Below, one piece after another: positions 1 to 64,000 of a stretch of 64,000 bases of DNA. Under the pieces are notes generated by a model. It was not told the origin of the DNA, ran no database searches, and saw nothing but the letters and a program-made list of their open reading frames with translations. The stretch comes from Caballeronia udeis. GTDB lineage: Bacteria > Pseudomonadota > Gammaproteobacteria > Burkholderiales > Burkholderiaceae. The DNA lies in contig NZ_FCOK02000017.1 of assembly GCF_001544555.2 (NCBI RefSeq), forward strand, positions 62,001-126,000, given 5' to 3'. Numbering within the stretch: the first letter of the stretch is position 1; every line of letters begins with the position of its first letter. Both the position numbers and the translations under genes were made by a program.

Positions 1-1249
1 CGCGTGCGTTGATGACAATAGGGCTGGGTTCGTTGTCGTGGATCATCGCGCGCACGCGTGGATAGATATGACGCTCCCAGCGTTTGCCGTTGAACACGCC
101 ATAGTGCCCCACACCCGTTTGCACGTGGTGGGTCTTCATGTACGGGCGCAACTTGTTGCACAGTTCCTGCGCGGCCAGCGTCTGGCCGACCGCGCAGATA
201 TCGTCGCGCTCGCCTTCAACGGTAAGCAGGGCGGTTCGCCTGATCAATGACGGATCAATCCCGCGGCCACGCACTTCCAGTTCATGCAGCGGCAGCGCGT
301 GCCGTTGGAAGACGGTGTCGATAGTCTCGAGATAGAAATCGGCCGTCAAATCCATGGTCGCGAAGTATTCTTCATAGAATACGCGGATCGCCTCGGCCTT
401 CGCGGGGTCGCCCTTCGCGCGCTGATACACCATGTCTTCGAATGCATCGAAGTGACGCGCCGGGTTCATTGCCATGAACGCCATCAGTTGTGTGTGGCCC
501 GGATAAACGCGCCGGCCTGCGCCCGCAAAACCCCACGGCACGGCGCTGATCAGGTTCCGCTCGAACCATTCAATCGGCTTGCTCTTCGCGAGCGCGTTCA
601 CCGAAGTCGGGTTGATCCGCGTGTCGATAGGACCGGCCATCAGCGTCATGCTGGCGGGCTGCAGCGGATGATCGTCTGCTGCCATCAGCGAAACCGCCGC
701 GAGGGCCGCCACGGTCGGCTGGCAGACAGCCAGCAAGTGGGAGTTGGGTCCCAGCGCGACGATAAAGTCGATGACATGCTGGACGTATTCGTCAAAGCCG
801 AAGGGTCCCTGCATCAGCGAGACATCGCGAGGGTTGATCCAGTCCGTGATGTAGACGTCGTGGTCAGGCAGCAGGGTGCGCACCGTGCCGCGCAGGAGCG
901 TGGCGAAGTGGCCGGACATGGGGGCGATCACCAGCACGCGAGGTTGTTTTGGTCCGCCTTCCTTCGCAAAATGCAGCAGCGAACAGAACGGCGTGGCGAG
1001 GGTGATCTCCTCGACGACGGGTACGCTTTTACCTTCCAGCTCCACCGAGTCGATAGCGAATGGACGCCGGCTATGCGTGAGCGCCGAGAGTGCCAGCAGA
1101 TCGCACGTGGCTCGCAGTGACCGGCCTCGAGGGGTATTGGCGAGCAACGGCCACGCATCGAGCGCGTGGTTGATGAGTGCCGCGCCGTGGCGTACCGGCA
1201 GCGTGAGGTCCGCCATCGCCTGATAGCCGGAGTATGCGAATGGGTTCAT
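1..1249 (-). CDS. phaZ: Intracellular poly(3-hydroxybutyrate) depolymerase, C-terminus cut by window edge
   Basis: Degrades stored polyhydroxybutyrate granules in the cytoplasm to oligomers or monomers. The leftward reading frame is open from an ATG at 1249 (MNPFAYSGYQAM) to the window edge, giving 416 codons without a stop. That is close to the full length of PhaZ1-type depolymerases, so little is missing. An LLAVCQPT segment near residue 176 corresponds to the catalytic cysteine box of this family, which replaces the usual lipase serine; APMSGHFATLLR and TDWINPRDV precede it and are typical of the family. No partner gene of the PHA pathway is visible in the window. Family assignment is from recognition of these motifs; the Asp and His of the triad were not checked. 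Confidence 0.9.
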   Translation of the reverse strand, partial: MNPFAYSGYQAMADLTLPVRHGAALINHALDAWPLLANTPRGRSLRATCDLLALSALTHSRRPFAIDSVELEGKSVPVVEEITLATPFCSLLHFAKEGGPKQPRVLVIAPMSGHFATLLRGTVRTLLPDHDVYITDWINPRDVSLMQGPFGFDEYVQHVIDFIVALGPNSHLLAVCQPTVAALAAVSLMAADDHPLQPASMTLMAGPIDTRINPTSVNALAKSKPIEWFERNLISAVPWGFAGAGRRVYPGHTQLMAFMAMNPARHFDAFEDMVYQRAKGDPAKAEAIRVFYEEYFATMDLTADFYLETIDTVFQRHALPLHELEVRGRGIDPSLIRRTALLTVEGERDDICAVGQTLAAQELCNKLRPYMKTHHVQTGVGHYGVFNGKRWERHIYPRVRAMIHDNEPSPIVINAR

Positions 1250-1493
1250 CGCCTTTCGCTTGAGCGCGTAGTGTCTGGTCGCGCAAAATAACGCAATACA
1301 TATGCCAAGCGCGCGTTAGCGCCGGCATCGGCATGAGGGTGGTTGAAGTGATACATGAAACTGGTACATGAAAGTGGCACATCCCTTGCAGCATTCCTGA
1401 ACACGCCCTGAACGTGCCGTCTTTTGGTGCGTGTGTGCACTGCGCCGCGCACCCGGGCGAGCGTGTTTCGCTTGAACCGCCGAGGACCTTCAA

Positions 1494-2147
1494 ATGACGA
1501 ACGCTACGCTTACGATCAGCAGCAAGAACTATTCGTCGTGGTCGCTACGAGGCTGGCTGCTCACGAAATTCAGCGGGCTGCCGTTCGAAGAGTTCGTGAT
1601 GCCGGTGGACGATCCCGGCGCGCGGGCCGAACTGCTGCTGCTGTCGCCGTCCATTCTCGTTCCGTGCCTGGTCCACGACGGCATCAAGGTATGGGACACG
1701 CTCGCGATTGCGGAGTACCTGAACGAGGTGCGCCCGAAAGCAGGGTTGTTGCCTGCTGACCGGCGCATGCGCGCGCATTGTCGTTCCATTTGCGGAGAAA
1801 TGCATTCGGGCTTCGCTTCGTTGCGCTCGGCGTTGCCGATGAATATCAAAGCGCATTTCCCGAACTTCACGATCTGGGCGCGTGCCCAGACGGATATCGA
1901 GCGCATTACGGCAATCTGGCTTGAATGCCTCAAGCAATACGACGGCCCTTATCTGTTTGGAGCGCTTAGCGCTGCCGATGCAATGTTCGCACCGGTCGTC
2001 ACGCGCTTTGTCACTTACGACGTCAAGCTCGAGCCGGAGATTGTCGCCTATTCGCAGCGCATTCTCGCCTTGCCGGAGATGCAGCAATGGATAGCTGATG
2101 CGCAGCAGGAGGTCGAGGAGATCGACGAGCTTGACGCCGAGTTTTAA
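1494..2147 (+). CDS. Glutathione S-transferase family protein
   Basis: A 217-residue cytosolic protein with the GST layout: an N-terminal thioredoxin-like domain (about residues 4-80) and an all-helical C-terminal domain. SSKNYSSWSLRGW near the N-terminus supplies the Ser/Tyr region that contacts glutathione. The SPSILVPCLVHDG and WDTLAIAEYLNE segments match the cis-Pro loop and the glutathione-binding Glu/Ser region of the fold. It probably conjugates or reduces small electrophiles; the substrate cannot be told. The gene is monocistronic and converges on the receiver gene that ends at 2168, only 20 bases away. I see no convincing hairpin terminator in that gap. Confidence 0.85.
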   Translation: MTNATLTISSKNYSSWSLRGWLLTKFSGLPFEEFVMPVDDPGARAELLLLSPSILVPCLVHDGIKVWDTLAIAEYLNEVRPKAGLLPADRRMRAHCRSICGEMHSGFASLRSALPMNIKAHFPNFTIWARAQTDIERITAIWLECLKQYDGPYLFGALSAADAMFAPVVTRFVTYDVKLEPEIVAYSQRILALPEMQQWIADAQQEVEEIDELDAEF

Positions 2148-2167
2148 GGTCCGGTTTCAGGGTTCGC

Positions 2168-2533
2168 TTAGCTGGCCAGCTTCCTGAAGGTTTCCAGCAC
2201 GGCTTCCCCTTTGAACGGCTTGACGATCCAGCCCTTGACGCCGGCGGCCTTGCCGCGCTCTTTCATGGCCGGGCTGCTCTCGGTGGTCAGCATGATGATA
2301 TTGACCGTGGTGTTTACGAGCTCGCCGCGGATCTTTTCGACCATGGTCAGGCCGTCCATGTTGGGCATGTTGACGTCGCTGATCACCAGCTTGATCCCGG
2401 GACTCGACTTCATCTTGGAGAGTCCGTCTTTCCCATCGACGGCGGTCTCCACATCCAGCCCGTTCTTTCTCAGGAAACCGGCGACCTCGTCGCGTACGGT
2501 GCTGGAGTCATCGACAACAAGAATTTTCGACAT
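2168..2533 (-). CDS. CheY-like single-domain response regulator
   Basis: A 121-residue stand-alone receiver domain. The acidic pair D8/D9, phosphoacceptor D53 (ISDVNMPNMDG), T83/T84 and K105 (IVKPF) are all present, so it should be phosphorylatable. There is no output domain. It is the last gene of a five-gene leftward operon (7234 to 2168), 18 bases after the receiver/CheX fusion. In this context it is the likely phosphate acceptor of the CheA-like kinase and the likely substrate of the two CheX-like phosphatases. Its target (flagellar motor, pilus or other) cannot be inferred, since no motility genes are in the window. Confidence 0.93.
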   Translation of the reverse strand: MSKILVVDDSSTVRDEVAGFLRKNGLDVETAVDGKDGLSKMKSSPGIKLVISDVNMPNMDGLTMVEKIRGELVNTTVNIIMLTTESSPAMKERGKAAGVKGWIVKPFKGEAVLETFRKLAS

Positions 2534-2551
2534 GATTTTTCCTCTAAGGAA

Positions 2552-3526
2552 TCAGAACAGATCCAGTTCGCCCGCTTCAACCACGGCGCCGATATCTTTC
2601 GCGACTTCGCTGAAGTCCTCGGGCGACCAGCTCAGATTGAAGATGAAGCGTTGATGAAGTCTTACTGTATGGCCCGACAGTTCGTCGGTCAGGTGATAGA
2701 TGAAACACAACTGCGGATTCGACGTGCCGAACGAGATGTACTTCTGCTTGTGATTGACCAGCAGCGGCACTTGTACCTGACTGCGCGCGAGCGCGTCGGC
2801 GTCGCCCATGTAGCGGTTCTTGAATGAGCCCCAGATCAGGTTGGTGATCTCGCCCAGCAGGCTGTTGAGGTCGCGGAAGTCGGCGGGACCGTCACACATC
2901 TCGTGCCGTTCAAGCAGTTCGAGGATAGGCTGCTCTTCGGCCTGCATCATCATGTAGCCGCGGCACCAGGTACTCTCGAGCGGAATCAGGCTGAACACTT
3001 CGCCGAAAATGATCCGGTCGCGCACAATGCACGGCGTGTCCCAGGTGATGGCGACGTTCTTGAACAGGCTGCTCAGTATCGACTCCGTGATCTCCAGTAT
3101 GCCGCGTACCAGAGCGTTCGGATAAGCCAGGCTGAAGATGTATTCGTCAATGACCTTGCGCAACGGCGCCATGTCCTCGGCCAGGTAGGCGGCGCACAAG
3201 ACCCGGCGCAGGCCGTCAGGCAAGCCGTCGAATGTCGGACTCGAATCGCGGCGGATGATGATGGGCAGTTCGGGACGCACGGTGTTGATCTTGATCGCGA
3301 TCTCGGCGCTCTCTTCCAGGGAGCCGCCGTAGCTTTCGGAGAATAGGATGGCGCCCAGGTCTATGTTCGATCGCAGCACGGACAGCAAGCGGTTCTTGCG
3401 TACCTTCAGGCCGACCAGATTGTGTTCGTCGCAGAAGCGCTTGATCGCATTCGCATGCACCGGGGAGTCGTCGAGGACCAGCACTTTGCTGACCGGCTTG
3501 TTCTCGTTCAAATCGCTTGTCATCAT
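2552..3526 (-). CDS. Degenerate receiver fused to a CheX/CheC-like phosphatase domain
   Basis: 324 residues. Residues about 13-130 look like a receiver domain (KVLVLDDSP keeps D19/D20), but the phosphoacceptor position reads AILFSESYGG, with Glu64 where Asp is expected. The conserved Lys is also not evident, so this is probably a pseudo-receiver. The C-terminal half carries the CheC/CheX/FliY signature S-x3-E-x2-N (SLLGEITN) followed by a Pro about 25 residues later. That is the pattern of CheY-P phosphatases. The protein ends in GELDLF, nearly the same tail as the neighbouring CheX-like protein (GELELF). It lies 15 bases after that gene in the operon. The phosphatase role is inferred from the motif. 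Confidence 0.8.
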   Translation of the reverse strand: MMTSDLNENKPVSKVLVLDDSPVHANAIKRFCDEHNLVGLKVRKNRLLSVLRSNIDLGAILFSESYGGSLEESAEIAIKINTVRPELPIIIRRDSSPTFDGLPDGLRRVLCAAYLAEDMAPLRKVIDEYIFSLAYPNALVRGILEITESILSSLFKNVAITWDTPCIVRDRIIFGEVFSLIPLESTWCRGYMMMQAEEQPILELLERHEMCDGPADFRDLNSLLGEITNLIWGSFKNRYMGDADALARSQVQVPLLVNHKQKYISFGTSNPQLCFIYHLTDELSGHTVRLHQRFIFNLSWSPEDFSEVAKDIGAVVEAGELDLF

Positions 3527-3541
3527 GGTGTTTGCGCCAAA

Positions 3542-4081
3542 TTAGAACAACTCGAGCTCGCCGCTGGTTTCTTCAACGGCCGTCATGTCGGCCACGAAGT
3601 CGATGGGCGCATGGGCGCACACACAGACTGTCGCGGCAAGCCGGAATGACCCGTTGATCGTGATCGCGTACGACGAAAGATAGTCAGGCTTCAGGCCTTC
3701 AAGGTAGGGCAGGCAGCGGGCGCTGAGGACATACGGCGTCGACATTCCCAGATCCTGGAAATACCGGAGCAGGTCCTGATTCATGGCTCCGCAGCAAAGA
3801 TTGCAGACCTCCAGAAGCACGTCCTGAAGTGAAACGTCCCCGGTCTGCCTGGCGAAGTAATCGCGCGTGCTTGTGTCGTCGTCGAAATGAAAAACCAGCA
3901 GCAGCCGGAACAGAATGGACGAGATGGTCAGGATGATGACGTTGGCGTCGGGCCGCGTGCTGTCATGGGCGTGCGCCACCGGGACGATCTTGCACGTATC
4001 GTCCGGTTGTTGCGGCAGTCTCGAGCGTGTCGCTTTGAACAGGATGCTTTCAAAACCGGCTTGTGCGTTGCTACTGATCAT
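3542..4081 (-). CDS. CheX-like CheY-P phosphatase family protein
   Basis: A 179-residue cytosolic protein. It has the D-x3-E-x2-N signature of the CheC/CheX/FliY phosphatases (DVLLEVCN, near residues 87-94), followed by a Pro 22 residues later (GMSTPYVLS). In CheX the Glu and Asn of this motif insert into the receiver active site and drive CheY-P hydrolysis. The last six residues, GELELF, almost repeat the tail of the next gene product (GELDLF). It starts 8 bases after the MCP-like gene and is third in the operon. Low similarity outside the motif means exact membership (CheX or a sister family) is uncertain. Confidence 0.72.
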   Translation of the reverse strand: MISSNAQAGFESILFKATRSRLPQQPDDTCKIVPVAHAHDSTRPDANVIILTISSILFRLLLVFHFDDDTSTRDYFARQTGDVSLQDVLLEVCNLCCGAMNQDLLRYFQDLGMSTPYVLSARCLPYLEGLKPDYLSSYAITINGSFRLAATVCVCAHAPIDFVADMTAVEETSGELELF

Positions 4082-4089
4082 TTCGATGC

Positions 4090-4809
4090 CTAGTGGAGCC
4101 TTGCCTGGAATTGATCGGCAAGCACCTCGACGCTGCTAAGCGACGCGGTGATCATCTTTCCGCCAGCCTGGATGTCCTGGAACGTGGCGGTCGTTGTCAG
4201 GTCATTGCGGTGCAGGCTGTCACGGTAGCTCCTCGACAGTTCTTCCGAACGTGCCGCGAGGGCCCGCACTTCGCTGGCCACCACAGCAAATCCACGCCCC
4301 GCGTTGCCCGCACGCGCGGCTTCAATGGACGCGTTCAACGAAACGATCACCACATGCTTGACGATAGACGACAGCTCGTGATTTTTCGCATGCATGTCCT
4401 GGTTCTGCGTCATCAGCGAAATCATCTGCTCGTGCCACCGTTCGAACGTGGCCGCGAGACTCTTGAGCCGCGATGCTTCGCCGGCAATCCGTCTTGCCTG
4501 ATCGAGCAGTTGCTCCTTGTCTCCAAGAGCCGCTGCCAGCGCTGCACGATCCTCGCCCGCACTCTTCGATTGCCTGGCGAGATCCTCGCTCAGCCGGGCA
4601 ATTGAAGATTCCAGTTGCCGGGTCTTGTGCTCCGCCTCATTGATCGACGCACTTTGCTGCGCATTGGTTTGCGTTAGCGTCTTGATCTTGCCGTCCGCTT
4701 CCGATTGAAGCCGGTCCAGGGTTCGCGCGTTATCCCACTTGTGCAAGAGCACGGCCAGGATGGCCGTCGCCACGGCCCCTGCCATTGCTGCCAACAGATA
4801 CTGTTCCAT
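4090..4809 (-). CDS. Minimal membrane-anchored methyl-accepting chemotaxis-like protein
   Basis: 239 residues with one N-terminal membrane helix (about 4-25), a long coiled coil (about 30-135) and the core of an MCP signalling hairpin. The conserved tip reads SLNASIEAARAGNAGRGFAVVA. There is no periplasmic ligand domain and no HAMP domain, and the signalling region is shorter than in normal MCPs. I chose the ATG at 4809: a GGAAGG box lies about 10 bases upstream, while the in-frame TTG at 4818 would overlap that box. It sits between the CheA-like kinase and the CheX-like gene and probably signals to, or scaffolds, that kinase. No CheW, CheR or CheB gene accompanies it. Confidence 0.85.
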   Translation of the reverse strand: MEQYLLAAMAGAVATAILAVLLHKWDNARTLDRLQSEADGKIKTLTQTNAQQSASINEAEHKTRQLESSIARLSEDLARQSKSAGEDRAALAAALGDKEQLLDQARRIAGEASRLKSLAATFERWHEQMISLMTQNQDMHAKNHELSSIVKHVVIVSLNASIEAARAGNAGRGFAVVASEVRALAARSEELSRSYRDSLHRNDLTTTATFQDIQAGGKMITASLSSVEVLADQFQARLH

Positions 4810-4867
4810 CACAATCAATCCTTCCGGGGTTCAACCGATGCGCTTCTGCTTGGGTTCGTTGTGAGTG

Positions 4868-7234
4868 CTAGGCTGAAACTTCGTCGGCCTCGCGTTGCGC
4901 TTGCGCTCCGCTACCGTCTACGGCGACGTTGTCCGGTAAGCAAACAACCGTTTCGAAGCGGCGGAATTCCGCACCCGCATGATCATCGGTAAAGCGCAGC
5001 TTGATGCTGCCGTCTTTGCGCTTGAGGAAGTCGCGCACGGCGTCCATGCCCACGCCACGGCCCGACACTTCCGTGACCTGCTCCGCCGTCGAGAAGCCCG
5101 GGCGGAAGATGAGGTCGGCAATCTCCTCGTCGCTGGTCTTGTCGTCGCTGCCAATCCAGCCGCGCTCGACTGCAATATTGCGAATCCGCCTCAGGGCGAG
5201 GCCGCGGCCGTCGTCTTTCAGCGTAATGCGGACTGTGTCTTCCGCGAGACTCATGTCGATATCGATCGTGCCGCCCGCTGTCTTTCCTTGCGCCACGCGC
5301 GCCTCGGCCGTCTCGATGCCGTGGTCCATCGAATTGCGCAGCAGATGCATGAACACGTTTTTCAACACGCCGCTGGCGTGACCATGCAACCGGGTGTTGT
5401 TGTCACGAATACGTACCACGGGCGCTTCCTTGCCCAGTTCCTTCGCGAGCGAGGGGAGTGAGTCGAGCACACCGGAGAGCACCTGGCCAAGACTTTCAGT
5501 TCCGAGCAGGCGCAAGGTCTGATGCAACGCGTCGCGCATTTCGATCAGGTCGCCGGGAGTGCCCACATTCATGGCTTCGAGCTGACGCAGGCTTTCCTGA
5601 ATATGTTCGATATCGATTGTCAGGTACCGTTGCGCGTCACCGCCCTGGCCAGGTCCCTTGCGTCCCAGGCTGACCTCGTTGATCTCGGCGTAACTCTCGA
5701 CCACTTCACGTACGCGAGCCAGTTCCTGTGCAAGGCTTTCCTGATCCCAGGTCCGCTGCGCGTCGGGCTTGCGCAGTTCGTCGTAGCTCTGCTCGGTCTC
5801 GTGAACAATGTCGGTCAGGTACTGGAGGCTGTAGGTACGCGCGTTGCCCTTGATCGTATGCATGTTGCGGAACAGTTCGGCAATGGCGGCGCCGTTCGCC
5901 TGGCGGTGCTCGCGAATGATCCGTTCGTTCTCGCTGATAAAGGTGGTTGAGCTTTCGATGAAGTGGTGGAACTTCTCCTGGTTGATCGCGAGGATTTCAC
6001 CGATCATTTCCAGCCTGCGTTTCTGCTCGGTCGTTTCCGCAGCCAGTGCGCGCAACTCCGTGACGTCGCGCACGCACAGCATCAGGCGCACGATGGTGTC
6101 GGTTTCGTCGGTGATGGCGGACCAGCTGAGGTCAAGAATTTTCACGCGGCCGTCGGGCATGCGCTTCGCGGTTTCGTGTACCAGCAGGTGTTGATTGAAC
6201 TCGAAGTTGATGCTGTCTTCGCCGAGGCATGCATGGCTGGCTGCGTCTACTTGCGAGAGCACGTCGGCGCCAAGATCGGTGTCCGAGAACACCAGGTCCA
6301 TGAGGCTGCGGCCGGCAATGTCCTTCGTTTCGAAGATCGCTTCAAGATGCGCCGAGTACTCGGCATGGACAACGGCCCCGGATACGACCGTCAGGATGCC
6401 CTGTTGCATGTTTTGCAGCATGGCCTGGATGTCTGCGGTCTTCTGCGTCAGCAAGGCCGAGTTCTCCTGGATCTTTTCGATCATGCCGTTGAACGCGACA
6501 ATAGAGTGGCCGATCTCGTCCATCCGTCCCACCGGCACGCGGCGCGTGAAGTCCTGGCTGGAGGCAATCTCGCTCATCATGGCCTGCATGCGGCTTAGCG
6601 GTTGCGTGATCTGGCGGTAGAGCAGGGAACCGATCAGGCTCAGCAGCACGATGGCGACACCCGTCACAATGGCGATAGCGGTCGTTGTTGTCGCGAGCGT
6701 GTGGTTCAGCGCGGTGATTGCATCGTCCTTCTCGCGGTTCTTCTCAATGCGAAGGGTCTCGACTATGCCTTCCAGTTCGTCGCGATACTGCGCCACGTTG
6801 GCGAACAAAAACGCTTGCGCGAGCTCGTTCTTGCCCGCGGCTTTCATCTTTGCCGTGTCATTGATCGCCGAGAAGTAGTTCTCGAGGCTGTCGTTAGCTT
6901 GGCTTACCAATCCGACTTGTGCGTGGCTGTGCGCGTTACGTGCCTGGAAGGCGAGCGCTTGCTGCAGGGACGCCTTCTTCGCTTTCAATGCATCCTGCGC
7001 CTGGGCGACGACGTTGCCGTCCGGCGAATACACAAGCGTCATGGTGGCAAGTTGCACGTCCTTGACCTGCGAAACCAGGTCGGCGGAAGCCAGCGCGCTG
7101 GGCACCACGCCTTCGGTGACTTGCTTGACCTCCGATGCGCTGTGCCGCGTCTGGTAGACGGCGTAACCGCCGATCGCCGATAAGGCGACGAACATCAGGA
7201 TGACCAATAGCGTAATGCGATGACGGATAGTCAT
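4868..7234 (-). CDS. Membrane-bound CheA-like histidine kinase (4HB-like sensor, HAMP, PAS-like, Hpt, ATPase)
   Basis: 788 residues. Two membrane helices (about 9-27 and 185-205) bracket a helical periplasmic region like that of MCPs, followed by HAMP (about 205-260) and a PAS-like segment (about 265-395). An Hpt domain follows with phosphorylatable His459 in MHTIKGNAR. The HATPase domain shows an N box (HLLRNSMDHGIE), DDGRGL and SGRGVGMDAV, which are CheA-type rather than EnvZ-type signatures. The protein stops soon after the ATPase, so it lacks the CheW-binding P5 domain of true CheA and would not join a classical array. It is the first gene of the operon, with GGGGAG just upstream of its ATG. 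The likely acceptor is the CheY-like protein at the operon end. Confidence 0.9.
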   Translation of the reverse strand: MTIRHRITLLVILMFVALSAIGGYAVYQTRHSASEVKQVTEGVVPSALASADLVSQVKDVQLATMTLVYSPDGNVVAQAQDALKAKKASLQQALAFQARNAHSHAQVGLVSQANDSLENYFSAINDTAKMKAAGKNELAQAFLFANVAQYRDELEGIVETLRIEKNREKDDAITALNHTLATTTTAIAIVTGVAIVLLSLIGSLLYRQITQPLSRMQAMMSEIASSQDFTRRVPVGRMDEIGHSIVAFNGMIEKIQENSALLTQKTADIQAMLQNMQQGILTVVSGAVVHAEYSAHLEAIFETKDIAGRSLMDLVFSDTDLGADVLSQVDAASHACLGEDSINFEFNQHLLVHETAKRMPDGRVKILDLSWSAITDETDTIVRLMLCVRDVTELRALAAETTEQKRRLEMIGEILAINQEKFHHFIESSTTFISENERIIREHRQANGAAIAELFRNMHTIKGNARTYSLQYLTDIVHETEQSYDELRKPDAQRTWDQESLAQELARVREVVESYAEINEVSLGRKGPGQGGDAQRYLTIDIEHIQESLRQLEAMNVGTPGDLIEMRDALHQTLRLLGTESLGQVLSGVLDSLPSLAKELGKEAPVVRIRDNNTRLHGHASGVLKNVFMHLLRNSMDHGIETAEARVAQGKTAGGTIDIDMSLAEDTVRITLKDDGRGLALRRIRNIAVERGWIGSDDKTSDEEIADLIFRPGFSTAEQVTEVSGRGVGMDAVRDFLKRKDGSIKLRFTDDHAGAEFRRFETVVCLPDNVAVDGSGAQAQREADEVSA

Positions 7235-7731
7235 TCGAGAAACTCCCCGGGCGAAACTGGCGTATCAAGGCCTGGCCAGGAACAGGCCGGCCTTGTGGAA
7301 TAGGTGCTTCTTTTAAGAGACTCGAATAGTGTTGATTTAATGTTACTAATGCGTGACCGCTGAGGAAAAATAACGTTGTTTACCCTACTGGCCCTTGCTG
7401 GGCTTAGGTATTCGGTTATGCTTAATTACGCAAAATAATTAGTGCGAAAATAGCTCTAAAGTTTTATCAAATATTGCCGTTAATAGAGGGTTCGTTTTTA
7501 CCGATGGGCGGATTTCGTCGTTCGGGCCGATTTAGCCGCGTTCTCTTTGAAACTGATTTTTGTGCGTGGCGAATAACCACTTGAGCGCGCCTCGAGGACC
7601 CCGGTGTGCCGGGTCAAACGTCACGCTAACGATTGCGAAGCATGCTGCCAGTCGTACCGGGCGCCACTGGAACCTCTAATCACTTAAATTGTCTATGTGT
7701 GATGTGGTCCTCTTTTTGGGGAGGCTTCCAA
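7235..7731. other. Divergent intergenic region between chemosensory operon and MHS transporter
   Basis: About 500 bases without a supported gene, markedly AT-richer than its surroundings between 7320 and 7510. It must carry the promoter of the leftward kinase operon and that of the rightward transporter. A sigma28-like promoter on the + strand is listed separately. A short hairpin (GACCC with GGGTC, around 7599-7617) lies downstream of it but has no T-tract. Confidence 0.6.
7457..7483 (+). promoter_or_regulatory. Sigma28 (FliA)-like promoter
   Basis: TAAAGTTT at 7457-7464, an 11-base spacer, then GCCGTTAA at 7476-7483. The FliA consensus is TAAAGTTT-N11-GCCGATAA, so 15 of 16 positions match with the exact spacing. 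It points rightward, toward the MHS transporter whose ATG lies about 250 bases further on, and away from the chemosensory operon. Seen directly in the sequence; activity is inferred. Confidence 0.6.
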
Positions 7732-9102
7732 ATGGCTGCCACGCAATCAGGGGCGATGCCCCTCTCCGATGAGGACGCCCGGCGTCAGTTGCGCCGCGCC
7801 GTCATCGCAAGCACGATCGGTACGACGATCGAATGGTACGACTTCTTCCTCTACAGTACGGTGACTGGGCTGGTTTTCGCCAAGCTGTATTTTCCGGAAT
7901 CGGCCCCGCTCGTCGGCACCTTGCAGGCCTTCCTGATCTACGCCGTCGGCTTCGCGGCACGGCCGGTTGGCGCGGCCATTTTCGGGCACTACGGCGATCG
8001 CATCGGACGCAAGGCCACGCTGATCGTAACGCTTTTGCTGATGGGAATCGCCACGTTTGCCGTAGCCTTTGTTCCTACTTATGCGGTGATCGGCATCTGG
8101 GGCGCCGTCTTGCTCACGGTGCTGCGCTTCATCCAGGGTGTGGGCGTCGGCGGCGAATGGGGTGGCTCGGTCTTGATGTCGATGGAATGGGCACGCACCA
8201 ACTCGCATCGCGGTTTTGTCGCCTCCTGGCCGCAGTTCGGAGTGCCGGTGGGACTGTTCCTCGCCAACCTGGCCGTGCTTGCCATGAGCCAGATCTCCGG
8301 CAGCGGTTTCCTCACATGGGGCTGGCGCGTACCTTTCCTCCTCAGCATCGTGCTGGTCGGGATCGGCCTCTACATCCGCGTGAATATTCTCGAGACGCCG
8401 ATCTTCGCGCGGCTCCTGGCTGAGCGCAAGATCGAGAGGACTCCGATGCTCGAGGTACTGCGCCGCCAGCCGAAAGACATCCTTCTCTCGGCCTTTGCAC
8501 GCATGGCCGAACAGGCTCCTTTCTATATTTTCACGGCCTTTGTCTTCACCTATGGCGTCACGACACTGGGCGTGTCACGCGACCTGCTGCTGACGGCGGT
8601 GCTGGCGGCTTCCGTGCTGGAGTTCTTCACCATCCCGCTGTTTGGCCACGTGTCCGATCTGATCGGACGGCGGCGGATGTATATGATCGGCGCCGCCGTC
8701 GTGGGCGTATTCGGCTTCCTCTATTTTGCGATGGTCGACAGCCGCGATCCGATGTGGATCTTCGTGGCCATTGTGCTCTCGCTGGTACCGCATTCGATGT
8801 TGTACGGTCCCCAGGCCGCTTTGATCGCTGAGTCCTTCACTGGGCGGCTGCGTTACAGCGGTGCGTCCATGGGCTATCAGTTGGCTTCGGTCATTGCCGG
8901 CGGCCCTGCGCCGCTGATTGCGACCGCGCTCTTCGCTTACTACCATTCGGGCTATGCAATCGCGGCTTATATCCTCGCGTGCGCGGTGGTCAGCCTGATT
9001 GCCGCTTCGCGGCTAGGTGACTACACGAACAAGGACATCTCGCGGGAATACGACGACGCGCGGACGAAGGGCGACAGCGGACATGCGAACCCGGCTACAT
9101 GA
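7732..9102 (+). CDS. MFS transporter, metabolite:H+ symporter (MHS) family
   Basis: About 456 residues and 12 predicted membrane helices. The protein begins with the MHS hallmark TTIEWYDFFLYS, followed by the MFS loop GHYGDRIGRK between helices 2 and 3 and a second, similar loop GHVSDLIGRRR in the second half. MHS proteins take up organic acids or osmolytes such as citrate, alpha-ketoglutarate, shikimate or proline with protons; the substrate here is not evident. I chose the ATG at 7732 (MAATQSGAM) because GGGGAGG lies just upstream and the family start fits there; the frame is open further upstream to 7633. No partner gene follows. Confidence 0.9.
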   Translation: MAATQSGAMPLSDEDARRQLRRAVIASTIGTTIEWYDFFLYSTVTGLVFAKLYFPESAPLVGTLQAFLIYAVGFAARPVGAAIFGHYGDRIGRKATLIVTLLLMGIATFAVAFVPTYAVIGIWGAVLLTVLRFIQGVGVGGEWGGSVLMSMEWARTNSHRGFVASWPQFGVPVGLFLANLAVLAMSQISGSGFLTWGWRVPFLLSIVLVGIGLYIRVNILETPIFARLLAERKIERTPMLEVLRRQPKDILLSAFARMAEQAPFYIFTAFVFTYGVTTLGVSRDLLLTAVLAASVLEFFTIPLFGHVSDLIGRRRMYMIGAAVVGVFGFLYFAMVDSRDPMWIFVAIVLSLVPHSMLYGPQAALIAESFTGRLRYSGASMGYQLASVIAGGPAPLIATALFAYYHSGYAIAAYILACAVVSLIAASRLGDYTNKDISREYDDARTKGDSGHANPAT

Positions 9103-9582
9103 TCGATCAGCTCGCCGCTGCTTGCGTCAACACGCGCTTGGCGGTGTTGATGCGGCAGCGGGTGAACGCCCGTCGAGCTATAAGTAAAAGGAATCGCCAC
9201 ATCAGATATTTTCACTAGACGGGTATCGCTGGATTGAACAGACTTTGTCTCCAATCGCTTAGGCCAGTACACGAAGCCTGAGTACCTCACATAAGAAGCG
9301 CCTGAAGGCGCAAGCGTGTTGAGCGCCGCATCCTGAAGCACACGGGCAACGTGGTGGCGGCACGGCGTAACGTTCCAAGGTAATTGTCGCTATCAACAAG
9401 GACGCAGAGGCGCCAATTTTCAGCGTCGCGGACTATGGTCTGGTTGGCGACGTGTTTGATTGTGTTCCTTCGATAGTCCGCGAGTTGAACGCAAAGGTCA
9501 GGTTCGACGGCCCTGAAAAACGGTGATGACTTGTTGATTTTAAATTGCATGCTCTGACACCCAGTTCAATGAAGGCGTTGTT
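9103..9582. other. Intergenic stretch, no supported gene
   Basis: 480 bases between the MHS transporter and the convergent epimerase gene. An 87-codon leftward frame at 9287-9550 exists but has no ribosome-binding site, no recognisable motif and an arginine-rich composition typical of chance frames in GC-rich DNA. I see no terminator hairpin with a T-tract. Confidence 0.5.
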
Positions 9583-10539
9583 TTAGATGCAGTGCAGCGC
9601 GCTCAGCGTGGTCTTGACCGCCTCGTCCCAAGGCGTGTGCGGTTCCTCGCCAAGCGTGGTCAGCAGCGAAGCATTCTCCATGCGTATGGGCTCCTTCCAC
9701 AAATAGCGCATCTCCCGCATCTCGCGGAACATCTGGGAGAATGGCGACATCAGAGGAAGGATCCACCACGGGAACGCGCGCACCTTTGCGGGCTGGCCGA
9801 CCGAGCGTTTGATTGCACCGATCATTCGCGTGCCGTCGGCGTCCCAATGACCCCGCATGTGAAAGGCCGCGAAGACGGGCAGTCTGTCTTCCTGCTCGAT
9901 CAGGCGCACCATGGTTCGCGCTACGTCGGGCACATAGGCCCACTGATGTCCAACACCGGACTTGCCCGGATAGAACATGGCGCGAACGGGTTTACCCGGT
10001 TTGACGAGACCCCCTGAAAACCAGCTATTGCCGGTACTGCCGGGGCCGAAAAAATCGCCAGCCCGGACGACAAGACTGCGTACGCCCTTCGAACTTGCCG
10101 CTTGCAGACGGCGCTCCAGCTCGGCGCGGATTGCTCCCTTGTGCGTGAGGGGTTCCTGAGGCGACGATTCGCGTAACACAGGGAACGCGTTCGGGCCGTA
10201 GTTATAGACTGTGCCGGGCAACACGATCCTCGCGCCTGAAGCGTGCGCCGCAGCAATGGTGTTGTCGATCATGGGGAGCACGAGTTCGGCCCAGTTGCGA
10301 TATCCCGGTGGATTGACCGCGTGGAGAATGAGTTGCACGCCTTTCGCGGCGGCAATCACATCCTGACGATTCATCGCGTCGCCCTTGATCCATTCGAATC
10401 GATCGTCGCGGTTAGTCAGCGCCATGGGGTTGCGATGCAACGCGCGCACCTTCCAGCCACGCGCAGCAAGTTGCCGCGCCACTTCGCCACCTATGCCGCC
10501 GGTCGCTCCCAAAACCAGTGCCGTACGAATGTCTGTCAT
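9583..10539 (-). CDS. NAD(P)-dependent epimerase/dehydratase-like (atypical or extended SDR)
   Basis: 318 residues with an N-terminal Rossmann motif GATGGIGGEVARQL (about residues 11-24), then an acidic GD at the end of the third strand (WIKGDAMN), as in NmrA-like and extended SDRs. The middle has LPGTVYNYGP, in the place of the catalytic Tyr region of epimerases, though the classic YxxxK is not clear. It probably binds NAD(P) and acts as a reductase, epimerase or redox sensor on an unknown substrate. It is divergent from the LysR regulator at 10630, with 90 bases between the starts, an arrangement that usually means the regulator controls it. Confidence 0.8.
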   Translation of the reverse strand: MTDIRTALVLGATGGIGGEVARQLAARGWKVRALHRNPMALTNRDDRFEWIKGDAMNRQDVIAAAKGVQLILHAVNPPGYRNWAELVLPMIDNTIAAAHASGARIVLPGTVYNYGPNAFPVLRESSPQEPLTHKGAIRAELERRLQAASSKGVRSLVVRAGDFFGPGSTGNSWFSGGLVKPGKPVRAMFYPGKSGVGHQWAYVPDVARTMVRLIEQEDRLPVFAAFHMRGHWDADGTRMIGAIKRSVGQPAKVRAFPWWILPLMSPFSQMFREMREMRYLWKEPIRMENASLLTTLGEEPHTPWDEAVKTTLSALHCI

Positions 10540-10629
10540 GTTTGCCTCCTGATGTCATGGCGATTATTCTTGCGCAGGCGGCAGTTAAATGAAATTATCG
10601 ATACCAATAGAGCGGATATACATTTTTGT

Positions 10630-11559
10630 ATGACTGAGACTGAACCTAGCTGGGACCTCTACCGGACTTTTCTGGGCGTCGTGCGCGAGGGTTCGCTCTC
10701 GGCGGCGGCGCGTGCGCTGGGACTGACGCAGCCTACGGTAGGACGTCATGTGGATGCGCTTGAACAAATCATGGGTTATGCGCTTTTTATCCGTACGCAA
10801 CAGGGCCTTAGCCCTACGCAGGAAGCGCTGGCATTGAAGCCGTTTGCCGAAGCGCTGGAATCGAATAGTGCCGCGTTATTGCGGGCCGCATCGAGTCAGG
10901 GAGTGGGAGTCCGCGGCACCATCCGCATCACTGCCAGCGACGTCATCAGCGTGGAAGTACTGCCGCCCATCATCACTGCGCTGCACGCCGCTTACCCTGA
11001 ACTGGTCATTGAACTGATGCCGTCCAACCGGATTGAAGACCTGCTGCAGCGCGAAGCGGATATAGCAGTCCGGATGCAACGGCCAAGCCAGGGCGTGTTG
11101 ATTGCACGCCGGATAGGTGACGTCGAGCTTGGGCTCCATGCGCACAAGCGTTATCTCGAACGGCGCGGCAAGCCTGGGAATATTGACGACCTTGCTAACC
11201 ATGCGTTGATTGGTTTCGACAAGGAAACCGCTTTTATTCGCAGCATGAAACCCCAGCTACCGGAGATACGCCGGGAAATGATGGCGTTACGCACGGACAG
11301 CGATCTGGCTTCGCTTGCGATGTTGCGGGCGGGTTTTGGTGTTGGCATGTGTCAGGTGGGGCTGGCTCGCCGGGACCCTGATCTGATTCGTCTTTTTCCC
11401 AAGAAGATATCGCTTCGGCTGGATACCTGGCTTGCCATGCATGAAGACTTGCGCGACAACCCGAGTTGTAAGGTCGCGTTTGCAGCCCTGGCTAAGGGAC
11501 TGGATGAATACGTTCACTCGGCCTATGGAAAAGGCCTATTCCTTAACCTAAGTCCTTAA
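10630..11559 (+). CDS. LysR-family transcriptional regulator
   Basis: 309 residues with an N-terminal winged helix (about 8-66; GSLSAAARALGLTQPTVGRH) and a periplasmic-binding-protein-like effector domain. The effector domain is of the group with MPSNRIEDLLQREADIAVR. I start it at the ATG at 10630 (MTETEPSWDLY), since upstream in-frame codons overlap the divergent epimerase gene. The likely target is the divergent epimerase gene; the shared 90-base promoter region is AT-rich and would hold the LysR box. The effector is unknown. Confidence 0.9.
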   Translation: MTETEPSWDLYRTFLGVVREGSLSAAARALGLTQPTVGRHVDALEQIMGYALFIRTQQGLSPTQEALALKPFAEALESNSAALLRAASSQGVGVRGTIRITASDVISVEVLPPIITALHAAYPELVIELMPSNRIEDLLQREADIAVRMQRPSQGVLIARRIGDVELGLHAHKRYLERRGKPGNIDDLANHALIGFDKETAFIRSMKPQLPEIRREMMALRTDSDLASLAMLRAGFGVGMCQVGLARRDPDLIRLFPKKISLRLDTWLAMHEDLRDNPSCKVAFAALAKGLDEYVHSAYGKGLFLNLSP

Positions 11560-11581
11560 GCCGCTAACTCTTTTCCGGTCG

Positions 11582-13033
11582 TCAGCCGACAGCTTCCAAC
11601 TCACGTTCAGCGGGCTTGGCGTCGACAGAATGCGGCGCTTCCCGATATCCGCCCGTTGTCGCGCCGAGCGTATTCAGGCGAATGGCGGATTGCCCTAACA
11701 GCCAGCCGCAATAGGACCAGAACATCAGCATGGTCGACTGCCACATGAAGTCATCGGTCAGATTCTTGGCGAGCATGCCCAGGATCAGCGCAAGGCCTGC
11801 GCGATACCACTGAGGATGAGTCAAGCGCACCGCGAAAAACTGGTAAGCGAGGCACCCCAAGGCTGCAAGCTGGAGGATCAGCCCCACAATGCCGACCTGA
11901 AGCAGCGTATTGAGAAAGAGGTTGTGCGCATGCGTGCGCACGTTGCCGTCCAGCTTGAACAGGTCGTCCGGGACCAGGCTTCCGTAAGCCAGCGAGGGTA
12001 GGGGTTTGCCAAAACCAATGCCTATCCAGGGGTGCTTGGCGACCTGACTTCCATAGAACTCCCAGATCCTTGGCCGCGCATCCGAGCGCATTGCCCGATT
12101 TATGCCGCTGACCACGCGCAGATGCTCGATCAACGTGACGGGTTTGGGCGCCGGCGCGCTTTCAATAGCCGCGAGTTGTAAATCAGGGGCGCGGGCGACC
12201 ACGCGCAGAACCTCAGGTGTCGAACTGGACACTTGAACCGCGGGAGCGGCCACGCTGCCCACAGCGGGGCTCATGAGCCGCAGCTTGTTGCTGAACGCAA
12301 CAGCCACCAACGTCACTACCAGCAGTGCGCCCAGTGCGGTCCATGCCCTTACGCGCTCGCGTGAAGAACGGGGCCACACCAGCACCACGGCAACCACGGC
12401 TAACGCAATCCAGAAGAAGCGGTTCAACGTCGCGCCGCCGATCACCACGCAAAATAGCACGCCCGTCAGGCCGCGAATTCTTGTTTCGGTCTTGGCGGCC
12501 ATGGTCGCAAAGAGGGGAATGGCCATGAGCGCCAGCGTGCTGGAATGCCCGACGCGAGCGTAGAAATGCATCAGCCCCGGCTTGGGTGCGCCGGGGTCAA
12601 GATAGTGGAAATAGACAACACTGATCGCGGCCAGGATGAGGCACGTGGCCCATGCCACGTTCTGTAGCAGGCGCTGTTGCTTAAGCGGTGATTGTCCAAC
12701 TAGCCAGAAGGCGTAGAACGCCGCTAGCGGATAAGCTATCTCGTCAAGCCATGCATGCAGGGTCGCGTCTGGATTGACTGACCACGCTGCGGACATCAAG
12801 GTCCAAAGCGCCCAGACGCCAAGCGCTATTAGCAAGGAAGAGGCAGGGAAATCGCGCTCGCGGGAATTTGTTAGCAAAGACTTAACAGCAAACGAAGCGA
12901 CAATTGCTATAAGAATGCCGATGCCAATGTATTTAATGGCTGTCATATGGTCGAACATCCCCACGAATAACAGCACTGCGCATACAACGGACAGGGCTTC
13001 CCCGGCCCAAGATTGCAACCTCAGGTTAATCAT
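11582..13033 (-). CDS. O-antigen ligase-like membrane protein (WaaL/Wzy_C family)
   Basis: 483 residues with about 11-12 membrane helices. A large periplasmic loop (about residues 255-365) contains SDARPRIWEFYGSQV and then HAHNLFLNTLLQVG; the Arg and His in such loops are characteristic of the Wzy_C/O-antigen ligase superfamily. Members join lipid-linked glycans to lipid A-core or to protein Ser/Thr residues. No other LPS or glycosylation gene is nearby, so an orphan O-antigen ligase or a protein O-glycosyltransferase (PglL-type) are both possible. It converges on the LysR gene with 22 bases between stops. Confidence 0.85.
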   Translation of the reverse strand: MINLRLQSWAGEALSVVCAVLLFVGMFDHMTAIKYIGIGILIAIVASFAVKSLLTNSRERDFPASSLLIALGVWALWTLMSAAWSVNPDATLHAWLDEIAYPLAAFYAFWLVGQSPLKQQRLLQNVAWATCLILAAISVVYFHYLDPGAPKPGLMHFYARVGHSSTLALMAIPLFATMAAKTETRIRGLTGVLFCVVIGGATLNRFFWIALAVVAVVLVWPRSSRERVRAWTALGALLVVTLVAVAFSNKLRLMSPAVGSVAAPAVQVSSSTPEVLRVVARAPDLQLAAIESAPAPKPVTLIEHLRVVSGINRAMRSDARPRIWEFYGSQVAKHPWIGIGFGKPLPSLAYGSLVPDDLFKLDGNVRTHAHNLFLNTLLQVGIVGLILQLAALGCLAYQFFAVRLTHPQWYRAGLALILGMLAKNLTDDFMWQSTMLMFWSYCGWLLGQSAIRLNTLGATTGGYREAPHSVDAKPAERELEAVG

Positions 13034-13366
13034 TGCGATTCCGGAGTTTGATAATCGATCTGGTGGCGGCGAATTGTACGATAAGCGCTAATTTTCCGGG
13101 CCGATTGTGTCGCGGCGTAATAAAACAATCTTGCCGTAGAGACTGACCCTGATTGCCGAATGGACTTTCTTTTTCCTTTAACGGGTCGCTTTAGCTCCGG
13201 TCCTAATTTTTCTCCAGGCGCTTAGTGCGGCTGCAAGGTCACAAGAAAATGAATGCACCGTTCTTATCCATTCCATTGCGCTCCATTCCGCTGTCTTCCG
13301 TCTGATCAAAGGCGAGTGGCGTCCCTACGCTGATTTTTCTTAAGGAAGTCGTCGCGCTATCGGACC
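13034..13366. other. Intergenic stretch, no supported feature
   Basis: 333 bases between two leftward genes. It contains the promoter region of the O-antigen ligase-like gene. I see no open frame with a ribosome-binding site and no clear terminator for the histidine kinase transcript. Confidence 0.5.
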
Positions 13367-14686
13367 TTAGCTGACGCCTTTCAATAGAAGCCTGGCTTCC
13401 AGGCCACCGTCGGGCCGGTTGTGCAATGACAGCGCCGCGTCCATCGCCAAAGCGAGTTGCCGCGCAATCGCAAGCCCTAGTCCGGTGCCGCCGGTTCCCC
13501 GATTGCGCGATCCTTCCAGCCGATAGAACGGTTCGAACACCGCTTCCAGCGACTCAGCCGGAATACCCGGTCCGCGATCGAGCACCGAGACCGTCACGTG
13601 CCCATCCTCTGAGGCGGCGACCCTGATCTCAGCCGCGCCGCCAAACTTCAACGCGTTATCCACGAGGTTGCCAACGATCCGGCGCAACGCCTGAGGGCGC
13701 GTCACCAGCGCAGTGTCAATTCGCCCTTGCAGCGAGACTTCCTTGCCGGCATCGACATAGTCGAACACGAGGCTGTCGAACAGCGCGTCCGGGTCGATAC
13801 GGAGAGGCGCCTCACTGGCGCCGTGCATGGTGCGTGCGTACGTGACGCCTTCCTTGACCATCGTCTCCATCTCCTGCAGGTCCTGCTGCAGCTTTGCTCC
13901 CTCGGGGCTGTCGTCCATCACGTCGAGGCGCAGACGCATGCGGGTAATCGGCGTTTGCAGGTCGTGCGAAATCGCCGCGAGGATCTGCAGGCGCTCGGTC
14001 ATGTATAGCCTGATGCGATCCTGCATGGCGTTGAACGCCCGCGCCGCGCGCGCCACTTCGTCCGGTCCGTCTTCGGACAGGCGCTCCGCCTTCAGGTCGG
14101 GCCCCAGGGTATCGGCCGCTCGCGCCAAGTGGCTCAGCGGACGTGTCGCCAGCCGTACCGCCAGCCAGCAGCAGGCCGCCAGCACTACCAGTTGCAGGAT
14201 GAGCAGCCACGACAGCCACGGCGACAACGGCGCACCCGGCATGGGGCGGTAGTCGATCGTCAGGGGCGTGCCGTCACTCAACTGCAGATGGACTTGCAGG
14301 CGGTCGGGTTCACCCGGGATGGCGTTGACCGTTAGCGGATAGCGCTTGCCAATACCGTCTGCAATGGACTGAGCCACCCTCGCTGAGAGCTGCGCATCAG
14401 GAGGAGCACCCGGGATACCCGGGCCGAGAATGAAGCTATAGCTGCGCCGCGCCAGCCTTGGCAGCCATTCGGCACGTTCGTTGGCAGGCAGATGATCGAG
14501 GAGCGCGACGGAACTGGTGACCTCGCGTTCGATGTAACCCATCATCACGTTGGTCATGGTCTGGTCCCGTTCCGTCACGGTGAGCCAGACCGACAGCGTT
14601 TGCACCAGTGCAAGGCTGACAAACAGAATCAGGGCAAGCCGCGCGAACAGCGTGCGCGGCCAGTGCAGCAACGCATTCAGTTTCAT
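13367..14686 (-). CDS. Sensor histidine kinase, EnvZ/OmpR type
   Basis: 439 residues: membrane helix at about 11-33, periplasmic sensor, second helix (about 162-180), HAMP, then a dimerisation domain with AAISHDLQTPITRMRL carrying the phospho-His. The ATPase domain has NLVDNALKFGG, DRGPGIP and GTGLGLAI. Its ATG overlaps the stop of the response regulator gene by four bases (ATGA), so the pair is translationally coupled. The frame extends upstream to 15226, but that extension lies inside the regulator gene and is not coding in this frame. The inducing signal is unknown. Confidence 0.93.
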   Translation of the reverse strand: MKLNALLHWPRTLFARLALILFVSLALVQTLSVWLTVTERDQTMTNVMMGYIEREVTSSVALLDHLPANERAEWLPRLARRSYSFILGPGIPGAPPDAQLSARVAQSIADGIGKRYPLTVNAIPGEPDRLQVHLQLSDGTPLTIDYRPMPGAPLSPWLSWLLILQLVVLAACCWLAVRLATRPLSHLARAADTLGPDLKAERLSEDGPDEVARAARAFNAMQDRIRLYMTERLQILAAISHDLQTPITRMRLRLDVMDDSPEGAKLQQDLQEMETMVKEGVTYARTMHGASEAPLRIDPDALFDSLVFDYVDAGKEVSLQGRIDTALVTRPQALRRIVGNLVDNALKFGGAAEIRVAASEDGHVTVSVLDRGPGIPAESLEAVFEPFYRLEGSRNRGTGGTGLGLAIARQLALAMDAALSLHNRPDGGLEARLLLKGVS

Positions 14687-15423
14687 GGGTTGCCTTCGAT
14701 CATGATCACGGCCGCTGAAAATACATAACCTTCGCTGCGCAGTGTCTTGATGTAACGCGGCTCGCGCGCCGTATCCTGCAGGCGCTGCCGCAAGCGGCTG
14801 ACCAGCAGATCGATCGAGCGGTCGAACGGATCGGCCTGGCGGCCCTGGGTCAGATTGAGCAATTGATCCCGGGTGAGCACGCGCTGGGGATGATCGAGGA
14901 ATACGCGCAGCAAGCGGTACTCCGCGCCGCTCAGGGCCACCATGGTGCCCTCGGCGTCGAGCAGATGGCGTGCGGTGGTGTCGAGCCGCCAGTCGCCGAA
15001 GCCGATCATCGGCGCGGTTTCCGTCACCTGCATGCCGGGCGGCAGCATACGAGTGCGGCGCAACACGGAGCGGATGCGCGCCAGCAGTTCGCGCACTGCA
15101 AACGGTTTGGCCAGGTAATCGTCGGCGCCCATTTCCAGCCCGACAATGCGATCCGCCTCCTCGCTGCGGGCGGTCAGCATCAATACCGGCACCGCGCGAA
15201 ACTTGCCGGCACGCAATTCCCGGCACAGCACGAGGCCGTCTTCGCCGGGCATCATCAGGTCAAGCACGATCAGATCAGGCGCACCTTGCTCGAGGACCGC
15301 GCGCATCTGGCGGCCGTTGGCGGCCAGCGAAACGCGCATCCCGTTCTTCTCGAGATAGGTGGCAAGCAGTTCGCGGATACCGCGATCGTCGTCGACGATC
15401 AGCACGTGGTCGGCGTTTTCCAT
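14683..15423 (-). CDS. OmpR/PhoB-family response regulator
   Basis: 246 residues. The receiver domain has D11/D12, phosphoacceptor D55 (IVLDLMMPGEDG), a Thr (LMLTAR) and Lys (AKPF). The C-terminal winged helix runs from about residue 150 to 235, ending RYIKTLRSEGYVFSA, with SGAEYRLLRVFL typical of OmpR-type trans-activation regions. I use the ATG at 15423; an in-frame TTG three bases earlier is less likely. It is coupled to the downstream kinase by ATGA overlap. The upstream GFA-family gene and 40-codon ORF lie close enough to be cotranscribed. Confidence 0.94.
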   Translation of the reverse strand: MENADHVLIVDDDRGIRELLATYLEKNGMRVSLAANGRQMRAVLEQGAPDLIVLDLMMPGEDGLVLCRELRAGKFRAVPVLMLTARSEEADRIVGLEMGADDYLAKPFAVRELLARIRSVLRRTRMLPPGMQVTETAPMIGFGDWRLDTTARHLLDAEGTMVALSGAEYRLLRVFLDHPQRVLTRDQLLNLTQGRQADPFDRSIDLLVSRLRQRLQDTAREPRYIKTLRSEGYVFSAAVIMIEGNP

Positions 15424-15430
15424 CAATGAA

Positions 15431-15553
15431 TCAATCCCTCCGACGGTTAACGCGCACCTGGTTCACGTTGACAAGCGAACAGCGCACGGGGTGCGCCAGT
15501 TCCGCTGCCAATCCGCCCGCCAGGAAGGCGAGAATTGCCATGAGCCGTCTCAT
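15431..15553 (-). CDS. Possible 40-residue small membrane or secreted peptide
   Basis: A short leftward frame whose ATG (15553) overlaps the stop of the GFA gene as ATGA and whose end lies 7 bases before the response regulator start. The product begins MRRLMAILAFLAGGLAAELA, which looks like a signal peptide or single membrane helix with a basic start, and ends in a basic tail. Position and coupling argue for real translation; length and lack of a known family argue for caution. It could be a leader peptide that couples translation of the regulator to that of the GFA gene. Confidence 0.4.
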   Translation of the reverse strand: MRRLMAILAFLAGGLAAELAHPVRCSLVNVNQVRVNRRRD

Positions 15554-15921
15554 GCGTCTTCCACGACGGACAGGCTGGCGCCATTGGCGACGGCGGCTTC
15601 CAGCGTATACGGATCGATGCCTTCCAGGCAACCAATGTTGGCACGCCAGCGCCGCGGATCCGTACGCGTCTGGTGGAACGGATAAATGCCGCAATGCTTG
15701 CAGAAGTAGTGCTTCGCCGTGCGCGTATTGAACTGGTAGAGCGTTAGCGCTTCCTCACCCTGCAGGATCTTCAGTTCGCCCGCGGCGAACGCCGGCGTCA
15801 TCAGCGCGCCCTTGCGCCGGCACAGGCTGCAATTGCAACGCGCAGCAGGGGCGACGGCAGTACGGACTTCAAATTTCACGGTCCCGCAATGACAGGATCC
15901 GTGCAGCAATTCGGTGCTCAT
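15550..15921 (-). CDS. GFA-family (CENP-V/GFA) zinc protein
   Basis: 123 residues with the GFA zinc-binding cysteines: GSCHCGTVKFEV, CNCSLCRRKG and FCKHCGIYPFHQ. The family is named for glutathione-dependent formaldehyde-activating enzyme, but most members have unproven roles. This one is best called a GFA-domain protein. I start at the ATG at 15921 (MSTELLHGSCHCG), which puts the first zinc ligands at the expected distance; the frame is open upstream to 16059. It may be the first gene of a transcript that continues into the two-component pair. Confidence 0.85.
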   Translation of the reverse strand: MSTELLHGSCHCGTVKFEVRTAVAPAARCNCSLCRRKGALMTPAFAAGELKILQGEEALTLYQFNTRTAKHYFCKHCGIYPFHQTRTDPRRWRANIGCLEGIDPYTLEAAVANGASLSVVEDA

Positions 15922-16103
15922 GTGGTTCTCCGCAACAGGCATGGCTGCTTTATAGCCCAATACGCGCGACGCTTTGTATCGCAATGTATCTGGGCGGTCT
16001 CCTGACATACAACATTGCACCCAAGCCGCTTTGGCGACACAAGCGAGATACATCCGCACGGTCCAATACGCTCAACCAAGCGTTATCGCCAATCGGAGAT
16101 TTT

Positions 16104-16918
16104 ATGTCGGACAACACCGGTCCCCAATCGTCGTCTCGCCGTCGTTTTGTCAGTGTGGCCGCGGCGACCATTGCTGCGGGCTCATTGAGTCAGCTCGCCT
16201 TAGCAGAACCTGACCAGGCAATTACCGAAGTTGCCCAATCGACGAGCGGCGACAAGACCGCTATTCGTCCACTTCGTGTCCATGTCCCGGAGTCGCAACT
16301 GATCGATTTGCGAAGACGCATCAAAGCGACCAGGTGGCCTGAGCGCGAGACGGTCACCGACGACTCGCAAGGCGTGCCGCTTGCAATGATTCAGGAACTC
16401 GCGCGCCATTGGGCGACCGACTACGACTGGCGCAAGTGCGAGGCAAAACTGAACGCCTTGCCGCAGTTCGTGACCGAGATCGATGGGCTGGACATTCATT
16501 TCGTCCATGTTCGTTCGAAGCATGACAATGCTGCGACGGGTATGTGCAGCCGGCGGCGGCACTGACCTCGGCCGTGTTCGGGCGCTCAGTCAATGGAGAA
16601 TCAGCAGGCGAGCTGACACGGGACGATGTGCTCGATGACATCACGCTCTACTGGTTGACGAACACGGGGATTTCCGCCGCGCGCTTTTATTGGGAGTCTC
16701 ACTTCAACTTCCTGGCCGCCGCCGATGTATCAGTCCCGGCTGCCGTGAGCGTCTTTCCTCGCGAGAACTATCAGGCACCGCGGAGTTGGACGGAGCGTGC
16801 GTATCACAACCTTATCTATTACAACCGGGTGGATAAAGGCGGGCACTTCGCCGCATGGGAACAGCCGCAGTTATTTGCAGAGGAGGTTCGGGCGGGCTTA
16901 AGACCACTGCGCACATAA
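16104..16918 (+). pseudogene. Epoxide hydrolase (Tat-exported type) with internal deletion
   Basis: The 5' part (ATG 16104, with CGGAG upstream) encodes a twin-arginine signal (SSRRRFVSVAAATIAAG) and the epoxide hydrolase N-terminal domain (LIDLRRRIKATRWPERE to DGLDIHFVHVRS). The frame then breaks. The 3' part, in another frame from about 16550, encodes the C-terminal end of the same family (ELTRDDVLDDITLYWLTNT, then NRVDKGGHFAAWEQP with the catalytic-type His). The whole central alpha/beta-hydrolase core is missing, including the HGWPGS oxyanion region and the nucleophile Asp. It cannot make an active enzyme. The junction is near 16530-16560. Confidence 0.85.
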
Positions 16919-16975
16919 CGAACCATATACCCGTTGCCGGCTGACCGGTCACCTCAACGTGACGGGCGTAAGAAC

Positions 16976-17896
16976 CTATCGGCCTCTGCCGAATGATTTA
17001 ACCGGTGCATGAGGACGACCGGACAGACCGGCATCCGGTGCGTTGTAGCCAACGAACAACTGGCACACGGCCTGTGCATCGACACAAGCATGGAGTTGCT
17101 CTCGAAAGTGGTGATCGCAGAAGCGCTGCGCTACGTCGGCTAGCAGATGCAGATGCGTGCTGTTGGCCGATTCCGGGACCAATAGCACGACCAGGTCGCT
17201 GACCGTATTTCCGTCAGGCGCATCAAACGGAATGGGTGTCGCCGGACGAACATACAACGCTATGGCCCGCCGCAGCCCCTTGATCTGGCCATGCGGAACG
17301 GCGACCCCCTGGCCCAGCGCGGTCGAGCCTAACGATTCGCGTGCCGCGAGGCCCGCAATCACGGTCGCCGCTGGCAGCCCGAAGTGGTGTTCACAGAAAC
17401 GGCCAAGGTGCGCGAAGAGTGACTCCCGGCTGGCGACCTCCAGACCGAGCAGGACGTGATCCTGGGCGAGCAGTTGCGCGAGGGCGTTTCCAGGAGTCAT
17501 GTCGTCTGATTGACCAGCCGGGTCGAGACTCGGAGGAGACACGGGATGCATCAAATCCCGCCAGGCCACGGTGGGAGTTTGAGGGATCTCAAACAGTTGC
17601 CCCACCTCGGCATCCGGCGCCAGATGCGCGACTCGCTGGATCGCTCCGCTCACGGCCTCCCTCGGGAGATAGAGCGACAGACGGACGCGGTCGGTTCCGT
17701 ACAAAGGCACAAGGCGAATGGTCCACGGCTGCCCCGCACAATCACGGATCAGAGCCTGACGCAGCGGCGTGGCGTGTTGCGCGTCAAGCGTGATGTGCAT
17801 CATCACATTGCGGCCAGGTGCGCGAGGTGGCCGATGCTGGGCCGGAGCCTTGCCCGATGAGAGAAGCGCCCGCAGGGCCGCCAATGTGTGCGTCAT
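16976..17896 (-). CDS. PTS EIIA(Ntr)-like domain protein with extra N-terminal domain
   Basis: About 306 residues. The C-terminal 150 residues are a PTS EIIA type-2 / PtsN-like domain: GLAARESLGSTALGQGVAVPHG supplies the phosphorylatable His, followed by PDGNTVSDLVVLLVPE. The N-terminal half is an unrecognised domain of about 120 residues beginning MHITLDAQHATPLRQAL. It is longer than PtsN (about 150-160 residues), so this is a regulatory fusion rather than the housekeeping copy. I take the ATG at 17896 (MTHTLAAL), just after a GGGGG box. No PTS EI or HPr gene is near. Role inferred: a nitrogen-PTS style regulator. Confidence 0.78.
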   Translation of the reverse strand: MTHTLAALRALLSSGKAPAQHRPPRAPGRNVMMHITLDAQHATPLRQALIRDCAGQPWTIRLVPLYGTDRVRLSLYLPREAVSGAIQRVAHLAPDAEVGQLFEIPQTPTVAWRDLMHPVSPPSLDPAGQSDDMTPGNALAQLLAQDHVLLGLEVASRESLFAHLGRFCEHHFGLPAATVIAGLAARESLGSTALGQGVAVPHGQIKGLRRAIALYVRPATPIPFDAPDGNTVSDLVVLLVPESANSTHLHLLADVAQRFCDHHFREQLHACVDAQAVCQLFVGYNAPDAGLSGRPHAPVKSFGRGR

Positions 17897-18016
17897 ACCG
17901 CCCCCGTTTTTCGTTGCCTTTTTCAAGGCTAGCAAAACCGGCGTTAACGTTTCGTAAAAAGTTCTGTAAAAATCGCTGTCTCAACAATAGAAACCGACCT
18001 TGCTGAAGGGCAGACC

Positions 18017-18457
18017 CTACAGGCCGACCAGAGCCGGATTCAGCTCTATGTAAAGAACCACGAGCCATCGTTTCGGACAGTTGGCCGCGATATGCGGCGC
18101 CCGGTTCGTGGCGTTGACGCGTGCTATGTAGCCTCTGTCGCGAGCGAAAAGATACGCGCGCCGGGCATCTGCCTGAAACCAGAAGCCCACCATTGCACAC
18201 GTCGTGAAGCTGAATACGGTAGCCGTGACAGGCGGCAAGCCGGGATCGACTTGTTGGGAGACATACATGAACACGGAGTTCAGGAGCTCATTGATAGCGC
18301 CGGCGATCAGAATGACTTTGACCGCTCCCCTCATGCGCATGATCCACTTCGTTGGCAGCATTGCCCTTTCGAACATGCCCGACGGTGCTTGATTGTGCTG
18401 CTTCACGTTTGCGTCATGCCGTCCCGGGCTTTTAGTTGCTGTGCGCTGCTTGGACAT
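18017..18457 (-). CDS. Hypothetical two-helix membrane protein
   Basis: 146 residues, not recognised. It has a basic, Pro/Ser-rich N-terminus, then hydrophobic segments at about residues 45-65 (VKVILIAGAINELLNSVFMY) and 78-95 (VTATVFSFTTCAMVGFWF), then a basic soluble tail. A GGAG box sits six bases before the ATG, which supports translation. It lies alone between the EIIA-like gene and the DapA-family gene. Confidence 0.55.
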   Translation of the reverse strand: MSKQRTATKSPGRHDANVKQHNQAPSGMFERAMLPTKWIMRMRGAVKVILIAGAINELLNSVFMYVSQQVDPGLPPVTATVFSFTTCAMVGFWFQADARRAYLFARDRGYIARVNATNRAPHIAANCPKRWLVVLYIELNPALVGL

Positions 18458-18848
18458 GAAATCTCCGGCGTCATCGGTCCATGGAAGTGTAGGATTCCTT
18501 CTTTATAGCAGGAAAAATTCCATAACTACTTGATGTTTACGCCGAATGTACGCAAACCCCGTCGGGTTTTACACCGTTTTTATTCGCACCGTCCCGCGCC
18601 TTGAAACACACTCGGAAACCCACGTTCTATACGCACGAATCGTGTTTTTTAACAGGACATTTACACCCGATCCTATAGGCTTCGTTTGATGCAATTGAAT
18701 GGAACTCGAAGCAAATCATCATGACGTTCGAAGATGTCTCAACGAGCATTCACGTCGGGCAAGCAGTGCGCCCGGCAGAGGTTTCAAACGCGGTGAACCC
18801 ATTGACTACTTTGCGTGCGGCCGGTCGCCGCGCGCAGCGGAGTTGATC
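18458..18848. other. Divergent intergenic region upstream of the DapA-family gene
   Basis: 391 bases, AT-rich between 18490 and 18690. A small hairpin (AAACCC at 18554-18559 with GGGTTT at 18564-18569) is present. It should contain the promoters of both flanking genes. The frame of the DapA-family gene is open back to 18699, but the first part has no family similarity and I treat it as non-coding. Confidence 0.5.
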
Positions 18849-19721
18849 ATGGTGTCTGGAATATGGTTGCCTATTGTCACGCCGTTCAAGGATAAGCAAG
18901 TTGACGTCGACGCGCTCCAGCGCCTTGCCGAGCGCTATCTCAGCCAGGAGATCAGCGGGTTCGTCGCACTGGGAACAACCGGCGAAGCGGCGTTGCTCGA
19001 TCACAGCGAGCGGCATAAAGTGCTGCGCTCCCTGTTCGAGGTGATTGGGACGCGCCTGACGGTGGTGGTGGGTGTCGGCGGCATGAATACGCGCGACATG
19101 GTGCAGGAAATCCGCGAGCTGGACCGCTGGGATATCGGCGGATACCTGGTCTCCGCGCCAGCCTACATCTGCCCTGATCAAAACGGCATTCGCTGGCACT
19201 TCGATGAGGTTGCGCGTGTCACCGAACGGCCCATCATTTTGTACGACGTGCCGCATCGAACCGGCGTCTCCATCGAGACGAGCACGGTTGAGCGTCTTAT
19301 CGAACGTGCCAATATTGTCGCCATCAAGGCGTGCGCGCCGGCGACTTTCCAAAAGCTTGGCCAAATGCCGATCAGCTTGCTGTGCGGCAACGACGACGCC
19401 TATGTCGACTGCCTGATCGCCGGCGGATCGGGTGGCATCCTGACGAGCGCCCATCTTTTCGCCGATGTTCTTGCCGAGATCCATGAACGGGTTTTATCCG
19501 AGAGAACGGACGACGCTGTTGCGTTTTTCGAAGCGCTCAAGCCGGTCATCAAGCTCCTGTTCAGCGCACCCAACCCGGCCGGCGTGAAGGCGGCGCTGGC
19601 ACTGGACGGCCTGATTGGAAGCGAGACGCGCCGGCCGATCATGGAAGCTTCAGTCACGCTCAAAGAGCAACTCCGGATCGCGCTTGATGCCTGCACCCGG
19701 CAGCTTTCGGTCATGGCCTGA
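18849..19721 (+). CDS. DapA / N-acetylneuraminate lyase-superfamily aldolase or synthase
   Basis: 290 residues, a class I TIM-barrel lyase. The pyruvate carboxylate-binding motif GTTGE is at 43-47, the proton-relay Tyr at 132 (ILYDVPHRTG, with Arg137) and the Schiff-base Lys at 160 (IVAIKACA). All residues needed for 4-hydroxy-tetrahydrodipicolinate synthase are present. I start at the ATG at 18849 (MVSGIWLPIVTPF), where a CGGAG box is well placed and the family normally begins. The gene stands beside a porin rather than lysine genes, so a catabolic aldolase role is as likely as lysine synthesis. Confidence 0.85.
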   Translation: MVSGIWLPIVTPFKDKQVDVDALQRLAERYLSQEISGFVALGTTGEAALLDHSERHKVLRSLFEVIGTRLTVVVGVGGMNTRDMVQEIRELDRWDIGGYLVSAPAYICPDQNGIRWHFDEVARVTERPIILYDVPHRTGVSIETSTVERLIERANIVAIKACAPATFQKLGQMPISLLCGNDDAYVDCLIAGGSGGILTSAHLFADVLAEIHERVLSERTDDAVAFFEALKPVIKLLFSAPNPAGVKAALALDGLIGSETRRPIMEASVTLKEQLRIALDACTRQLSVMA

Positions 19722-19762
19722 ACGCGACCTTTCCCTTTTTAAACATCCGGTCTCCGTTTGCC

Positions 19763-19784
19763 CCTGGTCGAAGCTTCGACCAGG
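19763..19784. terminator. Perfect 22-base palindrome after the DapA-family gene
   Basis: Half-site CCTGGTCGAAG and its exact reverse complement with no spacer, 42 bases after the stop codon and 52 bases before the porin start. It could form a strong hairpin, and a short T-run (GGTTTTAA) follows after 9 bases. A terminator is the simplest reading. A two-fold operator in front of the porin gene is an alternative. Confidence 0.5.
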
Positions 19785-19836
19785 CGGCAAGCGGTTTTAA
19801 GCGCGCTCAGCGCCGCAATACCATGGAGTTGTCTAT

Positions 19837-21012
19837 ATGAATAAATCCCTGAACACGTCTTTCCTGGTCGCAGCCTTATCCGCAGGTTGTGTGGTTTCAG
19901 CACATGCCCAAAGCAGTGTGACGCTGTATGGCGTAATCGATGCCGGCCTTATCTACACGAACAACCAGGGTGGCCACAGCGCTTGGCAGGAAACGAGTTC
20001 CGCAACAGAAAACACCGTCTTCGGACTTAAAGGCGCAGAAGACCTGGGCGGTGGCCTCCAGGCTGTATTCAAGCTCGAGAACGGCTTCAACCTGAACAAC
20101 GGTACGCAGTTCAACAGCGGCGATGCCTTTGGTGAACAAGCGTACGTGGGCTTGCAAAGCAGTCGGTTCGGCACCGTGCTGCTCGGCCGGCAGTTCGATT
20201 CGGTGAATGACTATCTCGGCCCGTTATCGGCGGCCGGCAGCGGCTATGGCGGCAATCTTTCGGCGCATCCGTTCAACAACGATAACCTCGCGGCTGACTC
20301 GCTGAGCCTGAACAACACGGTCAAGTACGTCAGCACGTCCTATGCGGGCCTCACGTTCGGCGGCGCGTATTCGTTCAGCAACAACGCAAACGGTTTCTCG
20401 AACAATCGCGCCTATGGTTTTGGCGCGACCTATGCGCATGGTCCGTTTAACGTGGCGGCGGCCTATCTGCAGATGAACAACGCGGGCGGCGGTGTGTTGG
20501 GCACGAATCCCAATGGCGCGGTGTCACTAGCCGATGGCAGCGCAGATTTCGTCGCGGCGCGTCAGCGGATCTGGGGCGTGGGCGGCAACTATGCGTTTGG
20601 CCCGGCGACTGTCGGCTTGCTGTGGACGCATTCGCAGATCGACAATATGGCTAGCGTGTTTGCCGGTGGCGAGGGAAATGTGGCGTTGAACGGTGGCTTG
20701 CGCTTGAACAACTACGAGCTCAACGCCCGTTATGCGTTGACCCCTGCTTTGAGTCTGGCAGGTGCCTATACCTTCACTGACGGCGCATATAGCACGGGCG
20801 GCACGTCGTCATCGCCGAGGTGGCATGAGGTGACGCTGCAGACAGATTACTCGATCAGCAAGCGCACGGACTTGTATGCCGAAGGCGTCTATCAGCACGT
20901 TAGCGGCGGTGCTGCCGGCTCGGTGCTTGACAGCGCCACCATCAACACGCTGTCGCCTTCGTCGACGAACAGTCAGGTCGCTGTCACTGTCGGCGTCAAG
21001 CACACGTTCTAA
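19837..21012 (+). CDS. Outer-membrane porin, Gram-negative trimeric type
   Basis: 391 residues with a Sec signal peptide (MNKSLNTSFLVAALSAGCVV, cleavage after about residue 25). A mature start SSVTLYGVIDAGL is the hallmark of beta-proteobacterial porins. Other family features are ENTVFGLKGAEDLGGGLQAVFKLE, a GLQSSRFGTVLLGRQ segment that contributes to the eyelet, and a C-terminal Phe (VGVKHTF) needed for outer-membrane assembly. It would allow passive diffusion of small hydrophilic solutes. It follows the DapA-family gene with a palindrome between them and is followed by a clear terminator, so it is probably its own transcription unit. Confidence 0.95.
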   Translation: MNKSLNTSFLVAALSAGCVVSAHAQSSVTLYGVIDAGLIYTNNQGGHSAWQETSSATENTVFGLKGAEDLGGGLQAVFKLENGFNLNNGTQFNSGDAFGEQAYVGLQSSRFGTVLLGRQFDSVNDYLGPLSAAGSGYGGNLSAHPFNNDNLAADSLSLNNTVKYVSTSYAGLTFGGAYSFSNNANGFSNNRAYGFGATYAHGPFNVAAAYLQMNNAGGGVLGTNPNGAVSLADGSADFVAARQRIWGVGGNYAFGPATVGLLWTHSQIDNMASVFAGGEGNVALNGGLRLNNYELNARYALTPALSLAGAYTFTDGAYSTGGTSSSPRWHEVTLQTDYSISKRTDLYAEGVYQHVSGGAAGSVLDSATINTLSPSSTNSQVAVTVGVKHTF

Positions 21013-21028
21013 GGGTCGAAGGAGCGCT

Positions 21029-21072
21029 GTGCATCGGGGGGAGTGCGACTCCGCCGATGCACGGTGCTTTTT
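21029..21072 (+). terminator. Rho-independent terminator of the porin gene
   Basis: An outer stem GTGCATCGG (21029-21037) pairs with CCGATGCAC (21054-21062). An inner stem GGAGT/ACTCC closes on a 3-base loop. A T-run follows at 21068-21072. It starts 17 bases after the porin stop codon. Confidence 0.85.
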
Positions 21073-21204
21073 GCAGGTATGCCGCCGTCGCTGGAACAGC
21101 AAGTTCAGTTGCCGGGCAGTTTTACGACCTGGCTATTTGAACATTCCTATGGACGTTGTTTCGATACGCCCGGATATCCAGACGCCAGCGGGCGGAGCCC
21201 GTCT

Positions 21205-22104
21205 TCAGTGTTGAGTTCCGGTGGCCGAAATGACATTTGCGGCTGAGTTGTCGAGGAGTTTGAACTTCGCCAGTGCCTTTGCGTAGGTACCGTCCGTCAC
21301 CGCGTCACGAAGCGCCGCGGCAACCTGATCCCGCAACTCATCCGCTCCTTTCGGAAAGCCGATTGCGATCCGGGAAGATGGCAGCGGCTGGCCGATCCGC
21401 ACGTAGGTTCCCGGTTGAAGATCCATGGTGTACGGTACGGACTCGCTGCTCTGAACGATGGCGTCCACTCGCCCCTGCTGCAATTCCAGCCTCGCGGCCT
21501 GTGTGCCATCGGTCTCCTCCACCGCGACAGGAGGCTTGTTGGCGGCAACACAATTAGTGTCGCTCCAGCTTCGCATGATCTGTCCAAAACCGTTGCGCCG
21601 ATTGGCGCCGAGTTTCTGGCCGCATAGGTCAGTCAAGGTTTTGATCGGATTATGGCTTGCAAGCGTATAAGCCTGAATGCCCGAAAGAAGATAGTCGACA
21701 TAGTCGAGCCGGCTCCGTGAGGCCGGCTCATCCAGCAAACTAAACGCCAGATCGACCCGCCTCGTCACCAGCGCGGGAATAGCCTGCTCGTAAGACACGT
21801 CTTGCCATATAACCGGACGGTGCAACTTTTTCGCCACGTAGTCTGCCAGGTCGACATCCACGCCGACGAGCTGCCCAGTTTCCGGAACGCGATATGCCAT
21901 TGGCGGGAACGACGCGAACAGCGCTATCCGCAGAGGTGCTGTCTGAGCCATGACCGCGACCGGCAGCAAGCTGACACAGATTGCCAGTGCGTACGTCACG
22001 GGTTTGCGCCAGATGCCTCGAACTTTCATAAGACGATGTCGGCTTGCCATCGCCGACGCAGTATGCACACGTGTTCGTGCACCTTCTTCTGAAACAGAGG
22101 TCAT
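21205..22104 (-). CDS. Periplasmic solute-binding protein, SBP family 3
   Basis: 299 residues. A hydrophobic export segment at about 35-54 (YALAICVSLLPVAVMAQ) follows an unusually long basic N-terminus. The mature part reads APLRIALFASFPPMAY, VGVDVDLADYVAKKL and RVDLAFSLLDEPASR, the strand and helix pattern of amino-acid-type binding proteins. The ATG at 22104 has an AGGGA box; an inner ATG at 22029 would give a more normal signal peptide. No permease or ATPase genes are adjacent, so it either uses a distant importer or has a sensory role. Confidence 0.82.
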   Translation of the reverse strand: MTSVSEEGARTRVHTASAMASRHRLMKVRGIWRKPVTYALAICVSLLPVAVMAQTAPLRIALFASFPPMAYRVPETGQLVGVDVDLADYVAKKLHRPVIWQDVSYEQAIPALVTRRVDLAFSLLDEPASRSRLDYVDYLLSGIQAYTLASHNPIKTLTDLCGQKLGANRRNGFGQIMRSWSDTNCVAANKPPVAVEETDGTQAARLELQQGRVDAIVQSSESVPYTMDLQPGTYVRIGQPLPSSRIAIGFPKGADELRDQVAAALRDAVTDGTYAKALAKFKLLDNSAANVISATGTQH

Positions 22105-22412
22105 GCCCGATCCCTACAAAGCGAATGAATTGCCAGAGGGGCCAACGCGAGGCGGCCCGGCCACTCTCATGCATGAATCAAAAACGATTTCCGGCGGTTG
22201 AGTTCGCTCTACTGTACGCATCCAGTTTTTCTTCTTGTAGCGAGAATTAAATTCAGTTCAAGTGAAATTTCTCTCAGCATCTCTTCGCAACTCATCAGGA
22301 ACCGTCCGTTTCCGCCACGTATCCGTGTGGAATTTTCTATTGGAAACATAATCCTATGATGAGAATTTTTCCGCGCTGCACACCTCTAAGGTGTTCCAAG
22401 CGGAATATGTAA
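22105..22412. other. Divergent intergenic region
   Basis: 308 bases between the leftward binding-protein gene and the rightward 114-codon gene; AT-rich around 22235-22360, consistent with promoters in both directions. No hairpin or repeat stands out. Confidence 0.5.
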
Positions 22413-22757
22413 ATGGACTACGCATCGATTCAACCTGCGTTGACCATCCTGTTGCGCAACCGCCCGCCCGGCACCACTGCCGACATTAACAACCGGACGG
22501 TTGCCTACTGGGACGGCCATGAGATCAGGGGCATTCACTTACGGAATGACAAAAGCGGCCGGCTTGACGAAGATTTCGACTTCGACGAGCGCACAATCAA
22601 CCAGCTGCATGCAGATCTGGTCGAGTGGATGGCCGCACCTCGTTATACGGTACGGCCTGAACTCGCGGACTGGCTGAAGGGCGCGCCTACGTTCAACGTG
22701 GGCGGTCCGACAGCAACGGGCGCCGGCTCACGCAGTGCGTCCTCGTCTGCTCGCTGA
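22413..22757 (+). CDS. Hypothetical protein
   Basis: 114 residues, not recognised. It is soluble and acidic in the middle (RLDEDFDFDERTINQLHADL) with a low-complexity Gly/Ser/Ala tail. The ribosome-binding site is weak. It ends 63 bases before the flavin monooxygenase and runs in the same direction, so it could be the first gene of that operon. Confidence 0.5.
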   Translation: MDYASIQPALTILLRNRPPGTTADINNRTVAYWDGHEIRGIHLRNDKSGRLDEDFDFDERTINQLHADLVEWMAAPRYTVRPELADWLKGAPTFNVGGPTATGAGSRSASSSAR

Positions 22758-22820
22758 TACGCTCGGGTCTTGACCGTCGAATTCATTGCGTTGCGGGAAT
22801 CCGGCCTCGTGAGGTCGCAG

Positions 22821-23960
22821 ATGGAACACCGGGTAGATACGCTTGTGATAGGCGCCGGGCCTGCGGGCCTTGCGGTTGCTGCGTGCCTGAAGAAGCGGGG
22901 TGCGTCCTGCATCATTGTGGATCGGGCGGCCGAGGTCGGTTCGAGCTGGCGCCATCACTATGACCGGCTGCACCTTCACTCCGACCGTGACCGTTCGACC
23001 CTGCCTTATCTTTCGTTTCCCGCTGGAACGCCACGTTATCCGTCGCGTGAGCAAGTGATTGAGTATCTCGAACTGTATGCGCGGCATTTCGAACTCGTAC
23101 CGCATTTCAACGAAGAGGTCAGGACTGTACGGCCACATGACTCCGGATGGATCACGACCACACCGGCCAGCGTCTATCATTCGCAGCGGGTGGTCGTGGC
23201 CACCGGCTACAACGCCGTTCCCTACCTGCCACGATGGCGCGGCCAGGAACGCTTCGGCGGGCGCATGCTGCATAGCAGCGAATACCGCAGCGGCGAGTCA
23301 TTCCGCTGCCAGAGCGTTCTGGTCGTAGGCTTCGGCAACAGTGGCGGAGAGATAGCGATCGATCTCCACGAACACGGCGCGCGAGTGGCAATGGCGGTGC
23401 GCGGGCCGGTGAACATTGTCCCTCGCGAGATCTTCGGTATCTCCGTACTCGCAATCTCCATCGTGTTGAGCCGCCTTCCTGCCCGGCTCGCTGACGTCCT
23501 GGCGGCGCCACTCGTGCGACTGAGCATTGGAGACGTCACCCGGCTGGGTTTCCGCAAGCCCCCGATGGGTCCGTTTACGCAAATCAAGGCGACGAGAAGA
23601 ATCCCGCTCCTCGACATTGGTACAGTTAAACTGATCCGCGAGGGCCACATCGAGGTGCTGGGAGACATCCGGGAAATAGGGGATACCCGGGTGACATTTG
23701 ATGACGGGCGTTCGCGGGACTTTGACGCAATCGTTGCCGCGACCGGGTTTCACCCACGAATCGATTGTTTCCTGGCGCCGCAGGGCGATATCCTCGATGA
23801 GCAGCCGCAACCGCCGGGCGGCGGGGAGAAAAAATCCGGGCTGCATTACTGTGGGTTTATCGTCTCGGCGACCGGTATGTTGCGCGAAATCGGAATCGAG
23901 GCGCAACGGGTTGCGGACGAAATAACACGCATCGAGCACCACCCAAGGGAGACGCGATGA
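22821..23960 (+). CDS. YUCCA-like flavin-containing monooxygenase
   Basis: 379 residues. The FAD motif GAGPAGLA (11-18) and NADPH motif VVGFGNSGGE frame the protein, with the FMO-like end VAATGFHP. Several stretches resemble plant YUCCA enzymes beyond the cofactor motifs: YDRLHLH, RYPSREQVIEYLELYARHF, IGDVTRLGFRKPPMGP and PLLDIGTVKLIREGHIEV. YUCCAs convert indole-3-pyruvate to indole-3-acetate, but bacterial relatives may use other 2-oxo acids or ketones. I use the ATG at 22821, with GAGG six bases upstream. Its stop overlaps the start of the ligase gene (ATGA). Confidence 0.82.
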   Translation: MEHRVDTLVIGAGPAGLAVAACLKKRGASCIIVDRAAEVGSSWRHHYDRLHLHSDRDRSTLPYLSFPAGTPRYPSREQVIEYLELYARHFELVPHFNEEVRTVRPHDSGWITTTPASVYHSQRVVVATGYNAVPYLPRWRGQERFGGRMLHSSEYRSGESFRCQSVLVVGFGNSGGEIAIDLHEHGARVAMAVRGPVNIVPREIFGISVLAISIVLSRLPARLADVLAAPLVRLSIGDVTRLGFRKPPMGPFTQIKATRRIPLLDIGTVKLIREGHIEVLGDIREIGDTRVTFDDGRSRDFDAIVAATGFHPRIDCFLAPQGDILDEQPQPPGGGEKKSGLHYCGFIVSATGMLREIGIEAQRVADEITRIEHHPRETR

Positions 23961-25600
23961 ATAACGACATGTACGAAGAGGGATTGAACAAAACCGCTGC
24001 CAACTTCGCGGCCCTGACGCCCTTGAGCTTCATCGAACGCGCGGCGTCGGTCTATCCGAACATGCCAGCCATTTCGCACGGCGCGGTGCGGCGTGACTGG
24101 GCCCAGACTTATGCACGCACACGGCGTCTGGCCTCTGCATTGAGTGCCAGGGGCATTGGCGTTGGCGATACGGTCGCTGCGATGCTGCCAAACATTCCCG
24201 AGATGGTCGAGGCTCATTTCGGTATCCCGATGATCGGTGCAGTCCTTAATACGCTCAACACGCGACTCGATGCAAACACGCTCGCGTTCATGCTGAACCA
24301 TGGCGAAGCGAAAGCGGTGCTGGTCGACCGCGAATTCTCCGTCGTGATGCGCGAGGCGATCGCGAATGTGGCCCGGCCGATTCTGGTTATCGACGTCGAC
24401 GACTCCGAATATGCGGGACCGGGCGAGCGTATTGGCGAACTCGATTACGAAGCGCTGCTGGCAAGCGGCAATCCTGAATTCGAATGGGCGCCCCCATCCG
24501 ATGAGTGGAATGCTATCTGCCTGAACTACACATCGGGGACAACAGGATCTCCGAAGGGCGTCGTGTATCACCATCGCGGGGCATACACCAACGCGGTCAG
24601 CAATATCCTGGAATGGGATATGCCAAAGCACGCGGTGTACCTGTGGACGCTGCCAATGTTCCATTGCAACGGCTGGTGTTTTCCGTGGACCGTGGCCGCG
24701 CGGGCGGGCGTCAACGTGTGCTTGCGCAAGGTCGATGCGAAAACGATCTTCGACCTGATTCGCCGCGAGCGAGTGACGCATTATTGCGGCGCGCCGATCG
24801 TACATAATCTGCTGGTCAATGCTCCCGACGAATTGAAAACCGGGATTGAGCATCGCGTCCACGCAATGGTCGCCGGCGCGGCGCCACCTGCGTCAATGAT
24901 CGAGGGAATGGAGCGGCTTGGCTTCGAGCTGACGCATGTGTACGGCTTGACTGAGGTTTATGGTCCGGCGACCGTGTGCGCGCAGCAAGCGCAATGGAGC
25001 ACGCTCGACATAGGTGAACGCGCGCGCCTGAATGCGCGGCAGGGCGTGCGCTACCACTTGCAGGACGCCGTGACGGTCCGCGATCCCCAGACGATGGAGG
25101 CAGTGCCGGCGGATGGAGAGACAATCGGCGAGATCATGTTTCGCGGCAACATCATGATGAAGGGTTACCTGAAGAACCCGGCCGCCACGCAGGAAGCGTT
25201 TCGCGGCGGCTGGTTTCATACCGGGGACCTGGCGGTCGCCAGTCCGGACGGCTACGTCCGGATCAAGGACCGCAGCAAGGACATCATCATTTCAGGTGGC
25301 GAGAATATTTCGAGCATCGAAATTGAAGATGTGCTGTATCGCCATCCAGCGGTACTCGCGGCGGCCGTCGTTGCAAAGCCGGACCCTCGTTGGGGTGAGA
25401 CGCCTTGCGCGTTCGTCGAGTTAAAGGCGGGTGCAACGACAAGCGCTGCAGAATTGGTCGCGCATTGCAGAGCCCATCTCGCCGGTTTCAAAGTGCCACG
25501 CGCGGTGGAATTCTGCGAGTTGCCGAAGACATCGACCGGCAAGATACAGAAGTTCGAACTGCGCAAGCGCGCCGGGTCGGTCGCGGCTATCGACGTATGA
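23957..25600 (+). CDS. Acyl-CoA ligase, AMP-forming
   Basis: 547 residues of the ANL superfamily. The P-loop motif reads YTSGTTGSPKG, with the A5 motif YGLTEVYGP and the A7-A8 hinge GWFHTGDLAVASPDGYVRIKDR. The catalytic Lys is in SSTGKIQKF-like TSTGKIQKFELRK. It resembles medium-chain and methylmercaptopropionate-type CoA ligases (AlkK/DmdB group) in length and in the motif NTRLDANTLAFMLNHGEAK. It activates a carboxylic acid to its CoA thioester. Its start overlaps the monooxygenase stop and its stop overlaps a possible start of the hydratase, so the three proteins probably act in one pathway. Confidence 0.9.
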   Translation: MNNDMYEEGLNKTAANFAALTPLSFIERAASVYPNMPAISHGAVRRDWAQTYARTRRLASALSARGIGVGDTVAAMLPNIPEMVEAHFGIPMIGAVLNTLNTRLDANTLAFMLNHGEAKAVLVDREFSVVMREAIANVARPILVIDVDDSEYAGPGERIGELDYEALLASGNPEFEWAPPSDEWNAICLNYTSGTTGSPKGVVYHHRGAYTNAVSNILEWDMPKHAVYLWTLPMFHCNGWCFPWTVAARAGVNVCLRKVDAKTIFDLIRRERVTHYCGAPIVHNLLVNAPDELKTGIEHRVHAMVAGAAPPASMIEGMERLGFELTHVYGLTEVYGPATVCAQQAQWSTLDIGERARLNARQGVRYHLQDAVTVRDPQTMEAVPADGETIGEIMFRGNIMMKGYLKNPAATQEAFRGGWFHTGDLAVASPDGYVRIKDRSKDIIISGGENISSIEIEDVLYRHPAVLAAAVVAKPDPRWGETPCAFVELKAGATTSAAELVAHCRAHLAGFKVPRAVEFCELPKTSTGKIQKFELRKRAGSVAAIDV

Positions 25601-25611
25601 CGGAGGCGGAG

Positions 25612-26418
25612 ATGAACGAAAACGCAGGTCGAGAACCGCTGGTGGTCATCGAGCAGGATGTCTACGGAGTACCCGGCGCCGTGCGGATAACGCTGAACCG
25701 GCCCGACGCATTTAACGCGTTGTCCGAAGCATTGACTGACGCGCTGCAAAGCAGCCTGGATGAAGTGGCCGCATCGAATGCGTGCGTCGTTGTGCTTGCC
25801 GGCGCGGGCAGAGCATTTTGCGCAGGCCACGATCTGAAAGAGATGCGCGCCCAACCGTCGTTCGAGTACTACCAAGCTTTGTTTGCTCGTTGCTCGCAGA
25901 TGATGTTGACCATCCAGCGCATGCCGCAGCCTGTGATCGCACGCGTGCATGGAGTCGCGACGGCGGCGGGCTGTCAACTGGTCGCGATGTGCGATCTGGC
26001 AGTGGCTGCAAGCGATGCCCGCTTCGCCGTGTCCGGAGTCAATCTGGGATTGTTCTGCTCGACGCCTAGTGTGCCGCTGTCGCGTAATCTGTCTCGCAAG
26101 GCCGCATTCGAAATGCTTGTGACCGGCGACTATATCGATGCACAAACCGCGTGTGAGCGAGGTCTTGTGAATCGAGTCGCCACGCCCGAACGGCTGGACG
26201 ACGCGATTCGTGCACTCGTGGTGAGTATCAGTGAGAAGCCGCGTGTAGCGATCGCCGCCGGCAAGCGTCTCTTCTATCGGCAACTGGAGGCTGGCATAGA
26301 TACAGCGTACCAACTGGCAGGAGACACAATGGCGCGCAACATGCTGGACGACGCAGCGCTCGAGGGAACCGAGGCGTTCATTCAGAAACGCACGCCGCGG
26401 TGGCGGGAGACGGGGTGA
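25612..26418 (+). CDS. Enoyl-CoA hydratase/isomerase family protein
   Basis: 268 residues of the crotonase fold. The oxyanion-hole segments are AFCAGHDLKEM and HGVATAAGCQLVAMCDLAVA. The second catalytic Glu of classical hydratases is not obvious: the segment reads GVNLGLFCSTPSVPLSR, so isomerase, hydrolase or another crotonase activity is possible. I start at the ATG at 25612 because GGAGG lies five bases upstream. An in-frame ATG at 25597 overlaps the ligase stop as ATGA and is a credible alternative. Last gene of the monooxygenase/ligase operon. Confidence 0.87.
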   Translation: MNENAGREPLVVIEQDVYGVPGAVRITLNRPDAFNALSEALTDALQSSLDEVAASNACVVVLAGAGRAFCAGHDLKEMRAQPSFEYYQALFARCSQMMLTIQRMPQPVIARVHGVATAAGCQLVAMCDLAVAASDARFAVSGVNLGLFCSTPSVPLSRNLSRKAAFEMLVTGDYIDAQTACERGLVNRVATPERLDDAIRALVVSISEKPRVAIAAGKRLFYRQLEAGIDTAYQLAGDTMARNMLDDAALEGTEAFIQKRTPRWRETG

Positions 26419-26439
26419 CTTTGGAGTTTTCGTCGTAGC

Positions 26440-27144
26440 TCACCAGGGAACGACTCTTCCAAGATAGTCCAGGTAATGCAATCCGGAGCGCCCTTCGTAA
26501 GCCTCGATCGTGCTCACCAGGTTCGGGATACTTTCGTCGATACTCAGACGCCCGTCAGGGCCGCCCATATCAGTCCTTACCCATCCAGGCGCCATCAATA
26601 GCAAGGTTTTCGCGTCGTTTTGGTGGCGCGCCGCAAAGCTGCGCATAAACATGTTGAGAGCCGCCTTGCTGCCCCGGTAGACCTCGTAATTGCCGTTAGT
26701 ATTGTTGGTGAGGCTACCTTGCCCGGATGACATGACACCGATTGTTCCGGTCGGCTGAACGAGGTGTTGAAACGCCTCGATGACTCTCATCGGACTCAGC
26801 GAGTTCGTCACCATGACGCGTACAAATTCCTCGGTCGAGACATCGGCGATCGTTTCCCAATTGTCGTTCTTGACGCCGGCATTCACGAAAAGGCCATCGA
26901 GTCGCCGACCTTTAAGACGACCGTATAACGCGGCGACCTGATCGGGAATCGTGATATCGACTGCTTCAACTTCCAGCGAGCCCTCGGTGCTTTCCGAGAG
27001 TTGGCGCAGCTTTTCTGTTGAGCCCGCCCTCCCGGTGGCGATCACTCGCCAGCGACGCTTGAGATATTCCTCGACCATTGCAAATCCGAGGCCGCGGGAT
27101 GCACCGATGAGGAGGATGGTTTTCTGCGGAGATGTGTCTTGCAT
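26440..27144 (-). CDS. Short-chain dehydrogenase/reductase
   Basis: 234 residues of a classical SDR: cofactor motif GASRGLG near the N-terminus, NAG in LFVNAGVKND, catalytic Ser in GVMSSGQGS and YRGSK as the YxxxK. R at the end of the second strand (ATGRAG) suggests NADP(H). I start at the ATG at 27144 (MQDTSPQK), with GGGAG just upstream; the frame is open to 27207. It converges on the enoyl-CoA hydratase (21 bases between stops) and is divergent from the LysR gene at 27288, its probable regulator. Confidence 0.88.
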   Translation of the reverse strand: MQDTSPQKTILLIGASRGLGFAMVEEYLKRRWRVIATGRAGSTEKLRQLSESTEGSLEVEAVDITIPDQVAALYGRLKGRRLDGLFVNAGVKNDNWETIADVSTEEFVRVMVTNSLSPMRVIEAFQHLVQPTGTIGVMSSGQGSLTNNTNGNYEVYRGSKAALNMFMRSFAARHQNDAKTLLLMAPGWVRTDMGGPDGRLSIDESIPNLVSTIEAYEGRSGLHYLDYLGRVVPW

Positions 27145-27287
27145 GGATAGCTCCCTGTAAACGAGACTCGATGGAACCTGGCTTTGAGGTGCCACGCGTT
27201 CGGTCATGAGTCAGTACATGGAATATATCGACGAGACAGCCATGGCGGAAGGCGCAGCAGTTGCACTTATAACGTGCGCCAAACGCC

Positions 27288-28253
27288 ATGTCTGAACAGT
27301 TGGTGCTACGATCGGGCATGCCCGAACCCGATCTGAATTTACTCATTGCGCTCGACGTATTGCTCGCCGACGGCAGCGTGATTGGCGCTGCGCGTCGACT
27401 GGGATTGAGTGCCTCGGCAATGAGCCGGACCTTGACCCGGCTTCGCGAGGTGACCGGGGACCCGTTATTGGTTCGGGCGGGGCGCGGTATGGTATTGACG
27501 CCTCATGCGGAGGCACTGCGTCAGCTTACTCAGAATGCGGTTCATGAGGCACGTGCCGTGCTTCGTCCCTCAACCACGGAACCGGATTTTTCAACGTTAC
27601 AGCGAACCTTTACCATTCGCGCGAACGACGGTTTTGTGGATGCTCTCGGCGCTTCACTGATCGCAGCGGTGGCCGCGGTTGCGCCACTCGTGTGTTTGCG
27701 TTTTGCACCCAAGCTTGAGAAGACGGCGGCGTACTTGCGAGACGGCTCCGCTGATCTCGAGATTGGTGTTCTGAGCGAAATGGGGCCGGAAGTCCGCGTG
27801 CAGGCATTATTCCGGGATCGCTTTCTTGGTGTTGTCCGGCAGGGCCATCCTCTCGCCATGGAGCGCGAGGTGACGGCCGTACGGTACACCGCCTTCGGCC
27901 ATGTCGTCGCTTCACGACACGGTCGCACAAGCGGACCGGTTGATGAAGCGCTGGCCGCTTTAGGACTGGAACGAACGATTGTTGCCGTCGTTCCGAGTTT
28001 TCCCGCCGCGCTCGCCGTGGCGCGAGGCTCGGACCTGATAGCGCTCGTGCCCGCGTCTCTTCTGAGCAATCAGTCTGAACCGCAGGAACTGCCCGCATCC
28101 ACCATCGCTACCGCTTACGCCTTCGAGCTTCCTGTAAAGACCGCGGAGATTACGGTGTCGCAGATGTGGCATCCCCGGGTAGAGGTTGATCCTGTTCATC
28201 GTTGGCTTCGGCAACTGATGCTAACTGTATGTCGGGAACGGCTGCCCCTGTGA
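27288..28253 (+). CDS. LysR-family transcriptional regulator
   Basis: 321 residues with an N-terminal helix-turn-helix (about 18-76; GSVIGAARRLGLSASAMSRTL), of the NodD/PcpR-like subgroup that starts PDLNLLIALDVLLADGSV. The effector-binding domain follows. Divergent from the SDR gene, with 143 bases between the starts, so regulation of the SDR is the default inference. Effector unknown. Confidence 0.9.
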   Translation: MSEQLVLRSGMPEPDLNLLIALDVLLADGSVIGAARRLGLSASAMSRTLTRLREVTGDPLLVRAGRGMVLTPHAEALRQLTQNAVHEARAVLRPSTTEPDFSTLQRTFTIRANDGFVDALGASLIAAVAAVAPLVCLRFAPKLEKTAAYLRDGSADLEIGVLSEMGPEVRVQALFRDRFLGVVRQGHPLAMEREVTAVRYTAFGHVVASRHGRTSGPVDEALAALGLERTIVAVVPSFPAALAVARGSDLIALVPASLLSNQSEPQELPASTIATAYAFELPVKTAEITVSQMWHPRVEVDPVHRWLRQLMLTVCRERLPL

Positions 28254-28393
28254 AACGTTAGCTATAGCGTGCCACTGTCGCTCTTCAACATTCTTGAGCG
28301 GGGTTGCGACGCCTCCGGCTTAATATCGATTGTCGGTGTGTCGGGCCTGCCGCTAAGATCGCCACCATCTCATCCAAACAGCTACGACTCTCG

Positions 28394-28639
28394 ATGAATA
28401 AGAAAATCCGCCTTCGGGTCACGCTGGCTATCTCGGCCTTTGCGATCTACCGTGTATTCACGTACGTTCGACAGGTTCAGACCGGCTGCATCCAGATCGG
28501 CAATCATCAGCGATGCAGTTTTGAAAACACGGCGAATTTCGAGGGGTTGCAGAACGTCGATCTGCTTTTCACATGTGGCTGGGTCGCGGGCGCGGTGCTG
28601 TGCTGGATCGGTGTCGTGCAAACTGGCAAGACGCGCTAG
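28394..28639 (+). CDS. Small membrane protein, hypothetical
   Basis: 81 residues with a basic N-terminus (MNKKIRLRV), hydrophobic stretches at about 9-25 and 56-74, and two Cys between them (CIQIGNHQRC) that could form a periplasmic disulfide. Not recognised. The start is the ATG at 28394; the open frame upstream to 28304 lacks similarity and a ribosome-binding site. Confidence 0.5.
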   Translation: MNKKIRLRVTLAISAFAIYRVFTYVRQVQTGCIQIGNHQRCSFENTANFEGLQNVDLLFTCGWVAGAVLCWIGVVQTGKTR

Positions 28640-28778
28640 TAGCCGATGCACCACCACACTCCCTGCACGGCGTAACCTAAGCGATTCATGAGCGCGAAAG
28701 TACTGGCGTATGGCAGGCGGGTTCAAGCTCTACGGCACTGCAATCGCGCACGGTCTTCAGGCCATTGGAGAAGCCCAA

Positions 28779-28895
28779 ATGAAGCGCACGTGGACGATCA
28801 TTGGGGTCGGCAATGTGGCTGGCAGCTTCAAATGGTATCAGTCGCTTTTTGGCCAGCCATGCATCAGCTTTGGCCTAATCCAGGTAACTCGGTGA
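28779..28895 (+). pseudogene. VOC/glyoxalase-family protein, N-terminal fragment
   Basis: An ATG with GGAG at good distance begins MKRTWTIIGVGNVAGSFKWY, followed by QSLFGQP. This is the normal N-terminus of a glyoxalase/bleomycin-resistance (VOC) protein including its first beta-alpha unit. Similarity stops after FGQP, and the frame ends 11 codons later. The remaining two-thirds of the domain is not found nearby, so this is a truncated remnant. Confidence 0.6.
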
Positions 28896-28899
28896 CACT

Positions 28900-28911
28900 G
28901 CTGCACCGGGT
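28900..28911. repeat. 12-base direct repeat, left copy
   Basis: GCTGCACCGGGT. The same 12 bases occur at 30464-30475. The two copies bracket the CHAD and NUDIX genes and sit next to gene remnants on both sides, so they may mark the ends of an inserted or rearranged segment. Confidence 0.5.
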
Positions 28912-28930
28912 GCTGCAGGTCTTGCCAGGA

Positions 28931-29845
28931 TTAACTTGCGATGGCACGAACACGCCGTGATGCGGCACGCATTCGTCGGCACTTCTGCTTTTCAAGCCAT
29001 TGCAGCGACTCCTGCACGACTTCGGGTGGAACGTCGTTGAATGATGCGCCCCGAATCAAGGTCTCACTTGCGGCAATGTCGTTGAACTGGCCGAGCTTGT
29101 TCTGCACGGACGTCAACTCTTTTATGGTGCGGTCGTGTCCGTCCTTGATGACGGGTTGAAAAAACTCGAGCAGATACCTCAGCTTTTTGCCGGCCTTGCG
29201 AACATCGTGGAGATCCTCTTCATGGGTGTTCTCGTGACGAGATGCGTACCTGCTGCGCTTCTTCAGTGCGCGCTGCGCACGACGAACGCGATCCTCGGCG
29301 AACTCACGAATGGGAAGCTCGTTGCAACTGGACTCCAACGTCGCTTGCGCGCGAAGCAAGACGTCGTTCAAGAAAGCCTCAACGTCGTCGCTTTTTATCA
29401 TCGTCTGGCTATGCACCACTGCCTGTGCGCGTTTTTCCCTCGCGGCGGCCACGAGCAATCCCATCGATGCGCGCGACGTTTGCGCGGCTTTCAAAAGATC
29501 GCCAGCGATGTCCCAGTCACGCGTTCCACCGGCTAGCGCAGCAAGGCGCTTGAACTCTTCGATGGCCTGCGCGGTTGCCTCTTCACCGAGATAGGGGGAA
29601 TAAGCCCAGTACAAGGCACGCAGCTTTCTGAATGCGACGCGAAGCTGGTGGAATTCTTCAGCATTGCAATTGGTGGCCAGCTCTCTCGCCCGCCGCACAG
29701 CCTCGGCGACAACGGGAGTCGCCAATGATGAGAAGGTGCTTGCGATTGAACCTGTTCTTGATGGCGATGAAACAGCTGGCCGCCGATCTTCCTTAAAGAG
29801 ATTGATTGGCCGCGGCAAGGGCCAGTCAGCATCCATATCCACCAT
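28931..29845 (-). CDS. CHAD-domain protein
   Basis: About 304 residues, all-helical, basic. Two CHAD repeats are visible: EEFHQLRVAFRKLRALYWAY and LHDVRKAGKKLRYLLEFF, each with the conserved His and rows of Arg/Lys. CHAD domains bind inorganic polyphosphate through these basic residues, and some localise to polyphosphate or PHA granules. I start at the ATG at 29845 (MVDMDADWPL), with GAGG upstream; the frame is open to 29914 using a TTG. It is divergent from the NUDIX gene. Confidence 0.85.
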   Translation of the reverse strand: MVDMDADWPLPRPINLFKEDRRPAVSSPSRTGSIASTFSSLATPVVAEAVRRARELATNCNAEEFHQLRVAFRKLRALYWAYSPYLGEEATAQAIEEFKRLAALAGGTRDWDIAGDLLKAAQTSRASMGLLVAAAREKRAQAVVHSQTMIKSDDVEAFLNDVLLRAQATLESSCNELPIREFAEDRVRRAQRALKKRSRYASRHENTHEEDLHDVRKAGKKLRYLLEFFQPVIKDGHDRTIKELTSVQNKLGQFNDIAASETLIRGASFNDVPPEVVQESLQWLEKQKCRRMRAASRRVRAIAS

Positions 29846-30095
29846 TGAAGCCTCGAGTCGGACAAAAAATATGTTTCGCCCCGACATTACCACAGTGATA
29901 TTCTCGCTTTCCAATTTTTGTGACGATTTGATGAACAGCTTTCAAGTTGTCGCGTGCAGGCCGCGCCCACGTCGAGACGTTGCCGAGCATCTACGGTTTT
30001 GTATTAGCATGCTTGGCTATATCAAGCATTGAGCGATACGCTGGCGCATCGAGCGCGCCTCGAGGATACCTGGAAGAGATAAGTGGGAGTTCAGT

Positions 30096-30464
30096 TTGAA
30101 GACACGCGCCACCGTTATTTGTCGCCGAGGCAAGCGAATTCTCCTGGTCGCACGTAGTCAGTCGAAGTGGGCTTTGCCGGGCGGGATCCTGAAGCGCGGA
30201 GAACATCTCTCGGACGCCGCACTTCGGGAGCTCAAGGAAGAGACGCGGCTTTCCGGGAAGTCAGCCAGATATCTCTTCGACTTTCGTGGCAAGCAAAAGC
30301 ACCATCACGTGTTCTCCTGCGAAATCTCGAATCGCGCCAAGGCTCGCCCAAGCAACGAGATCTCCAAATGCCGTTGGGTCCACCTCGAAGACATCCCTCG
30401 CCTCTTAACCAGTGCGCCGACGACCGGCATCGTGAAGCTCATGGGTCAACGGCGTAAAAAGTAG
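30096..30464 (+). CDS. NUDIX hydrolase
   Basis: 122 residues. The NUDIX box is complete, GGILKRGEHLSDAALRELKE followed by ET (G-x5-E-x7-RE-x2-EE), so it should hydrolyse a nucleoside-diphosphate-linked or polyphosphate-type substrate with a divalent metal. The size and basic character recall small DIPP-like NUDIX proteins. The start is a TTG at 30096 with GGGAG five bases upstream; no better ATG exists. Divergent from the CHAD gene; a shared role in polyphosphate or inositol-phosphate-like metabolism is only a guess. Confidence 0.82.
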   Translation: MKTRATVICRRGKRILLVARSQSKWALPGGILKRGEHLSDAALRELKEETRLSGKSARYLFDFRGKQKHHHVFSCEISNRAKARPSNEISKCRWVHLEDIPRLLTSAPTTGIVKLMGQRRKK

Positions 30465-30475
30465 CTGCACCGGGT
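30464..30475. repeat. 12-base direct repeat, right copy
   Basis: GCTGCACCGGGT, identical to 28900-28911. It begins at the last base of the NUDIX stop codon and ends ten bases before the sigma-factor remnant. Confidence 0.5.
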
Positions 30476-30484
30476 TGGCACAGG

Positions 30485-30583
30485 CACCAGACGACCGCCC
30501 TCGAGATCCGGGACGGCAAGGTCACAGCCATCTATGTCGTGCGCAACCCGGACAAGCTGCGGCGTCTGCGCCAGGCCGTATAG
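30485..30583 (+). pseudogene. C-terminal remnant of an ECF sigma factor with SnoaL-like tail
   Basis: A 32-codon frame, HQTTALEIRDGKVTAIYVVR followed by NPDKLRRLRQAV and a stop. The IYVVRNPDKLR end is the characteristic C-terminus of SigJ-type (ECF41-like) sigma factors that carry a SnoaL-like domain. No start codon or upstream sigma domains are present; the remnant begins beside the 12-base repeat. Confidence 0.6.
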
Positions 30584-30622
30584 CCGACCCGAAAGCGGCA
30601 CGGTCATCCTCCGGCGGACGAG

Positions 30623-31504
30623 TCAGCAGGTCAGGTCTCGCAGCACGTCAAGCACATGCTGCGTCGAACGTTCCACGTGCTTAGCGTGTGCGATGCCGAG
30701 CCGTCGCCATAGTGCCGGGCGTAGCGGTCGTACGGTCGTACCCGCATCCTGTCCGGGAATCGTGCTGTCCTCGTGAGGCAGCAGTGCGGCTCCATAGCCT
30801 GCTGCGACCAGCCTTCTGATAGCGTCGTTGTAGTTGAGTTCGATTCGGGCGACTGGCTGTTGTCCGCCCGCTGCGAACCATTTAGCGGTCAACTGTGAAA
30901 GCCGTGTAGTTGAGTCATTGAGAATGAGTGGCTTGCTGGCGAGCCATTTGGGTGTTACGCCGGCCGGGCATTGCCACTGGACCGGCATGAAAGCCATGAC
31001 AGGATCCCTGCGCCATGGCTTGATCACAAGGCCGGCAATCGCGGGCTGCGGTAGCGCGACCAGTCCGACATCCAGCGACCCTTGCGCCAGGCGGGCGAGC
31101 GTGTCCTGCGACGTCAGCACCGTAACCTGCACGTCGATGGCAGGATGTTGCCGCCCCAACACTTCGAGAGCCCGGGGCAGCAGGTGTGCGATTGCGCCGG
31201 TCGACGCGCCGAGTCGTACACGTCCCTCCAGCCCCTGCACTTGCCGCCGAACATCGTCCAGCGCCTGCCCGGCATCGGCCAGAAGGTGGCGTGCCTTTGC
31301 CAGAAGCGTTTCCCCGATCGCCGTGGGCTGAACGTGTCCCCGCTTGCGCGACAGCAGCGGAGCACCGACGCGCTCCTCCAGTTCCTGAATGTGAAGGCTG
31401 ACTGTGGGCGCAGCCAGATGAAGGACACGCGCGGCCTCCGCGAAGGAACGATGGTCCGCGATTGTCACCAACGTGCGCAAGCGGTCCAGACTAATCTCTC
31501 TCAT
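30623..31504 (-). CDS. LysR-family transcriptional regulator
   Basis: 293 residues with an N-terminal winged helix (about 4-62; RSFAEAARVLHLAAPTVSLH) and an effector domain beginning near residue 95 (VRLGASTGAIAHLLPRAL). Neither neighbour is an obvious target. Divergent from the 92-codon membrane-protein gene at 31611. Confidence 0.9.
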   Translation of the reverse strand: MREISLDRLRTLVTIADHRSFAEAARVLHLAAPTVSLHIQELEERVGAPLLSRKRGHVQPTAIGETLLAKARHLLADAGQALDDVRRQVQGLEGRVRLGASTGAIAHLLPRALEVLGRQHPAIDVQVTVLTSQDTLARLAQGSLDVGLVALPQPAIAGLVIKPWRRDPVMAFMPVQWQCPAGVTPKWLASKPLILNDSTTRLSQLTAKWFAAGGQQPVARIELNYNDAIRRLVAAGYGAALLPHEDSTIPGQDAGTTVRPLRPALWRRLGIAHAKHVERSTQHVLDVLRDLTC

Positions 31505-31610
31505 ACCCGTACCAGATTAAGAAAAACTGAACGTCGATTTCAGGAAATTCAACTTTTCATATTCTATCCCCGGAACGAAGATCGGAGTTCTCAGGCTCCG
31601 GGGACGGAAG

Positions 31611-31889
31611 ATGATTGATATAAGAGCAAGCGGCGAGGGCGATGAAGACAGGCAATTACCGGGTGACGATGCGGAGGTGAAACGAAGGGTCTCTGCACTG
31701 ACGTTCACCGGACTATTGATGACCATTCTGGTCATCGCCGGACTGTATCTCGCGATGACTCCACGTAACGTGAATCAGGCGTGTTTCCAGCAGCAGATGA
31801 ACGACGAGCACACACTCATGGAAGCTTTTTTCCAGGCGCCGCCGGAGCAGGATGCAGTCGTCGAGGCGATGCGTGCCTGTTCGCACTGA
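31611..31889 (+). CDS. Small single-helix membrane protein, hypothetical
   Basis: 92 residues, not recognised: acidic N-terminus, one membrane helix at about 33-50 (TGLLMTILVIAGLYLAM) and a soluble C-terminal part with two Cys (NQACFQQQM and MRACSH). The ribosome-binding site is weak. Divergent from the LysR gene, which may control it. Confidence 0.5.
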   Translation: MIDIRASGEGDEDRQLPGDDAEVKRRVSALTFTGLLMTILVIAGLYLAMTPRNVNQACFQQQMNDEHTLMEAFFQAPPEQDAVVEAMRACSH

Positions 31890-32159
31890 CGTAGCCGGCA
31901 ATCGGGTAATAGCCGTGACATCGGCTGCGAAGATCTCGATTAGCGGCTACACGACCTGGGTTCTCTGCAAGATCATCCTGGCGGGCCGCATCGCGCTCGG
32001 TCTATGCCATCACCGTGTGCGACGGCAGGTCAGGATAACGTGTGATGTCAATGCTATCCGCGTTTGATACGCGATGAAACACGCGCCGGATTGCGGCCCG
32101 TTAAACGGTTCCACGGACGCGTGTAAAATCGACGTCGACGTCTCTTCTGGAGCAGTCTC

Positions 32160-32995
32160 ATGCTAAGAGTACTTGAACCAGGCGACTACTTCGGCACACC
32201 AACCCAGCGATATCGCGATGACGGCATCTCGATTGTGGAAACTGATTTCGCAACCGACCTGGTCATCCCTCAGCACGAACACGTCAATCCGTTTTTCTGT
32301 TTCGTGCTGGACGGTCGCGGCACACGCTCCTGGCCGGCACGCCATGGCCACGATGCGCCCATGTCACTGACACTTTTCCCTGCCGGCCTGCCGCATGAAA
32401 ATTGCTGGTACGGGGCTGGCGGCAAAGCGCTTCACGTTGAGTTTTCATCCCTGTGGTTGCAACGGCTTGACGGCCGGACCCGGATTCTCGATTGTCCGAA
32501 TGACTTTGCCGGCGGTACGCCGGCGTCTCTCATGCGGCGTCTGGTCCACGAATGCCGCGAGCAGGATTCGGCCACGTCACTGGGGTTGAAGGCATCGTAC
32601 TGGAGCTTCTGGCGGCCTGTGAGCGGTCGGAAGGGCGCACCGTGACCGGTTCGCGCCGATGGCTCGCTCGCGTGGAAGCATTACTGCTCGAACGCTTTCA
32701 TGAGGGGCTGACGCTGGATGAGATCGCCACCGACAGCCATGTCTCCGCGGACCACCTCGCGCGGGAGTTCCGCAAGCATTTTGGCGTTACTGTAGGAGAG
32801 TATGTGCGCCAGATCAGGGTCGATTTCGCCTGTGGGCAATTGGCCGGCGGACGCCAGTCGCTTGCGGCCATTGCGGAGGCTGCCGGGTTCGCTGACCAGA
32901 GCCATTTCACGCGTGTCTTTCGGCGCAGGATGGGCGTTACACCAGCCGTATACCGTTCACAGTTGCGCGGAGATCGCTCTGGTTCCAAAGATTGA
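32160..32995 (+). pseudogene. AraC-family regulator split by a frameshift
   Basis: The first frame (ATG 32160, GGAG eight bases upstream) encodes a cupin-like sensor domain (VIPQHEHVNPFFCFVLDGRG) to about residue 142. The second frame, up to the stop at 32995, encodes the double helix-turn-helix of AraC (LTLDEIATDSHVSADHLARE, then LAAIAEAAGFADQSHFTRVF). The frames join near 32580-32595, around CTGGGGTTGAAGG, where loss of a single base explains the break. Both halves are otherwise intact, so this is a recent lesion or a sequencing error. As written it makes a truncated protein without DNA-binding ability. Confidence 0.82.
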
Positions 32996-33084
32996 CTCTC
33001 CCGTACAAGACCGGCTGAGTCCTTAAGGCCTAAAGTTGCTCGCACGTTCCAGGAACGCGCACTCTCATCTTCATGGAGACCGAT

Positions 33085-33462
33085 GTGAGCACTGAAGCCT
33101 TTCCATATTTGACGCGCCTCGACATTCTCTACGCCGCCGGCGAAGTCATGGACGTTCCGGCCATCGTCGCTGCAAACAGTCATCCCTGGTACAACCAGAC
33201 GCTATGCCAGGTGAATCAGTCGGTGGTTCGGCTCGGTGTCGTGCAGGGCCAATATCATTGGCACAAGCACGACACCGAGGACGAATTTTTCTACGTCGTC
33301 AGCGGCCACTTCCTGATCGACCTGGAAGATCGCGTCATCGATTTGCAGCCAGGACAGGGGTTCGTCGTGCGCAAAGGCTTACTGCACCGTCCTCGCGCAC
33401 CCGAGAAGACGGTGATCCTGATGGTGGAGAACGCGGGGATTGTTCCGACCGGCGACGCATGA
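33085..33462 (+). CDS. Cupin-domain protein
   Basis: About 125 residues of a single small cupin barrel. Metal-binding motif 1 is HWHKHDTEDEFFYVVSG, with two His and one Glu, and motif 2 includes GQGFVVRKGLLHRPRA. Likely a metal-dependent isomerase/dioxygenase or a sensor; no substrate evident. Two starts are possible: the ATG at 33073, or a GTG at 33085 with GGAG six bases before it. I prefer the GTG because the ATG lacks a ribosome-binding site. Confidence 0.8.
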   Translation: MSTEAFPYLTRLDILYAAGEVMDVPAIVAANSHPWYNQTLCQVNQSVVRLGVVQGQYHWHKHDTEDEFFYVVSGHFLIDLEDRVIDLQPGQGFVVRKGLLHRPRAPEKTVILMVENAGIVPTGDA

Positions 33463-33588
33463 CCTGCTGATTGTCCACAAGGGGCCAACATTCAGCAGTT
33501 CGGTACATGCGATGGGCAGGCTCCGGGCGGTTCAATTAGAACTTGACAGGTGAATAGCACGACTGCAGGTGCGTCTCACCACCTATCA

Positions 33589-35283
33589 TCAGTGCGTGCC
33601 GTCCCTGCCGTCATTTGTGCCCGGCGTAAACGAGACTCCACGCAGCACTTCGCCGAACTTGGCAGAGCCGAGCGTGACAAAATTCGCGTTCGCAGCAGCT
33701 GCCGGGCGGGTATTTTTCAGCTCATCCCGGATTGCAACGAGCTTGTTCGGATCCGCGCCGGTATCGCCGTTCCCGCTGACTGTGGACGTCGTTGCCCAGA
33801 GCGTGACGGTGCCATCGCGGCTAACGGAACCAATCAGGTTACGGAGGCCATCAGTCGCGGGCGACCATGGCAGTCCGGTTGCCGCGTTGCTGCCGACCGG
33901 ATAGTTTTGCACCGTGTAAGGCTTACCCAGGTCCAATCCGCTTTGCAGCGTATAGGCCAGCACCCATTTCTTCGTGGGCGCATTGAACACCCATTTCTGA
34001 AGACCCGCGGTGGATTGCGCAGCTGCGTGCGTGAAGAGATCGGCACCACCCGTATAGCCGTCGCCTTCATCGGCCACATAGAGTGTGTTGGCGTCGGCGA
34101 ACCAGAGGCCGAACGGGAAACTGAGGGTCGTCGCGGTCTTGTTCGGAGTCGACGGGAAGCCGCTCAGGATGCACATGTTGCTCGGCAGCCCTGTTGTCGC
34201 GAGAGTCGAAGCAGCGTAACTGAGCGGTGCACTTGGCAGCACCGCTTTCGGCGAAGGCACACCGGTACCGTTCGGGCACGCGGTCCCGGTGGTGTCGACG
34301 AAGTAGACGGTGTTGACGCCATTGCTGCCGCTGCCCTTGGTCATGTAGACCACGTTATTGAAAACTGTCATCCCGCGAAAGTTGTCGTCCTTGCCGATCT
34401 TGTCGGCGGGCGCGCCCAGTTGGGTGACCGAGAAGCTTGCAAGCGGACTTGGCGTGCCAGGAGCTTGCTGCGCCTCGGGCTGCGTCGCCTCCGCAATGAA
34501 TTGCGAGCCTGCGCCGAGGACCACGCCGGCCGGCTGGGGATTGCTTCCATTGCCCGCGTTGCCGGTCGTGAAGAAGAAGCGCTTTCCGCCGTGGTCGATC
34601 AGGATCGCAGCGCGGCCGTTGTTGCCGCTATAGGCATTCGTTTCGGTGAAGCTGAACTGTCCGTTGCGATCGACCTTGGCCACTGCACGGTAGAAGCTCT
34701 GCCCGTCGGGATTGGTCGGATCGACGACGCCTGGCGTGTTTGAATTCGACACATCCAGCATGTTGATCGGAGCGACATAGCCCATGAAGGTCAGGTACTT
34801 TCCATCGTCTGAGAGGTGAAGCCCGATTTCCGATTTCGAACTGAAGCTGGTTACCATCTGGTCTGCCGTGGTGCCCGCATTCGTCACGCTCGGCACCTCC
34901 AGCGTACTGATCCGCCAGCCGGATGGCGCTAGCTGATCCAGGAAAATCTTCGACGTGATACCGAAGCTCCCGTCATAAAGGGCGTTGTTCCAAACGAATG
35001 GGTAGGTGCCGTCGTTCGGCGCGCCGGTTGCCGCGCCGCACCCGCCCGTCGTTTGCGCGCAGCCGGGTGGCAGGATCGAGCCAACCTGTACGTTGGCCGA
35101 GCGGTTGTCGTAAACGCTGCGACTGACGACAAGATTTCCCGGTTGAAATGCGGCGTTGTGCCCGTTTTGCGGCTCTTGCGCCATTGCAGTGAGGCTAATG
35201 CCCAATGGAAGCAGCGCTAGCGCTGAAATGCCTCGGGCAAGGGAACGCTGACGAGTCGGAAACGGGCGAAAAACAGGCTGCAT
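33589..35283 (-). CDS. Exported beta-propeller-like protein, function unknown
   Basis: About 564 residues. An N-terminal export signal (RGISALALLPLGISLTAMAQ) precedes a long secreted body rich in Gly, Thr, Asn and Ser, with repeated blocks of the type GLHLSDDGKYLTFMGY, GKRFFFTTGNAGNG, NNVVYMTKGSG and ANTLYVADEGDG. These are spaced like blades of a propeller (Asp/Gly turns followed by hydrophobic strands). Two Cys pairs (PPGCAQTTGGCG; ACPNGTG with SNMCILSG) suggest disulfides. I start at the ATG at 35283, with GGAGA upstream. No catalytic motif recognised and no operon partner. Confidence 0.75.
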   Translation of the reverse strand: MQPVFRPFPTRQRSLARGISALALLPLGISLTAMAQEPQNGHNAAFQPGNLVVSRSVYDNRSANVQVGSILPPGCAQTTGGCGAATGAPNDGTYPFVWNNALYDGSFGITSKIFLDQLAPSGWRISTLEVPSVTNAGTTADQMVTSFSSKSEIGLHLSDDGKYLTFMGYVAPINMLDVSNSNTPGVVDPTNPDGQSFYRAVAKVDRNGQFSFTETNAYSGNNGRAAILIDHGGKRFFFTTGNAGNGSNPQPAGVVLGAGSQFIAEATQPEAQQAPGTPSPLASFSVTQLGAPADKIGKDDNFRGMTVFNNVVYMTKGSGSNGVNTVYFVDTTGTACPNGTGVPSPKAVLPSAPLSYAASTLATTGLPSNMCILSGFPSTPNKTATTLSFPFGLWFADANTLYVADEGDGYTGGADLFTHAAAQSTAGLQKWVFNAPTKKWVLAYTLQSGLDLGKPYTVQNYPVGSNAATGLPWSPATDGLRNLIGSVSRDGTVTLWATTSTVSGNGDTGADPNKLVAIRDELKNTRPAAAANANFVTLGSAKFGEVLRGVSFTPGTNDGRDGTH

Positions 35284-35960
35284 GTCATTTCTCCGGGAAA
35301 GGGAATTGAAGTTACACGGCGTCCAACGCAAACAGTTGCGTGACGTTAGCAGCGGCGTGTGTAGGATTATTTACAGGCCCGGAAAGAATTTGTAATGGTT
35401 TTCCCGCGACAGAGTTTGGTTCTTGGGGAACGGTATATTGCGTGGCGGCCGGCCATCGACTGCATCCTGCGAGAGTCTGCCCAGACGCAGGCAGTTCACT
35501 TAGCTGCTTGGCCTGAAGCTTTTGATGAGATGTTTGCGCGCTTGAGCAAGATCGAAGGGCTGCGACGAATCTTGCGCGGTGCTCTTTTTGAATTCATCAG
35601 TGGATATGGCGCGTCAAATGTTGTCGCAGCGCGTCCGGATCACTGTTATTTTTAAAGCACCAACCGGCGAGAAGGCTGAAGCAGACGTCCAGTCCGAGAA
35701 GATCAATCTGTGAGGTTAATCGGATGCAATGGGTATGGGCCATTCGGAACCGTGCCGGAGAACTACATTGTGCAGTGGCTGGAGACGAAGATTCCCTCGG
35801 TCGATCGGGAAGCACAAAGACATCCGGCTGGCGTAGCCTGAAACTGCAAGATGTGCGGCGTGTACTATTCGATTTAAATACAGCGGATGATGCTACCTAT
35901 CCAGCATCATCCGCTATGTAATTGCAGCTCGCCTCGAAGGTATTCCTGGGAGACGATGGA
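35284..35960. other. Intergenic region, no confident gene
   Basis: 677 bases between the exported-protein gene and the LuxR-type regulator. An 86-codon rightward frame (35395-35655) has a weak GGAAAG box and no recognisable motif. The stretch also looks patchy in codon use, so I leave it uncalled. The promoters of both flanking genes must be here. Confidence 0.45.
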
Positions 35961-36710
35961 ATGCGCGTACTGATCGTCGATGATCACGAGCTGTTCAGAG
36001 CCGGATTGGCGCTGCTGCTTAGGGAGCTCTTTCCGAGCATCGAACTGCTGCACGCGAGTACGTTGTCGCAATGCATGAGTCACGCGCTTGGCGAGCTCCT
36101 CAACATCGTTTTTCTTGATCTCGACCTTCCCGATGGCCACGGCTGCAGCGCGCTTGGCCGATTGAAGGAGTCGCGCCCGTCGTTACCGGTGATTGTGATA
36201 TCGGCCGATGAGAGCGTGGAAACCATCAGTCGATGCATCGAACTTCGCGCCATGGGATATGTGCCCAAATCGTCGCCTCCTGAAGCGCTTCATGCAGCAA
36301 TAAGCGCAGTGCTTGCCGGGGGCGTATTCCTGCCCGCCGCCAGCATCGCGAAACTCAGGCATGACATGGGCACGGAGGAAGCGCCGGCAAATGGACCTGG
36401 GAAAGCGCAGCCGAGCGGTAATTCGGAAATGAGCACGGCATCCGAGTTGGGACTCAGCCCGAGAGAGTTCGAAACGCTGGCGTGGCTGGTGCGTGGACTT
36501 CCCTCCAAGGCAATAGCCCTGAAAATGGGGCTTGAGGACATTACCGTCCGGAAGTACGTCAGTCATCTGCTTGCGCATTTCAATCTTCGGCGCCGCACGG
36601 AACTCATCGTCATGCTGGCGGATAAAGGGATCAAACTCGGTGTCCCGCCGGTCACGGATCCCGCACATGATCGAAACCTGCCGCCTGTTGAGCGGCAACG
36701 AAACGACTGA
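35961..36710 (+). CDS. LuxR/NarL-type response regulator
   Basis: 249 residues. The receiver domain has D8/D9, phosphoacceptor D53 (IVFLDLDLPDGHG) and Lys in YVPKSSPP. A linker of about 40 residues is followed by a LuxR helix-turn-helix (LGLSPREFETLAWLVRGLPS, then KAIALKMGLEDITVRKYVSH). I start at the ATG at 35961 (MRVLIVDDH), with GGGAG upstream. Its last 59 bases overlap the 3' end of the hybrid kinase on the opposite strand, so the C-terminal tail and the kinase C-terminus are encoded by the same DNA. It is the likely output partner of the two hybrid kinases. Confidence 0.92.
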   Translation: MRVLIVDDHELFRAGLALLLRELFPSIELLHASTLSQCMSHALGELLNIVFLDLDLPDGHGCSALGRLKESRPSLPVIVISADESVETISRCIELRAMGYVPKSSPPEALHAAISAVLAGGVFLPAASIAKLRHDMGTEEAPANGPGKAQPSGNSEMSTASELGLSPREFETLAWLVRGLPSKAIALKMGLEDITVRKYVSHLLAHFNLRRRTELIVMLADKGIKLGVPPVTDPAHDRNLPPVERQRND

Positions 36711-38517
36711 CTTCAGCGAGCGTGCTTTCCGGCGCGGAAGACTTGCGCAACAGCACGAACGGCTCGGCGAAATCGCGAAGTGCGTGAGGAGACACCAGTT
36801 CGCCCGTGATGAACGCGACGGGAAGCACGCCCGCCCAGGCGAAATGCTGCCGGATCCGTTCGGCAACCTCGATACCGGTTGGTCCGTCGCGAAGCCGGAT
36901 ATCGGTGACGATGATGTCAGGTATGCGGCCGTCATCGGCCAGAATCGCATCGAATCCCGCCATTGACTCGGCGGTATCCACCAATGCGCCGGCACTGAGG
37001 AACAACCTGCGGAGGCCCTCGAGAACAGTCGGTTCGTCGTCGCACAGCAGGACGTATTTGCCCTGGAGGACGGACGTGGATGCGTCGCTCTTTGGATCGT
37101 CCGTCTCGATGACCGGTGTCATTTTGGATATTGGCGCGTACAGGGAAAAGCGGGACCCGCGCTCCTCGACCGACCAGAAACTCATGCTGTGTTTCGGCAG
37201 AATGCCAATGACCCGGTGGACGATAGACAGCCCGAGCCCCAGGCCTTTCGAGCGATCGCGACCCGGGTTGTTGATCTGATAGTACTCGGCGAATATCGCC
37301 TCCCGATGCGCGGGCGAGATGCCGACGCCCGTGTCCCGTACGTCTATGCGAAGCCGTTCCCCGATCTCCACCCAGCCGATGACGACACCACCCGTGGAGG
37401 TGTTCTTGATCGCATTCGATACGAAATTGGACAAAACCCGCTTGAACAAGGAGCGATCACTTTCAATGGGCGGCGGGCGGCGCCGACGCCCGCTGATTCT
37501 TAATTCGATACCCCGTGACCTTGCCGGTTCAAGGTATTGCTCGTAGACCTCCGTCAGCACGGCCTGCGTATCAAGGGGCGCCATGTGCGGGATGTAAGAC
37601 CCTAGTTCGCTGTAGTCCTGAATATCCTTGAACATGTCGAGAATATCGCGTGCCGTTTCCTCGACGACGTCGAGATCATGACTTGCTGCGTGTTCACCTT
37701 CGAGTTTTATCCGCGCGCTACGAATGAAGAGGTTAATCGCGGCGAGGGGCTGCTGGATGTCGTGGTAGGCCGATGAAAAGAACCGCTCCTTCTCTCTGAC
37801 GATTTCTCTCATACGGTCATTCTGCTGATTGACAGCCAGGGACGCCGCTTCAACGCGTGCCTTGGCTGCGCGCAACGTCCGCCGGAACACAAATTCGCGT
37901 CGGGCAGCGCGTTCAAACTGGATGCAGACGACAATGCCAGCGAGATACATGAGAGACACCGTATTCCCACGGTGAACCCAGGAAAGCGAGTGAAACCCCG
38001 GCGTGGAAACATTACCCCGTATCCAGAGATAAATGGTAAGACGGAAGGTTACAACGCATAGTCCGACCAACCACGCTGCTGTGATTGCACGGAGTCGGAA
38101 CGATGTGAATATCAGGAAAGTGATAATAAAAAGTTCGGGGGAAATTGCGTCGAAGGCCTGGTTTGCCGGGTAAACGCTCATCAACCCCAATTGGGCGAAC
38201 CAACAACTCAGCATCACTACACAAAGTAATCTGACGGCCCGGCGTTCGTCAAAGGCGCGTGGTCCCCACATTAACCATACCGGCACAGCCATACCCACGG
38301 CACCTGCAAGTCGCACATGACCAACGCGCAGGAGGATGTTGGGATCAAGCGTGTTCAGCAGCAACCAATCACGGCCAACAAACAGGATCCATAACAGTAT
38401 GAGGCTGGCGCCAGCCAGCCTGCGTTGGCCCGCGTAGCGACGCGCATAGTCCATAAGGAACGCACGCTCTTCAGCCGCCGATCTAAACTTGCGTACTACG
38501 AAGCGTGACGATCTCAT
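36652..38517 (-). CDS. Hybrid histidine kinase, copy 1
   Basis: 621 residues. A five- to six-helix membrane sensor (about 30-200), a coiled coil, then the kinase core: phospho-His252 in SAYHDIQQPLAAINLF, N box NFVSNAIKN, DTGVGIS and GLGLGLSIVHR. A C-terminal receiver has DD at 493-494 and D539 in IIVTDIRLRDGPTG. Residues about 206-577 are identical to the second copy at 38818-40683, while the membrane sensor differs. The 3' end overlaps the LuxR-type regulator gene by 59 bases in convergent orientation. The upstream region is the shortest copy of the three-fold repeated intergenic element. Confidence 0.93.
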   Translation of the reverse strand: MRSSRFVVRKFRSAAEERAFLMDYARRYAGQRRLAGASLILLWILFVGRDWLLLNTLDPNILLRVGHVRLAGAVGMAVPVWLMWGPRAFDERRAVRLLCVVMLSCWFAQLGLMSVYPANQAFDAISPELFIITFLIFTSFRLRAITAAWLVGLCVVTFRLTIYLWIRGNVSTPGFHSLSWVHRGNTVSLMYLAGIVVCIQFERAARREFVFRRTLRAAKARVEAASLAVNQQNDRMREIVREKERFFSSAYHDIQQPLAAINLFIRSARIKLEGEHAASHDLDVVEETARDILDMFKDIQDYSELGSYIPHMAPLDTQAVLTEVYEQYLEPARSRGIELRISGRRRRPPPIESDRSLFKRVLSNFVSNAIKNTSTGGVVIGWVEIGERLRIDVRDTGVGISPAHREAIFAEYYQINNPGRDRSKGLGLGLSIVHRVIGILPKHSMSFWSVEERGSRFSLYAPISKMTPVIETDDPKSDASTSVLQGKYVLLCDDEPTVLEGLRRLFLSAGALVDTAESMAGFDAILADDGRIPDIIVTDIRLRDGPTGIEVAERIRQHFAWAGVLPVAFITGELVSPHALRDFAEPFVLLRKSSAPESTLAEVSRFVAAQQAAGFDHVRDP

Positions 38518-38817
38518 AAGGCTGCTTGATCAGGAAAGCCGCCGTGGGCGGATAGTGCGCAGCATTGAGAGGCCTTATCAACGCACCATAAATACAGAAT
38601 AACAGGTCGCCATCCCTACGATCAGCCACAAATGTATCAGCAGCGTGATGTGTCCTTGCCCGCAACCGGACGGTTTGGCAAGGAGTTCGGTCATGGAAGG
38701 CGACTATCTGATGCGTCACCCGGATCGGCCAACCCTCGTACTGCCGCTGCGTAATGGGGACTAATGGGGACATCTGCGTAATAGGGACATATTTCTATCT
38801 GAGGTCGGTCCCGCCAG
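38518..38817. repeat. Intergenic element A, copy 1 (shortened)
   Basis: From the kinase-1 start codon it matches the region upstream of kinase 2 (CATAAGGCTGCTTGATCAGG and onward). It keeps the hairpin CCTTGCC (38654-38660) / GGCAAGG (38677-38683). It lacks about 100 bases present in copies 2 and 3, and the match ends near 38740 where the small-protein gene would be approached. From about 38803 to 38830 the DNA resembles the 3' end of the LuxR regulator gene (TCACGGATCCCGCAC), as at 36654. Confidence 0.8.
38752..38788. repeat. Tandem TAATRGGGAC motifs
   Basis: TAATGGGGAC at 38752-38761 and 38762-38771 and TAATAGGGAC at 38779-38788. Such GGGGAC-type short repeats occur around REP-like or transposition-associated elements in this group of bacteria. 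They lie at the broken junction between element A copy 1 and the end of kinase 2. Confidence 0.4.
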
Positions 38818-40683
38818 TCACGGATCCCGCACCCGACCGAAGCCTGTCAGCTGCCAGTCGGCAACGAGCCGACTGACTTCTGCGAGCGTGCTGTCGGGCG
38901 CGGAAGACTTTCGCAACAGCACGAACGGCTCGGCGAAATCGCGAAGTGCGAGAGGGGACACCAGTTCGCCCGTGATGAACGCGACGGGAAGCACGCCCGC
39001 CCAGGCGAAATGCTGCCGGATCCGTTCGGCAACCTCGATACCGGTTGGTCCGTCGCGAAGCCGGATATCGGTGACGATGATGTCAGGTATGCGGCCGTCA
39101 TCGGCCAGAATCGCATCGAATCCCGCCATTGACTCGGCGGTATCCACCAATGCGCCGGCACTGAGGAACAACCTGCGGAGGCCCTCGAGAACAGTCGGTT
39201 CGTCGTCGCACAGCAGGACGTATTTGCCCTGGAGGACGGACGTGGATGCGTCGCTCTTTGGATCGTCCGTCTCGATGACCGGTGTCATTTTGGATATTGG
39301 CGCGTACAGGGAAAAGCGGGACCCGCGCTCCTCGACCGACCAGAAACTCATGCTGTGTTTCGGCAGAATGCCAATGACCCGGTGGACGATAGACAGCCCG
39401 AGCCCCAGGCCTTTCGAGCGATCGCGACCCGGGTTGTTGATCTGATAGTACTCGGCGAATATCGCCTCCCGATGCGCGGGCGAGATGCCGACGCCCGTGT
39501 CCCGTACGTCTATGCGAAGCCGTTCCCCGATCTCCACCCAGCCGATGACGACACCACCCGTGGAGGTGTTCTTGATCGCATTCGATACGAAATTGGACAA
39601 AACCCGCTTGAACAAGGAGCGATCACTTTCAATGGGCGGCGGGCGGCGCCGACGCCCGCTGATTCTTAATTCGATACCCCGTGACCTTGCCGGTTCAAGG
39701 TATTGCTCGTAGACCTCCGTCAGCACGGCCTGCGTATCAAGGGGCGCCATGTGCGGGATGTAAGACCCTAGTTCGCTGTAGTCCTGAATATCCTTGAACA
39801 TGTCGAGAATATCGCGTGCCGTTTCCTCGACGACGTCGAGATCATGACTTGCTGCGTGTTCACCTTCGAGTTTTATCCGCGCGCTACGAATGAAGAGGTT
39901 AATCGCGGCGAGGGGCTGCTGGATGTCGTGGTAGGCCGATGAAAAGAACCGCTCCTTCTCTCTGACGATTTCTCTCATACGGTCATTCTGCTGATTGACA
40001 GCCAGGGACGCCGCTTCAACGCGTGCCTTGGCTGCGCGCAACGTCCGCCGGAACACAAATTCGCGCCGGGCAACACGTTCAAACTGAATGCAGACGACAA
40101 TGCCGACAACATACATGATAAACATCATGGCCCCACCGGAAAGCCAGTGAACCATCATCGTGGAAACATCACTTCGTGGCGAGATTTCAATGTCCAGTTC
40201 TAAAAGATTAAAGGTTACAACGCATAGTCCGACTAACCACGCTGCCGTGATTGCACGAAGTCGGAACAATGTGAATACCAGAAAAAGGGCATTATAAAAA
40301 GCCGGGACAATCTCCGATTCGATCCGGGTCGGCGGGTAAACGTTCACCAACCCCAATAGCTCGAACCAGCAGCTCATCGTCACTGCACAAAGTAATCTGA
40401 CGGCCCGGCTTTCGTCAAAGGCACGCGGCCCCCACATCAACCATACCGGCACAGCCATACCCACGGCACCTGCAAGTCGCACATAGCCAACGTGGAGGAC
40501 GATACTGGGATCAAGTGTGTTCAGCAGCACCCAATCGCGGACAGTACCCGTGATCCATATTAGTATGAAGATGGCACCAGCCAGCCTGCGTTGGCCCGCG
40601 TAGCGACGCGCGTAGTCCATACGGAACGCACGCTCCTGAGCCGCCGATCTAAACTTGCGTACCACGAAGCCTGACGATCTCAT
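38818..40683 (-). CDS. Hybrid histidine kinase, copy 2
   Basis: 621 residues with the same domain order and length as copy 1: membrane sensor, phospho-His in SAYHDIQQPL, ATPase, receiver with DIRLRDGPTG. About 1.1 kb (38963-40063) is identical at nucleotide level to copy 1, whereas the membrane sensor (for example VYPPTRIESEIVPAFYNALF) and the last 15-20 residues have diverged. The two kinases therefore probably sense different cues but share one output path. It is divergent from the small secreted protein gene at 41251, with element A copy 2 between them. Confidence 0.93.
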   Translation of the reverse strand: MRSSGFVVRKFRSAAQERAFRMDYARRYAGQRRLAGAIFILIWITGTVRDWVLLNTLDPSIVLHVGYVRLAGAVGMAVPVWLMWGPRAFDESRAVRLLCAVTMSCWFELLGLVNVYPPTRIESEIVPAFYNALFLVFTLFRLRAITAAWLVGLCVVTFNLLELDIEISPRSDVSTMMVHWLSGGAMMFIMYVVGIVVCIQFERVARREFVFRRTLRAAKARVEAASLAVNQQNDRMREIVREKERFFSSAYHDIQQPLAAINLFIRSARIKLEGEHAASHDLDVVEETARDILDMFKDIQDYSELGSYIPHMAPLDTQAVLTEVYEQYLEPARSRGIELRISGRRRRPPPIESDRSLFKRVLSNFVSNAIKNTSTGGVVIGWVEIGERLRIDVRDTGVGISPAHREAIFAEYYQINNPGRDRSKGLGLGLSIVHRVIGILPKHSMSFWSVEERGSRFSLYAPISKMTPVIETDDPKSDASTSVLQGKYVLLCDDEPTVLEGLRRLFLSAGALVDTAESMAGFDAILADDGRIPDIIVTDIRLRDGPTGIEVAERIRQHFAWAGVLPVAFITGELVSPLALRDFAEPFVLLRKSSAPDSTLAEVSRLVADWQLTGFGRVRDP

Positions 40684-41250
40684 AAGGCTGCTTGATCAGG
40701 AAAGCCGCCGTGGGCGGATAGTGCGCAACATTGAGGGGCTTTATTGGCGCACCACGCGTTAGACAGGTTCCCACCGAACGTGGCTAACGAAGTAAGACGG
40801 CAAATTCCAGCGAAAGCGGTGCGGGTGGCCATGGGTGCACAACACCCTCGTGCGCGGCCACAGCGCGATAAAAACAGAATAACAGGTCGCGATCCCTGCG
40901 ATCAGCCACAAATGTATCGGCGGCGTGATGTGTCCTTGCCCGCAGCTGGACGGTTTGGCAAGGAGTCTAGGTCATGAAAGGCGACTACCTGATACATCGC
41001 CGGGATCGGCCAACGGGAGTGCATACATCTTTCATCTGCGTTACTTGTCCGTCGCCTACGCATGTGCGTTGCGACGGCGTGTCGTCGGACCAAAAATGAC
41101 TATGACAGCAACGCTGCAAGGCATTCGTCAAACGCGCCCGGATCTGGTTGGCCGTCGCATCGAGCGAACCTGCCTTAGCTTATGTGACGACCGCTGTCGG
41201 TCGGCGAACGATGCACAGGCCGATCCCTCAGACTCCAAAGGAGAACGCTC
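40684..41250. repeat. Intergenic element A, copy 2 (complete)
   Basis: 567 bases lying between kinase 2 (leftward) and the small secreted protein gene (rightward). It aligns with copy 1 at its left end and with copy 3 through to the small-protein start codon. The hairpin CCTTGCC (40934-40940) / GGCAAGG (40957-40963) is preserved while the loop differs. A second pairing, GGCGA with TCGCC, follows about 20 bases later. Likely a bidirectional regulatory region. Confidence 0.8.
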
Positions 41251-41517
41251 ATGAAACTTCATCAATCGATCGCCGTTTGTCTTGCCGTGATGGCTGGCGT
41301 CACGGCAGACGGATGCTTCGCCCAATCAACAACCAATCAGAACGAGTCGGTAGCCGTTGACAACGCCCCGCAAGATCCAGCGATCGCAGTTCCGGCTGTT
41401 ACACAGCCCGCCATGTCCCTTGGAAGAACACGCGAGCAAGTCATGCGCGAGCAAGCGGATTTCCAGAACAGTGACCAGGCGGCGCAGATGCGGGAACTTT
41501 ACCGAGGCAGTAAGTAA
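41251..41517 (+). CDS. Small periplasmic DUF4148-like protein, copy 1
   Basis: 88 residues. A Sec signal (MKLHQSIAVCLAVMAGVTAD, then GCFAQ) is followed by a flexible Pro/Ala/Val-rich stretch and a C-terminal helix GRTREQVMREQADFQNSDQA. The TREQV-x-RE-L pattern resembles the DUF4148 family of small periplasmic proteins in Burkholderiales. AAAGGAG lies just upstream of the ATG. It is about 75 percent identical by eye to the protein at 42606. Role unknown; its place opposite the kinase suggests it is a target or accessory of that signalling system. Confidence 0.75.
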   Translation: MKLHQSIAVCLAVMAGVTADGCFAQSTTNQNESVAVDNAPQDPAIAVPAVTQPAMSLGRTREQVMREQADFQNSDQAAQMRELYRGSK

Positions 41518-42129
41518 CGAGGCGTCGCCGGCCACGAGGGTGTTTCGACCATCGAACCGTCGTCAGCGTGTTCCGGCCCGTCAGTTTTGGACATCTGAAG
41601 TAGAAACTGCAACGACTATCAAGTCTTCGTTACGGAGTATCGAACAACGACTGTGCGACCGACCGTTACACCCTTGGAAGCTCTCCTCCTGCGCATAGAG
41701 ACTGACGCCCTCGATCGATTGCTCAACCGTAAAACCGGCGCGCTCCGCTTCTCTGTGACTTTTGGCGTGGCGCAAAGCGAATGTAATCTCGCCCGTGCTT
41801 AGTGCTCGAGAGGATTCGAAGCCAAAAACCTTTTGGTTATTTAGACGTCTACCAACCGGCATAGCGAGATGGCAGTATCAACAAGAGATGCAATTTTGTC
41901 TCTGCAATATTTGTTAGGATTACAAACATATTAGGCTAAAAAATTTTAATGAATTAATTGGCCACGGCGGCTCGGATCTCCAAGAACGGCAACTTTTTGA
42001 CTGATCGGTCTTCTGTGCGAGCAGGCGGATTGCCTTCGTTTTCAGGTTTAACACCTTTATACAAGGAGCCGGTGTGAACCGAGCCAATGTGTGGCGGTGG
42101 GTAGCCTCAACGCGAGTGATGTGTGCTTT
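41518..42129. other. Non-repeated spacer between the two small-protein units
   Basis: About 610 bases that replace the kinase expected to the left of element A copy 3. A 93-codon leftward frame (41581-41862) is present but has no recognisable motif and no good ribosome-binding site. An AT-rich stretch lies at 41880-41970. I see no transposase. Confidence 0.5.
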
Positions 42130-42605
42130 CGAACGTGGCTAACGGAGCAGGACGGAAAATTCCAGCGAAAGCGGTGCCGGCGGCCATGGGTGCACAACAC
42201 CCTCGTATGCAGCCCCAGTGCGATAAAAACAGAATAACAGGTCGCCATTCCTGCCATCAGCCACAAATGTATCCGCAACGTGACGTGTCCTTGCCCCTAG
42301 CCGGACGGTTTGGCAAGGAGCCCGGTCATGGAAGGCGACTACCTGATACGTCGCCCGGATTGGCCAACGGGAGTGCATACATCTTTCACTTGCGTTATGT
42401 GTCCGTTGGCTACGCATGTGCGTTGCAACGGTGTGTCGCCCGACCAAGAATGATTATGACAGCAGCGCTGCAATGGCATTCGTCAAGTGCATCCGGATCT
42501 GGTTGGCCGTTACCGGAGCCGAACCTGCCTTGGCTCGTGCGAAGACTGCTGCCGGTCGGCGAACGAAGCGCAGGCCGATCTCTTAAACCCCGAGGGAGAA
42601 CGCGC
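42130..42605. repeat. Intergenic element A, copy 3
   Basis: Matches copy 2 over its full length, from CGAACGTGGCTAACG to the start codon of the second small protein, with scattered substitutions. The hairpin CCTTGCC (42289-42295) / GGCAAGG (42312-42318) and the GGCGAC/GTCGCC pairing about 20 bases later are kept. No kinase gene lies to its left. Confidence 0.8.
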
Positions 42606-42875
42606 ATGAAACTTCATCAATCGATCGCCGTCTGTCTTGCCATGATGGCAGGAGTCACAGCAGACGGATGCTTCGCCCAGTCGGCGACCAATCAGACCGA
42701 GTCGGTAGCGGTGGGCACCGTCTCGCAGGATCCAGCGGTCGCGGTTCCGGCTGCCATGCCGACGCCTCCCGTTTCCTTTGGAAAAACACGCGAGCAAGTG
42801 ATGCGCGAGCTGCACGATTTTCAGAACAGTGATCAGGCAGCGCAGATGCGCGAGCTTTACCGAGGAGGAAGCTAA
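42606..42875 (+). CDS. Small periplasmic DUF4148-like protein, copy 2
   Basis: 89 residues, paralogue of the protein at 41251: nearly the same signal peptide, a diverged linker (PTPPVSFGK), and the same C-terminal helix (TREQVMRELHDFQNSDQAAQ, then MRELYRGG). GAGGGAG lies just upstream of the ATG. The frame is open upstream to 42123, but that part is element A and not coding. Conservation of both ends while the linker drifts argues that the protein is functional. Confidence 0.75.
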   Translation: MKLHQSIAVCLAMMAGVTADGCFAQSATNQTESVAVGTVSQDPAVAVPAAMPTPPVSFGKTREQVMRELHDFQNSDQAAQMRELYRGGS

Positions 42876-42945
42876 CGAGACTTGAAGTTTTTTATACAGA
42901 CCTCTACGACCAGCTTTACCACGTCTGGCAAAACCGGCCATCAGG

Positions 42946-43821
42946 TCAATGACAGTACAAGTCGTTTTCGGCGATGAACATGTCGAACGCGAGTTGCTTC
43001 GCCACGCTTTCGCGTGCTGTCGTCAGCCATCGGCTCTTGCGCCAGGCGCGAATGGTGCTATCGACGAACCGCATGCTTGCTGTATCTCCGCCTGCGGTCG
43101 CAACGAACGAGGGTGTTGGAGCGATGTCACCGGGAAGCACGCTGTAATAGCTCCAGTCGGGCTGCTTCAATAGCGACTTGATAACGAGTTCATCGTCCAC
43201 CAACGCGGTGCATTCGCCAGCCTGGAATGCCAGCAGTGCGTCGAGCGGCCGGTCGTAGGTAATGAGACGCGCGCCATGCAGCCGCGCGGCGCGGGGTCCG
43301 TAAGCATTACCTGTCGACGTGCAGATAGAGCCTCCGCGCAAGGCTGCCCAATCGTGCACGTTGCCGTGACGCAGCACAAGCGCTTGTCCCCGACCGGTCG
43401 CATAGGAGACAGGCGAGAAAGACAGCTTGGAACTGGGTTGGAACGGCAAGCCGCCGATGGCGACATCGGCCTTGCCGGTGGCGACTGCGGTTGCCGCGGC
43501 ACCGGGCTCGCTAAGCAGCAAGTCGACGGGCAACCCCAGACGCCGTCCGAGATCCTCGGCCAATGCAGCCGCGAAAGGATCGGGCGAGCGCAGCGTGCGA
43601 TCCACGTGCCCGACTGTGAGCACGGGCGCGGGCCGCGGTGGCACCGCGACAATCAGCCGGCCACGAAGAGCGGCCGTCGCGAACGGTTTTTCAAGCGTGA
43701 CGAACCGGCTCAATGTCGCGCTGATACACGCCAGCACCAGCAGAAAAACAATCGTGCGGTTGCGCGCGCCTGACCCATAGCGCGGACCGAGCCGACCCGC
43801 GCTGATTCCGTCGCTAGCCAT
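42946..43821 (-). CDS. SBP family 3-like periplasmic or membrane-anchored binding protein
   Basis: About 291 residues. One hydrophobic helix at about 23-40 (TIVFLLVLACISATLSRF) acts as export signal or anchor. The rest has the binding-protein pattern GRLIVAVPPRP, FAAALAEDLGRRLGLPVDLL and GKADVAIGGLPF. It is the last gene of the nitrate/sulfonate-type ABC operon, overlapping the permease stop by eight bases (ATG at 43821). Such operons normally carry only one binding protein, of a different family, so this is an accessory specificity or sensory subunit. Confidence 0.75.
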   Translation of the reverse strand: MASDGISAGRLGPRYGSGARNRTIVFLLVLACISATLSRFVTLEKPFATAALRGRLIVAVPPRPAPVLTVGHVDRTLRSPDPFAAALAEDLGRRLGLPVDLLLSEPGAAATAVATGKADVAIGGLPFQPSSKLSFSPVSYATGRGQALVLRHGNVHDWAALRGGSICTSTGNAYGPRAARLHGARLITYDRPLDALLAFQAGECTALVDDELVIKSLLKQPDWSYYSVLPGDIAPTPSFVATAGGDTASMRFVDSTIRAWRKSRWLTTARESVAKQLAFDMFIAENDLYCH

Positions 43822-44698
43822 TCTGCGCAATGCCGACGCGCCAGCGCAGCAGCTTGCGCTCGAGCATCGAGAGTCCGTAGTTGATCAGCAAACCAAAGAG
43901 CGCAAGCAGCACGATACCCGCGTACATATCGGGGATCTGGAATGTTTCCTGTGAGTTGAGCGTGTAGAAACCTAGCCCCGAGCGTGCGCCGATCATCTCG
44001 GCTGCGACCAGTGCGGTGATGCTGTACGCGCCGGCAAGCCGGACACCGGTCAGTATCTGCGGCAAGGCCGCCAGCAAGATGACCTTGGTGAATATGAATC
44101 TTTGCGTGGCGCCCATCGACCGCGCGCAATCGATAAAGATCCGCTCCACTTGCTTGACGCCGGCGAGGGTATTGAGCAGCACAGGCCAGAATGCGGCCCA
44201 CACAATGATCGCTATCTTCGACGATTCTCCAATGCCCAGGAACAGCATAAAGACAGGGAACAGCGCGAAGGCGGAGACCTGCCGCAATAGTTGATAAAGC
44301 GGATCGGCAATTCGCTCAGCGCGACGGAACCAGCCCAGCAAGAAACCGCTTACGATTCCGGCCGCAACGGCAAGCAACAAACCCGCGATAGAACGAAATG
44401 CACTACTGCCAAGATGCTTCCACACCTCGCCGGTAGCGAAGAGATGCGCGATCGCGACTATCACCGCGGAAGGCGGGCTGAGATAAGCCGAGCTGACAAT
44501 GCCAAGGCGTGGCAGCAGTTCCCATAACAACAGGAATGCAACCAGCGCGATGCTGCGTTCGAAGATGCGCACGGCGTGAGCGCGCACTCCTGAAGGCGCT
44601 GCGGGCAGCGCGGGTTGTTTTGATTGCGAGGCGGCGGCGCCGGAAGCGAACGACTCGCTAGCGGGAAGGGACGCCGTCGCGGAAGATCGATTATGCAT
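43814..44698 (-). CDS. ABC transporter permease, SsuC/TauC/NrtB type
   Basis: 294 residues, six membrane helices after a Ser/Ala-rich cytosolic N-terminus. The EAA loop that contacts the ATPase reads CARSMGATQRFIFTKVILLA, then ALPQILTGVRLA. I start at the ATG at 44698, with GAGG upstream, 23 bases after the ATPase stop. It forms an inner-membrane importer with the ATPase and binding protein of this operon; the substrate may be a sulfonate, nitrate/cyanate or thiamine-precursor-like compound. Confidence 0.9.
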   Translation of the reverse strand: MHNRSSATASLPASESFASGAAASQSKQPALPAAPSGVRAHAVRIFERSIALVAFLLLWELLPRLGIVSSAYLSPPSAVIVAIAHLFATGEVWKHLGSSAFRSIAGLLLAVAAGIVSGFLLGWFRRAERIADPLYQLLRQVSAFALFPVFMLFLGIGESSKIAIIVWAAFWPVLLNTLAGVKQVERIFIDCARSMGATQRFIFTKVILLAALPQILTGVRLAGAYSITALVAAEMIGARSGLGFYTLNSQETFQIPDMYAGIVLLALFGLLINYGLSMLERKLLRWRVGIAQNG

Positions 44699-44721
44699 GG
44701 ATGGTCCTCGTATGTTCGCGT

Positions 44722-45537
44722 TCAGGCGGGCTGCGCTGTCTCGGCGACCTCGGTCTTCAGCAACTCCCACGCGCGCTGCCGCAACGCCAGGAATTCCGCT
44801 GAATTGCGCACGGAGTCGTCGCGTGGGCGCGGCAAGGGAATGTCCATGATCGCCTTCACTTTCCCGGGACCGCGCGTCATGATCGCTACGCGGTCGGAGA
44901 GGAAGATCGCTTCATCAATGCTGTGGGTGATGAAGACCACGGTCCTGGCGCTTTTTTCCCAGATGGCAAGCAGTTCGCTTTGGAGGGACTCGCGGGTCTG
45001 CGCGTCGAGCGCGCCAAAGGGCTCGTCCATCAGCAGGACTTCGGGTCCGTAAGCGAGCGCTCGCGCAATGGCCGCGCGCTGACGCATGCCGCCGGAAAGC
45101 TGGTGCGGATAATGATTGCCGTACGCTTGCAATCCGACCAGCGAAAGAAAATGCGCGGCTTGCTCACGGCGTTCCGCACGTTTTACGTCGCGTATTTCAA
45201 GGCCGATTTCCACGTTCTCAATGACCGTGCGCCACGGGAACAGCGCATATCCCTGGAATACGACACCGAGCTTCCGGCTGACGCCGCTCAGAATCTGTCC
45301 GTCGATACGAACATCGCCTTGCGTTTGCCGCACGAGCCCGGCGAGTACGTTGAGGAGGCTCGACTTGCCGCAGCCGCTTGGTCCCAGCACCGAGAGAAAT
45401 TCGCCTTCGCGCACCGACAGGTTGAAATCCTGGAGCACGACATTCCTGCGCGCCTGCCCCGGCGTTCCCTCGTCCACGTAGGTCAGGCCAAGATGCTCGG
45501 CGACGATCTTGTCGGGGCGCAATGACACGCTGCTCAC
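44722..45537 (-). CDS. ABC transporter ATPase, SsuB/TauB/NrtD type
   Basis: About 271 residues. Walker A GPSGCGKSS, Q loop VFQGYALFPW, signature LSGGMRQRAAIARAL, Walker B VLLMDEPFGALD and switch His in ITHSIDEA. I start at a GTG (45537) that overlaps the binding-protein stop as GTGA and has GGAAG upstream; the frame is open to 45579. Energises the importer with the permease at 43814. Confidence 0.93.
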   Translation of the reverse strand: MSSVSLRPDKIVAEHLGLTYVDEGTPGQARRNVVLQDFNLSVREGEFLSVLGPSGCGKSSLLNVLAGLVRQTQGDVRIDGQILSGVSRKLGVVFQGYALFPWRTVIENVEIGLEIRDVKRAERREQAAHFLSLVGLQAYGNHYPHQLSGGMRQRAAIARALAYGPEVLLMDEPFGALDAQTRESLQSELLAIWEKSARTVVFITHSIDEAIFLSDRVAIMTRGPGKVKAIMDIPLPRPRDDSVRNSAEFLALRQRAWELLKTEVAETAQPA

Positions 45538-46673
45538 GATGCCGCTTCCACGGACGCCAGCGGTCTTGCATCGTGACACGGCGTGGTCGACGCGGACCTG
45601 TTCGAGCCCGCAGGTGCATTCGCGCGCGCGCGGGGCTGAGCGTAGGGGTTGTACTCGTTGGTGTACACGTCTTCCACCTTGACCTTGCCCTTCGGGATCT
45701 TGCCCGCTTGTTCGAGGATATCGATGTAGTACTGGATAGGCGGCGTAGTGACGACGAGGTCCTTGACGTAGGCATAACGTTCGACCACATCGACGTCGAT
45801 TCCGAGCCGCTCGGCCGTCAGTTTGCGTGCTTCGTCCGGGTGCGCGTTGACCCAGTTCCCGGCCTTGGCAATGGCGGCCACGAAGTCGCGCACCGCTTGC
45901 GGATGGGCCCGCGCAAACGCACCGTTCACGCTGTACGGCGCCATCCCGCCAAGGCCGTGATCCTCATCCCAGTCGCTCCACAGTTTGTGCAATTGCGGGT
46001 CATGTTCGGCGGCGCCGGAGAACGGCGGATGAATGATCGCGATGTCCACGTTCTTCGTGACCAACGCCTGTTGGGACTGATTGTCGGGCACGACCAGCCA
46101 GTTCACCTTCGACACGTCCACGCCATGCTGCGACAGGTATTTCTTCGTGACGAACTCGGCGCACGCGCCGAAGCTGTTGAACGCAACAGTCTTCCCTTCG
46201 AAGTCCTTGGGCTCCCTGATGCCGGAGTCCTTGCGCGAGAAGTACTTCATGTGCGGTGCGTCGGGCAGGGTCTCGCCGCCGGCGGAAATGACCTTGATGT
46301 CGGCACCGCTGGCGATTGCCGAGATGACAAGCGGAACCATGCGCGTGCCGAAGTCGATCTCACCCGTGCCGACCAGCGGAATGATCTGCGGCGCCGAGAC
46401 CTTCCCGACATACTTCGGGCGCGTACTTGTACCGTCGAAGTAGCCGCGCTTGTCCGCCAGATAAACGAGGTCGAACGCGGGGTTGTCGGGGTACTTGAAA
46501 TACGTCACGTTCCTGGCTTCTGCACCGTTAGCGGACGCGACGCTGGTCGCGTCCGTGGCGCCATCGCGGGAATTGCAGCCGCTCTGGAGGAGCAGCAGCG
46601 ACGCCGCAATCGATGCGACAGCAACGGAGATCGTGCGGTCACGCAGGCGGGACCGGGTCGGGATAGAGAGCAT
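45534..46673 (-). CDS. ABC substrate-binding lipoprotein, NMT1/SsuA/TauA type
   Basis: 379 residues. The N-terminal signal ends LLLLQSGCNS, a plausible lipobox with Cys32. The body reads YFKYPDNPAFDLVYLADKRG, GTGEIDFGTRM and FEGKTVAFNSFGACAEFVTK, the pattern of nitrate/sulfonate/taurine binding proteins. The last 40 residues are a Pro/Ala/Ser-rich tail not usual for the family. First gene of the operon; the start is the ATG at 46673. Confidence 0.88.
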   Translation of the reverse strand: MLSIPTRSRLRDRTISVAVASIAASLLLLQSGCNSRDGATDATSVASANGAEARNVTYFKYPDNPAFDLVYLADKRGYFDGTSTRPKYVGKVSAPQIIPLVGTGEIDFGTRMVPLVISAIASGADIKVISAGGETLPDAPHMKYFSRKDSGIREPKDFEGKTVAFNSFGACAEFVTKKYLSQHGVDVSKVNWLVVPDNQSQQALVTKNVDIAIIHPPFSGAAEHDPQLHKLWSDWDEDHGLGGMAPYSVNGAFARAHPQAVRDFVAAIAKAGNWVNAHPDEARKLTAERLGIDVDVVERYAYVKDLVVTTPPIQYYIDILEQAGKIPKGKVKVEDVYTNEYNPYAQPRARANAPAGSNRSASTTPCHDARPLASVEAAS

Positions 46674-47536
46674 CGGGATACCTGACAAAAGGAAGCGGCG
46701 AAATCGACAGGCACGAACGCGGCGGGGGCATAAAAGCGCCCAGGCTCGCGACCTGAAGCAACGACGATTTTCTCTTTTGCGGGTCCTGTGCCTAACCAAT
46801 TAAAAATGCTTTCAATAGCAGGGAAAATGCAAGGCGAGGCGTATCTGGACAATCGAACCACCGCCAGGTCGCTGCACAAATGCGGAGGATTGGCGGTTTT
46901 CTGACCAGCCACCTCAGGGCATTCTTAAAGTCAAAGCGACCGAAGTGTCAGACCTTACCCCGCTGGTATTCGCTGTGCAGACGAGCTCCCGTTGTTTAGC
47001 GCGACGCGTTCCCAATCGCGGCGAGTGTCTCGCTCCGGGGCACGTCAAAGGCGGGGGGCAGTGTCATTAATCTGCCTCACCATTTAAGAAGTTGAAGAAA
47101 ACATTCCTTAGACTAAACTGATCGATAACTTCTATCTGCACACATTTTTAATCCCAATAGGGGAGCGGCTGATGGGCGATCACGGTGATCCATGGCGCAC
47201 ATACCGGATTTTTTTATTTATAAAAAACTCGACGTTTTATCGACCTCCACTTACATTGAGACGCAAGGTGTACCGCATTGCGCCGCACATGAATCGAAGT
47301 CGTGCGGACGTTGACGTCGATGTTGGTGCATGTCGTATCCGGCTCTGGACGTCGAACCATCGCACAGGGCTTGGCGCTACGCCGCTTATTGGATAGCTGT
47401 ATAGCAGTTCCCCGGCCCGAATGAAGTCCGGGCTCGTCCACGATTCTCAGGTAGTCCTTGGCAAAACGCATTCGGCACGCCTGCGCTCAGGTCGCCGATT
47501 GTGATCCAGCTTGTGTCTCACAAAAAGGGAGTCGTC
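46674..47536. other. Long divergent intergenic region
   Basis: 863 bases between the ABC operon and the HAF-repeat gene. It is AT-rich at 47080-47240, with short frames (for example 47172-47396) that lack motifs and ribosome-binding sites. It must contain both promoters. I see no gene or hairpin terminator I can support. Confidence 0.5.
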
Positions 47537-48586
47537 ATGAAATCCGTAGGCAAGCCAATTAGTAATTCGAACTATGTTAACCGCGCCTTGATTGTTTTTA
47601 CCCTGCTCACGGTCGCCGCATTCCAGCCCGCCGCAGGCCAAAGTTTCGTCATCAAGGATCTCGGCACGCTCCCCGGTGGTAACAGCAGCCAGGCTGTCTC
47701 GATCAATGAGCTCGGCCAGGTGGTCGGTTGCTCGTTCGACGCACGCGGGGATCAGCACGCTTCCCTGTTTGAAAACGGAGTGGTGACCGACCTGCACACA
47801 CTCCCCGGTGGCGATACGCTTTCTGCCGCTTACGGGATCAACAATCGCGGCCAGGCGGCCGGTTACTCGTTCAACTCGAGCGGGTACCCGCGCGCTACCC
47901 TGTTCGAAAAGGGACAGGTGATCGACCTGGGGACGCTCCCCGGCGGCGACAACAGTGCCGCTAGCGCAATCAACGAGCGCGGCCAGGTGGTCGGCTGGTC
48001 GTTTAACGCAAGCCGGGCGTCGCAAGCTTTTTTGTTTGAAAACGGGGTGATGACCGACCTCGGCACGCTCCCCGGTGGCTACTACAGCTCCGCTTACGGC
48101 ATCAACGAGCGCGGCCAGGTGGTCGGCTGGTCCACTGGAAGCGACAACAACGAGCGCGCGTTTTTGTTTGAAAAAGGCGTGATGACCAACCTGGGCACGC
48201 TCCCCGGCGGCAACAGCAGCGCCGCTTATGGGATCAACAATCGCGGCCAGATAGTCGGCTCGTCGACTACCCCAAGCGGAGATCAGCACGCTTTTCTGTT
48301 TGAAAAGGGGGTAATGACCGACCTGGGCACGCTCCCCGGTGGCAACCAGAGTGCCGCTTACGGGATCAATGAGCGCGGCCAGGTGGTCGGCTCGTCGAAC
48401 ACCGCAAGCGGGTGGGAGCAGCATGCCTTTTTGTTTGAAAAAGGCGTGATGACCGACTTGGGCACGCTCCCCGGTGACAGCCAAAGTATCGCTCAGGGGA
48501 TCAATAATCGCGGTCAGGTCGTGGGCTATTCCGCACCGGATTCCTCCGTGTGGCACGCTGTCCTTTGGACACGAGAAAAAAAATGA
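47537..48586 (+). CDS. Exported HAF-repeat protein
   Basis: 349 residues with a Sec signal (ALIVFTLLTVAAFQPAAGQ). Seven repeats of about 42 residues follow, each with DLGTLPGG, then a GIN-x-RGQVVG-x-S block and HAFLFEKGVM. These are HAF (extracellular HAF) repeats; they resemble blades of a propeller and occur in exported proteins of unknown function. The repeats are close to identical in DNA, which suggests recent amplification. The start is the ATG at 47537 with AAGGGAG upstream. It stands alone. Confidence 0.85.
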   Translation: MKSVGKPISNSNYVNRALIVFTLLTVAAFQPAAGQSFVIKDLGTLPGGNSSQAVSINELGQVVGCSFDARGDQHASLFENGVVTDLHTLPGGDTLSAAYGINNRGQAAGYSFNSSGYPRATLFEKGQVIDLGTLPGGDNSAASAINERGQVVGWSFNASRASQAFLFENGVMTDLGTLPGGYYSSAYGINERGQVVGWSTGSDNNERAFLFEKGVMTNLGTLPGGNSSAAYGINNRGQIVGSSTTPSGDQHAFLFEKGVMTDLGTLPGGNQSAAYGINERGQVVGSSNTASGWEQHAFLFEKGVMTDLGTLPGDSQSIAQGINNRGQVVGYSAPDSSVWHAVLWTREKK

Positions 48587-48755
48587 CTGCCGACCTCTAG
48601 CGGTCAGCAAAAAGCGTTGAAACTGCGGGACCCGCCATAGCGCGTGGTCTCGCAGCGCTTTCGGGTTCTCTTCAACGTCGGGGCTCGTGCTTCGTGCTTG
48701 GTGGTCGTGCGACAGGCATTTAGCGACGGCCCGGCCAAATGGACAGAACGGATAT

Positions 48756-49223
48756 TCAGCCCCGAGTCAGAAGCTTGAGGATCCGGTCGTCGTGCTTTAC
48801 ATGGAGCGCGTCAACAATCCGCACGGAGTCAGCGGCGGGATGGGCTGGGTTGAACAGGAAGTTATGGGCGAAGGGAACGACCGCGCTCGGTACCTTCAAC
48901 ACGGCGCTCGTTTCTGTCTGCAGCCACTCCGTACCCGCGCCGCGTGACCAGTCGGGATTTTGCCGCCAGTCGTCCGGGACATCGGCGTCCGCGATCTCAG
49001 CGACTGGAACGTCGTCGCCGACATCGACGCGCAACAATTGATAGCCGTCAGGCAACTGGCCGACGCTGCCGATCTCCATGTGGACAAGAATCTCAAGGAG
49101 AGCCAGCGCCGGGTGTTCGGTCAGATAGACGATAGGCTGTCCCGCAAAATGCCATCGCCCCGGAGCGCGGAGTCCACCTATACCTCTCAGATCCGCGTAG
49201 TTGCTTATTCTCCAAAGGACCAT
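48756..49223 (-). CDS. RES-domain toxin
   Basis: 155 residues. The RES pattern is visible: MVLWRIS at the N-terminus, GGLRAPGRWHFAGQPIVYLT with the conserved Arg, EHPALALLEILVHM with the catalytic Glu, and SAVLKVPSAVVP with the conserved Ser. RES toxins either degrade NAD+ or ADP-ribosylate phosphoribosyl-pyrophosphate synthetase. The start codon overlaps the antitoxin stop by one base (TGATG), the normal order for this class (antitoxin first). Confidence 0.88.
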   Translation of the reverse strand: MVLWRISNYADLRGIGGLRAPGRWHFAGQPIVYLTEHPALALLEILVHMEIGSVGQLPDGYQLLRVDVGDDVPVAEIADADVPDDWRQNPDWSRGAGTEWLQTETSAVLKVPSAVVPFAHNFLFNPAHPAADSVRIVDALHVKHDDRILKLLTRG

Positions 49224-49678
49224 CAGGCGAAGTAACCTTCGTCTATCTGGACAAGCGCTTCCTCTACGAGACGTGCCCCATGCTCGGTGCTGGTCATATC
49301 CAGTGCCGACTTTCCACCAAAGCGCACCTGATCGTTCCTGAGCCAGGCCATTGCTTTGTCCGGGTCACCGAAGATCGACATGGCTTGAGCAAGAATCTTC
49401 GCGAGCCGGATCGCCTTGTCGGACTCGTCGGTCGATAGTCGCTCGTGATGCTGGCGCCGATGTGTCAGCGTGCGTCGCGGGATGATGAAAGAGAGCTCGT
49501 CCATCTTCAGGCCACGCTCTGAGAGCCGGTCGATCACGGTAACGTCCACACGGGCGTTTGCTATCTCTGCGAGATCTGCACCGGACTGAATCCGGGCGTC
49601 GAGGAGTTGCTCCAGCATGTTGAACTCGGCCCGTCGCGGATCGGCCGCGCCAGTCGGTTTAAACGAAACAAGGGTCAT
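49223..49678 (-). CDS. Xre/MbcA/ParS-type antitoxin (DUF2384)
   Basis: 151 residues. The N-terminal part is a helix-turn-helix-like region (about 35-80; VIDRLSERGLKMDELSFIIP). The C-terminal MbcA/ParS domain reads AKILAQAMSIFGDPDKAMAW, then GGKSALDMTSTEHGARLVEE, which binds and blocks the RES toxin. I start at the ATG at 49678 with a strong AAGGAGG box; the frame is open upstream to 49834 but that overlaps the promoter. It probably represses its own promoter through the inverted repeat at 49688-49726. Confidence 0.9.
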   Translation of the reverse strand: MTLVSFKPTGAADPRRAEFNMLEQLLDARIQSGADLAEIANARVDVTVIDRLSERGLKMDELSFIIPRRTLTHRRQHHERLSTDESDKAIRLAKILAQAMSIFGDPDKAMAWLRNDQVRFGGKSALDMTSTEHGARLVEEALVQIDEGYFA

Positions 49679-49687
49679 GGAGCCTCC

Positions 49688-49726
49688 TTCGGCAATATGC
49701 CCATACATTATAGGCGTTTTGCCGAA
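49688..49726 (-). promoter_or_regulatory. Promoter and operator of the RES toxin-antitoxin pair
   Basis: On the leftward strand a perfect -10 hexamer TATAAT covers 49707-49712. Around it an 8-base inverted repeat, TTCGGCAA (49688-49695) and TTGCCGAA (49719-49726), is exact. An operator straddling the -10 box is what autoregulation by the antitoxin would need. I do not see a good -35. Confidence 0.6.
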
Positions 49727-49815
49727 TTCTTGGCTAGTAGCGCTCGGATGTGCTGTCAACGGCTTCGACTCGCGTCGTTTTTCTGCCCACGCAAGATCGC
49801 GACAGACGTGGATTT

Positions 49816-50037
49816 CTACGAACAGCAACGGCAAGCGCCTTGATGCCTGTAACCATAGGTTCCTTCATCCGCTGGCATTTTCCGGTCGCGCGTCTCCAGC
49901 AGCACCGTCGAACCGCTGGTGACACGCGGCGACAACACCCCGCACCCGGGGCAGGACGCCTGCTCGTCGCGTCTGGAAACCGGGCGCATGGAATCGAACG
50001 CACCGCAGGTATCGCAGGCATGTTCATAGATTGGCAT
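49816..50037 (-). CDS. FmdB-family zinc ribbon protein
   Basis: 73 residues. MPIYEHACDTCGAFDSMRPV and CPGCG give the two CxxC knuckles of an FmdB zinc ribbon, and the C-terminus has an additional CRCC. FmdB proteins are found with formamidase/acetamidase genes and are thought regulatory. It starts 12 bases after the dihydropyrimidinase-like gene and is probably the last gene of the catabolic operon. Confidence 0.8.
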   Translation of the reverse strand: MPIYEHACDTCGAFDSMRPVSRRDEQASCPGCGVLSPRVTSGSTVLLETRDRKMPADEGTYGYRHQGACRCCS

Positions 50038-50049
50038 AAGGCTCTCGCT

Positions 50050-51477
50050 CTACAAGTGGCCGCCCAGTTCGCCGCGCGCGACGAACTCTCCCTGACCGGT
50101 CCGTCCGACCCAGTCGCCGTTGTCGATCAGCAACTCTCCTCGTAGCAACACAGTCTTTACCCGGCCCGTGACCTCACGTCCCTCAAACAGCGTGAAGTCG
50201 CAATCGCTGTGCTGCGTGTCCGCGCTGATCGTGTGCGGCTCGTTCGGATCGAACAGGACGATATCGGCGTCGCTGCCAACCGCAAGCGTTCCCTTTTTCG
50301 GAAAGAGGCCGAAAAGCTTGGCCGGCGCAGTCGACATCAACTCGACGAAGCGATTGAGCGTGATGCGCCCGCTCCGTACACCGCCGTCGTAGACCACAGT
50401 CATGCGCGTTTCGACGCCAGGCACGCCGTTCGGGATCTTCGAAAAATCGTCGCGCCCGAGCGGCTTCTGGTTGATGTTGCCGCGATGGCCTTCCTTCATG
50501 CAATAGGGACAGTGATCGGTCGAGATCAGTTGCAGATCGTCGGTCTTGAGCGCCGTCCAGAGTGCTTTCTGCGCCTCCTTCGATCGCAACGGCGGGCTCA
50601 TCACGTAACGCGCGAGATCGAAGCTGTCGTCAGCGTACGCTGAGTCGTCGAAGAAAAGATAATGCGGACAGGTCTCCGCGAACACGGGAATGCCGAGGTC
50701 GCGCGCCTCGATCACATGCTTCAACGCTTCTTTAGCCGAGAGGTGGACGAAGTAGACCGGCGCTTCGGCGAGTTCGGCGAGCTTGATGCCGCGATGTGTC
50801 GCTTCACCCTCCATGATCGCGGGCCTGGTCAACGCGTGATAACGCGGCGCGGTGTGGCCCTGCGCGAGCGCCTCGCGAATCAACAGGTCGATAATCGTGC
50901 CGTTCTCTGCATGCAGCGCGATCATGCCGCCGTGCTGGCCTACCATTCGCATCGCCTGGAAAATGGCGGCGTCGTCCGACATGACTGTGCCGGGATACGC
51001 CATGAACATCTTGAAGCTCGATACCCCTTCGTGACGGATCGCATATTGCATGTCACCGAGTACGCGCTCGTCCACCTGCGTCACGATCACGTGAAAGCCG
51101 TAGTCGATGCTTGCCACCGACGCGGCCTTCGACTGCGCGCGCGAGATCGCATCAAGCGGGCTCGTACCTGCGGTTTGCAGCGCGAAATCGATAATCGTCG
51201 TCGTGCCGCCAAAGGCCGCTGAGCGCGTGCCTGACGCAAAATTGTCGGCCGTCACCGACGGCCCGAAGGTGTTCTCCATATGCGTATGGCAATCGACGCC
51301 GCCCGGAAAGACCAGCAGCCCTGCCGCATCGATCACGCGGGCGTCCGGTCCGGCGTCGAGGTCCAGCCCGATGCTGACGATGCGCTCGCCTTCCACGAGG
51401 ATGTCGGCGACATAGTCGTCAACTGCCGTAATGATGCGGCCGCCTTTGATGAGGGTTGGGGTCAGGGTTGGCGTCAT
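50050..51477 (-). CDS. Dihydropyrimidinase/hydantoinase-like cyclic amidohydrolase
   Basis: 475 residues of a TIM-barrel amidohydrolase. Zinc ligands HTH at 64 and 66, carboxylated Lys156 (SSFKMFMAY), His189 (ALHAENG), a later His (YFVHLSAKEA) and Asp in STDHCPY are all present, so the enzyme should be active on a cyclic imide or ureide. The family includes D-hydantoinase and dihydropyrimidinase. Start and upstream stop overlap as ATGA with the DapA-family gene. No pyrimidine-degradation partner (beta-ureidopropionase, dihydropyrimidine dehydrogenase) is near, so the physiological substrate is probably the special one of this operon. Confidence 0.87.
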   Translation of the reverse strand: MTPTLTPTLIKGGRIITAVDDYVADILVEGERIVSIGLDLDAGPDARVIDAAGLLVFPGGVDCHTHMENTFGPSVTADNFASGTRSAAFGGTTTIIDFALQTAGTSPLDAISRAQSKAASVASIDYGFHVIVTQVDERVLGDMQYAIRHEGVSSFKMFMAYPGTVMSDDAAIFQAMRMVGQHGGMIALHAENGTIIDLLIREALAQGHTAPRYHALTRPAIMEGEATHRGIKLAELAEAPVYFVHLSAKEALKHVIEARDLGIPVFAETCPHYLFFDDSAYADDSFDLARYVMSPPLRSKEAQKALWTALKTDDLQLISTDHCPYCMKEGHRGNINQKPLGRDDFSKIPNGVPGVETRMTVVYDGGVRSGRITLNRFVELMSTAPAKLFGLFPKKGTLAVGSDADIVLFDPNEPHTISADTQHSDCDFTLFEGREVTGRVKTVLLRGELLIDNGDWVGRTGQGEFVARGELGGHL

Positions 51478-52424
51478 GAGTCACTCCGTTGAGCGCTGGT
51501 GGCGATGGCGAGCGCGTCTTCGAGACGCGCCATTTCCGCATGGGAGAGCGGCGGGATGGGCGGGCGCATCGACGCATGCGGGAACTGGCCGAGCAAATAC
51601 AGGCAGGCTTTCAGGCGTGCATTGGCGTGCGAGCCGGGCGCGGTTCCGTAGATGGCTTTCGCAAGCGGATAGACGCGCTCATGAAGCCGCCGGGCCTGGT
51701 CGAGATCGCCGTGTTCAACGGCCCGATACAGCGCTACGATCAGTTCAGGCACGACGGCCGCGAGGCTGACGAGGCTGCCTTCGGTGCCGAGCGCAAAACA
51801 CGTGAACAGATGCTCATCGCCGGAAGCCATGACGGCTACATGCGGCGCGATCGACTTGATCAACCGGCGGTTCGCTTCGTAGGCAGCGGTTTCCCAACTG
51901 CCTTCCTTGATGGCCACGACCTCGGGCAAGCCGACGAGTTCGGTGAGCATCTGCGGCGTGTAGGCCATGCCGCCCGTGGCGACGCCGGCCTGGTACAGCA
52001 TCATGGGTAAATGAGCCTGCGCGTTGGCGACGCGGTGATGCATGAGAACAGTGTCGATATCGGTCGACAGCGCCCACGAGAACGGGGGGAACAGCAGCAT
52101 GGCGTCGGCGCCGGCCTGTTTCGCATCGTTGGTGTGGGCCTGCGCTTCATAGCTGTCCTCGGAGTTCACGCCCGCTACGATGATCAGGCGGTCCCCGCAC
52201 ACGGCGTGCGCAATGTTCACTACGCGCCGTTTGTCCGCTGCAGAGAGCGCGAAGTTCTCGCCGGCGTGGCCGTTCACCAACAGGCCCGCAATGCCGTCGA
52301 CGTTCGCCACCGTCTGGATATGCCGTGCGAGCGCGGTTTCGTCCAGGTGTCGGCCATCCGCGTCGAGGGGGCACAGCGTGGCGGCATAAACGCCGTTGAA
52401 TGGGTCGGCATGCGTGGGAATCAT
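51474..52424 (-). CDS. DapA-superfamily lyase or deaminase
   Basis: 316 residues with Schiff-base Lys173 (VVAIKEGSWE) and Tyr144 (MMLYQAGV). The GTTGE motif is replaced by NGHAGE (51-56), and Arg after the Tyr loop is absent, so the substrate differs from aspartate semialdehyde. In hydroxyproline catabolism a DapA homologue deaminates a pyrroline carboxylate. A similar deaminase or aldolase step on the product of the neighbouring FAD oxidase is plausible. Start overlaps the oxidase stop (ATGA) and stop overlaps the amidohydrolase start (ATGA). Confidence 0.85.
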   Translation of the reverse strand: MIPTHADPFNGVYAATLCPLDADGRHLDETALARHIQTVANVDGIAGLLVNGHAGENFALSAADKRRVVNIAHAVCGDRLIIVAGVNSEDSYEAQAHTNDAKQAGADAMLLFPPFSWALSTDIDTVLMHHRVANAQAHLPMMLYQAGVATGGMAYTPQMLTELVGLPEVVAIKEGSWETAAYEANRRLIKSIAPHVAVMASGDEHLFTCFALGTEGSLVSLAAVVPELIVALYRAVEHGDLDQARRLHERVYPLAKAIYGTAPGSHANARLKACLYLLGQFPHASMRPPIPPLSHAEMARLEDALAIATSAQRSDS

Positions 52425-53584
52425 TCTGTCTTTTCTCGATGAGATTGGGTGAGCGCGGCGGCGGCAGGAACGACGAGCCGCGCCGGATCGAAGAGGGGCA
52501 ACTCGGGTTTTTCGCCGAGGATGGCCTGGGCAAGCAGCTTGCCCATGTAGGGGCCGCTGGTGTAACCGGAGTGCACGCAACCGATCACCCAGACATTCGC
52601 AAGACCGGGAAGCGCGCCGATCATCGGCATGGCGTCGGCGGTTTCGGATTCGAGGCCGAGCCAGATGCGGGCCACGCGCGCCCTGGCGAGCGCGGGGATC
52701 ACATGCTGCGCGAGCCGGAGATTGCCGATCAGGTTGTCCGGCATGGTTTCCACGCCGCCACGCTCGCGATCGCCAATGCCTTGCCAGCCGCCGCCTATCA
52801 GCACGCTGCCGTTGGCGAACTGCTTCATCGACAGCAATCCATTCGCAATGCTTAGTACTGACCGCATCACGGGCGGCATGCGTTCGGTGACGATCAACTG
52901 ATTGACGAGCGTCTTGACGGGGATGTTGATGTCTAGCATCGCGAGCAGGGGTTCCAGCCACACGCCGCCCGCCATGACCAGACGTGTCGCGTCGATATGG
53001 ATCGCGTCGTCCGGACCGCTCACCTGATACATCCCGGCAACCCGGTCGATGCGCGTTGCCGGTGTCTGCTCGAAAATATGCACCCCGGCTTCGCGCAACG
53101 CCGCATGGTAGGCGCGGCCTGTGAGGTAGGCGCTGGCGAAGCCGTCCGTCGCACAGTACGCGGCTTGCAGCACCGCTGGATTCAGGCCGGGCTCGACGGC
53201 AAGCGCGGCATCCCGGTCGAGCAGGTCGATCTGCGCGCCGTACTCGCGTCTTGCCGCGGCTCGTTGCTGCAGCAGCGTCTTCTCGTGCTCCGTGAAGGCC
53301 AGCGAGAGGCCGGGCGCAGCGGTGGCGAGTACGCCATGGCCCAGCCACGCGCCGGTGTTCATCCACATTTTCCACGCCCGGATGGCGTAGGGAACGAGCG
53401 CGGCGCGCGTCATGTGCAGCGTCAACGTACCCGCGTTCACACCCGATGCGCCACGACACAGCGCATCGCGTTCGATCACTGCTACCCGCATGCCGGCGCG
53501 CGCGAGGAATAGTGCGGTCGTGCAGCCCATCACGCCGCCGCCGATCACGGCGGCATCGAATGCGGTTGTCATCGCCAGGTTCAT
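52421..53584 (-). CDS. FAD-dependent amine/amino-acid oxidase subunit (DAO family)
   Basis: 387 residues. Dinucleotide-binding motif AAVIGGGVMGCTTALFLARA at the N-terminus and a second FAD-contact region near the C-terminus (GLANVWVIGCVHSGYTSGP). The family includes HcnC, opine oxidase subunit B and D-hydroxyproline/sarcosine oxidase beta subunits. With the 2Fe-2S protein and the BFD-type flavoprotein just upstream it completes a three-part HcnABC/opine-oxidase-like dehydrogenase. The start ATG (53584) overlaps the stop of the previous gene. Confidence 0.87.
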   Translation of the reverse strand: MNLAMTTAFDAAVIGGGVMGCTTALFLARAGMRVAVIERDALCRGASGVNAGTLTLHMTRAALVPYAIRAWKMWMNTGAWLGHGVLATAAPGLSLAFTEHEKTLLQQRAAARREYGAQIDLLDRDAALAVEPGLNPAVLQAAYCATDGFASAYLTGRAYHAALREAGVHIFEQTPATRIDRVAGMYQVSGPDDAIHIDATRLVMAGGVWLEPLLAMLDINIPVKTLVNQLIVTERMPPVMRSVLSIANGLLSMKQFANGSVLIGGGWQGIGDRERGGVETMPDNLIGNLRLAQHVIPALARARVARIWLGLESETADAMPMIGALPGLANVWVIGCVHSGYTSGPYMGKLLAQAILGEKPELPLFDPARLVVPAAAALTQSHREKTE

Positions 53585-55002
53585 AAGGGCGCCGCCTTCG
53601 GGATTGGAATGTCGTCGTAGCTGAAGTCGCCAGTGAGTGCTTCCACCGTCATGGGCCGCAACGGCGTGCGGGCCGAGAAGCAGCCGGCAGGTTCTCGCAA
53701 GCCGCCATGCACGCTCGCGGCCAGCAGTTCCGCCGCCACGTCTGCACATGTGCGGCCCTGGCACGGCCCCATGCCGCATCGGGTCCAGGCCTTGAGCTGA
53801 TTCACATCGTGCGCGCCGGCATCGCAGGCGGCGTCGATCTCGGCGCGAGTCACGTCCTCGCATCGGCAGACGATGGTTTGCGGCCCGATGCTGTCGATGT
53901 GGCCGGGCCGCAGCGCCATCAATCGGGCCATCGAACGGCCGAAGCGCGCAGCCTTGACGTGCAACTGACGCGCGGCCGGCACGCGCGACCGGAACCGGGT
54001 GGTGTCAGTGGCGCCAAGGTCGATGGCGCAGGCGAGCCCTGCAAGCGTGCCGTGGTGGCTCGCTGCAGCCGCGCCAGCGATGCCTGCACCATCGCCCGCT
54101 ACATAGAGCCTGGGGCGCGACGTACGGCCGTCCTGGTCGGCGACGGCGATCCAGCCGCCCGCTTGCCGCGAGTACCGGTGTTCCGCCCGCAAGAGGCGCG
54201 TGATCTCGGTTGAGGGGGTCAGGCCGTGACCGACCGCGATGCAATCGGCGGCCACGCTGCGGCGTTTTCCGGCAATGGGCCGGCCCGCAGCGTCGCAGGG
54301 CGCAAGGGTCGCGAGCAACCCGTCGCGGGTTTGCTCGACTTTGACTATCGTGTGCCGCGAAAGGATGGGCACACCCGCGCGGCGGATCTCGCGCCACCAG
54401 TGGAACCCTTCGCGCATCAGGTCGGGCCGCGACACCATGGCGGGCAGTGTGCGTCTCCAGTCGCCAAGGCCTGCCATATCCGCAATCGCCTCGACCTTGC
54501 CGCCGCCTTCGATGGTCTTCGCCGCGACGGCAGCGAGCAACGGTCCGCAGCCAGCCACCAGCGTCGAGCGTCCCGGCAGGATGCCTTGCGATTTGAGGAG
54601 AATGGTCGCGGCGGCGAGTCCTATTACGCCGGGCGTGGTCCACCCGTCGAAGGGCACGACACGTTCCGTGGTTCCCGTGGCGGCAATCAGTGCGCGTCCC
54701 GTGCAATACACGGGGCCGGCCGGACCGGATGCATCGACGCGATAGTCGGCGGTGACAGCCCACACCACATGATTGAAGTATGGTGTGACCGCACTTTGGG
54801 CGAGCTCGTACCGCAGGGCGTCGCCGGCTTGCCGGTCTCCGGCCGGAGGGCCAGATGCGTCGATCGGCGCGCGATAGACCTGGCCACCCGCTGCCGTGTT
54901 CTCGTCGAACAGTGCCACTTTGAGACCCGCCGCCGACGCCGCCAACGCTGCGTTCACGCCAGCCGGGCCACCGCCGAGCACCAGGACGTCGAAGTCAGGC
55001 AT
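53581..55002 (-). CDS. FAD/NAD(P)-binding oxidoreductase with BFD-type [2Fe-2S] domain (HcnB/OoxA-like)
   Basis: 473 residues. FAD motif LVLGGGPAGVNAALAAS, second dinucleotide motif AGCGPLLAAVAA, ATG motif IAATGTTERV. A C-terminal cysteine domain CRCEDVTRAEIDAA followed by CGMGPCQGRTC supplies four ligands for a [2Fe-2S] cluster. This is the large subunit of HcnABC, opine oxidase or D-hydroxyproline dehydrogenase type enzymes. It overlaps the 2Fe-2S gene by eight bases. The frame is open to 55047, but the ATG at 55002 (MPDFDVLVLGGG) is the natural start. Confidence 0.9.
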   Translation of the reverse strand: MPDFDVLVLGGGPAGVNAALAASAAGLKVALFDENTAAGGQVYRAPIDASGPPAGDRQAGDALRYELAQSAVTPYFNHVVWAVTADYRVDASGPAGPVYCTGRALIAATGTTERVVPFDGWTTPGVIGLAAATILLKSQGILPGRSTLVAGCGPLLAAVAAKTIEGGGKVEAIADMAGLGDWRRTLPAMVSRPDLMREGFHWWREIRRAGVPILSRHTIVKVEQTRDGLLATLAPCDAAGRPIAGKRRSVAADCIAVGHGLTPSTEITRLLRAEHRYSRQAGGWIAVADQDGRTSRPRLYVAGDGAGIAGAAAASHHGTLAGLACAIDLGATDTTRFRSRVPAARQLHVKAARFGRSMARLMALRPGHIDSIGPQTIVCRCEDVTRAEIDAACDAGAHDVNQLKAWTRCGMGPCQGRTCADVAAELLAASVHGGLREPAGCFSARTPLRPMTVEALTGDFSYDDIPIPKAAPL

Positions 55003-55300
55003 CGCTGCGGGCCTCCGGCACTTTCTCAACACGCATTCCGTCAGCAACCGTGGTCCGGCACGCCAGCACGCGGCGACCGTCGACCATGACCAGGCACTCC
55101 TGACAGGACCCCATCAGGCAGAACATGCCGCGCGGCATGAGCTCACGCGGACTCGTACGCAAGGTCCTGGTACCCGACGCGAACAGGGCGGCCGCCACGC
55201 TTTCGCCGATGCGCGCCGGGATCGTCAGGCCGTCGAAGGAAAAGCCGATGGTCGCGCCGCGGCCCGCATTATCGATCCGCATGGTCTTCTCATTCAGCAT
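54995..55300 (-). CDS. Small [2Fe-2S] protein (HcnA/OoxC-like)
   Basis: 101 residues. A ferredoxin-like domain with GMFCLMGSCQECLVMVDGRR and CRTTV gives four Cys in the C-x4-C-x2-C...C arrangement of these subunits. It would pass electrons from the flavoproteins to the respiratory chain. I use the ATG at 55300 with GGGAGG upstream. First gene of the leftward catabolic operon; its promoter region holds the CGTATACG operator. Confidence 0.88.
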   Translation of the reverse strand: MLNEKTMRIDNAGRGATIGFSFDGLTIPARIGESVAAALFASGTRTLRTSPRELMPRGMFCLMGSCQECLVMVDGRRVLACRTTVADGMRVEKVPEARSDA

Positions 55301-55347
55301 GAGACAGCCTCCCTTGACAACTAATTTCGTCGATGTTTCCATACTAT

Positions 55348-55366
55348 CGTATACGGTTCGTATACG
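55348..55366. promoter_or_regulatory. Probable GntR operator in the divergent promoter
   Basis: CGTATACG-GTT-CGTATACG: two 8-base palindromes separated by 3 bases (55348-55355 and 55359-55366). It lies between the leftward catabolic operon (start 55300) and the rightward ABC importer (start 55458). The same 8-3-8 architecture occurs at 59133-59151 in front of the GntR gene. Confidence 0.7.
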
Positions 55367-55457
55367 TAAATTGATCAAAAAAAGAGGATCCGGGAGTACC
55401 CGAACCGCGTGCCAGAACTGTGAGCCATCTTCCCCGAACCTTTTACGGAGTTACCGT

Positions 55458-56288
55458 ATGAAATCCCAGATCCTCCTGAGCCGCCTGCTCGCCGTGGGCC
55501 TTGCCGCTTGCTCACTACTTGGCTCGTTTAGCGCCAGCGCCCGCACGCTCGACGAAATCATTGCGTCGAAGAAGATCGTGTTCGGCATCAACCCGAACCT
55601 GCCGCCGCTCGGCACCTACGACGCGAAGAACAATATCGACGGCTTCGATGTCAGCATCGCGAAGAAGATTGCGGACTCGCTCGGCGTAAAACTCGAAATC
55701 GTTCCGGTTGGATCGAATGATCGCGTGCCGTTCCTGATGACCGACAAGATCGACGCGGTGATGGGCGGCATGACGCGCAACGCGGACCGCCTGAAGGTGA
55801 TCGATTTCACCGATCCGGTGAACACTGAAGTGCTTGGTGTCCTGACAACGCAGGCGACGTCCTATACGGACTGGACGCAGTTGAACGATCCGGCGGTGCG
55901 TCTCGTGCAGGTACGCGGCACGACGCCTATCCAGTTGATCCAGGAAAAGCTGCCCAAGGCGCAGCTCCTGATCCTCGATAACTACCCGGACGCCGTGCGC
56001 GCGATTGCCCAGGGCCGCGCCGATGCCTTGATCGACGTGCTCGACTTCATGCTGAGCTATACGAAGAATTACCCGACGAAATGGCGCGTGGTGGATGCTC
56101 CGATTGAAGTGGACTACGATTGCATCGGCGTGCAGAAGGGCAATACGGCGTTGACCCAACGGCTGAACAAGGAAGTTGATGCGCTGCAGAAAAACGGCTT
56201 TGTTGCTGCAAGCTGGAAGAAGTGGTTCGGCAGTGCGATGCTGCATGACCCAACCGCCGGACCCGCGCCTGTTGCAGCCGCGCAGTAA
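55458..56288 (+). CDS. ABC substrate-binding protein, polar amino-acid type
   Basis: 276 residues, SBP family 3. Sec signal (LLAVGLAACSLLGSFSASA), then IIASKKIVFGINPNLPPLGT, FDVSIAKKIADSLGVKLEIV and KIDAVMGGMTRNADRLKVID, the ligand-site pattern of polar amino-acid binding proteins. First gene of a rightward importer operon divergent from the catabolic operon, so it probably delivers that operon's substrate. The start is the ATG at 55458, with ACGGAG upstream. Confidence 0.92.
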   Translation: MKSQILLSRLLAVGLAACSLLGSFSASARTLDEIIASKKIVFGINPNLPPLGTYDAKNNIDGFDVSIAKKIADSLGVKLEIVPVGSNDRVPFLMTDKIDAVMGGMTRNADRLKVIDFTDPVNTEVLGVLTTQATSYTDWTQLNDPAVRLVQVRGTTPIQLIQEKLPKAQLLILDNYPDAVRAIAQGRADALIDVLDFMLSYTKNYPTKWRVVDAPIEVDYDCIGVQKGNTALTQRLNKEVDALQKNGFVAASWKKWFGSAMLHDPTAGPAPVAAAQ

Positions 56289-56360
56289 GCGAAACTGGCG
56301 GCAGCGTTTCGGGCATGACGAACGAACGAGCGCTGCGCATCCGGCGGGAGCCACTATTCG

Positions 56361-57029
56361 ATGACCCTACATTTCGAGCCCATTCTACAGCAGTGGCCTT
56401 ATCTGCTTGGCGGTGCATGGCTCAGTCTGCAAATTGCCGTGCTCGCGTTTGGGTTCGGCATGGTCATCGGCCTCGTATGCGCCTCGGTGTTGCGTTACGG
56501 GCCGGTGTTTCTGCGCAGGGTGGTGAGGGCGTATGTGATCTTCGCGACCAACACGCCGCAACTCGTGCAGATATTCTTTCTGTTCTTTGCGTTGCCCGAG
56601 ATCGGCGTGACGCTGTCGCCGTTCACGGCGGTGTTGATCGGGGCGACGTTCAATGCGGGCGCGTATCTGTGCGAGATCCAGCGCGCCGGTTTCAATTCGG
56701 TCCGGCTGATGGAAGTCGAAGCCGCCGAAGTGCTCGGCTTTTCCACGCCGCAGATCGTGCGGCACGTGATCCTGCCGCACGTGCTGAAGGTGATGTTCCC
56801 GCCGCTGTCGAACCAGTTTATCGTCATGACGCTCGGCACCTCGATGGCGTCAATCTTCGGCGTGGAGGAACTGACGGGCCGCACGTACAACCTCAGCTCG
56901 CAAACGTATCTCTCAGTCGAGGCATTCAGCGTGGCCGCTGTTCTGTACATCGCGGTCACACTGATCGCCACCTTCGCGCTGGCCATGATCGGGCGTCATG
57001 TCTGCCGCGCCAAAATCAAGGCGTTCTGA
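56361..57029 (+). CDS. ABC permease, HisM/GlnP family (1)
   Basis: 222 residues, about five membrane helices, with TNTPQLVQIFFLFFALPEIG and the EAA loop AAEVLGFSTPQIVRHVILPH. It pairs with the permease that starts at its own stop codon (TGATG, one-base overlap). Confidence 0.92.
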   Translation: MTLHFEPILQQWPYLLGGAWLSLQIAVLAFGFGMVIGLVCASVLRYGPVFLRRVVRAYVIFATNTPQLVQIFFLFFALPEIGVTLSPFTAVLIGATFNAGAYLCEIQRAGFNSVRLMEVEAAEVLGFSTPQIVRHVILPHVLKVMFPPLSNQFIVMTLGTSMASIFGVEELTGRTYNLSSQTYLSVEAFSVAAVLYIAVTLIATFALAMIGRHVCRAKIKAF

Positions 57030-57718
57030 TGTTCGCCTCTTCACAAGCCGAAATCGCCCAGCTATTTTCCTTCTACAACCTGCTGTTGCTGGCGGAAGGA
57101 CTCGTTGCAACCTTCGTGCTGTCGGCGCTAGGCTGCTTCGCGGGGTTCGTGGCGGGTTTCGTCGTGGCGATTGTCCGCGTTACGCATTCCCGTGCGATGG
57201 CGCCCCTGCGTGCGCTCGCATTCGCCTATTGCTTCCTGTTTCGCCGCATCCCGTTCCTGGTGACGCTGATGCTTGTGTTCTTCGCGAGCCAGTCGTCGAA
57301 AGCGAATCTCTCGACGTTTGCTGTCGCGTCTCTGAGCGTCTGCCTGATTGCGTCCGCCTACCTGGGAGAGATCATTCGAAGCGGACTCGAGTCTGTACAT
57401 GGAAACCAGTGGGAAGCCGCCCAGACGATGAATTTTTCGACCTTCGAAACCTTGCGCTTCGTGATCGTGCCGCAGGCGTGGCGCGTGGTCGTACCGCCCA
57501 CGTTCGGCTTCTTCGTCATGTTCATCAAGGACACCGCGCTGGCCTCGCAGATTGGTGTGATGGAATTGACCTCGGCCGGCAAGGTGCTGACCAACAAGGG
57601 CTTTTCTTCATGGCTCGTGTACGGAACGGTCCTGGTGCTTTATTTCGTGATGTCGTACCCGTTGTCGCGCTTCGGTAAGCGCCTGGAGAAAAAACTTGCC
57701 GCAACTCGAAATCGTTGA
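57029..57718 (+). CDS. ABC permease, HisM/GlnP family (2)
   Basis: 229 residues with the FRRIPFLVTLMLVFF segment and EAA loop EAAQTMNFSTFETLRFVIVP. The frame is open upstream to 56315, but that part overlaps the first permease and is not coding. The last 23 bases overlap the ATPase gene. Confidence 0.92.
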   Translation: MFASSQAEIAQLFSFYNLLLLAEGLVATFVLSALGCFAGFVAGFVVAIVRVTHSRAMAPLRALAFAYCFLFRRIPFLVTLMLVFFASQSSKANLSTFAVASLSVCLIASAYLGEIIRSGLESVHGNQWEAAQTMNFSTFETLRFVIVPQAWRVVVPPTFGFFVMFIKDTALASQIGVMELTSAGKVLTNKGFSSWLVYGTVLVLYFVMSYPLSRFGKRLEKKLAATRNR

Positions 57719-58433
57719 CCTGAAGGCATCGTACGGGCCGCACACGGTCCTCGAACGTATCAACCTGTCAGTGGAGAAGGGCGAAATCGTCAGCCTGATC
57801 GGACCTTCCGGATCGGGCAAGAGCACGTTGCTGCGCGTTCTGATGGGACTGTTGCCGCCGGAACGCGGCAGCGTGCGGATGAACGGCAGCCTCGTGAACT
57901 ATGCGGACAAGGCGGCTGTGCGCGCGTTGCGCTCGGAGATTGCGATTGTCTTCCAGCAATACAACCTGTTCCAGAATATGACCGTGCTGGACAACGTGAT
58001 GATCACGCCCACCAAGATCAAGGCCTGGCCGCGCAAGCAGGTGGAAGAGGATGCCATCCGGTTGCTTACGCGCGTGGGCCTCGAACATCGGCTGCAAGCG
58101 TATCCGGACGAGTTGTCGGGTGGTCAGCAGCAACGTGTTGCAATCGCTCGCGCGCTTGCGTTGAAACCGAACGTGCTGTTTCTCGATGAAGTGACGGCCG
58201 CGCTCGACCCGGAACTCGTCACTGAAGTACTCGATACCATTCGCGCGCTGGCGTCGGAGGGAATCACGATGTTCATCGTGTCGCATGAGATGAGCTTCGT
58301 GCGCGAGGTGTCGTCCAAAGTGGTCTTCATGGCAGGCGGCCATGTGATCGAGTCCGGCTCGCCGCGGCAGGTCTTCGATGCCCCTCAGGAAGCCCGCACG
58401 CGCGAATTCGTCGGCAAGATCTTGCGTCACTGA
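57696..58433 (+). CDS. ABC ATPase, polar amino-acid type
   Basis: 245 residues. Walker A GPSGSGKST, Q loop VFQQYNLFQNM, signature LSGGQQQRVAIARAL, Walker B VLFLDEVTAALDPE and switch His in VSHEM. Glu-Val replaces the usual Glu-Pro after Walker B, a small deviation. The start is a TTG at 57696 within the permease gene, with GGAG seven bases upstream; no other start fits. Confidence 0.92.
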   Translation: MPQLEIVDLKASYGPHTVLERINLSVEKGEIVSLIGPSGSGKSTLLRVLMGLLPPERGSVRMNGSLVNYADKAAVRALRSEIAIVFQQYNLFQNMTVLDNVMITPTKIKAWPRKQVEEDAIRLLTRVGLEHRLQAYPDELSGGQQQRVAIARALALKPNVLFLDEVTAALDPELVTEVLDTIRALASEGITMFIVSHEMSFVREVSSKVVFMAGGHVIESGSPRQVFDAPQEARTREFVGKILRH

Positions 58434-58451
58434 TGAATGCTCGGATCCGGT

Positions 58452-59108
58452 TCAGACTCCGCTGCCCTCACTCAGGCGGTCGAGCACGAAACGGCGCAGG
58501 TTTTGCAGGTGCGCGCGAACGGCGCCGCGTGCCGCATCGGCGTCGTCGGCTGCGTACGCTTCGAGGATCGCAAGGTGCTCCGTGCGGTCTTCCTCAATGC
58601 GGTTGAAGGGCGTCGAGAGTTCAAACAACCGGGTGTTCGTGCGCACGACTTCGATCATCCGCGCGAGAACTTCGTTGCCGCTGGCGTGCGCCATCATGGT
58701 GTGGACCTGATCGTCGACCTGCCAGTGCTCCTGCTCTTGCTGGCCGCTGCGCAGCGCCTTGATCTTCTTCGCCAGTTGCTGGATCTGCTTCTTGTCGATC
58801 TTGCCGATGGCGAGGCCGATTGCCTCCGCCTCAAGCAACTCGCGCACCTTCATTGCCTGGAAATACTCTTGCGCGCTGACGAAGCGCACGGAATAAGAGC
58901 GGGCTCCCGCGCGGGCCAGCAAACCCTCGCCTTCAAGCCGCAGCAATGCTTCGCGCATGGGCGTGCGGGAGATGTTGAGTTCCTCGGCAAGCCGCCCTTC
59001 GACGACGGGGCCGCCGCTGCGCAAGGCCTTGTCGAGGATCATTCGCCGCAGAGCCTGGTAAGCCAGTTCACCGAGTTTTTCCGGGGTTGTCAGGGGAGAT
59101 GCTGTCAC
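58452..59108 (-). CDS. GntR-family (FCD/FadR-type) regulator
   Basis: 218 residues. N-terminal winged helix (about 12-75; GRLAEELNISRTPMREALLR) and an all-helical FCD effector domain. Metal/ligand positions include DDQVHTMMAHASGN and RTEHLAILEAY. FCD regulators normally repress catabolic genes and release DNA when they bind the substrate or an intermediate. A matching operator occurs in its own promoter and in the divergent promoter of the adjacent catabolic and transport operons. It converges on the ATPase gene with 18 bases between stops. Confidence 0.93.
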   Translation of the reverse strand: MTASPLTTPEKLGELAYQALRRMILDKALRSGGPVVEGRLAEELNISRTPMREALLRLEGEGLLARAGARSYSVRFVSAQEYFQAMKVRELLEAEAIGLAIGKIDKKQIQQLAKKIKALRSGQQEQEHWQVDDQVHTMMAHASGNEVLARMIEVVRTNTRLFELSTPFNRIEEDRTEHLAILEAYAADDADAARGAVRAHLQNLRRFVLDRLSEGSGV

Positions 59109-59132
59109 TTTGTCTCGCTCGCGTTAAATGCA

Positions 59133-59151
59133 CGTATACGTATTGTATGCG
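59133..59151. promoter_or_regulatory. Probable GntR autoregulatory operator
   Basis: CGTATACG-TAT-TGTATGCG, 25 bases before the GntR start codon. Same 8-3-8 layout as 55348-55366, with two changes in the second half-site. Confidence 0.65.
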
Positions 59152-59358
59152 ATCAACCAGTGGTCTTCGTTTCGCGATAACACTCGCGTTCCCGAGAGCG
59201 TTTGATGAAGGTGAGCGCCGGCGCGGGCGAGCAGGCCGCGTGCGTCCCTTGCCGCAAACAATTGACGGCATCATTAGGTCGTGGCCCCCGGAGGATGATC
59301 AATCACATTCGCGGATTGCAGGACGACGTCCTCAAAGCGATCACGGGCTAGACACGCG

Positions 59359-59391
59359 GGCTCTCCGGACGGGGGAGCCTTGGGTATTTTT
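59359..59391 (+). terminator. Orphan Rho-independent terminator
   Basis: Stem GGCTCTCC (59359-59366) pairs with GGGGAGCC (59372-59379), with one G-U pair and a 5-base loop, followed by TTGGGTATTTTT. It reads rightward, but no rightward protein gene precedes it for about 900 bases. It may end a small RNA or read-through. Confidence 0.5.
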
Positions 59392-59536
59392 ATAAAATTA
59401 GCATACCTATTCAAATGGCAGGGAGAGGTTTCTTTTTTTCTCTTGAGCAATAGACCTTTTAACTCTCCGTTCAATATGGGCGAGGCAGCGGACCGCCTTG
59501 CCATTCAGATGGATTGCACGTCGACCATGGTTTTCA

Positions 59537-60328
59537 TCACTCCGGCAATGTCACGCCGAGGCTTGCCATCAGCCCCCCGTCAACCTTGAACTCCGCTCCT
59601 GTGCAAAAACTTGCGCGATCGCTGGCCAAAAAGGCGACCACCTCGGCGACTTCTTCGGGGCGCCCGATTCGGCCGAGCGGCTGCGCCTTGCCCCATTCCC
59701 GAAGAATTTCTTCCTCTCGCCCCGGCGCGGTTTGCGCGGCCGCAAAGCGTGTCATTGGCGCATCGATGCAGCCCGGGCAGACTGCATTTGCACGTATGCC
59801 CGAAGGGCCAAAATCCACGGCAAGCGAGCGCGTTAGAGCAAGCATGCCAGCCTTCGAGGTGGCATAGGCGGCCACCCGGGTCTGGTTGGCAAGCGCCTGC
59901 ACAGAGGCAATGTTGACGATCGAACCGCGTTGTGACCTGAGCATGTGCGGCAATGCGTAATGACATGCCAGATACGTTCCTCGTAAATTGATACGGATGA
60001 CGTTGTCCCACTCGGCCGAGCCCATGGACGCAACGGTGCCATAGGGCTGGATCGCCGCATTATTAATCAGGATGTCGATCGACCCGAGAAATGCTGCGGA
60101 CTGTTCCATCGCGATGGCAACTTCCTCCGCAATGCCAATATTGGCGACAATAGCGGTGACATTGAGTCCTTCGGCGCGCAACGTCGCCGCTGCCTGTTCC
60201 AGCACTTCAGGGTCCTCGCCCAGCAATGCTACGGATCCGCCGCGCTCGGCTATCAACCGTGCGCATGCCAGCCCGATACCGCGTCCACCGCCGGTCACAA
60301 CCGCGCCTTTGCCTGTTAGCTCACTCAC
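59537..60328 (-). CDS. Short-chain dehydrogenase/reductase (FabG-like)
   Basis: About 263 residues of a classical SDR: TGGGRGIG, NNAA, Ser in IVNIASVQA, YATSK as YxxxK, and the PGCIDAPM region after it. Likely oxidises a sugar or polyol hydroxyl, given the sugar-type ABC importer upstream. I use a GTG at 60328 (VSELTGKGAVVTGG) after a GGGGG box; an ATG at 60430 is possible but adds 34 residues with no family match. Confidence 0.87.
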   Translation of the reverse strand: MSELTGKGAVVTGGGRGIGLACARLIAERGGSVALLGEDPEVLEQAAATLRAEGLNVTAIVANIGIAEEVAIAMEQSAAFLGSIDILINNAAIQPYGTVASMGSAEWDNVIRINLRGTYLACHYALPHMLRSQRGSIVNIASVQALANQTRVAAYATSKAGMLALTRSLAVDFGPSGIRANAVCPGCIDAPMTRFAAAQTAPGREEEILREWGKAQPLGRIGRPEEVAEVVAFLASDRASFCTGAEFKVDGGLMASLGVTLPE

Positions 60329-60524
60329 AACGCCCCCATTTTCCTGCCCGCTGTCACACGGGCAACAGTAGATTGACGGAAGATCAATTGTTGCCTGCTC
60401 GAAGCCGGTGACACGTTTTGCGTGTTCCATAGCCGCGGCGAGTTGACGGCAAGACGATATATTGCTTCTCGTCGTGAACTATTTTTCTAGTATGAAACGC
60501 TATATTTACCCGAGTCAACCGGGG

Positions 60525-60680
60525 TTAGATGGTGCGACGACCCACAACGTCTCCGTTGCTTGTGCTTGCCGGCATCAAGTCACCCGATGAAATCAGATGC
60601 TGCATCGCGGTAAGACGGATTTCATCAAGCAGCATTGCGGACGTCCCATGATTCCGTTCGATGGCAAGCGTAGCCGTCAT
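60525..60680 (-). CDS. Possible 51-residue coupled ORF
   Basis: Its ATG (60680) overlaps the stop of the last permease gene as ATGA, the same coupling used by the three transporter genes upstream. The product (MTATLAIERNHGTSAMLLDE and onward) is soluble, with no family I recognise. It may be a small subunit, a decayed gene end, or a chance frame. Confidence 0.3.
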   Translation of the reverse strand: MTATLAIERNHGTSAMLLDEIRLTAMQHLISSGDLMPASTSNGDVVGRRTI

Positions 60681-61633
60681 GCCCGTGCATCGGATGCTCC
60701 GCTTGCAACCGCCGTAACCCCTACGATCAACAGTCCATAGACGATAGCTCGCAACCCTGCACCTGCTCCGGTTGCATTCAGCAGCGCGTTGATCAGGAAC
60801 AGAAAGCATGCAGCGCTCCACACGCCGGTCGGACTCGCGCGTCCACCTGCTACTTGCGTGCCACCGATCACCACCACCGCAACGGACAGCAACATGTAAT
60901 CTGCGCCCATGTCGAGCGTGGCGCCGCCGGAGAACGCGGCAAGCAGCAGTGCGGCCAGCGCGGCCAGCACTGAGCAGCTCACATAGGTCAGGCAGCGCAC
61001 CGCGCCTACCTTGACCCCGGCAAGCTCGGCTGCGCGGGCGTTTTGTCCCACGGCGGAAAGGCTGCGGCCTTGCACCAGCCTGAACAGCACCGTGGCGACA
61101 AGCAAAGTCAGAGCGACGCCGACGAATGCCAGTCCCGACACGCCGCCGATACGGCTCAGCGCGAAATTTTCAAGCGCGGGCGGGGGCGCTGCGCCGCCGC
61201 GTCCAAGACTGATCGCGAGTGACTGAAGAACAAAACTCGAAGACAATGTCGCGATGATCGGCGGAATCCGCAGCAAGCGGATCAGCACGTAGTTGAAGAG
61301 ACCTATCGCCACGCCGGTCGCGACCACGGCGCCGATGCCGGACAGGATGGCATGATTGCTGGTCGCCATCACCCGCATGCCAATGCTCCCCGCAAGTGCA
61401 ATGGTCGCGGGAATCGACAGGTCGATGTTGCCTGGGCCGCTGGTGATGACAAGCATCTGGCCGAGGCCGACCAGCACCGTAAAAACGACGAAAGCCGACG
61501 CGGTCGACAACATGTTGCCCGCGGTGCCAACACCAAATACGACGCCTGCAACAATGCCCACCAGGACCGCGCCGATGAACGACCAGAGCCAGACGGCACG
61601 ACGTAATTCGCGGATGGCGAGGATCGATTTCAT
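60677..61633 (-). CDS. ABC permease, RbsC-like (2)
   Basis: 318 residues, 8-10 membrane helices. SGPGNIDLSIPATIALAGSI is the characteristic RbsC-type segment, followed by NARAAELAGVKVGAVRCLTY. The start is the ATG at 61633, overlapping the previous permease stop (ATGA), with AGGAG upstream. Forms a heterodimeric channel with the next permease. Confidence 0.9.
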   Translation of the reverse strand: MKSILAIRELRRAVWLWSFIGAVLVGIVAGVVFGVGTAGNMLSTASAFVVFTVLVGLGQMLVITSGPGNIDLSIPATIALAGSIGMRVMATSNHAILSGIGAVVATGVAIGLFNYVLIRLLRIPPIIATLSSSFVLQSLAISLGRGGAAPPPALENFALSRIGGVSGLAFVGVALTLLVATVLFRLVQGRSLSAVGQNARAAELAGVKVGAVRCLTYVSCSVLAALAALLLAAFSGGATLDMGADYMLLSVAVVVIGGTQVAGGRASPTGVWSAACFLFLINALLNATGAGAGLRAIVYGLLIVGVTAVASGASDARA

Positions 61634-62580
61634 CGGCGCGGCTCCTTCAGGCGAAACACGAGACGCAGTGACAGCACCGCGATCAGGATTGCGCCTTGCA
61701 AACCAATTTGCCATTCTGGCGCGACCTGCAGGAACGAGAGAAACGACGAGGCCAGCGTGAGTGTGATTGCGCCCAGCACGGCGCCGACCGGTGAGACTCG
61801 GCCGCCCGTGAATTCGCCGCCGCCGAGAATCACACCGGCGACCGAGAGCAGCGTATAACGTAACGCGATGTTGGCATCGGCCGATGTCGTGAGGCCGAGC
61901 AGCGTCAGACCGGAGCACACGCCGAAGAGGCCGGCGCAACCGAACAGGACCGCCTTCGAACGGATGATCGACCAGCCAAAGCGGTGCATCGCGCCAGCGT
62001 TACCGCCGACACCGCGCAAGCTCACGCCGAGCGCGGAGCGCATGAAGAAAAGGTGCGTGCAGAGCGCGATTGCCGCCGTCCAGACGAGTGGTGCAGGAAC
62101 GACCGGCATGTGAAAGGACATGAGCGACGCAAGCCATTCCGGGGCCTGTCCGCCCGGTGCGGGCAGCAGCAGCACCGCGATGCCATTCCAGACGAACGAG
62201 AGTCCCAGCGTGACCACCACCGACGAGATGCGCCGATATTCGATCAGCGCGCCGACAAGCGCATAGACCAGGACACAGCCGGCGAGCGCTCCCCAGCCCA
62301 GCCAGGGCGAACTTTGCAGCAACGTTCCACCGATACATGCGACGAGGCTGACGAAAGAACCAATTGACAGGTCCAGTTCGTTCGCCGTGATCACCGAAAG
62401 CTGTGCAAGCGTTGCGAAGACTATCGGGATGCCGAGATTGAGCAGCATGACGCCGCCAAAGTAGCTGACCGTATTGGGCTGAACGATCGCCATCGGAACG
62501 AGCACGGCGAACAACGATATGACCGGCAGCATTGAACGCAGGTCGAGAGGACGACGGCGCGAGGCGGCAGAAAAGTTCAT
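61630..62580 (-). CDS. ABC permease, RbsC-like (1)
   Basis: 316 residues, 8-10 membrane helices. ITANELDLSIGSFVSLVACI matches the RbsC signature and GGNAGAMHRFGWSIIRSKAV is the coupling region. The ATG at 62580 overlaps the ATPase stop (ATGA). Sugar specificity cannot be told. Confidence 0.9.
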   Translation of the reverse strand: MNFSAASRRRPLDLRSMLPVISLFAVLVPMAIVQPNTVSYFGGVMLLNLGIPIVFATLAQLSVITANELDLSIGSFVSLVACIGGTLLQSSPWLGWGALAGCVLVYALVGALIEYRRISSVVVTLGLSFVWNGIAVLLLPAPGGQAPEWLASLMSFHMPVVPAPLVWTAAIALCTHLFFMRSALGVSLRGVGGNAGAMHRFGWSIIRSKAVLFGCAGLFGVCSGLTLLGLTTSADANIALRYTLLSVAGVILGGGEFTGGRVSPVGAVLGAITLTLASSFLSFLQVAPEWQIGLQGAILIAVLSLRLVFRLKEPRR

Positions 62581-64000
62581 CGGACAGGCTCCTCGAAGCT
62601 GGCGGCGAGCAGCGCCTCTTCGGTGCACTCGCTGGCGCTGAGTTCGCGTGTCACGCGGCCGGAGCGAAACACGTAGGTTTTATCGCAGTAGAAGAGTTCG
62701 TCGTTCTCGGTCGTGTACCAGATGAAGGTGCGTCCACGCGCCGCTTCGTCCTGGAGCAGCCGGTAGATCTCCAGCTTGGTGCCGATGTCGACGCCTCTCA
62801 TCGGGTCGTCCATCAGGATGAGATCGGCATCCGAGGCGAGTGCTCGCCCGAACAGCACCTTCTGCTGATTGCCACCGCTGAGTGACAGGATATTGGCGCC
62901 CGCGGCAGCGCCGCGAATATCGAGGCGCCGGGCCCAGGTGTCGAAGAGTTCGCGCAGGCTCGCGGCTTTGAGCCATGAACCGCGTGTGCGGTCATAGAGC
63001 GAGCGGATGTCGAAATTTTGCGCGATGGTCCAGTCGGGAAAGATGCCGTCCGAGCGGCGGTCGCCGGCCACGTAGGCGACCCGGTCGCGTGAATGGCGAC
63101 CGCGCGCCGATGCGTAGATGGCGTTGAGGACATCGGTCTGGCCTTGCCCCGCGAGACCGGCAAAGCCCACAATGCTGCCGCGCGGCGCATCAATAGTCGT
63201 CTGCTGCCTGGGTCCAACCGTCCACCGATAGGCGTCCTGGGTCCTGGCGCCGGGTGCGGCGCGCTCGCGCAGGGTGACATCGGCTTCGATGAACTGACCC
63301 ATCGCGCGGATGATGGCGTCCTTGGTCAAACCTTCCACGGGCAGTGTGGCGATCACGCCGCCGTCGCGCATCACCATGACGCGGTCGGCACACCGCAACA
63401 TCTCGTTGAGCATGTGCGTGATGAGGACGGTGGTGATGCCTTCAGCCGCGCTCTTTCGGACGAAGGCGAGCAGTTGCTCGGCGGTGTATTTGTCGAGACT
63501 CGAGGTCGGCTCGTCCAGGATGACGAGTTTGACCGGCGTATCAACACGCGCGAAGCAGCGCGCGATCTCCACCATTTGCTGCTGCGAGAGGGAGAGGTTG
63601 CCAACCAGATCCTTGCCCGACAACCTGTGGCCGGGAAAGATTGCATCGAGCTGCGCTTCGATAATCGCGCGCGCCCGCTTGCGCCAACCGAAACCCTTGA
63701 GTTGCGGGTGCACCGCGCGCATGTTCTCTTCGATAGTCAGGTTCGGGCACAGCGACAATTCCTGAAACACGCAACGCACGCCGAGCGCGCGGGCGGTGTC
63801 GGCGCCGTAGCCGCGCTCGAAGCGCTCGTCACCCGCTTCAACCCATCCGGCAGTGGCTCGCCGCGCACCCGACAACACCGACATCAAGGTCGATTTGCCC
63901 GCACCGTTGTGTCCCGCAATGGCGATGCACTCACCAGTCCGGAATGTGAAGTCCGCCTGCTTCAATGCGCGCACGACACCGAACGTCACATCGATATGGG
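62577..64000 (-). CDS. Sugar ABC transporter ATPase, RbsA/MglA-like (N-terminus beyond window)
   Basis: At least 474 residues; the frame continues past the right edge (HIDVTFGVVRALK at the edge), so only about 5-20 residues are missing. Two ATPase domains: the first has Walker A GHNGAGKST, signature LSLSQQQMVEIARC and Walker B VILDEPTSSLD. The second has a degenerate Walker A (GLAGQGQTD), signature LSGGNQQKV and Walker B LILMDDPMRGVD, as is usual for RbsA. It drives the two RbsC-like permeases; the binding-protein gene must lie outside the window or elsewhere. Confidence 0.92.
   Translation of the reverse strand, partial: HIDVTFGVVRALKQADFTFRTGECIAIAGHNGAGKSTLMSVLSGARRATAGWVEAGDERFERGYGADTARALGVRCVFQELSLCPNLTIEENMRAVHPQLKGFGWRKRARAIIEAQLDAIFPGHRLSGKDLVGNLSLSQQQMVEIARCFARVDTPVKLVILDEPTSSLDKYTAEQLLAFVRKSAAEGITTVLITHMLNEMLRCADRVMVMRDGGVIATLPVEGLTKDAIIRAMGQFIEADVTLRERAAPGARTQDAYRWTVGPRQQTTIDAPRGSIVGFAGLAGQGQTDVLNAIYASARGRHSRDRVAYVAGDRRSDGIFPDWTIAQNFDIRSLYDRTRGSWLKAASLRELFDTWARRLDIRGAAAGANILSLSGGNQQKVLFGRALASDADLILMDDPMRGVDIGTKLEIYRLLQDEAARGRTFIWYTTENDELFYCDKTYVFRSGRVTRELSASECTEEALLAASFEEPVR

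Follow-up and report, generated by a model that had tools for sequence, protein, structure and literature searches.

Two hybrid histidine kinases, K1 and K2, lie in tandem beside one LuxR-type response regulator (RR) in Caballeronia udeis, and comparison of their sequences with those of relatives indicates that the kinase duplication is old and common to seven strains, with sensors that keep their positional identity. By the same comparison, several strains appear to have homogenised the catalytic cores within their genomes; in the window (the 64,000-nt stretch of the C. udeis genome analysed here) the homogenisation is complete over 1,109 nt. At least one single-kinase relative, P. fynbosensis, reads as a chimera of a distal-type sensor and a proximal-type tail. 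This pattern fits gene conversion and the swapping of sensors before a single regulator.

Organization of the locus

Self-comparison of positions 35500-43500 yields four colinear repeats with E-values from 2e-51 down to 0, far above chance. One (36642-38588 versus 38808-40754; 92.3%, 1,960 nt) holds K1 and K2, and another (40775-41521 versus 42130-42879; 84.7%, 753 nt) pairs the intergenic element and small protein S1 with the element and small protein S2. In addition, 38588-38733 matches both 40868-41014 (89.8%) and 42223-42368 (89.0%). The intergenic regions of all three units are thus colinear, and the first-pass annotation was right to describe three tandem units: K1 with a shortened element and no small protein, K2 with the full element and S1, and the element with S2 and no kinase (Table 1). 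The spacer at 38735-38812 was considered as a further repeated element and rejected; its own copy is the only one in the genome.

Table 1. Features of the locus, with positions in the window and the evidence for each.
Feature	Position	Strand	Evidence
RR, LuxR/NarL-type response regulator (receiver + GerE)	35961..36710	+	Pfam
RR/K1 3'-end convergent overlap, 59 nt	36652..36710	.	ORFs, self-comparison
K1, RR-proximal hybrid histidine kinase, 621 aa	36652..38517	-	ORF, Pfam
K1 membrane sensor, codons 1-205, six hydrophobic segments	37903..38517	-	tree, hydropathy, low-confidence model
K1 tract identical to K2 38957-40065, 1,109 nt	36791..37899	-	self-comparison, shuffles
Unit 1 shortened element; 38518-38588 and 38588-38733 match unit 2 element	38518..38733	.	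self-comparison
Kinase-direction promoter motif, unit 1	38596..38636	-	0 mismatches in motif search
Spacer, K2 stop to unit 1 element, not homologous to element	38734..38807	.	self-comparison
K2, distal hybrid histidine kinase, 621 aa	38818..40683	-	ORF, Pfam
K2 membrane sensor, codons 1-205	40069..40683	-	distal-type clade
K2 tract identical to K1, 1,109 nt	38957..40065	-	self-comparison, shuffles
Unit 2 full divergent element, K2/S1 intergenic	40684..41250	.	alignment
Kinase-direction promoter motif TACATTTGTG-N25-TATTCT, unit 2	40876..40916	-	motif search
Small-protein-side motif GCATACATCTTTC, unit 2	41021..41033	+	motif comparison
TACGCATGTG, resembles kinase box as TAC-N4-GTG, putative regulator site	41057..41066	+	motif comparison
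S1, 88-aa small protein, signal-peptide-like start, weak DUF4148 relative	41251..41517	+	ORF, profile search
Unit 3 element, first 91 nt of kinase side missing	42130..42605	.	self-comparison
Kinase-direction promoter motif, unit 3, no kinase behind	42231..42271	-	motif search
Small-protein-side motif, unit 3	42375..42387	+	motif comparison
S2, 89-aa small protein, DUF4148-like below cut-off	42606..42875	+	ORF, Pfam

RR and K1 converge and share 59 nt. A regulator/kinase overlap of 31-73 nt recurs in 20 of 21 intact convergent arrays; the remaining array has a broken kinase frame. The RR/K1 overlap is also the source of the regulator 3'-end remnants that had been reported after both kinases: the repeat continues for only some 10 nt beyond the kinase stop before identity drops to background, and what K2 carries is the kinase's own 3' end, with no separate piece of regulator behind it. 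Genuine regulator 3'-end fragments do lie behind kinases in some relatives. The RR leader contains an inverted repeat of 18 bp, imperfect and unsupported by covariation.

Where did unit 3 come from? It may have been acquired from another strain, or be an older duplicate kept only here, instead of a recent copy of unit 2, and we regard the matter as evenly poised. Such an origin agrees with the small-protein tree, in which S1 groups with strain S171 (98/95) and the row nearest to S2 by path is SBC1; however, the tree position of S2 is an open fork, and S1 and S2 are adjacent in equal orientation. The placement of S1 with S171 and not with S2 also counts against duplication of a whole regulator-kinase-element-small protein block within the strain, as do the age of the kinase duplication, the later homogenisation of the cores, the origin of the regulator remnants in the overlap and the reading of the element as a promoter.

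Small proteins and their linkage to the kinases

S1 and S2 score 10.5 and 16.2 bits, respectively, against DUF4148 (PF13663), short of the gathering cut-off of 27; six of the eight aligned small-protein members match this family at E <= 1, the best at 7.2e-5. S2, with its start at 42606, is contained in a 250-aa frame from 42123 whose upstream part, by reading of the alignment, is without protein conservation. The genome encodes 37 DUF4148 proteins above cut-off and has 51 kinase matches; six of the 37 lie no more than 3 kb from a kinase match, where 1.28 would be expected (binomial p 0.0016). This proximity is suggestive only, because two of these six adjoin each other and gene placement is not random.

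Single-unit versions of the locus exist in relatives, with the regulator convergent with the kinase and the kinase divergent from the small protein, as in the annotated record of P. sprentiae pl1WSM5005. A representative of the divergent gene in these relatives (G002) reaches 60.9 bits against DUF4148, above cut-off, and its protein was matched by tblastn in five more arrays. The first-pass claim that the small protein always stands opposite the kinase applies to one class of array: by raw counts that ignore kinship, a small secreted protein is present in 20/20 testable arrays with an intact convergent regulator (17 of them DUF4148-like), but kinase and small protein are linked in only 3/13 other arrays and in 0/6 arrays with a tandem regulator. 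The scan used six small-protein queries first found in these same arrays, so that "none" means no similarity to those six.

What is the role of the small protein? The sequence evidence is mixed and leans toward a pathway target. Small-protein distances track regulator distances (r 0.96 over 10 loci); between the window and S171 the regulators differ by 0.05 and the small proteins by 0.11, yet the adjacent sensors differ by 0.28. Likewise, the promoter-side motif is kept before the unrelated small proteins L062, L065 and L066. These observations make it unlikely that the small protein instead serves the adjacent sensor as its dedicated ligand or accessory, a role with which its divergent orientation in 20/20 intact convergent arrays and its partial correlation with adjacent-sensor distances (0.29-0.55, p 0.019-0.053) would agree.

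Diverged sensors on homogenised cores

The locus carries the domains of a two-component system. In the kinases, HATPase_c (65.2 bits) and the receiver (Response_reg, 37.5/37.3) exceed their Pfam cut-offs and HisKA (24.8 bits) falls slightly under its cut-off of 26.9; in RR, Response_reg (71.1 bits) and GerE (43.6 bits) are both above cut-off. Residues H252, D493, D494, D539, T571 and K592 are invariant in 28 aligned kinases, and from motif knowledge we take them to be active-site residues, including the phospho-accepting His and Asp. Hybrid kinases frequently require an HPt protein. A loose version of a C-terminal-tail pattern appears in 16/30 rows, with three rows read on the wrong strand. 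Hydropathy, together with a low-confidence structure model (mean pLDDT 64.9, pTM 0.38) that served for the helix count only, suggests sensors of a six-helix membrane type, which are 70% identical in amino acids between K1 and K2. Of the earlier picture of two sensors feeding one regulator, what stands is a pair of complete kinases that have the same core but different sensors and adjoin one LuxR-type regulator.

In the sensor tree, the seven proximal rows form one clade (100/98), and the seven distal or middle rows, with one single-kinase row, form the other (99/98); pairing by genome is rejected for the window (p 2e-37) and for dw_19 (p 3.5e-5). RYN_561 may represent a separate duplication, since its own two sensors pair. 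In the core tree, a single clade of proximal rows is rejected (p-AU 1.5e-5). Cores pair by genome in four of seven strains, namely the window, S170 (93/93), dw_19 and C. megalochromosomata; BL9I2N2 and P. dilworthii group by position, and the SBC1 rows form no resolved grouping. At fourfold sites, 1/195 differ between K1 and K2 in the core, versus 43/178 and 49/178 against the S170 orthologues, and in the sensors 16/81 differ, versus 20/96 and 13/96. One relative carries three kinases in tandem.

The 1,109-nt identical run of K1 and K2 is flanked by diverged sequence and was reached by 0/1,000 shuffles. Paralogue segments closer than orthologues and with sharp borders, the signature of gene conversion, are found in the window, and the long runs in dw_19 (722 nt) and BL9I2N2 (611 nt) have the same character. 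Runs beyond all 1,000 shuffles occur in only 5/10 paralogue pairs. Between genomes, the longest run among 809 pairs is 255 nt, which exceeds two of these five (234 and 134 nt); moreover, the shuffles take no account of the stronger conservation of cores relative to sensors. By this run-length test, conversion-like runs were not seen in P. dilworthii, RYN_561 or 2/3 S170 pairs.

Could the identity be exaggerated by an assembly that put one core into both kinases? The 10-Mb genome is a draft of 242 contigs, in which an exact 1.1-kb repeat is difficult for short reads, so the identical tract may partly be an assembly effect. We nevertheless consider this improbable as the explanation: long runs recur in dw_19, BL9I2N2 and C. 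megalochromosomata (234 nt), cores of other strains are highly identical with scattered differences, and on the complete pSBC1_1 replicon of Caballeronia sp. SBC1 two kinases share a run of 134 nt, which is a weaker effect. An ordinary recent tandem duplication, in which the core had no time to change and selection drove the sensors apart fast, would match the identity of the window cores and the high identity of the two kinases overall; it is very unlikely, given that in seven strains the proximal sensors are orthologues of one another, as are the distal ones, and that sensor silent sites differ within the genome as much as between species, and the tree tests reject it for the window sensors unless the tree model fails.

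The intergenic element

The motif TACATTTGTR-N25-TATTCT has three exact matches in the genome, one per unit. Across 58 congeneric genomes there are 26 matches (control 0); the 15 genomes that contain them all belong to the 17 that bear the kinase, and 23/26 adjoin a kinase and 2 a small protein, 25/26 in total. An 11-mer beginning with A has no match in the C. udeis genome because the window copies have C at that first position. An RR promoter with the composite kinase motif was also considered and rejected; at <=2 mismatches no copies beyond the three on the kinase side occur in the genome. In the alignment, the strongest conservation of the element falls on the promoter-like motifs, and a divergent promoter is a better reading of it than the structured intergenic element of the first-pass annotation. 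A regulatory RNA or structured leader as its main function has very little in its favour: Rfam gave no match up to E = 1 in 35000-44000, ten folded stretches behave like shuffled RNA (z-scores -1.09 to +1.27), and the consensus fold (-8.8 kcal/mol) has double changes in only 2/15 pairs. On the other side, the consensus hairpins have 95.4% paired cells, and two structure measures are exceeded by 9/500 shuffles and one by 1/500; since so few shuffles exceed these measures, a short hairpin may exist upstream of the small-protein gene.

A model for two inputs on one regulator

We propose, as a reading that is somewhat favoured by the evidence, that the two tandem hybrid kinases act with different sensors through one LuxR-type regulator, with cores homogenised by gene conversion and the small protein as output. 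Both kinases would phosphorylate the same regulator, as the kept likeness of their cores suggests, and the locus would therefore take in two signals. Phosphorylated regulator would bind conserved TAC-N4-GTR boxes; within 40684-41250 the candidate binding sites are TACATTTGTG, TACGCATGTG and TACATCTTTC. From there it would switch on the kinase promoters, where the box would be centred near -42 if TATTCT serves as the -10, together with the divergently oriented gene of the exported DUF4148-like protein. The result would be positive autoregulation and a dedicated output in the form of the small protein.

More tentatively, the locus may be a sensor cassette in which tandem kinases store alternative sensors and conversion keeps the cores interchangeable. 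Homologous recombination between near-identical cores would shrink arrays and swap sensors, a single core crossover exchanging or deleting a sensor with the output intact. The ends of the array would be fixed by the antisense regulator overlap on one side and by the promoter of an exchangeable DUF4148-type protein on the other.

Relation to known systems

The best NCBIfam matches of K1/K2 and RR are NahK/ErcS'-type kinases and ErdR (NF041832, NF041831, NF041830), at scores far under the cut-offs of 400, 1500 and 390 bits; K1 and K2 reach 192.7 and 194.1 bits with NF041832 (NahK/ErcS family) and RR 92.1 bits with NF041830. The NahK/ErcS' input region also differs from the six-helix membrane sensor predicted for the window kinases. 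The agr and comCD specificity groups likewise set a variable membrane sensor on a conserved kinase core, but there the variants are alleles of separate strains and the ligand is a peptide, whereas the window variants are in tandem in one genome, without a known ligand. In myxobacteria, duplication and input-domain change are described for hybrid kinases; that study sees direct shuffling as rare and mentions gene conversion only as a possibility (PMC4603909), whereas here a conversion-like tract and a chimera are directly readable. A small exported DUF4148-type protein also adjoins IrlR2-IrlS2 of Burkholderia, a closeness that the authors consider possibly coincidental (PMC7549894); there the kinase and regulator are of another class and the DUF4148 gene lies downstream, in a possible operon, in contrast to the window, where the small protein is divergent, with a shared promoter region, and below the Pfam cut-off. 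The open-access literature that was searched, with subscription papers outside its scope, yielded no description of this locus or of concerted evolution of tandem sensor kinases.

Duplicated sensor kinases are usually expected to diverge, ending crosstalk with each other's partners. The locus described here points the opposite way: across several species, the part that faces the regulator is kept alike and the part that senses is different. It is a natural experiment on how several inputs can be wired into one pathway, provides natural sensor chimeras for study, and connects exported proteins of the little-known DUF4148 type with a regulator whose predicted regulon is very small.

Architecture of the array

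The first-pass annotation read this locus as a duplicated signalling unit, and comparison of the window sequence with itself bears out the tandem repeat units. Unit 1 comprises the hybrid histidine kinase proximal to the LuxR/NarL-type response regulator (RR), K1, and a shortened copy of the element that otherwise separates kinase and small protein; unit 2 comprises the distal kinase K2, the full element and the small protein S1; unit 3 comprises an element and the small protein S2. The unit 1 element is without ~113 nt of the middle (40755-40867) and all sequence past 41014, 74 nt of different sequence replacing the missing part, and in unit 3 the kinase is missing along with the element's first 91 nt. 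The spacer between K2 and the unit 1 element (38734-38812) carries repeated GGGGACAT-like words, and a search of the genome found no second copy.

Coding features of the window array
Feature	Position	Strand	Description
RR	35961-36710	+	receiver and GerE domains
K1	36652-38517	-	head-on to RR, 59-nt overlap
K2	38818-40683	-	behind K1
S1	41251-41517	+	small protein, signal-peptide-like start (by eye)
S2	42606-42875	+	small protein, signal-peptide-like start (by eye)

A remnant of the regulator 3' end had also been posited behind K2. The identity between the sequences trailing K1 and K2 ends ~10 nt past the stop codon, and the supposed remnant is the kinase 3' end itself, whose complementary strand encodes the RR end. 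An RR-type regulator and the kinase overlap by 31-73 nt in 20 of the 21 arrays with an intact convergent regulator; in the other, the kinase frame is broken. The P. sprentiae annotation is alike (kinase 5001-6857, regulator 6799-7548, divergent hypothetical protein 4158-4424). At loci L063, L067, L071, L089 and L090 the kinase is trailed by no more than 3'-end pieces of the convergent regulator, which are true regulator fossils. The regulator leader (35878-35919) contains an imperfect inverted repeat of ~18 pairs across relatives; it is found in 8 of 11 aligned relatives, window included, is missing in S170, dw_19 and the second contig of RYN_561, and is single-copy in the genome with no covariation support.

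Evolution of kinase cores and sensors

How are the two kinases related? K1 and K2 are identical over 1,109 nt, while their sensors share 70% amino acid identity and their last ~20 codons 76-77% nucleotide identity. Hydropathy and a weak model each suggest a sensor of six membrane helices, from which one long helix leads to the kinase. A tree of 24 sensors (codons 1-205) contains a clade of seven proximal sensors (100/98) and a second clade (99/98) that unites seven distal or middle sensors with the lone P. fynbosensis sensor. In the tree of catalytic cores (codons 206-575), cores of the same genome pair in four of seven strains, namely the window (identical), S170 (93/93), dw_19 (100/99) and C. 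megalochromosomata (100/99); those of BL9I2N2 and P. dilworthii group by position, and those of SBC1 show no resolved grouping. Constraining the seven proximal cores to one group, with one set of identical rows left free, costs 225 log units (p-AU 1.5e-5), and constraining the two sensors of one genome together costs 79 log units for the window (p 2e-37) and 87 for dw_19 (p 3.5e-5). In RYN_561, an eighth array strain, the two sensors pair with each other, and its duplication may be separate.

Fourfold-site counts agree with the trees that core and sensor have evolved in different ways: K1 and K2 differ at 1 of 195 core sites, as against 43/178 and 49/178 relative to the S170 orthologues, whereas at sensor sites the within-genome difference is as large as that between genomes. 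Identical runs exceed all 1,000 shuffles in five of ten paralogue pairs (1,109, 722, 611, 234 and 134 nt); in the remaining five, 1 shuffle equalled one run of 116 nt, and 76-380 shuffles equalled the rest. Since the longest runs across 809 between-genome pairs are 255 and 113 nt, the three longest within-genome runs are clear and those of 234 and 134 nt are not.

Two kinases look like the products expected of crossovers within the shared core. At sites where the two BL9I2N2 copies differ from each other, the single P. fynbosensis kinase nearly always matches the distal copy in the sensor and first core half, and at nine of the last ten sites it matches the proximal copy. The S171 sensor is of a third type, closest to a third S170 kinase, and the tail of the S171 kinase matches the window's proximal tail at 94% identity and the window's distal tail at 82%.

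The small protein

Six of eight small-protein family members match DUF4148 at E <= 1 (best 7.2e-5), while S1 and S2 themselves reach 10.5 and 16.2 bits, below the cut-off of 27; judged by these matches, the family is distantly related to DUF4148. In 6 of 34 arrays a gene of full DUF4148 type is the nearest divergent one, a call for which one representative was scored (60.9 bits). Two other small secreted proteins are found in three arrays. Genome-wide, the window strain has 37 DUF4148 matches above cut-off. Six lie within 3 kb of a kinase match, versus 1.28 expected at random, and 16 of 30 DUF4148 proteins (3/30 misread) have an aromatic-x-G/H ending.

The convergent regulator is intact in 21 of 34 arrays (at L070 in two frames). 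The proposed linkage of kinase and small protein holds in all 20 judgeable ones, L069 being left out at a contig edge: 17 have the S or DUF4148 type (L064's gene is broken) and 3 another small protein, counts that shared descent inflates. Among the remaining 13 arrays, three have a small protein (L061, L071, L087); it is absent from all six tandem-regulator arrays.

Is the small protein a ligand or an output? Its distances correlate with those of the regulator (r 0.96 across 10 loci; 0.64 across the closest 7), leaving a weak residual correlation with the adjacent sensor (partial r 0.29-0.55, p 0.019-0.053). The window/S171 pair, at distances of 0.05 for regulator, 0.11 for small protein and 0.28 for adjacent sensor, argues against a link between small protein and adjacent sensor. 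We lean towards an output rather than a ligand. In the element plus small-protein tree, S1 groups with S171 (98/95) and S2 has no resolved place, so that S2 does not look like a recent copy of S1.

Promoter motifs

In aligned upstream regions, 36 of 43 kinases, selected by the box and not by the -10-like part, share the consensus TACATTTGTR, 25 nt, and TATTCT with TG before it, read towards the kinase. Of the seven boxless kinases, five are second kinases 88-149 nt behind a first; the other two are L076 and one at a contig edge. The box centre would lie near -42.5, an activator position, if TATTCT serves as the -10. The composite motif has three exact matches in the window genome and no further ones at <=2 mismatches (reversed control, 3). 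Across 58 genomes it has 26 matches at <=1 mismatch (control, 0), and each of the 15 motif-bearing genomes is one of the 17 kinase-bearing ones. A kinase adjoins 23 of the matches, a small protein adjoins two (window unit 3 and one at a contig edge), and neither adjoins one. The last, L118 in Caballeronia sp. dw_19 (G036:C73:32557-32597, 1 mismatch), perhaps marks another target gene. At L111 (G020:C241), one of the 23 kinase-side matches, an exact motif still precedes an eroded kinase remnant. The unit 3 motif (42231-42271), which no kinase follows, is directed at the 3' side of S1 and might yield RNA antisense to the end of that gene.

The genome contains two exact copies of GCATACATCTTTC, a motif on the small-protein side, and six more at one mismatch, versus four control matches. 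Read as TAC-N4-GTG, the window's TACGCATGTG is similar to the kinase box; in 14 of 24 aligned regions the first small-protein-side motif is followed, 77-78 nt on, by TATGACAGC or a close variant of it. Kinase box, TACGCATGTG and TATGACAGC are putative regulator sites.

Distribution and significance

The contig search placed 22 named kinase loci in Caballeronia, Paraburkholderia and one record labelled Burkholderia sp. S171. The kinase is present in 17 of 58 genomes of the window's genus (E <= 1e-60) and in 13 of 299 genomes sampled from the family, covering 2 of 25 genera (E <= 1e-100). Among three matched plasmid records, it is borne by pSBC1_1 of Caballeronia sp. SBC1 and pl1WSM5005 of P. 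sprentiae. Array neighbourhoods vary, since the only strongly shared flank among those compared is the regulator side, shared with P. dilworthii. ABC-transporter-like genes adjoin the window array (42946-45579), and their binding protein and permease had no match around the relatives' arrays at the 22 contig loci.

Confidence is moderate, given a draft assembly (10.05 Mb, 242 contigs; the window is 62001-126000 of contig 17), the half of paralogue pairs without a long tract, and regulator binding and phosphotransfer that are only predicted. The components are known; it is their arrangement and mode of evolution that look new.
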